Translations under genes and position numbers: made by a program
The notes under the pieces: model-generated
What the model was told of the DNA's origin: nothing
Seen by the model: only the letters and a program-made list of their open reading frames with translations
The model's database searches: none
Source: a virus
Reading direction: 5' to 3' (one strand)
IMG/VR virus record: IMGVR_UViG_3300027906_000158
Span: 1 to 23,258 of that record
Length of the DNA stretch: 23,258 bases
In this document: positions 1 through 23,258 of the stretch, piece after piece
Numbering within the stretch: the first letter of the stretch is position 1
Layout: every line of letters begins with the position of its first letter

Positions 1-75
1 GGACCAAACGGACCGTGCAGGTGTAAAAATGGACACTTTGTTAACTGTCCTCAGCCAGCTGCTTTTTTTCACCCA

Positions 76-100
76 AGAAAAAAGCACCCTTTCGGGTGCT
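76..100 (-). terminator. Rho-independent terminator of the minus-strand gene
   Basis: A perfect 7-bp stem (83-89 with 94-100) closes a four-base loop. Read on the minus strand the loop is GAAA and the 3' arm runs straight into a tract of six or more T. It begins six bases past the stop codon of the minus-strand gene at 106-450, which is where an intrinsic terminator should be. The + strand side lacks a clean T tract, so minus-strand use is favoured. The stem sequence is nearly the same as that of the plus-strand terminator at 776-802. Confidence 0.85.
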
Positions 101-105
101 CTTGT

Positions 106-450
106 TTATCCTACCTTTGTATATGATCGGATGTTGGAAGGGGTTTTGATTTGTCCTATGAGTGGCAGGAGTTCTTTCACAAATGCTTCAAGGTAGAATA
201 CTGGAAGCAGGATTAGAGAGAGACCGTCACGAGGATAATCTTTGAGTGACTTAAGTTCAATCTTGGCATATGCTTTCTTGACTGAGGGTGCATCTGGTGT
301 GATCACGACAGGCAAGGGAGTTGCAGATGTTGGGTTGACTTTGGTCGGTGCTGCTTTACGAGTACGTTTTGCAGCGGTGCTTGCTTTACGTGCTCTTGGT
401 TTTCTTGCTGGTTTAGCAGGTGACTTGAGAGCAGGTGTTGCAGTTGGCAT
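106..450 (-). CDS. Small protein with histone-like basic N-terminal tail
   Basis: This 114-residue protein is the only gene I support on the minus strand. Residues 1-51 hold 12 Lys/Arg and no Asp/Glu, with many Ala and Pro, in runs such as KPARKPRARK and KRTRK; this resembles histone H1 tails or bacterial AlgP-like tails. Residues 60-114 have ordinary composition with a hydrophobic stretch (LSLILLPVFYLEAFVKELLPL) that may form a small folded domain. A strong terminator follows the stop at once. No clear Shine-Dalgarno sequence precedes the ATG. I do not recognise the family. A nucleic-acid-binding or charge-neutralising role is inferred from composition only. A plus-strand frame across the same DNA (242-526) is hydrophobic, low in complexity and looks like a shadow. 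Confidence 0.7.
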   Translation of the reverse strand: MPTATPALKSPAKPARKPRARKASTAAKRTRKAAPTKVNPTSATPLPVVITPDAPSVKKAYAKIELKSLKDYPRDGLSLILLPVFYLEAFVKELLPLIGQIKTPSNIRSYTKVG

Positions 451-562
451 GCAGGTAATAATGCATTTGACTCTTTCATTCTACAAGCAAGGGGTTGACA
501 AATGGATCAATCGTTACACGTGTTAACAAAAAAGTCCACTAATATAAGTGTCACAACCAGGC

Positions 563-579
563 AGCCACCAGGGGTGGCT
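563..579 (+). promoter_or_regulatory. Hairpin enclosing the ribosome binding site
   Basis: A perfect 7-bp stem (AGCCACC 563-569, GGTGGCT 573-579) with a three-base loop ends at the base before the ATG at 580. The only Shine-Dalgarno-like sequence for that start, AGGGG at 570-574, lies in the loop and 3' arm. Folding would hide it. If translation instead starts at 502, this hairpin lies inside the coding region. Confidence 0.45.
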
Positions 580-768
580 ATGTCCTATATTAAGAAAGTC
601 AATCGAACACGTTCAATGCGAGTCAACCCATTTCTACCAGCACGCCCACATTTCACACCAGCTGAGAAATACTACATCAGGAAGGCGACGACCTACGTTG
701 ACAATGCATGGCTTTTCTTTTCTCAGATCGAAGACGACTTTCGACTCCTACACATGCCAATGAAATAA
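580..768 (+). CDS. Small hypothetical protein
   Basis: The ATG at 580 gives 62 residues, rich in Arg, Lys and aromatic residues, with the stretch MRVNPFLPARPHFTPAEKYY near the start and an acidic segment (QIEDDF) near the end. No family is recognised. The start is uncertain: an in-frame ATG at 502, with GGGG seven bases upstream, would add 26 residues, but that extension looks less like protein. The 580 start has AGGGG at about five bases, inside a hairpin. A strong terminator begins eight bases after the stop, so this is the last or only gene of its transcript. A TTGACA at 495-500 could be a promoter -35 box, but I find no convincing -10 at the right distance. Confidence 0.6.
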   Translation: MSYIKKVNRTRSMRVNPFLPARPHFTPAEKYYIRKATTYVDNAWLFFSQIEDDFRLLHMPMK

Positions 769-775
769 GTGGCAC

Positions 776-802
776 AGCACCCCTTTTCAGGGGTGCTTTT
801 TT
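776..802 (+). terminator. Rho-independent terminator
   Basis: A 9-bp perfect stem (AGCACCCCT 776-784 with AGGGGTGCT 789-797), a TTTC loop and six T from 797 make a textbook intrinsic terminator. It starts eight bases after the stop of the gene at 580-768. Confidence 0.92.
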
Positions 803-805
803 CTG

Positions 806-811
806 TATAAT
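806..811 (+). promoter_or_regulatory. TATAAT -10 box directly after a terminator
   Basis: A perfect TATAAT lies four bases beyond the T tract of the preceding terminator and would start transcription near 818, upstream of the gene at 864. The -35 position falls inside the terminator stem and does not resemble TTGACA, so the promoter would need a -10-dependent polymerase or an activator. Confidence 0.5.
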
Positions 812-863
812 AAGAGAGTACTTCAATGAATCACTTTTGCAAACTCATCAAATCACCCTCGGC

Positions 864-1148
864 ATGAACATTCCAAACGAGGGCAAGATCACAAACCAGA
901 TGTGGTCCGATTTCATAAACTCCTTTCTATTCACACTCCAATTTGCAACCATCACGGATGCAGTCGGAATTTTCAAAGGAGAGATGGAGCAAAGCAAAAT
1001 CATCAGCATTACGATTGATGAAAGGACAACGGGGTCAGACCGAATGATCGAAAATCTTCTTTCAGTCGGCGACGCGTACAAAAAGCAATTCCGTCAGGAA
1101 TGCATCTTGTACTCTATGACAAAGATTGATGAATTAGTCTTCAGATAG
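864..1148 (+). CDS. Hypothetical protein, 94 residues
   Basis: The protein has mixed hydrophobic and polar segments (MWSDFINSFLFTLQFATITD near residues 13-32, then an acidic/basic C-terminal half ending KIDELVFR) and reads like a small soluble folded protein. The ATG at 864 is preferred because the open frame upstream runs back through the terminator at 776-802 into the previous gene. No clear Shine-Dalgarno sequence is present. A 13-codon frame (826-867) ends at TGA overlapping this ATG and may couple translation. A GC-rich hairpin follows the stop. No family is recognised. Confidence 0.7.
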   Translation: MNIPNEGKITNQMWSDFINSFLFTLQFATITDAVGIFKGEMEQSKIISITIDERTTGSDRMIENLLSVGDAYKKQFRQECILYSMTKIDELVFR

Positions 1149-1160
1149 GACAGTTCACAA

Positions 1161-1183
1161 GGGGGCACAATGATGCCCCCCTT
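1161..1183 (+). terminator. Hairpin terminator with weak T tract
   Basis: GGGGGCA (1161-1167) pairs with TGCCCCC (1174-1180) around a six-base loop, 12 bases past the preceding stop. Only a mixed CTTCCTATT follows, so termination may be partial. Confidence 0.6.
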
Positions 1184-1199
1184 CCTATTAACCCCCCCT

Positions 1200-1205
1200 T
1201 ATAAT
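1200..1205 (+). promoter_or_regulatory. TATAAT -10 box seven bases from a start codon
   Basis: A perfect TATAAT ends seven bases before the A of the ATG at 1212. With the usual -10 to start distance, transcription would begin at or next to the start codon, giving a leaderless or nearly leaderless mRNA. No -35 match is visible in the C-rich sequence upstream. Confidence 0.5.
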
Positions 1206-1211
1206 AGATTC

Positions 1212-1406
1212 ATGTCACACAGCATTTTCAATCCCATGATTTCAGGCGACGGTTTTCTATGCTCTCCTAATATGGAGGACTTCTGCAAACGAATGGTTGC
1301 ACAAGAGTTAGCACAAGAGACCATCAATCAAGAAATCAGGAATGGACTAAGACCTGCCTCATCATGGGGACAGTCTACACACTGGTATATAAGCGATAGA
1401 CATTAG
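1212..1406 (+). CDS. Hypothetical protein, 64 residues
   Basis: A short soluble-looking protein: a polar N-terminus, then a helix-prone segment around residues 20-43 (MEDFCKRMVAQELAQETINQ) and a tail with three Trp/Tyr (SWGQSTHWYISD). The ATG at 1212 is chosen because the open frame to its left crosses the hairpin at 1161-1183. No ribosome binding site is seen, which fits a leaderless message from the TATAAT at 1200. The family is not recognised. Confidence 0.6.
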   Translation: MSHSIFNPMISGDGFLCSPNMEDFCKRMVAQELAQETINQEIRNGLRPASSWGQSTHWYISDRH

Positions 1407-1418
1407 TCCGTCATCGCT

Positions 1419-1424
1419 TATAAT
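1419..1424 (+). promoter_or_regulatory. TATAAT -10 box
   Basis: A perfect TATAAT 13 bases after the previous stop codon would start transcription near 1431, ahead of the small membrane-protein gene at 1449. There is no good -35. This is the third TATAATA sequence within about 620 bases in the same position relative to a small gene. Confidence 0.5.
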
Positions 1425-1448
1425 ACTATTATACAAACGAATTCCAAC

Positions 1449-1586
1449 ATGCGAATCGCTCTTGCACTCATCATCATCATAGCAGGTGTGGGTATTGGTT
1501 CTAACCTCATTAAGCAGGTTGAACAAATGACAGAATCCAGGAATGGACAATTATGTCAGGTTGACCCATCATACTGCAATGAATAA
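1449..1586 (+). CDS. Small single-span membrane or secreted peptide
   Basis: This 45-residue reading frame starts with an Arg and then an unbroken hydrophobic run (IALALIIIIAGVGIGSNLI, residues 3-21). A polar tail follows with two Cys (36 and 43) in QLCQVDPSYCNE. The arrangement fits an N-terminal signal anchor with a short outside tail, possibly disulfide-bonded. Phage proteins of this kind are sometimes lysis accessories or host-membrane modifiers, but nothing here shows which. It has its own TATAAT box upstream and no visible Shine-Dalgarno sequence. Confidence 0.65.
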   Translation: MRIALALIIIIAGVGIGSNLIKQVEQMTESRNGQLCQVDPSYCNE

Positions 1587-1604
1587 TATGAATGAATGCA
1601 TCTA

Positions 1605-1618
1605 TGACCAATTGGTCA
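1605..1618 (+). promoter_or_regulatory. 14-bp perfect palindrome, possible operator
   Basis: TGACCAATTGGTCA reads the same on both strands. It lies between two small genes and about 20 bases before a weak -10-like TACTAT (1639-1644) ahead of the gene at 1653. A diverged copy of its right half plus flank (GGTTGACCCATCA at 1557-1569 against GGTCAACCCATCA at 1614-1626) lies just upstream. A dimeric repressor site is one reading; a chance palindrome is another. Confidence 0.35.
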
Positions 1619-1652
1619 ACCCATCACCCGTAGTTTCTTACTATTTCCTATC

Positions 1653-1805
1653 ATGGCAACAAGCACCTGCATCCGCTATTGGACAAACCAAGAACCAAGA
1701 CGGGCAAAGCTCATGCACCTCTCAACATTCAAACATGCAGAGGATATGATTAATGATCTAATGAGACTTGGGTGGCGTGCTGAGATAGCACCACCGCATA
1801 TTTGA
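1653..1805 (+). CDS. Small hypothetical protein, 50 residues
   Basis: This frame reads like real protein: a basic N-terminal half (RYWTNQEPRRAKLMHL) followed by an amphipathic helix pattern (KHAEDMINDLMRLGWRAEIA). The competing frame at 1588-1749 in the same DNA has a low-complexity Gln/Ser tail and is less convincing, although its first 20 residues look plausible. The stop lies 11 bases before a strong GC-rich hairpin, so this gene ends its transcript. The family is not recognised. Confidence 0.6.
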   Translation: MATSTCIRYWTNQEPRRAKLMHLSTFKHAEDMINDLMRLGWRAEIAPPHI

Positions 1806-1816
1806 AAATCACACTA

Positions 1817-1845
1817 GGGGGCGTTCGCGCCCCCGCCCCCCCTAG
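1817..1845 (+). terminator. GC-rich hairpin with two alternative pairings
   Basis: GGGGGCG (1817-1823) pairs with CGCCCCC (1828-1834) around a TTCG tetraloop. The same 5' arm, extended to CTAGGGGG, could instead pair with the distal CCCCCCTAG ending at 1845. No T tract follows. It most likely ends or stabilises the transcript of the gene at 1653-1805. The remaining gap to 1945 has no gene; it contains the AT-rich candidate promoter below and a direct repeat (AAATTTTTCCC / AAATTTTCCCC, about 1911-1935). Confidence 0.6.
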
Positions 1846-1897
1846 CTAAAAGCGACTTACTACCCTAACCTACAAAAGTGGGTACGTGCGGGAGTGA

Positions 1898-1910
1898 TAT
1901 ATAAAAATAA
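1898..1910 (+). promoter_or_regulatory. Possible phage late promoter, AT-rich box
   Basis: TATATAAAAATAA resembles the T4 late promoter box TATAAATA with an insertion, and lies about 35 bases before the first gene of the purN cluster. The match is loose. Confidence 0.3.
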
Positions 1911-1945
1911 AATTTTTCCCAGGAAATTTTCCCCAGATACAAAAA

Positions 1946-2191
1946 ATGCCTGTATACAGAGACTATGAGATTCGGATAAACTTCAACGAGCTCGTAGAAA
2001 AAAGAATACCTGTGTGTAATGCCCTACACCCAGATCACTGCCTCACAGAGGATCAGGTAGATCACATAGCTCACGCTTGCCGCTCTCAGGTAAAGCTTGA
2101 TTCAATATATCAGCAGGTTGATCAGTTGATTCGAGATTACTGCGAAGAAGCAGGTATCGAGTCCCTCGGAGGAGACTCCCAGAATGAGTAA
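1946..2191 (+). CDS. Hypothetical protein, 81 residues
   Basis: A small acidic, Cys-containing protein (Cys at about 24, 32, 44 and 66). Hydrophobic and polar residues alternate in a way that suggests a helical fold (DQVDHIAHACRSQVKLDSIY, then a second helix with QQVDQLIRDYCEEAG). It opens the plus-strand cluster that includes purN and overlaps the next gene by eight bases. No family is recognised. Confidence 0.75.
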   Translation: MPVYRDYEIRINFNELVEKRIPVCNALHPDHCLTEDQVDHIAHACRSQVKLDSIYQQVDQLIRDYCEEAGIESLGGDSQNE

Positions 2192-2474
2192 AATAGATAC
2201 ACAGGGGATGGGTGCTCCGATGACACCCGAAGATCTTGCTAAATGGAAAGCAGCAGGTGGTAAAAGTAGAGAATATAAACCTGCTACTATAAAACCTCGG
2301 AGACTTTTTACAGAGACTTACTGTAAGGAGATGTCAATACTAATCAACGAGGTACTTGACGCAAGGGAAGGTAAGATGAATTACACATCTTATTTCGATA
2401 CAGAACAATTCAAGCATCTTGTAACAGAGGATGAACCGCCTTACAGTAGACCTATCACTCACGATTTAGAATGA
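2184..2474 (+). CDS. Hypothetical protein, 96 residues
   Basis: The ATG at 2184 overlaps the previous gene by eight bases. GGAGGAG at about 2168-2174 can serve as ribosome binding site. The N-terminal third (MTPEDLAKWKAAGGKSREYK) looks like a flexible basic segment; the rest is helical-looking with Tyr-rich ends. Its last four bases overlap the purN start as ATGA, so purN translation is probably coupled to it. The family is not recognised. Confidence 0.75.
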   Translation: MSKIDTQGMGAPMTPEDLAKWKAAGGKSREYKPATIKPRRLFTETYCKEMSILINEVLDAREGKMNYTSYFDTEQFKHLVTEDEPPYSRPITHDLE

Positions 2475-3025
2475 GAATTGGAGTTATGTGTTCTGGCAAC
2501 GGAACTAATTTCGAGAACATCGTCAACGAGTGCCCTGAGCATGAAGTTGTGATGATGATCTATAATAAGAAAGACTGCGGTGCTATGCATAGAGCACAGA
2601 GACTCGGTATATCTCATTGTAGGTTAAAGAGTAAGCAAGTAGACGATATAATAACACTCTTCAAAGTATACAGAGTAGACTTAATAGTACTTGCAGGGTG
2701 GATGAGGGTCTTACCCAAGAAGTTTATTAAAGCTTTTCCTAACAAGATCATCAATATACACCCTAGTCTCTTACCAAAGTACAAGGGTCTTCATGCTGTA
2801 GAGCAAGCATTCAGTTCTAATGACAAATTTACTGGTTGTACAGTTCATTATGTCAACGAAGAACTTGACGGTGGTGAAATATTAGACCAGACACGTGTCA
2901 TGATATGTCCAGAAGATACCCTAGATACATTAACGTATAGAATACAGCAAGCAGAACACCGATTATTACCTCAGGTTATTAAGCAAATCTGTAAAAATGA
3001 TGAACATGTGTTGAGTTTAACATAA
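2471..3025 (+). CDS. purN: Phosphoribosylglycinamide formyltransferase (GART)
   Basis: The enzyme transfers a formyl group from 10-formyltetrahydrofolate to GAR, the third step of purine synthesis. At 184 residues it is slightly shorter than the bacterial enzyme (about 210). The family's N-terminal phosphate-binding motif is seen as MCSGNGTNFENI (residues 6-17). The catalytic triad is intact: Asn95 and His97 in NIHPSLLPKYKGLH, and Asp133 in VHYVNEELDGGEILD. It should therefore be active. The start overlaps the upstream stop as ATGA. Phage copies of purine genes are known from marine T4-like cyanophages, where they are thought to feed nucleotide supply during infection; that role is inferred here. 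The C-terminus is short compared with cellular PurN. Confidence 0.95.
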   Translation: MRIGVMCSGNGTNFENIVNECPEHEVVMMIYNKKDCGAMHRAQRLGISHCRLKSKQVDDIITLFKVYRVDLIVLAGWMRVLPKKFIKAFPNKIINIHPSLLPKYKGLHAVEQAFSSNDKFTGCTVHYVNEELDGGEILDQTRVMICPEDTLDTLTYRIQQAEHRLLPQVIKQICKNDEHVLSLT

Positions 3026-3038
3026 TTCATGCTATAAT
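3011..3038 (+). promoter_or_regulatory. Sigma70-like promoter at the end of purN
   Basis: TTGAGT (3011-3016) and a perfect TATAAT (3033-3038) are separated by 16 bases. The -35 lies inside the last codons of purN. It would drive the three overlapping small genes from 3062 to 3711. It is the best two-part promoter in the window. Confidence 0.7.
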
Positions 3039-3061
3039 TAGTACTACAGTAGCAAAGAACC

Positions 3062-3271
3062 ATGATCAATCTCGACGAAAAGTATCACAATTACCTCGGA
3101 GGAGGCAAAACCTTCAAAATTGACGGAGTGAACGAACCTTTGAGAGGTTATGGTTATCATTGTGATGGTTCATCTATCAAAGGATACTACGTAACCACCA
3201 CAAATTACAAATTATTCTACAACTTGAACGAACAGTTCATTAAAATGGAGGCACTCTGTGGAGAATCCTGA
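3062..3271 (+). CDS. Hypothetical protein, 69 residues
   Basis: A Gly- and Tyr-rich small protein with alternating residues suggestive of beta strands (GGGKTFKIDGVNEPLRGYGY, then SSIKGYYVTTTNYKLFYNL). It is the first gene after the promoter at 3011-3038 and overlaps the next by 14 bases. No family is recognised. Confidence 0.7.
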   Translation: MINLDEKYHNYLGGGKTFKIDGVNEPLRGYGYHCDGSSIKGYYVTTTNYKLFYNLNEQFIKMEALCGES

Positions 3272-3542
3272 GGTTATGTCACTTCTACTTGGCTTAAAGA
3301 GTCAGGTAGAAGCACTTGAAGGGCGTTTGAACTCAATGGAGCTTCTCTTGAAGCGTCCAGGTCATGATGACTATGAGAAATTAGTCGATATTGTACTCGA
3401 ACATGACAAAGATCTTCATGATCCTGTCTATTTGCATGACATGCAAGACAAGTACTTTGAATGTGTGAGCGCATGTGACCCTAATGCTCAGGAAGATTCT
3501 TGCGAGACAGTGTGTAAACCAATTTTAGAGGCTCATGAATAG
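3258..3542 (+). CDS. Hypothetical protein with coiled-coil start, GTG start codon
   Basis: GTG at 3258 is chosen because GGAGG (3247-3251) stands six bases upstream; the first in-frame ATG (3276) lacks a well-spaced site. The N-terminal part has a leucine-rich heptad-like pattern (LLLGLKSQVEALEGRLNSME, residues 8-27) typical of a short coiled coil. The C-terminal part holds four Cys (FECVSACDPNAQEDSCETVC), spaced so that they could form disulfides or bind metal. 94 residues; family not recognised. Confidence 0.75.
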   Translation: MENPEVMSLLLGLKSQVEALEGRLNSMELLLKRPGHDDYEKLVDIVLEHDKDLHDPVYLHDMQDKYFECVSACDPNAQEDSCETVCKPILEAHE

Positions 3543-3711
3543 TCATTATCATATCTACTGGGAAAATAGACCACTTTTTAAGAACTTAGACCAAGAAGAA
3601 TTCGATTATATTTGGGAAAGACTCATGTGGTGTTACTCAGATGAGCTTACATTCATGAAATTCGATGAGAAAAGTGTTGAAAGCAAAGAATTACAAGACG
3701 CAAGTTATTAA
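3535..3711 (+). CDS. Small acidic, aromatic-rich protein, 58 residues
   Basis: Starting eight bases inside the previous gene, this frame encodes an acidic protein rich in Trp, Tyr and Phe (YHIYWENRPLFKNLDQEEF near the start, then IWERLMWCYSDELTFMKFDE). The composition is strongly protein-like. The overlap suggests coupled translation. It is the last gene before a non-coding gap that carries a tandem repeat and a late-type promoter. Function unknown. Confidence 0.7.
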   Translation: MNSHYHIYWENRPLFKNLDQEEFDYIWERLMWCYSDELTFMKFDEKSVESKELQDASY

Positions 3712-3718
3712 ATCAAGA

Positions 3719-3738
3719 AAAAATCGCGAAAAATCGCG
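3719..3738 (+). repeat. Two tandem 10-bp repeats with hairpin potential
   Basis: AAAAATCGCG occurs twice head to tail (3719-3728, 3729-3738). The same sequence gives a 5-bp hairpin CGCGA/TCGCG around AAAA. It begins eight bases after a stop codon and ten bases before a late-promoter-like box, so a boundary or binding-site role is possible. Confidence 0.5.
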
Positions 3739-3747
3739 TCGTGACGC

Positions 3748-3755
3748 TCTAAATA
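3748..3755 (+). promoter_or_regulatory. Late promoter-like box TCTAAATA
   Basis: TCTAAATA differs from the T4 late promoter TATAAATA at one base. It lies 25 bases before the ATG at 3781, at the start of the structural block. The same eight bases recur at 5077-5084, 23 bases before gene 25. Confidence 0.45.
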
Positions 3756-3780
3756 TTTCAAATTGTAGGGCGAAAATCCT

Positions 3781-3999
3781 ATGGAAGAATCTTTTCTCGC
3801 TTTAGAAGGCGACTTTACCGTAAGAACGGGTCAAACCCTCTCTGAGTATCATAAAATATCCGAAATTCCCGAAAAGTTTGATCATCTGATCAAGTTTTTA
3901 CCAAATATTCCCCCTAGTCCTCATTCGGAACACGATCATGAGCACATGGGAAACTTTACTGACTACATACATATGCTACAAGCACGTGAACAGAAGTAA
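3781..3999 (+). CDS. Hypothetical protein, possibly the front part of a split gene
   Basis: A 72-residue acidic protein with a His-rich stretch (PHSEHDHEHMG, residues 47-57). The start follows AGGG (3767-3770) and the late-type box. It ends with TAA at 3997-3999, but the same frame continues open for another 169 codons with no ATG close by (see 4006-4506). It may therefore be a complete small gene or the N-terminal part of a 241-codon gene interrupted by one stop. Position before the PAAR gene suggests a baseplate or tail role. No family is recognised. Confidence 0.65.
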   Translation: MEESFLALEGDFTVRTGQTLSEYHKISEIPEKFDHLIKFLPNIPPSPHSEHDHEHMGNFTDYIHMLQAREQK

Positions 4000-4005
4000 T
4001 TTACC

Positions 4006-4506
4006 TTGCCAGAGCTAGATAAAACTGAATTAGCTGATAAAACCCGCCCAGATTTCACTGTAAACGACTCTGTGACGGCAACTGGCAATGCGACAGCACC
4101 TGCTTCTGAGACAATAACCAATGTTACTGCCACAGTTTCACCTTCTGAGCCCAATTTAGTCATTACTCCAGGCACAAATACTGTAACAATAACGGGAACT
4201 ATCATAGACCCGTTCACTGATACCTTCACATACGTAGAACCAGGGCTAACAAACCTCAATTCTACACCCACAGAGGTCGTCTCCACGGCGAACATGCCCC
4301 AAGATAAGGTCATGTACGGCTTGGATCAAGATATGACCTCTTTTGTTTTGCGTACTTTTACTGTTGTAGTGACATATGACACCTATACAAGTGGTACCCT
4401 TAATCAATCTGGGTTAACTTATACAGAGGATGTTACATTAAAGATATATAATTCATGGGAGGGCATTCGGTCCTTCGTTGATAACTACAATTTCCCTTCT
4501 TGCTAA
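4006..4506 (+). CDS. Probable virion structural protein without a clear start
   Basis: About 166 residues, rich in Thr, Ser and Val, with beta-type patterns (ETITNVTATVSPSEPNLVIT, NTVTITGTIIDPFTDTFTYV) as in extracellular or virion beta proteins. The C-terminus ends WEGIRSFVDNYNFPSC. The only start near the left end is TTG at 4006, with no ribosome binding site; the next ATG (4291) would remove over half the protein. The frame is the same as that of 3781-3999, only two codons after its TAA. The stop overlaps the PAAR start as TAATG. It may be a tail or spike-associated protein, from context only. Confidence 0.6.
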   Translation: MPELDKTELADKTRPDFTVNDSVTATGNATAPASETITNVTATVSPSEPNLVITPGTNTVTITGTIIDPFTDTFTYVEPGLTNLNSTPTEVVSTANMPQDKVMYGLDQDMTSFVLRTFTVVVTYDTYTSGTLNQSGLTYTEDVTLKIYNSWEGIRSFVDNYNFPSC

Positions 4507-4787
4507 TGCCAGCAGTAACACGAGTCGGAGACGCAGACGTATCGCATTGTTCTGGAATGGTGCGTGCTGAAGGTTCTGGTAATGTCTTCGTTAACTGTAT
4601 ACCTGTTTCCCGTCAGGGAGATAATAACACAGGGCACCTATTACCTGGGACTCCATGTCCTAGTCATGCGGCTCCTATATCAACAGGGAGTACAACCGTA
4701 TTCATTAATGGCAAAGGATGTGGTAGAGTAGGAGACGCAACATGTACCTCTGTAGCAGAGGGATCACCAAACGTATTTGCAGGATAG
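4506..4787 (+). CDS. PAAR-domain spike tip protein (T4 gp5.4-like)
   Basis: PAAR proteins form a sharpened, metal-bound cone on the tip of contractile-tail spikes. The 93 residues show the repeated signature three times: GSGNVFVNCIPVSRQGD (residues 23-39), GSTTVFINGKGCGRVGD (61-77) and GSPNVFAG at the end. His14, His44, His54 and Cys80 are candidates for the metal site. Length matches single-domain phage PAAR proteins. The ATG at 4506 overlaps the previous stop (TAATG); a TTG two codons earlier is less likely. Its place just before gp25 and gp6 agrees with a baseplate gene block. Confidence 0.92.
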   Translation: MPAVTRVGDADVSHCSGMVRAEGSGNVFVNCIPVSRQGDNNTGHLLPGTPCPSHAAPISTGSTTVFINGKGCGRVGDATCTSVAEGSPNVFAG

Positions 4788-4790
4788 ATT

Positions 4791-4940
4791 ATGGCAAAAA
4801 TGAAAAAGTCACAATGGTTAAGTGAGGGAAATATAGAGACTATTCCTAAGAAGACAAGTCAAGGAAGGTCGAAAATGACAAAGTACTCAGCATCGAGCAG
4901 GAACCATGCCAAAAAAAGATACAGAGGGCAAGGCAAATAG
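4791..4940 (+). CDS. Small basic protein, 49 residues
   Basis: The protein is strongly basic (KMKKSQWLSEGN at the start, RNHAKKRYRGQGK at the end) with little acidic content. It starts three bases after the PAAR stop and overlaps the next gene by 35 bases. I have the impression that similar short proteins occur beside gp25 in cyanophages, but I cannot verify this. A nucleic-acid or assembly role is possible; function unknown. Confidence 0.7.
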   Translation: MAKMKKSQWLSEGNIETIPKKTSQGRSKMTKYSASSRNHAKKRYRGQGK

Positions 4941-5085
4941 AATAATCAACGGAATGAGGAACCATAATGTTCCCGTGGATATGTCTGATGACTTCCATGA
5001 GAACGGATGGGAAGGATGTAAGTACCTCATTACAGACCCCAGAAGCGATGTCCTAATGAGGAACTCGAAAAAAGTGTCTAAATAG
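4906..5085 (+). CDS. Small hypothetical protein, 59 residues
   Basis: A soluble, charged protein (VPVDMSDDFHENGWEGCKYL in the middle, RNSKKVSK at the end). Its first 35 bases overlap the end of the previous gene in another frame. AGCAGG a few bases before the ATG is a fair ribosome binding site. The stop lies within the late-promoter-like TCTAAATA upstream of gene 25. The protein-like composition across the whole frame supports it; function unknown. Confidence 0.65.
   Translation: MPKKDTEGKANRIINGMRNHNVPVDMSDDFHENGWEGCKYLITDPRSDVLMRNSKKVSK
5077..5084 (+). promoter_or_regulatory. Late promoter-like box TCTAAATA before gene 25
   Basis: This is the same eight bases as at 3748-3755, one mismatch from the T4 late box TATAAATA, and 23 bases upstream of the gene 25 ATG. 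It overlaps the stop codon of the preceding gene. Confidence 0.45.
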
Positions 5086-5107
5086 ATTGAGGTCGATACA
5101 TTAGTAA

Positions 5108-5506
5108 ATGGCAAAGGGTGCACTTACAAGTCGTGCCTTTAAAGATTTTGACTTAACCTTCCGTCGAAATCCGATAACCAACGACGTTAATACCTTAAAG
5201 AACGAAGAAGCAATCAAAGAGTCTGTAAAGAACATTGTTCGATACAACTTTTATGAGAAGCCTTTTCTGCCGAATTATGGTGGCAACGTAACTGGTGCCC
5301 TATTTGACTTATTTGATGTTGGCGAGTCAACGCTGATCGAAACTCAGATCAAAGATTGTATAAACACGTATGAACCCCGTGTAGTTTGCTATAGGGTTAT
5401 TACTGAGTTTGTAGAACGCGACAATGACTTACAAATTGAGATTTATTACCTGATTACAGGTCTTCCTAATGTTATAGATCACCTGGAAGTAATACTGAAG
5501 CGGTAA
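5108..5506 (+). CDS. 25: Baseplate wedge protein gp25
   Basis: This 132-residue protein belongs to the GPW/gp25 family, which forms part of the inner baseplate and joins wedge, hub and sheath start in contractile tails. Signatures seen are the N-terminal LTFRRNPITNDVNTLKNEEA, the central helix IKESVKNIVRYNFYEKPFLP with the following GGNVTGALFDLFD, and the diagnostic EPR motif in YEPRV at about residues 87-91. T4 gp25 has the same length (132). A late-type promoter box lies upstream. The stop TAA is followed immediately by the ATG of gene 6, so the two are translated together. Confidence 0.96.
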   Translation: MAKGALTSRAFKDFDLTFRRNPITNDVNTLKNEEAIKESVKNIVRYNFYEKPFLPNYGGNVTGALFDLFDVGESTLIETQIKDCINTYEPRVVCYRVITEFVERDNDLQIEIYYLITGLPNVIDHLEVILKR

Positions 5507-7381
5507 ATGGCTCTAACACAAGTCAATTCGTTAGAATTTAACGAAATTAAGGCACAATTAAAATCGTATTTGAGGAGTCAGAGTGAATTCTCTGACTATG
5601 ACTTCGAGGGATCTTCCTTATCGATACTTTTAGACGTATTAGCGTATAATTCTTACTATTCTTCTGTAAATGCGAACCTGTTAGTCAACGAGAACTTCCT
5701 TGACACCGCAGTTTTGCGTGAAAACGTAGTAAAGCTCTCGAAACTAATTGGTTACACTCCTAGAAGTGCTAGAAGTGCCCGTGCGAACTTCACTGTAGTG
5801 GTTCAAACCGTTTATGGAAGCGGTGCGAACGGTAGAGGGTACCCAGAAAGTGTCCAAATCAATAAAGGTGTATTCGCTTCCTTCACTGGAGAGAACAATT
5901 CCAATTACATCTTCTCCATACCCAAAGATTTAATCGTATCTGTCAACACACTAGATGGTAAAGCAACCTTTACTGGTGTGGTGTCTTATGAAGGTGTGTT
6001 TATAACTGACACCTTCGTTAAGAGTACTTCAGATAGACAAAGATTCATATTAGCTAACAATGGTGCGGATACTTCTTCTATGACAGTGGAAGTAACACGT
6101 GGCACATTGACTGATGCTTACCTAGAGGCGACTGATATTACTGCTCTCGATGGTACAAGTAAAATATTCTTCCTAGAGGAGTCAGAGACCAAAAGATCAG
6201 AGCTTATCTTTGGTGATGGCATCCTGGGAGACGAACTATTGAATGGAGATGTTATTGAGGCTACCTATACAACCTCTTCAGGTGCCGCTCCTAACGGTTT
6301 GACTGGATTTAGCTTTGCTGGTACAGTTAAGAACTCTCAGAACGATCCTATAACCTCTGGAATCACTTTAACACTAGATTCCGCTCCTGATGGGGGTGCT
6401 GATGCTGAAGGTATCGACTCAATTAAGTATTCTGCTCCAAAATTCTACTCTTCTTTCGGAAGGGCGGTAACTACTAAGGATTATGAAGCTATAATTCCTC
6501 AGATTTACCCAAACGTCCAATCCATCGTTGCTTTTGGTGGAGAAGAAGCAGATCCTCCTGAATATGGCAAAGTGATGGTTGTCATTAAGCCTAAAAACGC
6601 AGACAAACTATCAATTTCGGAAAAAGACGCGGTTCAGAAGAAGATTCGCTCATATTCCGTTGGTGCCGTAGAACCGAAGATCATGGATCCTTCAGTTCTG
6701 TATATTGACCTTACTTCTTTCGTATATTTCAACCCAAATGCGAGTAGAAGATCCCAGGACGATATTAAACAGATTATTTACCGAACATTAGAGAATTTAA
6801 ACAGTTCTGCTGAATTTAACAAGTTTGGCGGTAAGTTCAAATACTCCAAAGTTCAGAAAATCATTGATGACGCTGAACCAGCGATCACCTCAAACATCAC
6901 AAGAGTTAGAATGCGGAAAAACGTCATAGTGACGTTAAATCAGCGTTTCAACTACAAGATATGTTTTGGTAACCGTATTAATGCTCAATTAGAAACTCCA
7001 ACGTTTGAAACGAACGGATTTAAGAGAGCTGACGGTGGAAATCAGATTTATTACTTGAATGACGACGGTTTAGGTACTGTACGTTTATTCTATGTGAACG
7101 CAGACGGTTCTAAGCAGTATATCGGTGGTAACTGGGGTACAGTTGACTATGCCAATGGTAAAGTCACTATTAATGACCTTATTATTGATGAGGTAGTTAA
7201 TTCAACGGATAACCTTATTCAGTTCTCAGTTGTACCAGAATCCAATGACCTAGTTTCTCTCCGAGAAACCTATTTGACATTGGGCATAGATAACTTGGTT
7301 GTTAATGTTATTGATGATGAAATTTCCAGTGGTAGCAATACATCTGGAACAGGTATAATCCCAGAATCTAGTTATAGTTAA
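5507..7381 (+). CDS. 6: Baseplate wedge protein gp6 (baseplate J family)
   Basis: gp6 dimers build the inner ring of the baseplate and hold the wedges together. The 624 residues (T4: 660) show the family pattern. An N-terminal helical part carries FLDTAVLRENVVKLSKLIGY (about residues 65-84). FGDGILGDELLNGD at about 235 is the baseplate-J motif. A segment with YSAPKFYSSFGRAVTTKDYE at about 308-327 is typical of T4 gp6 relatives. The C-terminal third is beta-rich. It starts one base after the gp25 stop and is followed after three bases by the giant gene, as gene 7 follows gene 6 in T4. Confidence 0.96.
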   Translation: MALTQVNSLEFNEIKAQLKSYLRSQSEFSDYDFEGSSLSILLDVLAYNSYYSSVNANLLVNENFLDTAVLRENVVKLSKLIGYTPRSARSARANFTVVVQTVYGSGANGRGYPESVQINKGVFASFTGENNSNYIFSIPKDLIVSVNTLDGKATFTGVVSYEGVFITDTFVKSTSDRQRFILANNGADTSSMTVEVTRGTLTDAYLEATDITALDGTSKIFFLEESETKRSELIFGDGILGDELLNGDVIEATYTTSSGAAPNGLTGFSFAGTVKNSQNDPITSGITLTLDSAPDGGADAEGIDSIKYSAPKFYSSFGRAVTTKDYEAIIPQIYPNVQSIVAFGGEEADPPEYGKVMVVIKPKNADKLSISEKDAVQKKIRSYSVGAVEPKIMDPSVLYIDLTSFVYFNPNASRRSQDDIKQIIYRTLENLNSSAEFNKFGGKFKYSKVQKIIDDAEPAITSNITRVRMRKNVIVTLNQRFNYKICFGNRINAQLETPTFETNGFKRADGGNQIYYLNDDGLGTVRLFYVNADGSKQYIGGNWGTVDYANGKVTINDLIIDEVVNSTDNLIQFSVVPESNDLVSLRETYLTLGIDNLVVNVIDDEISSGSNTSGTGIIPESSYS

Positions 7382-7384
7382 TCC

Positions 7385-8134
7385 ATGCCAATAGAGCAGT
7401 CTTCGTGGAAGGTAGCTTCGTGGGTCACTCCCTCAACGCAGGTAACAGTTGACCCGATTGATGCTTCCGTATCACCAGAAAGTAGATCCAAGATCTCTGA
7501 TAGAGTTGAGGAACAAATCCCTCAGTTCATTAGGGATGATTATGGTGACTTTGTAACTTTTTTAAAGTATTACTATAAGGGATTAGAACTTAAGGGTAAT
7601 CCTGTAGACATCATACAGAACATAGATGAATATTATAACATAGACAAGCTGAATGACCTCATAGAGAAGACTACAGCGTCCTCTGGGGTTGATTCTACTA
7701 CTACAGTTATTGACGTTTCAAATACTAGGGATTTTCCTAAGGAAGGACTAATCCAGATTGATGAAGAGATCATATATTACAAGGATAAGAGTCAAACACA
7801 GTTTAAAGAGTGTACAAGGGGTTTCCATGCTACTACTAAGGTAGGTAGCCTCGGAGAATACACTTTTGCTTCATCTACATCAGCTACTCACACTTTTGGT
7901 GCGGATGTAATTAACTTAAACAATTTATTACCTCTATTTTTACTTCAGAGGTTTAGAGATCAGTTTGCTGAGTCATTCCCAAGCAAATTTGATGAAGGTA
8001 TTAAGCAATCTTCAGTTACTAAGCGTCTTAAGGACTTCTATGCTTCTAAGGGTACATCAAGGTCATTCAAATACTTGATGAGAGTGCTATTTGGCGTAGA
8101 GTCAACTATTGCTTACCCTAAAGACAGAATATTC
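7385..8134 (+). other. N-terminal wedge-attachment region of the giant protein
   Basis: Residues 48-67 read FIRDDYGDFVTFLKYYYKGL, and residues 217-240 include DFYASKGTSRSFKYLMRVLF followed by YPKD. Both are shared by the N-termini of many T4-like baseplate or tail-fibre-attachment proteins, where a 'D-Y-x-x-F-x-x-F-L-x-x-Y-Y' helix and an 'F-Y-x-x-K-G-T-x-x-S-F' helix occur in that order. Family knowledge, not the sequence alone, ties this to baseplate anchoring. Confidence 0.7.
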
Positions 8135-11100
8135 AAACCATCGGATGCCTTCTACACTGTTAGAGAGGTTATTCGTGCTACAGCGATTGAAGGTAACCCA
8201 GTAGAGCTAACTGGAGAGGTTTTATACCAAGCAGACGACCCAAATGACGTTGCTGTCAATACTGCGCGGATTTATGTTAAATCCGTAGTTGAAGTTTTCA
8301 CCGAAGACGGAAAAATCTACGAATTAGACGTAGATACGGAAAATGGTGCTGGAGAATTCACTACTCCGTACAAAACCATCCTCGCTGAAGATTTAAGCAA
8401 TAATTTAACAGATCAGATCGTTACTGTTGACTCTACACTCGGTTGGCCTGAGAAAAACGGTAGCATTCGGATTAATAAGGAAATAATCAACTATACCGAG
8501 AAGACGGTAAACCAATTCCTCGGTTGTACTCGTGCTAGACAGGATACAACTGTAAATAACCACATTGCGGGTTCTGAGGTCACTTCATCCTTTGAAATTT
8601 ACGGATATTCCAATAGAGACCAATCTAAGATCACTTTGAAGGTCTATGGAGGTACTAGAGGTGTATCTTTGGAATCTGGCGGTAAATATTACCTTCAAGA
8701 CTCAAAAGTCACCACTCCTGCTGCTCCAGGCTTCGATTCACTCGAACCTATCTGGGCTTCCTTCGTTTACAACGTTAAAAAGCTCTTAAACGGCACAACA
8801 CTGAATTTAGCGACTCCAGACAACACTGGGGCGGTTGTAGCGACTATTACGACCGATCAGAATCACGGATTGAAGCGTGATGACACTATTCGCATTTTAA
8901 ACGCTCCAGAAGACGTATATAACGATCAATTCACCGTTTTGGGTGTTGGAAGCTTTACGACCTTCGATATTAAGGTTCCATCAACTCCAATCGCAGGAAT
9001 TAGTCAAAATTTCCTAATTACGCGAGAATTCGCAAAAGCGACTTCTACAGATACGTCAATTCGCACAAATCTTGAAAATACGCCATCTGACGTTCAAAAT
9101 CTTTATAAATCCGCAGATCACGCAATTATTGCTTCTGCTGGAGTTCCTGGGCACGAAGTTGGTCCATTTAGCTCAGATGACCTTGATCCTGGTAATCAAC
9201 GCTATTTAAAGCGACTTCCACTTACTACAGTTACAAAATCCGAAAAAACGGCAACTCCAGTCGGTCAAGTCGGAATGGGAGTGAATGGAGTTCCATTTTT
9301 CTCATATAAGTCGGAAAACACGAAATTATACGGTGGAGTTAAGGGAATATCGATATTAACTGCTGGAGACGGTTATGATATCACTAATCCACCAATAGTA
9401 GAGTTTGAAACCCTTTGGAAGAAGGATACCGCGTATTTCCTTAATCAAAGAGTTAGGAACAGTGCTGGTAACCGTTATAAGAACTTAGGAAGCGGTAAGA
9501 GCGCAGAATTGGGTACAGAACCCACTCACCTCGATTCGTCGCTTGTACAGGACGGTGGATGTCTCTGGCAGTTTGAAGGCGAATCTGCGGAAGCAACCGT
9601 TGGTGTATCTGGTAGATTGTATGCTGTTAACGTAATACAGCAAGGAAGTGGATATATTGAAGCTCCTACCGTTGCTGTGTCTGGTGGAACTCCTGAGACA
9701 GAAGCTTCTGCTACAGCGACTATAACGAATGGAAAAGTCACTGCTATTGCTGTAAGTGCTTCTGGTATTGGATATGACTCTGTACCTACCGTTACCATCA
9801 CAGGTGGTGGTGGACAAGGTGCTACTGCTGAGGCAGTCGTCAGAGGCGGTCTAGAGACGATTACAGTGACTTCTGGTAAAGAAGGATCTAATTACAGTGA
9901 AAGACCTAATGTGACCCTTATATCGGGTTCTGGTGCTGTTGCGTATCCATCTATCGTTAATGGTAAGATTGTTTCCATTATCCTAACTTATGGTGGTGGT
10001 AACTACTATGGTCCTCCTGACGTTGTTATTGAAGGTGATGGAGTCGGTGCTGTTGCTTTTGCGACCATTGATGGAAATACTAGGCAAGTTACGAGTATTA
10101 GTATAACTAACGGCGGTATCGGGTATACTGCTGGTAAAACATTCGTATATGTCGTATATCCAGGATCTGGCGCGACTTTCCAAGTTCAGCTTCCAGAATT
10201 GAGTATAAACCTTGCTGCTACTCCAGACGAGCTCAGCAAACCATTATTTGCCGCACCGAAGGTAGCAGACCTTCATAATGGTGTATCCGTCAGAGGTGCC
10301 AATAATGGCATATATGGTGGAGAATACGGATATTTGTATAATCCAAAGAAACTGCGCTTCCTATTGGGAGATAATGTCAGTGATGTCAATAATTCCGAAT
10401 TAAACCCAACTGGACACTCTCCTATCATTGGATGGGCGTTTGATGGTCATCCTATCTACGGTCCTTACGGATATGCTGATAGAGAGAATAAAAACCCATA
10501 TAATCAGTTAAAACAGATGATCAGCTCTTATAGAGTTAGATCTAGTCGAGATGCGCTGATTACAGGTCTAAACGACGAAATGGGAACCTATATCGAAGAT
10601 TATGAGTATGTTGAAGGTTTAGGTGACTTAGACAAGTATAATGGTCGTTTCTGCGTAACTCCCGATTTTCCACTTGGTGTATACGCTTATTTCTGTACAT
10701 TAGATGGTACAACAGGTAATCCCAAATTCCCTTACTTTGTTGGACCTGAGTTCTATTCTCAGGCAGATGAAATTAACTGGAAGGGTAATGGTATTCAGAA
10801 GAACTTTACTGAAGATGCTGTAAGATATAAAGACCCATACGTCTATACTGACACTTCTATTGTTAGAAGGAAGGATCTTGGCGATCCTGTTGACTATGTT
10901 CTTGCTTTAGAGGATGCTACTACTCCTATTGTATTAGAAACTGATGATAGTGGTATATTCATTGGATTCGTTGATATTGGAATTGGATATTATGACTACT
11001 TCCCAACTGTACGTGGTGGAGCAGTTGATTCTCTATATGTTTCTGCTACCAACAGGTATTTCAGTGCGGGATTGGATCAGTACCTTATAGAAGGTCCAGG

Positions 11101-14100
11101 ATTCAGGTATAAAGTTAATGATAGACTGGTATTTGATGAAACAGGTACTGGTGGATCAGGTATATCTGCTAGAGTCTCTCTTATTGCTGGTGAAACCAGT
11201 AACGCATTGACTTATTCGGTTAATAGTACTACTGATGAGATTACAGCAGAGCTTACAACAGCAAGTGCTCATTATGTCAAGATAGATGACGCGATAGACA
11301 TCACAATTGGTGATAATGAAATTACGAGAGAGATAGATGTAAAGATCATTGGAGACAAGTACCACTTTAAGTATTTTGATCTTAGCAATTTTTATATCAG
11401 TTCTAAGGGTAGAATTCTGCAGGCTAATCTTACTATTACTGGAGGAACCACCTACACTAACGGAACCTATAATAATATACCGTTAAGTGGTGGAACTGGT
11501 AAGAATGCTTCTGCTAATATCACTGTAAGTGGAAATGCTGTAACATCTGTTGCTATTGTCAATCATGGTAAGGATTATAGTGATGATGATGTATTAACTG
11601 CTGCTACTTCTCAAATTGGTGGAACTGGTAGTGGGTTTGAAGTCAATATAGGAAATGTTGAAAAAACAGGTGGAATATCTCAGGATGACTGGAATATATT
11701 CGCTGGTAGTGGATATACCCCTGGAACATATACCAGAGTGCCACTTAAGAACGCTAGTGCCTCTTCAGGAGAAGATGCTGAGTTTACTATCGTAGTTGGT
11801 TCTGGTGGAGATGTAGAATCATGTACAGTTACTAAGGTAGGTAGTGGATATCTTGTTGGTGAGCAATTAGATCCAACAGATTCTGATATTGGTGGTGGTA
11901 GTGGATTCTACATCACACCTACTAAGGTTATTCAAGAATTTACTGGTAGAGGTACTAAAGCTCATCAACTTGAAATAGGTCATGAGGTAGTAATCACAGG
12001 AACTAACCCTGCTGATTATGACGGTACTCATACAATAACAGGAATCAGCACTGGAAGGAAATTCCAGTTCAACAAGGCAGTTGGTATCATTACAGATACT
12101 GCTATTCCTACTAATTGCGTTGTATACGTTAAAGAAGCAAAGTTGAACATGATCAATGGTCATCTTTATAAGTTTATTACCAATGATAGTTCCAACTTAG
12201 ATAGAAGATTAGAATTTACATTTGATAAAGAGAATACTAACGTATTCACCTATAAGAACGTAGTAGACTTCTCTAATGACCCTGTAACTGGTCAGCAGGA
12301 GTCTATTACCATATCACTTGTTGATGTACCAGGTACATTGTTCTATTTTGATATTAATGGCAATCTAACAGGTAGTTACTTTAGTGTAATCAATGATCCA
12401 TACTTAGGTTCTAACACAGTTACTGCTGTTGGCTCTGATACTACATTAACCTTCAATTTAGCCAGAGAACCAGAGTCTGCCTATAGTACAACTAACAAAC
12501 TGGCATACTCTACTAACTCAATATTCCCTTCTGGTGGTATATCCAAGATTAACATCGGTGACCCAGGTAGAAACTACTCTACTATTCCCAAGTTTACTGG
12601 TATAGAACGTGCTGGTGGCGGTGCTATGGCATATGCCACTATTTCTGGTGAAGTAGAAGACGTATCTGTTCTTGATGCTGGAATTGGATATAATGGCAGT
12701 CAGCCTCCAGCAGTTGTCTGTTCGATGCCTGATTATGTCGATCTAACTGTTGAACAAGTATTTGGAACGTTCGTTAAGGGTGACGTTGTTGTTTCTAAGC
12801 CCACATTGGATACTGACTGCGCTCGTGGTAAGGTAATCTGGTGGGATCCTAATACATCTATCGTCAGATTAGAGCCATTACGCAACAACCTCACTGGTGC
12901 TGCTAATAGAGGCTTTATCATGTTCACTACTGGTGCTACTGCTACTAATAAGATCTATGTTGGATCTAACCAAGCAGTCGTCAACAATGTTGGTGGAACA
13001 CAAGCAGCAATTGCTGCTGTTGTACCTAGCAGTGGTCCTGATATTGGTACCATTACCAATATGGCAGTTAATAATGGTGGTAGCAACTATAGAACTGCTC
13101 CAACTGTTTATATTGATGATCCTTACTATGGTGGTGTATTAACACTAAGCATTAATAGTCAGAATACCTCTGCCAACTTTACAGCTGGTACATATACTGT
13201 TTCTCAGGAGTCAGTAGCACCTACTGGTGGTACTGGAGCATCTATATCAGTAGTTGTTAATGCTGCTACACAGGATATAGAGAGTGCTACTGTAATAGAT
13301 GGTGGTGTTGTTTATTCTATTGGTGATTTAATCACAATTCGTGGTGAAGATATTACTGGTGGTACTTCTAATGATGATTTTGTACTGAAAGTAGAAAGTT
13401 TAACATATGTTAGAAAAGCAGTTACTGGTACAACGATTAATGCTTCTATAGACGAAGTAGTTGTAACTAACTCAGGTTCAGGTTACTTATCTGCTCCAGA
13501 TGTAGAGATATCTGGTGGTACAGGTCTTAGTGCTGCGTTGAGAGCTGAGATTATTGATGAAACTGTAAGCAGTATTATTATTGAAGCTGCTGGTACTAAA
13601 TTCCAGAACCCTCCTATCATTACTGTTAAGCAAGGTACTGGTTCAGGTGCTTCTATCCTATTAAAGTCTTCTGATCTAGGTAAGATCATTAATCTAGGTG
13701 GAGATAACATCACCTACAACTATTCTCATGATAGAACTCTAAAACCAGCGGTTAATACAACATATAACCTACAACTTACAAGAACTCAGATTGTTGACTT
13801 CTTCACTGTTACGAATGGTGGTTATGCCTTTGTAACTAAGCCTACTATTGAACTCGTAGGTGGTGGTGGATCTGGTGCTGTATTGAATCCAATCATTGAT
13901 AATGAGGTTATCCAAGCAATTACTATCATAAGTGCTGGTAAGGGTTATTCATCTACTCCTGATGTACAGGCTAGGATGACCCACTCATTCGTTGCTCTAC
14001 AATCTAACAGTACACTTAACTTCCCATATAATACTAAGATCCCTCTAGGGACAAAAGTTCAATTGGTTGAGATAGATGGTACTCTACCTGCTCCTTTGGC

Positions 14101-17100
14101 CACTAATACTGACTATTATGTCGTTGCTGCTACTATTGCTAATGGGCTAGCTGACAATCAGGTAAAACTAGCAACTACAGAGGTTAATGCTGTTAATGGA
14201 ACTACCATTACTATCACTTCTCCTCCTTCTATTGGACCTGGTGGAACATCCACATTCAACTTAACTACAACTGACTTAGGTGACAGTATAACTGTTACTA
14301 TGACACCAGCATCCTTTGCTATTGGTGAGAAACTGTATCAAGGTACTTCAACTGATTCCTATTCTGCTTTAGGTGAAGTTAAAGCTTGGGATCCTAAGGG
14401 TAGAATTCTTTCTGTTGAGATTGAGAGAGGTGAATTCACTATTGGACAACCTGTATTTGGTTTACAGTCGAAAGCCTTTGGTGAGATCCACGAATTTGAT
14501 AGATCTATTGCTAATTTCACAGTATCTCCTATTGCTACAGCAACTGCTGAGTGGAAGAGAACTACTGGTATACTTGATCTTAACGAACAGCGTATATACG
14601 ACTCTGATAGGTATCAAGAGTTCTCATATGTTGTTAACTCACCTATAAATGTCAAGCAGTGGAAGAACCAGTTCAAGACATCTGCTCACCCTGCAGGATT
14701 TAAGGTACTTGGTACTCAAACTGTTACCCAATCAGCATTTAAGAGATATAATAAGAAATCATATTACAACCCTGCCAACCCAGATCCTAATGATTGGTGG
14801 GAAGAGAGGTTTGGTCCAGCTGACCAGTCCTTTAATGGTACAACATACTTCGTACCTAAGCCATCTGCTTCTAACACTGGTAAACTCGCGAAGATACAGA
14901 ACTTCTTCATGGGTAAACCTGACTATACTGCTACAGTACCTACCAACGTACAGATTAGTGGTAAGCAGCTGCTTGACGTAAGAAAGATCCTGTCTGCTGT
15001 TGTAGACAAGATGGATAGTATAGAAGATAGGACATTTACCTTTGATGGTAGTAGTGCTTCTGTTGTATCTACCGCAAATGATCAGTTTGCCTTAACTAAT
15101 CATGGGTTTATAACTGGACAGAAGGTAAATTATAGTATCCTTGCTGATAGGTATCAGGATGCTAGAGATTTAGTACTTGCTAATATTGATTATATTATTG
15201 ATGAAACAATAGCATGGTTAGAGGTTACTTATCCTGGTCTGACAGATGGTACTAAACCTGACTATGACAGATCTACATGTGCTAGAGACCTTAGACTGGT
15301 AATTGTAGGTTGGACTAATGACTTACGTTATGGATCTAACTCATTTACATGGGATGTAGCAGATCAGTATATTGGTGGTGTAGGTGTTATTCAGAACAAG
15401 TTTGCTGATGGTAAATTCCTTATTCTGAAGAATAAGCAACTCATTGCTGAGGAAGCTTTGGGTATGATGAAGGCAAGTAATCCTGCCTTTAGTGTACATA
15501 ATGGTAATGATCAGGATTGCTATGATGACATCATCGATGTATTAGAAGCAATTTGCTATAACATGACATATGGTGGTAACAGTGAAGTATATGATGCTGC
15601 CAAGTATTATGTTGATGGTGGACACGTTGATAGTGTAGAAACTGAAGTTAATGAGGCATTTAACCATGCCAGAGACCTTGCTATCAAGGTTATGCAGAAC
15701 TATCCATTAACTCTGGTTCATTCAACAGAAACACAGTATTTTGATACTAGCATTACTACTGATACTGCTGGTTACATCAACAACCTAGTTGCTGATGCTA
15801 GAACTTTAATTATTTCTAACAAGAATCAGATCGCTGCTTGTGCTGTAGATCGAATGGAATCAGTTTATCCTTCCCACGTTGTTACTGGTGGTAGGATAGA
15901 GTGTGAATATGATATTAGAGACTTTATCGACGTAATGGTCGAGAACCTAGCTCGTGGTGGTAACGACGAAGTTTGGGATGCTGCAAACTACTACGTAACA
16001 GGTGGATTTGTTATTGGTGAGGAAGTAGAGTCAACATATGCCTTTGAACAGGCAAAACTAATCACTCAGGACGTTTTACAGAATAAGACAGTCGTTGATA
16101 TGGCTGGTCAAGTATTTGACAATAGTATTACTCAAGATGTTGCTCCTCCTGACACCCCTGGATATATCAAGTGTTCTAGTGTAGTTTCTACAGTAGCTAC
16201 TCTATATGATATTGTTATTAATGCTATTAATCAACCACTTAATCACTCTAATCTAACCAGAACTCCTAAGACTGGTGGTAATAGAGGATCTTGTTCTACT
16301 GTTGATTCCGCATTGACATCAATGATGGCAATCATCACTGATGCTATTACTAATGATAACTTAACTGGTATTACTAGAACTAATCCAGCAAACCACATCT
16401 ATCATATTGGTAATGAAGAGCAGGAAACTATAGCTGCTATTCAATATGCTAGAGACCTTGCTTTACAGGCAGTACAGAACCAGTTACCTACTAAGGATAA
16501 CCAAATTACTGTTGATCAGAATGGTTGTACTGATGTAAGAGCAACTATTACCACATTAGCAGAGATTGTATGGAAAGGTATTGATAATCCTTCCAGTATT
16601 CCAGAGAGAAATCCTGGTACGTATCCAGAAATAAGAACTGGGGGTGCTATTGGTGGATATACAGTGCATGCTCCTACGGCAGCTGCTTATGTACCGACAT
16701 CAGGTCTGTTTACTATAACCTTAGCGGGTCATGGATTCAGAGAAGGTGAAAAAGTACAGTTCCCTGACAACACATTTAGATTTACATGCTCTAAGGATAA
16801 TCATGCTACTGAGCATACCTATCCTAGATCAACTGATCCTGCTAGTGGTAAGTGGTTAGAGATTCTTGCTACAACTAAGGATACCTTCATTGTTAATGTT
16901 GGTATTACTACAGACGTTTCAACTCATACCTTCGTTTCTGCCACAGGTACACATACATTTGTAAGTGGTGCATCTAATGCTATTACAGTAACAGGTGGTG
17001 CTACACATACTGCAGCATCTGGAACCACCTATGATCCATTATCAGGTGATATGGTAATTGAGATAGGATCTCACAGTCTTACAACTGCCAATACAGTCAC

Positions 17101-20100
17101 TATTGCTGATGGTGCGGTTACATTTACATGTTCTAAGGATAATCATGGTAGTAATCACGCATATCCTAGAGCAACTGACCCTGTTTCTGGTCAGACATTG
17201 AATATTACTGCTGTAACTGGCACTACTATTACTGTTAATGTAACACCTGCTACTAAGATCTGGAGACAGGTTGGTTCTAATGATTTCTATGTTATCCGTG
17301 TAGATGATGATAATATTAAGCTTGCTCAGACTAAAGCACTTGCTCTTGCTGGTAGCCCAGTAGAAATCACTGGATTATCAACTGCTACACAGCATAAGTT
17401 TAAGGTTAAGTTTGATGGTGAGACTGTAGACTATCAGTTAAGGTATAGAAGTACTGCTCAGACACCATTGAATAAGAACTGCTTGATGGTTGTTATTAAT
17501 GGTATCGTACAGAACCCAGCTTCATATAGTCTTTCTGGTAGTACACTAACCTTTGGTGAAGCACCATTAGAAGGTTCTGAGTGTATTGTTATGCACTATA
17601 AGAGATCTGATATTGCTACTAACTTCCAGTTGGATCAGTTTGGTGATGTTATCACAGGACTTAATACTGGTGATGGTCTATATCAAGGTTCTGGATATAC
17701 TCCAGGTACCTATAGTGGTGTAGCATTTACCAATAAGAGAGGTAATACTGGTAGTGGAGCAACTGGTGACATAGTGGTTACTAATGTTCTTGATAGAGCA
17801 ACTCATAACACTAATAACCAATATGCTGACGCTCGTACATTAATTGATTCTAATGCTGAGATAATCGCTGACATTGCTGTTGGTCTTCTTAACAAGTATG
17901 GTATTGCTACTGATAATAGAGTAGCAGATGGTGCTAACTTGATCTTAATGAACAAGGAGATCATTGCCAAGGAAGCAGTTGACAGAATGCATGCTGACAT
18001 TCCTTATACTATCGCATCTAGCAGAGAATTAGATGCCTATAATCTATTACAAGGTAATAGAGAGTTCTTAGCAGAAGAGGCATATAATCGCTTCAGCACA
18101 GTTGATTTCCCCAACTACGTCCATTCCCAAGGATACACTAGACAAGACTGTATAGATGACCTTCTAGACATCATAGACGCGGTTTCCTTTAACCTTGTAC
18201 ATGGTGCTAACAATAAGGTATATGATGCTGCTTATTTCTATACTACTGCCTATGATTCTGGTAGTGTTGTACAAGGTGAAGAGCAACAGACTCTTGCTGC
18301 TATAGGTCAACTTGAGACCTTAATGCATGACGTAGTTCAGAACAAGCTTGTTAAGAAAACTGGTAATAGAACTCTAACTCCTACAGGTGCCACCTACAAT
18401 CCTACTACTGGATGGTTCACAGTAACTTCCAATGCTCATGGATTGAAGGATGGTGATAAGATCCAGATGCTTGATGGTGCTATCACTATGACCTGTACAT
18501 ATGGTAGCGGTGGTCAAGGATCATATCCTAGATCAACTGATCCTATCAGTGGTAAGTGGGTAGAGGTTGTTAACGTAACTGAGAATACATTCAATGTACA
18601 AGTATTGGATGCTGTTCCTTCTACTAATCAAGATGTTCATACATGGTTCTCTGGTGATACCAATTCTATACTTGTATGGAAGGATCATGGATATGAACAG
18701 TATACTGAGAACACTACTTACATATTCAATGGATGTAATACTGTAACATCAGCAATAACAACACTTCTTGACATCATTGAGACTGCTATCAATACTGACT
18801 TGATGATTCATGTCAATAAGACAGAACCTACTCTCTTTGTTGAACCAACAGGAGATGATCAGGACTGTGTAGATGACGTTGTTGACTGTTTAGAAGCTAT
18901 TGCTCTTAACCTTAAGTTTGGTGGTAATAGTGAGGTATATGATGCTGCTAAGTACTACGTTGATGGTGCCCACGTTGCTGGTGAAGAGATTCATACCATC
19001 TATGCTTTCCGTGAAGCAAACAAATTAGCACAACAAGCTGCTAGAAACAAAGCATTTAATATAACTGGATCACATGGTCTTACTCAGAAGTTTGATGGTG
19101 GTTTAACCAGACCTGATGGTGACCCATGTGCTACTGTATGCTCTACTATTGACACTCTATGGAACATAGTTGAAGTAGCAGTTAATACTAACTCTATGAG
19201 TACGTTTACTAGAACTGCTCCTAGTGGATTTACTGTTCCTGGACTTGGACCTGATCAGTGTAAGGCAGATACAGTTGATGTACTACAAGCAGTCGGTGTT
19301 AACATAGCATTTGGTGGTAACCATGTATTATGGGATACCATTAATATGTACTTCACTGGTGCTCATGTTGTTGGTGAAGAAGCACAGACCAAGTATGTCT
19401 TTGAGGAAGCCCGTCAGATGGCACTCAAAGCAATTAATAACGAAACATTCGAGACTTATTCAAATTTAAGTCTTACTACTAGACAGCAGTATAAGGATCC
19501 TTCTATTACATTATTCTCTACTACTCAGACTGCTTCCTTTACTCCTACTGCTGCTACTTACACAGAAGCAACTGGTGCTCTAGAATTGACCATCGGATCT
19601 CACAGTTTAACTACTGGAATGAGGGTCCAGATTGAAGATGGTTCTCTAACATTCAAGTGTAGTGCTGATGGTAATGTATCACATCACATTTATCCTAGAT
19701 CTACTGACTTCGCATACGGTAAGTCAATACCTATTACTTCTGTATCAGGTACAACAATTACAGTTAATGTAACTAAGATACCTTCGTTTGATTTGAACGT
19801 CACAGATGGTTCATATGACCCTACAACGGGTGACTTGACCATGAAGGTATACAATACAGCATTCAACGTTACTAATGCCACCTACAACGCAACTTCAGGT
19901 AGTATGACAGTAACTATTGGATCTCATTCCTTATTGGTTGGTGAGCACATTATGTTTGCTACTAACTCCCTCACATTTACATGTGATATGGATGAGAACT
20001 CTGAGAAGAAGACATATCCTTCAGAGAAAGATCCATTCTATAACAAACCACTTAAGATTATTGCTGTAACTGGTACAGGACTAACAGTTAATGTTGGTAC

Positions 20101-23100
20101 ATCACCTGCTGTTACTCATGATGTAACTAATGGTGTATACAACGCATTAACAGGTGACGTAGAGCTTACTATTGGTAATCATATTTTAGAAGTAGGTAAT
20201 ACAGTTAGGGTTTCTGACCTAGGTCTTAAGTTCCAGTGTATGATGGATCTATATCAGACAGATCATGCTTATCCTAGATCAACCATTGACGAACATACAG
20301 CAACTGGTGCTACATTCAATACAGAGTCAGGTATCGTTACTATAACGGTCAATGGCCATGAGATGAATGATGGTGACTGGGTTAAATTGGATGACAATGC
20401 TTTAACCTTCACATGTACTCTTGCTGGTGGTAACCATTCTTATCCACGTGCTAGTGATCCTATATCTGGTAAGTGGGTTAAGGTATCCAATTGTACTACT
20501 AATACATTTGACATTCAGTGCTTGGAGAATACTCCTTGTACTAATGCTAATACTCATACATTCGTATCTGGTGCTGCTAATGCTATCAAGCAGAAGAGAG
20601 ATAGAGCACATAATAATGCTCTGAAGATTAGTGCTAAGACTGACACTACTATTACAATTAACGTAGGTAAGTCATCTGATACTTCTACTCACAGATGGAA
20701 GCCTGGATATACAGGTACTAACGTTGTTACTAGCGGTGGAGCACATACTCACACTTGGGCTGGTGGTACTGCTACTAACGCAGCTATCCTTCCTCATGGA
20801 ATACAGTCACAGAAGAAATTAACTGCTGATACTGCTGCTTACAATCCAACAACAGGTATAGTAACATTCACTGTTCCTGATCACGGACTCACCAATACTG
20901 ATGAGCTTAAGATTGTAGATAATTCATTAACATTCACATGTACTCATGGTGCTGGTAATCATTCATACCCACGTCCTTCTGATCCAATAAGTCAGAGATG
21001 GACTAAGATTGATAATATCACTAGAGATACATTTACTATCCAATGTCTAGACACTGTACCTTCTACTAACACAACTGCTCATACATTTGTATCTGCGGCT
21101 GCTGATGGTATTGTAGTTAGAGGTGCTACCGTCAAGATCGCTGATGGGGCCTTAGGTTTCACCTGTGAGATGGATGATGATTACAGCACTAAGACATATC
21201 CTAGAACTACAACTATTACTCATACAGTAACTGATGCTGCTTACAACCCAACAACAGGTATTTTAACACCTACCGTTGCTGGTCACGGAATGACTTCTGG
21301 AGACTATGTTAAGTTCGCTGATGATTCACTAACCTTCACATGTACACAGGGTGGTGGTAATCACACATATCCAAGATCAACAGATGAAGCTTCTGGTGCT
21401 TGGTTAGAAATAAGTAACGTCACTGCTAATACATTTGATGTACGTGTTGTTGATATTCTACCTTCTACTAACGTCACTGCTCATACATTTGTTTCAGCAA
21501 CTTCTGGTGGATTGACACAGAAGCATGATAGAGCATATGGTCAACCAAGACAGGTTGTTAGGTCTACACCTGATACCATTACTGTTAACGTTGGTGCTGC
21601 TCCTGCTGTAACTCATACACCTACTAATGCTGCCTATGATCCTGCTGCTGGTACTATGGAAGTTACCATTGGTGCTCATAATCTAATTGCTGGTACATCT
21701 GTTAAGATGAAGGAGGGTGCTATATCCTTAAGTTGTACTGCTGGTGCTGGAACTCATACCTATGTCGGTGGAACAGTTGCCGCTGCTTGTACTATTGACG
21801 GTACAGCAAAGACAGTCACTAATGCTGCCTATACTCCTGGTAATGGTAACTTAGAATTAACAATAGGATCCCACAGTTATACAACCAGTGACACCTGTAC
21901 AATTGCTACAGGAGCACTTCAATTTACTTGTGACTTAGATAGTCATGGATCTACTCATTCATATCCAAGGACAACAGATCCTGCTTATACTACTGCCTTA
22001 GCAATTACTGCTGTAACTGGTACAACAGTTACTGTTGATGTTGGTGCTGTTGGAGTAACCAGTCAAACTAAGTCATATCCAAGAGCAAAACTAGATGGTA
22101 AGAATCCTACTGCTATCACATACACTCCAGCAACGGGTGTTATGGCATGTACTCTTGCTGCTCATGGCATGGAGAATGGTGATTGGGTAAGATTCGTTAA
22201 GGGTGGTGTAAACTTCACATGTACACATGGTGATGGTACACATAGTTACCCACGTGCTACAGACCCATATTACAATAAGTGGCTTAAGGTTTCTAACGTT
22301 GCTTCTGGATCGTTTAATGTTAATGTTGGAATATCTTCTAACACTACAACTCATACATTCGTAGCTGCTACTGGATTAACACCAACTACTGCGTCATATG
22401 ATCCAGCAACAGGTGTTATGACAACAACTATTCCTGATCATGGTCTTAGCAATGGAGAGCATGTCAAGATTGACGATGGAGCAATAACATTTACATGTGA
22501 TGAAGATAGTCATGGTAGTAACCACGCATATCCACGTGCTAGTGATCCTATTAGTGGTAAGTACGTTGAGGTATATGATGTAACTAAGGATACTTTCAAG
22601 GTACAGGTATTAGAAGATGTTATAGCAACTAATCTACAGCCACATCTATTTGTTTCTGCTGTTTCTAACAGTATACACCGTGCTGCTCTTCAGCATAAGC
22701 GTGATATGTCATTCGACACCGCAGTTAATATCTCAGCGGTCAGTGCTACTACTATCACACTTGATGTTGGTGCTACAAGTTCTACATCAACTCACACATT
22801 CCAGTCAGCACTTGCTGATAGTGTAATTTCAGGTGGAGATCATGTACATACATTTAAGTCTGCTACTAACCCTGCTATAACAGTTTCTACAACTGGATAT
22901 ACTCACACATTCCTATCTGCCACATCTGGAGCAATTAAGAATGGACAATGGGGATGTACTCATGTACAGTCTGCTATCGATACCTTAATGGATCTAGCAT
23001 ATACTGCTATCAATCAGGGTAACTTCAGTGGTCTATCAAGAACAGTTGGTAATAATGGTGACGGTTATGAAACTGCCCCAGTTATTACAGCTTCAGGTGG

Positions 23101-23258
23101 TTCTCCAACCACTGCTGGTGGATTTGTTCCTGTACTATCTAAAGAGGGTAATATTAAGAGCATAACAGTTAACGCAGCTGGTGCTGGATATGCCAATGTT
23201 CCTACGATTACTATACTCTCTAACACTGGTTCTAATGCTACTGCCACTGCTACTGTTA
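7385..23258 (+). CDS. Giant modular baseplate/fibre protein, partial at right edge
   Basis: One frame stays open from ATG 7385 to the window end: 5,291 codons with no stop. It starts three bases after gp6, the place of T4 gene 7 (about 1,030 residues). Order of parts: wedge-type N-terminus (residues 1-300), a region with a second CTR motif (300-700), Gly/Tyr beta repeats (750-935), YHYH domain (about 935-1130), more beta repeats (1340-2200), alpha-helical D-x-x-C-x-D-D repeats (about 2630-2900 and 3580-4020), and 14 F-x-C/YPR modules (about 3100-5100). Gly/Tyr repeats return at the edge. I recall cyanophage genes in this position being named VrlC-like, but cannot confirm it. A peripheral baseplate fibre or adhesin is inferred. 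No good Shine-Dalgarno sequence; coupling to gp6 is likely. Confidence 0.9.
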   Translation, partial: MPIEQSSWKVASWVTPSTQVTVDPIDASVSPESRSKISDRVEEQIPQFIRDDYGDFVTFLKYYYKGLELKGNPVDIIQNIDEYYNIDKLNDLIEKTTASSGVDSTTTVIDVSNTRDFPKEGLIQIDEEIIYYKDKSQTQFKECTRGFHATTKVGSLGEYTFASSTSATHTFGADVINLNNLLPLFLLQRFRDQFAESFPSKFDEGIKQSSVTKRLKDFYASKGTSRSFKYLMRVLFGVESTIAYPKDRIFKPSDAFYTVREVIRATAIEGNPVELTGEVLYQADDPNDVAVNTARIYVKSVVEVFTEDGKIYELDVDTENGAGEFTTPYKTILAEDLSNNLTDQIVTVDSTLGWPEKNGSIRINKEIINYTEKTVNQFLGCTRARQDTTVNNHIAGSEVTSSFEIYGYSNRDQSKITLKVYGGTRGVSLESGGKYYLQDSKVTTPAAPGFDSLEPIWASFVYNVKKLLNGTTLNLATPDNTGAVVATITTDQNHGLKRDDTIRILNAPEDVYNDQFTVLGVGSFTTFDIKVPSTPIAGISQNFLITREFAKATSTDTSIRTNLENTPSDVQNLYKSADHAIIASAGVPGHEVGPFSSDDLDPGNQRYLKRLPLTTVTKSEKTATPVGQVGMGVNGVPFFSYKSENTKLYGGVKGISILTAGDGYDITNPPIVEFETLWKKDTAYFLNQRVRNSAGNRYKNLGSGKSAELGTEPTHLDSSLVQDGGCLWQFEGESAEATVGVSGRLYAVNVIQQGSGYIEAPTVAVSGGTPETEASATATITNGKVTAIAVSASGIGYDSVPTVTITGGGGQGATAEAVVRGGLETITVTSGKEGSNYSERPNVTLISGSGAVAYPSIVNGKIVSIILTYGGGNYYGPPDVVIEGDGVGAVAFATIDGNTRQVTSISITNGGIGYTAGKTFVYVVYPGSGATFQVQLPELSINLAATPDELSKPLFAAPKVADLHNGVSVRGANNGIYGGEYGYLYNPKKLRFLLGDNVSDVNNSELNPTGHSPIIGWAFDGHPIYGPYGYADRENKNPYNQLKQMISSYRVRSSRDALITGLNDEMGTYIEDYEYVEGLGDLDKYNGRFCVTPDFPLGVYAYFCTLDGTTGNPKFPYFVGPEFYSQADEINWKGNGIQKNFTEDAVRYKDPYVYTDTSIVRRKDLGDPVDYVLALEDATTPIVLETDDSGIFIGFVDIGIGYYDYFPTVRGGAVDSLYVSATNRYFSAGLDQYLIEGPGFRYKVNDRLVFDETGTGGSGISARVSLIAGETSNALTYSVNSTTDEITAELTTASAHYVKIDDAIDITIGDNEITREIDVKIIGDKYHFKYFDLSNFYISSKGRILQANLTITGGTTYTNGTYNNIPLSGGTGKNASANITVSGNAVTSVAIVNHGKDYSDDDVLTAATSQIGGTGSGFEVNIGNVEKTGGISQDDWNIFAGSGYTPGTYTRVPLKNASASSGEDAEFTIVVGSGGDVESCTVTKVGSGYLVGEQLDPTDSDIGGGSGFYITPTKVIQEFTGRGTKAHQLEIGHEVVITGTNPADYDGTHTITGISTGRKFQFNKAVGIITDTAIPTNCVVYVKEAKLNMINGHLYKFITNDSSNLDRRLEFTFDKENTNVFTYKNVVDFSNDPVTGQQESITISLVDVPGTLFYFDINGNLTGSYFSVINDPYLGSNTVTAVGSDTTLTFNLAREPESAYSTTNKLAYSTNSIFPSGGISKINIGDPGRNYSTIPKFTGIERAGGGAMAYATISGEVEDVSVLDAGIGYNGSQPPAVVCSMPDYVDLTVEQVFGTFVKGDVVVSKPTLDTDCARGKVIWWDPNTSIVRLEPLRNNLTGAANRGFIMFTTGATATNKIYVGSNQAVVNNVGGTQAAIAAVVPSSGPDIGTITNMAVNNGGSNYRTAPTVYIDDPYYGGVLTLSINSQNTSANFTAGTYTVSQESVAPTGGTGASISVVVNAATQDIESATVIDGGVVYSIGDLITIRGEDITGGTSNDDFVLKVESLTYVRKAVTGTTINASIDEVVVTNSGSGYLSAPDVEISGGTGLSAALRAEIIDETVSSIIIEAAGTKFQNPPIITVKQGTGSGASILLKSSDLGKIINLGGDNITYNYSHDRTLKPAVNTTYNLQLTRTQIVDFFTVTNGGYAFVTKPTIELVGGGGSGAVLNPIIDNEVIQAITIISAGKGYSSTPDVQARMTHSFVALQSNSTLNFPYNTKIPLGTKVQLVEIDGTLPAPLATNTDYYVVAATIANGLADNQVKLATTEVNAVNGTTITITSPPSIGPGGTSTFNLTTTDLGDSITVTMTPASFAIGEKLYQGTSTDSYSALGEVKAWDPKGRILSVEIERGEFTIGQPVFGLQSKAFGEIHEFDRSIANFTVSPIATATAEWKRTTGILDLNEQRIYDSDRYQEFSYVVNSPINVKQWKNQFKTSAHPAGFKVLGTQTVTQSAFKRYNKKSYYNPANPDPNDWWEERFGPADQSFNGTTYFVPKPSASNTGKLAKIQNFFMGKPDYTATVPTNVQISGKQLLDVRKILSAVVDKMDSIEDRTFTFDGSSASVVSTANDQFALTNHGFITGQKVNYSILADRYQDARDLVLANIDYIIDETIAWLEVTYPGLTDGTKPDYDRSTCARDLRLVIVGWTNDLRYGSNSFTWDVADQYIGGVGVIQNKFADGKFLILKNKQLIAEEALGMMKASNPAFSVHNGNDQDCYDDIIDVLEAICYNMTYGGNSEVYDAAKYYVDGGHVDSVETEVNEAFNHARDLAIKVMQNYPLTLVHSTETQYFDTSITTDTAGYINNLVADARTLIISNKNQIAACAVDRMESVYPSHVVTGGRIECEYDIRDFIDVMVENLARGGNDEVWDAANYYVTGGFVIGEEVESTYAFEQAKLITQDVLQNKTVVDMAGQVFDNSITQDVAPPDTPGYIKCSSVVSTVATLYDIVINAINQPLNHSNLTRTPKTGGNRGSCSTVDSALTSMMAIITDAITNDNLTGITRTNPANHIYHIGNEEQETIAAIQYARDLALQAVQNQLPTKDNQITVDQNGCTDVRATITTLAEIVWKGIDNPSSIPERNPGTYPEIRTGGAIGGYTVHAPTAAAYVPTSGLFTITLAGHGFREGEKVQFPDNTFRFTCSKDNHATEHTYPRSTDPASGKWLEILATTKDTFIVNVGITTDVSTHTFVSATGTHTFVSGASNAITVTGGATHTAASGTTYDPLSGDMVIEIGSHSLTTANTVTIADGAVTFTCSKDNHGSNHAYPRATDPVSGQTLNITAVTGTTITVNVTPATKIWRQVGSNDFYVIRVDDDNIKLAQTKALALAGSPVEITGLSTATQHKFKVKFDGETVDYQLRYRSTAQTPLNKNCLMVVINGIVQNPASYSLSGSTLTFGEAPLEGSECIVMHYKRSDIATNFQLDQFGDVITGLNTGDGLYQGSGYTPGTYSGVAFTNKRGNTGSGATGDIVVTNVLDRATHNTNNQYADARTLIDSNAEIIADIAVGLLNKYGIATDNRVADGANLILMNKEIIAKEAVDRMHADIPYTIASSRELDAYNLLQGNREFLAEEAYNRFSTVDFPNYVHSQGYTRQDCIDDLLDIIDAVSFNLVHGANNKVYDAAYFYTTAYDSGSVVQGEEQQTLAAIGQLETLMHDVVQNKLVKKTGNRTLTPTGATYNPTTGWFTVTSNAHGLKDGDKIQMLDGAITMTCTYGSGGQGSYPRSTDPISGKWVEVVNVTENTFNVQVLDAVPSTNQDVHTWFSGDTNSILVWKDHGYEQYTENTTYIFNGCNTVTSAITTLLDIIETAINTDLMIHVNKTEPTLFVEPTGDDQDCVDDVVDCLEAIALNLKFGGNSEVYDAAKYYVDGAHVAGEEIHTIYAFREANKLAQQAARNKAFNITGSHGLTQKFDGGLTRPDGDPCATVCSTIDTLWNIVEVAVNTNSMSTFTRTAPSGFTVPGLGPDQCKADTVDVLQAVGVNIAFGGNHVLWDTINMYFTGAHVVGEEAQTKYVFEEARQMALKAINNETFETYSNLSLTTRQQYKDPSITLFSTTQTASFTPTAATYTEATGALELTIGSHSLTTGMRVQIEDGSLTFKCSADGNVSHHIYPRSTDFAYGKSIPITSVSGTTITVNVTKIPSFDLNVTDGSYDPTTGDLTMKVYNTAFNVTNATYNATSGSMTVTIGSHSLLVGEHIMFATNSLTFTCDMDENSEKKTYPSEKDPFYNKPLKIIAVTGTGLTVNVGTSPAVTHDVTNGVYNALTGDVELTIGNHILEVGNTVRVSDLGLKFQCMMDLYQTDHAYPRSTIDEHTATGATFNTESGIVTITVNGHEMNDGDWVKLDDNALTFTCTLAGGNHSYPRASDPISGKWVKVSNCTTNTFDIQCLENTPCTNANTHTFVSGAANAIKQKRDRAHNNALKISAKTDTTITINVGKSSDTSTHRWKPGYTGTNVVTSGGAHTHTWAGGTATNAAILPHGIQSQKKLTADTAAYNPTTGIVTFTVPDHGLTNTDELKIVDNSLTFTCTHGAGNHSYPRPSDPISQRWTKIDNITRDTFTIQCLDTVPSTNTTAHTFVSAAADGIVVRGATVKIADGALGFTCEMDDDYSTKTYPRTTTITHTVTDAAYNPTTGILTPTVAGHGMTSGDYVKFADDSLTFTCTQGGGNHTYPRSTDEASGAWLEISNVTANTFDVRVVDILPSTNVTAHTFVSATSGGLTQKHDRAYGQPRQVVRSTPDTITVNVGAAPAVTHTPTNAAYDPAAGTMEVTIGAHNLIAGTSVKMKEGAISLSCTAGAGTHTYVGGTVAAACTIDGTAKTVTNAAYTPGNGNLELTIGSHSYTTSDTCTIATGALQFTCDLDSHGSTHSYPRTTDPAYTTALAITAVTGTTVTVDVGAVGVTSQTKSYPRAKLDGKNPTAITYTPATGVMACTLAAHGMENGDWVRFVKGGVNFTCTHGDGTHSYPRATDPYYNKWLKVSNVASGSFNVNVGISSNTTTHTFVAATGLTPTTASYDPATGVMTTTIPDHGLSNGEHVKIDDGAITFTCDEDSHGSNHAYPRASDPISGKYVEVYDVTKDTFKVQVLEDVIATNLQPHLFVSAVSNSIHRAALQHKRDMSFDTAVNISAVSATTITLDVGATSSTSTHTFQSALADSVISGGDHVHTFKSATNPAITVSTTGYTHTFLSATSGAIKNGQWGCTHVQSAIDTLMDLAYTAINQGNFSGLSRTVGNNGDGYETAPVITASGGSPTTAGGFVPVLSKEGNIKSITVNAAGAGYANVPTITILSNTGSNATATATV
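9620..10192 (+). repeat. Gly/Tyr beta-repeat block 1 in the giant protein
   Basis: At least five consecutive units share the plan G-x-G-Y-x-x-x-P-x-V-x-(I/V)-x-G-G followed by A-x-A-x-(V/I): for example GSGYIEAPTVAVSGG, GIGYDSVPTVTITGGGG, GGNYYGPPDVVIEGDG. They suggest a stacked beta structure. Related units return at about 12540-13980 and 23060-23258. Confidence 0.75.
10193..10780 (+). other. YHYH domain inside the giant protein
   Basis: Residues 1010-1028 read GHSPIIGWAFDGHPIYGPYG, the hallmark of the YHYH family. The distal family features follow: a GDLDKYNGRFCVTPDFPLGV segment near 1080, then YAYFCTLD and FPYFVGPEF. The family is known mainly from secreted or surface bacterial proteins of unclear function. 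The domain appears complete. Confidence 0.8.
11437..11880 (+). repeat. GTY-type beta repeats in the giant protein
   Basis: Two units of a second plan lie here: T-Y-x-x-G-T-Y-x-x-(I/V)-P-L, then a Gly-rich strand, then V-x-x-G-x-x-Y-x-x-x-(D/E). They begin at TYTNGTYNNIPLSGGTG and GYTPGTYTRVPLKNAS. Single related units occur near 13170 (FTAGTYTVSQ) and 17695 (GYTPGTYSGVAFTN). Confidence 0.65.
12540..13980 (+). repeat. Gly/Tyr beta-repeat block 2 in the giant protein
   Basis: About seven diverged units of the same plan as block 1, such as GRNYSTIPKFTGIERAGG, GGSNYRTAPTVYIDDP, GSGYLSAPDVEISGGTG and GKGYSSTPDVQA. Spacing is irregular, with a GTY-type unit inserted near 13170. Confidence 0.65.
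15270..19450 (+). repeat. Dispersed alpha-helical repeats (D-x-x-C-x-D-D type)
   Basis: Five clear copies, at about 15506-15700, 15902-16095, 18138-18350, 18854-19060 and 19251-19445, plus a diverged one near 15275-15470. Each reads roughly D-Q-D-C-x-D-D-x-x-D-x-L-E-A-I, then G-G-N-S-E-V-Y-D-A-A-K-Y-Y-V-D-G, then a Glu-rich helix with A-F-x-x-A-x-x-L. Copies 1 and 4 are close (GGNSEVYDAAKYYVDG in both). Unlike the rest of the protein they look helical. Two F-x-C modules lie between copies 2 and 3, and a third between copies 3 and 4. Confidence 0.8.
16680..22680 (+). repeat. Array of 14 F-x-C / Y-P-R beta modules
   Basis: Fourteen modules share the plan Y-(D/N)-P-x-T-G, then H-G-(L/M)-x-x-G-D, then (L/I)-T-F-(T/K)-C, then H-x-Y-P-R-(S/A)-(T/S)-D-P, then K-W-(V/L)-x-V. 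Their Cys codons start at 16787, 17129, 18494, 19658, 19982, 20237, 20414, 20939, 21164, 21341, 21734, 21929, 22220 and 22496. One type ends with T-N-x-x-x-H-T-F-V-S-A, the other with V-T-G-T-T-x-T-V-N-V-G. Copies 5, 6, 9 and 11 are the most diverged. All lie in the giant frame. Confidence 0.85.

Follow-up and report, generated by a model that had tools for sequence, protein, structure and literature searches.

Giant gp7 proteins are already known in cyanophages and are the norm among marine T4-like cyanophages. At this one locus, the encoded protein measures 482 aa in phage ACP17, 503 aa in BUCT608, 523 aa in pf16, 607 aa in BUCT-ZZ01, 767 aa in Cr30, 874 aa in Pelagibacter phage Mosig and 1,006 aa in phiN3, and then 1,937 aa in S-CREM2, 3,048 aa in S-PM2, 4,156 aa in S-SM2, 4,446 to 4,458 aa in P-HM1, P-HM2 and MED4-213, 5,195 aa in P-SSM2, 6,603 aa in P-RSM4 and 6,619 aa in S-SZBM1. 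A great length is therefore not remarkable in itself for a cyanophage gp7.

Two members of this series have been detected in virions. S-SZBM1_208, a homologous gp7 of 6,619 aa and 724 kDa, was identified by 71 peptides at 13.5% coverage, reported without peptide positions or chain integrity (PMC9146016), and S-CREM2 gp122, the 1,937-aa gp7, by 91 unique peptides (PMC10665884). We checked the locus and the cores of S-SZBM1_208 and found them consistent with gp7. The presence of the present protein in virions is thus supported through these homologues only, by published mass spectrometry. Furthermore, the gp7 of S-PM2 (S-PM2d081) and two module-rich giants of the same phage (d088 and d218) acquired early non-synonymous mutations during coexistence with Synechococcus (PMC9910659).

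The window analyzed here is an entire IMG/VR record of 23,258 bases, most of which is taken up by a single giant gene (7385 to 23257, plus strand, as are all features given below for this gene and for gp25, gp6 and the PAAR gene). In our reading, to which we give a probability of roughly 0.85, it encodes the gp7 of a P-HM2-like T4-like cyanophage, a protein whose core persists as two separated blocks, whose insert and tail serve as host-contacting arms and whose helical modules are related to phycobiliproteins. The best named relatives are indeed the gp7 proteins of Prochlorococcus phages P-HM2, P-HM1 and MED4-213 (57 to 59% over 400 aa). These Eurybiavirus proteins resemble that of the window in locus and in the order of parts, being 52 to 59% identical to it across the N-terminal 1,650 aa and about 55% identical across aa 1855 to 2668. 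However, they end at 4,446 to 4,458 aa and have two phycobiliprotein-like modules instead of six, as well as fewer FCCH-like modules. S-SZBM1_208, annotated as baseplate wedge initiator, also has the gp7 cores, lies between gp6 and gp8 and holds seven phycobiliprotein-like modules, but its cores are only about 30 to 40% identical to those of the window and its N-core contains an extra insert of about 520 aa. The gp7 of T4 (1,032 aa; PDB 5HX2 and 5IV5) shares core blocks 641 to 831 and 864 to 896 with the window protein; it has an N-terminal part of 640 aa of its own, its blocks lie only about 30 aa apart and long arms are absent. An earlier reading of this DNA (the original prediction) overlooked the phycobiliprotein-like modules as well as the prevalence of giant gp7 among marine T4-like cyanophages.

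A giant open frame at the gene 7 locus

The frame begins with an ATG at 7385 and stays open for 5,291 codons, up to 23257, without a stop before the record end. The other five frames contain 219 to 717 stops each across the same stretch, with a longest open run of 121 codons, and in 200 base-shuffles of it no open frame exceeded 193 codons. This confirms the frame of at least 5,291 codons after gp6, amid short ones, that had been predicted. Upstream, we found the baseplate wedge genes gp25 (5108 to 5506; PF04965, E 2.1e-10) and gp6 (5507 to 7381; PF21379, E 2.4e-19; phrog_219, E 4.8e-179). The order gp25-gp6-[ORF]-gp8 was seen in named phages and in IMG/VR contigs; the window has gp6 upstream, and its complete relatives have gp8 downstream.

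Independent contigs show this gene with gp6 on one side and gp8 on the other, each time as a single closed frame. In the closest complete relative, IMGVR_UViG_3300020472_000049 (G001), this frame stops after 5,909 aa, 23 bases ahead of gp8. It is 74% identical to the window frame over 5,161 aligned aa, and the alignment reaches the last codon of the window (residue 5291, corresponding to 5301 in G001). Closed gp7 frames of 5,915 aa (G008), 6,757 aa (G013) and, in several cases, 4,728 to 4,942 aa were found in other IMG/VR contigs, and one contig (L006) is near-identical to the window frame (98.8% over 3,158 aa) and keeps the frame. Because this uninterrupted frame recurs at the same place in independent contigs, the assembly error or frameshift that the original prediction had considered is ruled out and, judged by these comparisons, the frame is one real gene. 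The window is predicted to lack about 610 to 620 C-terminal residues of a gp7 of about 5,900 codons. The full length, which had been called unknown, is largely settled in this way by the relatives (about 5.9 k aa); the stop itself lies beyond the record.

Between the window and G001, synonymous exceeded non-synonymous change per site in every comparable segment. pN/pS ranged from 0.20 to 0.51 across segments, being lowest in the gp7 cores (0.20 to 0.23) and highest in the FCCH array (0.49 to 0.51). With values taken as 0.20 to 0.49 in every segment, the entire frame is therefore under purifying selection. A search for DNA tandem repeats in the window found none, and the repeats of this gene show at the protein level only.

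A split core with an insert and a tail

Two segments of the frame correspond to gp7. The N-core (7478 to 8650, aa 32 to 422) represents the helical core of gp7, with a beta insert of about 70 aa near aa 95 to 175. The C-core (14270 to 14791, aa 2296 to 2469), which contains the motif ...DSDRYQEFSYVVNSPINVKQWKNQFKTSAHPAGF..., matches T4 gp7 at about 802 to 896 and the C-terminal part of the short gp7s. Both match, collinearly, the gp7s of 482 to 1,006 aa from other T4-like phages, with profile alignment probabilities of 99.8 and 99.5, respectively, against this short family. Thus, residues 9 to 154 of BUCT608 gp7 align with aa 41 to 281 of the window frame and residues 308 to 429 with aa 2319 to 2439. 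In a profile comparison of the N-terminal region with T4 gp7, as the original prediction had suggested, the N-core (aa 208 to 329) matched T4 residues 724 to 824 (Prob 96.7, E 3.4e-10). The direct match of the C-core to T4 gp7 802 to 896 (matching part 851 to 896) is weak taken alone (E 3.3e-4, Prob 38), and we make this assignment because of the collinearity and of the short family. Indeed, the profile of T4-type gp7 aligns with that of the short family (Prob 98.4, E 1.1e-14, T4 641 to 831), T4 gp7 864 to 896 also aligns with the C-core block of that family, and when the short-family profile was searched against all PDB sequences, T4 gp7 ranked first (E 1.3e-8, T4 647 to 759).

As controls, seven other segments of giant gp7 gave no match to T4 gp7 (E 0.09 to 0.67), and the gp7 core profiles did not match gp6, gp8, gp25 or VrlC. 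By profile, every cyanophage and short gp7 tested had both cores in order and a single significant match to the C-core, and in 469 phages each record had the C-core at a single place. T4 gp7 was reached by family profiles only, a BLAST-type search of the window N-terminus against PDB sequences yielding nothing useful. Similarly, the T4 Pfam models Gp7_helical, Gp7_5th and Gp7_6th matched T4 alone at their curated cut-offs, and the window frame gave sub-threshold PF23786 matches at two places. The short wedge gp7s miss these models as well, and this is a limit of T4-narrow models rather than a defining feature of the giants.

The spacing between the core blocks is about 30 residues in T4, 150 to 770 in short gp7s, 1,390 in S-CREM2 and 1,870 to 2,520 in the giants (about 1,900 in the window). 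Past the C-core, the tail measures 3 residues in S-CREM2, 1,776 in P-HM2, about 3,430 in G001 and about 3,400 in the window protein. On this evidence, we identify the frame as gp7, greatly extended and not replaced, and its phage as a virus of marine cyanobacteria. The predicted position of the gene and its nature as a greatly extended multi-domain wedge protein were borne out by the locus and the cores. The suggestion that gp7 had been replaced was wrong, since both conserved T4-type core segments are present and collinear. Marine T4-like phages have thus kept gp7 and let it grow about tenfold, from about 500 to about 5,900 aa in the present case, through a modular tail and an insertion into the wedge core at one defined point. 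This shows structural biologists where to look in the cyanophage baseplate.

The insert consists of GSGY-type beta repeats and a YHYH domain. The repeats occupy its start (9626 to 10135, aa 748 to 917; model pLDDT about 85) and its end (11438 to 13969, aa 1352 to 2195), on either side of the YHYH domain (10316 to 10705, aa 978 to 1107; PF14240, E 1.3e-26). In the tail, six helical modules are combined with about 15 FCCH-like beta modules and with more GSGY repeats. Two FCCH-like modules lie at 16673 to 17242 (aa 3097 to 3286), one at 18377 to 18607 (aa 3665 to 3741) and 12 whole or partial ones in an array at 19541 to 22612 (aa 4053 to 5076), the fastest-evolving part of the gene. The GSGY repeats at the record end (23042 to 23257, aa 5220 to 5291) are followed in G001 by about 620 more aa. 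Additionally, copy number varies between close relatives, as G001 lacks a stretch of about 97 aa that the window has (aa 3665 to 3762). The FCCH-like module is confined to cyanophage and marine virus records, and a sequence search against the PDB found no relative of it. A Foldseek search with the whole model of aa 1 to 1150 gave no meaningful global match (endosialidase, TM 0.07) and picked up a local FCCH-like domain only.

Three observations concern these repeats. A Cys, a His and an Asp are invariant in the FCCH-like modules of 16673 to 22612 (F-T-C ... Y-P-R-x-x-D). Residues 261 to 308 of BUCT608 gp7 (L077:5517-7025) form a GSGY repeat with a sub-threshold likeness to domain I of the T4 tail-sheath protein gp18 (Pfam E 3.3e-5; PDB profile matches, E 2e-5), and this repeat is possibly a surface domain common to sheath and wedge. 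Finally, residues 199 to 332, approximately, of P-HM2 gp8 (L002:33393-34907) weakly match, at E 1e-9 to 1e-3, repeats in gp7 and in further giant frames that these phages encode, which may point to a domain common to two wedge proteins.

Two other accounts of the gene must be weighed at this point. Cyano- and pelagimyophages have been reported to be devoid of gp7, with VrlC as its substitute (PMC7029224), in which case the giant would be an unrelated fiber or adhesin between gp6 and gp8. This would agree with the failure of direct BLAST to reach T4 gp7, but both core blocks match T4 gp7 by profile, and genes annotated as VrlC are located past gp8 whether the phage has a short or a giant gp7, so that both coexist. 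We regard the substitution as extremely unlikely, and the split-core gp7, as recognized by profile, contradicts the published absence. The YHYH domain, predicted to be a metal-dependent hydrolase with a His/Asp metal site (PMC7824862), could instead make the gene a cell-wall-cleaving device. The domain is recognized by its profile score, but its naming motif reads Y-A-Y-F at aa 1100 to 1103 and no invariant His was found in it among 38 relatives; because of this, most of the proposed metal site appears to be lost, and we see hardly any chance that cleavage is the role of the gene. Most likely, gp7 continues to build the wedge, and its insert and tail are long surface arms involved in the first host contact.

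In such a baseplate, the two core blocks would lie packed against each other in all six wedges, as they do in T4, and the insert of about 1,900 aa and the tail of about 3,400 aa would project from the baseplate rim as long arms, in six copies of about 650 kDa. Together, the arms would form an outer baseplate layer that touches the host surface initially or reversibly, and gain, loss and diversification of their modules would keep pace with the host. The insert could also fold back on the baseplate instead of projecting. The faster evolution of the tail and the single mutations in a relative give no more than a hint of positive selection. As for the long flexible adhesin originally proposed, the added modules and the fast evolution would fit an exposed role in host contact, and we retain it as an interpretation.

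Helical modules and phycobiliproteins

The six helical modules are located at 15158 to 15397 (aa 2592 to 2671, with a C-A-R-D site), 15407 to 15700 (aa 2675 to 2772), 15794 to 16084 (aa 2804 to 2900, with the conserved Cys at aa 2840), 18032 to 18343 (aa 3550 to 3653), 18776 to 19048 (aa 3798 to 3888) and 19178 to 19441 (aa 3932 to 4019). The fourth is the best PF00502 place of the window, at a sub-threshold E of 0.024. Their link to phycobiliproteins arose from searches that were not designed for it, the Pfam phycobilisome model having been run after the PDB profile and Foldseek searches. When a profile was built from the six window copies, its only PDB matches were phycobiliproteins (E 0.19 to 1.2). 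With a 32-copy profile from several phages, hmmsearch against the whole PDB placed phycocyanin alpha at the top (E 4.1e-5), and all 60 matches listed were phycobiliproteins. Against 35 cyanobacterial phycocyanin subunits, the module profile aligned with a score of 51.6 (hhalign; Prob 95.1, E 3e-8), compared to a maximum of 20.3 for 100 column shuffles and 10.7 for the reversed profile. Foldseek with the predicted structure of aa 2300 to 3460 ranked phycoerythrins first (probability 1.00, TM 0.60 to 0.73 by target length, E 0.009 to 0.07), our predicted models being of moderate confidence only (mean pLDDT 72.7 and 53.4).

The most conserved positions of the module are a Cys (81 of 82 copies) and an Asp three residues later (82 of 82). 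Their columns coincide, unforced, with the bilin-attachment Cys and the bilin-contacting Asp of phycobiliproteins, the two residues that hold the bilin in this family (Cys-84 and Asp-87 in phycocyanin alpha). The homologous stretch shared with cyanobacterial phycobiliproteins (PF00502; alpha and beta subunits of phycocyanin and phycoerythrin) covers about 70 aa including this site. The phage modules differ from phycobiliproteins in being arranged in tandem, in measuring about 80 to 100 aa, in lying inside a virion protein, in having mostly lost the Arg of the Cys-x-Arg-Asp site and in having no Pfam-level score. Because the module reaches 8.6 bits, below the curated PF00502 cut-off of 22.2, we file it by profile evidence as phycobiliprotein-homologous and not as a phycobiliprotein. 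Sequence comparison shows the homology, and makes the Cys and Asp a candidate bilin site only. The modules would descend from cyanobacterial phycobiliproteins, or share an ancestor with them, with the Cys and Asp of the bilin site kept. In a search of literature outside subscription journals, no report of phycobiliprotein-like domains in phage virions was found.

The module was found in 336 phage records, all of them cyanophages; this is weak support because the FCCH module is equally restricted. It also occurs in giant structural genes other than gp7, such as S-PM2d088, S-PM2d218 and, in P-HM2, a frame of 3.7 k aa. P-SSM2 and S-CREM2 are free of the module. Of the 17 complete genomes of cyanophages tested, eight have both CpeT (PF06206) and modules, three have modules without CpeT (P-SSM7, ACG-2014f and S-SKS1) and six have neither (Fisher, approximately 0.007, with relatedness ignored and the idea drawn from the first ten genomes). 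A perfect match in those first ten was weakened by the seven further cyanophages, in which alone the association was not significant, and it holds in one direction only. Bilin reductase genes did not track with the modules across cyanophages. We observed cpeT about 1.5 to 3 kb upstream, on the same strand, of the giant module-bearing gene or its first module in S-PM2 (LN828717, 154408 to 167723), S-H9-2 (152307 to 159406) and S-RSM4 (170002 to 177038), which represent three cyanophage genera.

How far the likeness goes can be weighed from these data. A generic helical bundle scoring by chance would explain why single copies stay under the Pfam cut-off without individual PF00502 matches, and why the Foldseek E values are modest for a model of such confidence. 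Yet all 60 matches listed in the PDB profile search are phycobiliproteins, the profile alignment stands far above the shuffled and reversed controls, the Cys and Asp columns fall into register by themselves and the top Foldseek places go to phycobiliproteins, which leaves convergence very unlikely. It is rather probable that the modules derive from phycobiliproteins but have lost the chromophore and act as rigid helical spacers, with the Cys and Asp kept for folding or cross-linking. In line with this, the Arg beside the Asp is present in 35/35 phycobiliproteins and only 14/35 module copies, three phages have modules without CpeT, and the adjacent FCCH-like modules, unrelated to bilins, share the trait of an invariant Cys. 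The near-complete conservation of Cys and Asp despite about 34% identity among copies speaks against such spacers, as does the finding that all CpeT-bearing phages tested hold modules and that the module-free ones all are without CpeT. As a bolder reading, the baseplates and fibers of marine cyanophages would bear covalently bilin-loaded modules, the bilin coming from phage PebS or from the host and phage CpeT loading the phage's own virion protein and not the host antenna; we consider this doubtful. Phage CpeT has been assumed to serve the host antenna (PMC10452541), and a phycobiliprotein-derived module in virion proteins would be a candidate acceptor for this phage-encoded bilin lyase. If this were true, the virion pigment might be a light sensor, allowing light-dependent adsorption, or an antenna-like tag. 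The light dependence of cyanophage adsorption thereby becomes testable on a named protein.

Neighboring genes

At the left end of the record, positions 1 to 1900 hold short, mostly unassigned frames only, one of which (708 to 1148) matches phrog_16022, of unknown function. A PurN-type phosphoribosylglycinamide formyltransferase is encoded at 2471 to 3025 (PF00551, E 7.2e-50), and its PHROG is labeled as cyanobacterial. It is an auxiliary metabolic gene, consistent with a cyanophage. Ahead of gp25, a PAAR-motif spike-tip protein is encoded at 4500 to 4787 (PF05488, E 1.4e-9). The gene immediately upstream of it (4006 to 4506) carries the PHROG label "toxin" (phrog_23903, E 9.6e-45). The same pair also precedes gp25 and gp6 in P-HM1, P-HM2 and MED4-213, and its position suggests that the phrog_23903 protein belongs to the baseplate or the spike and is not a toxin.
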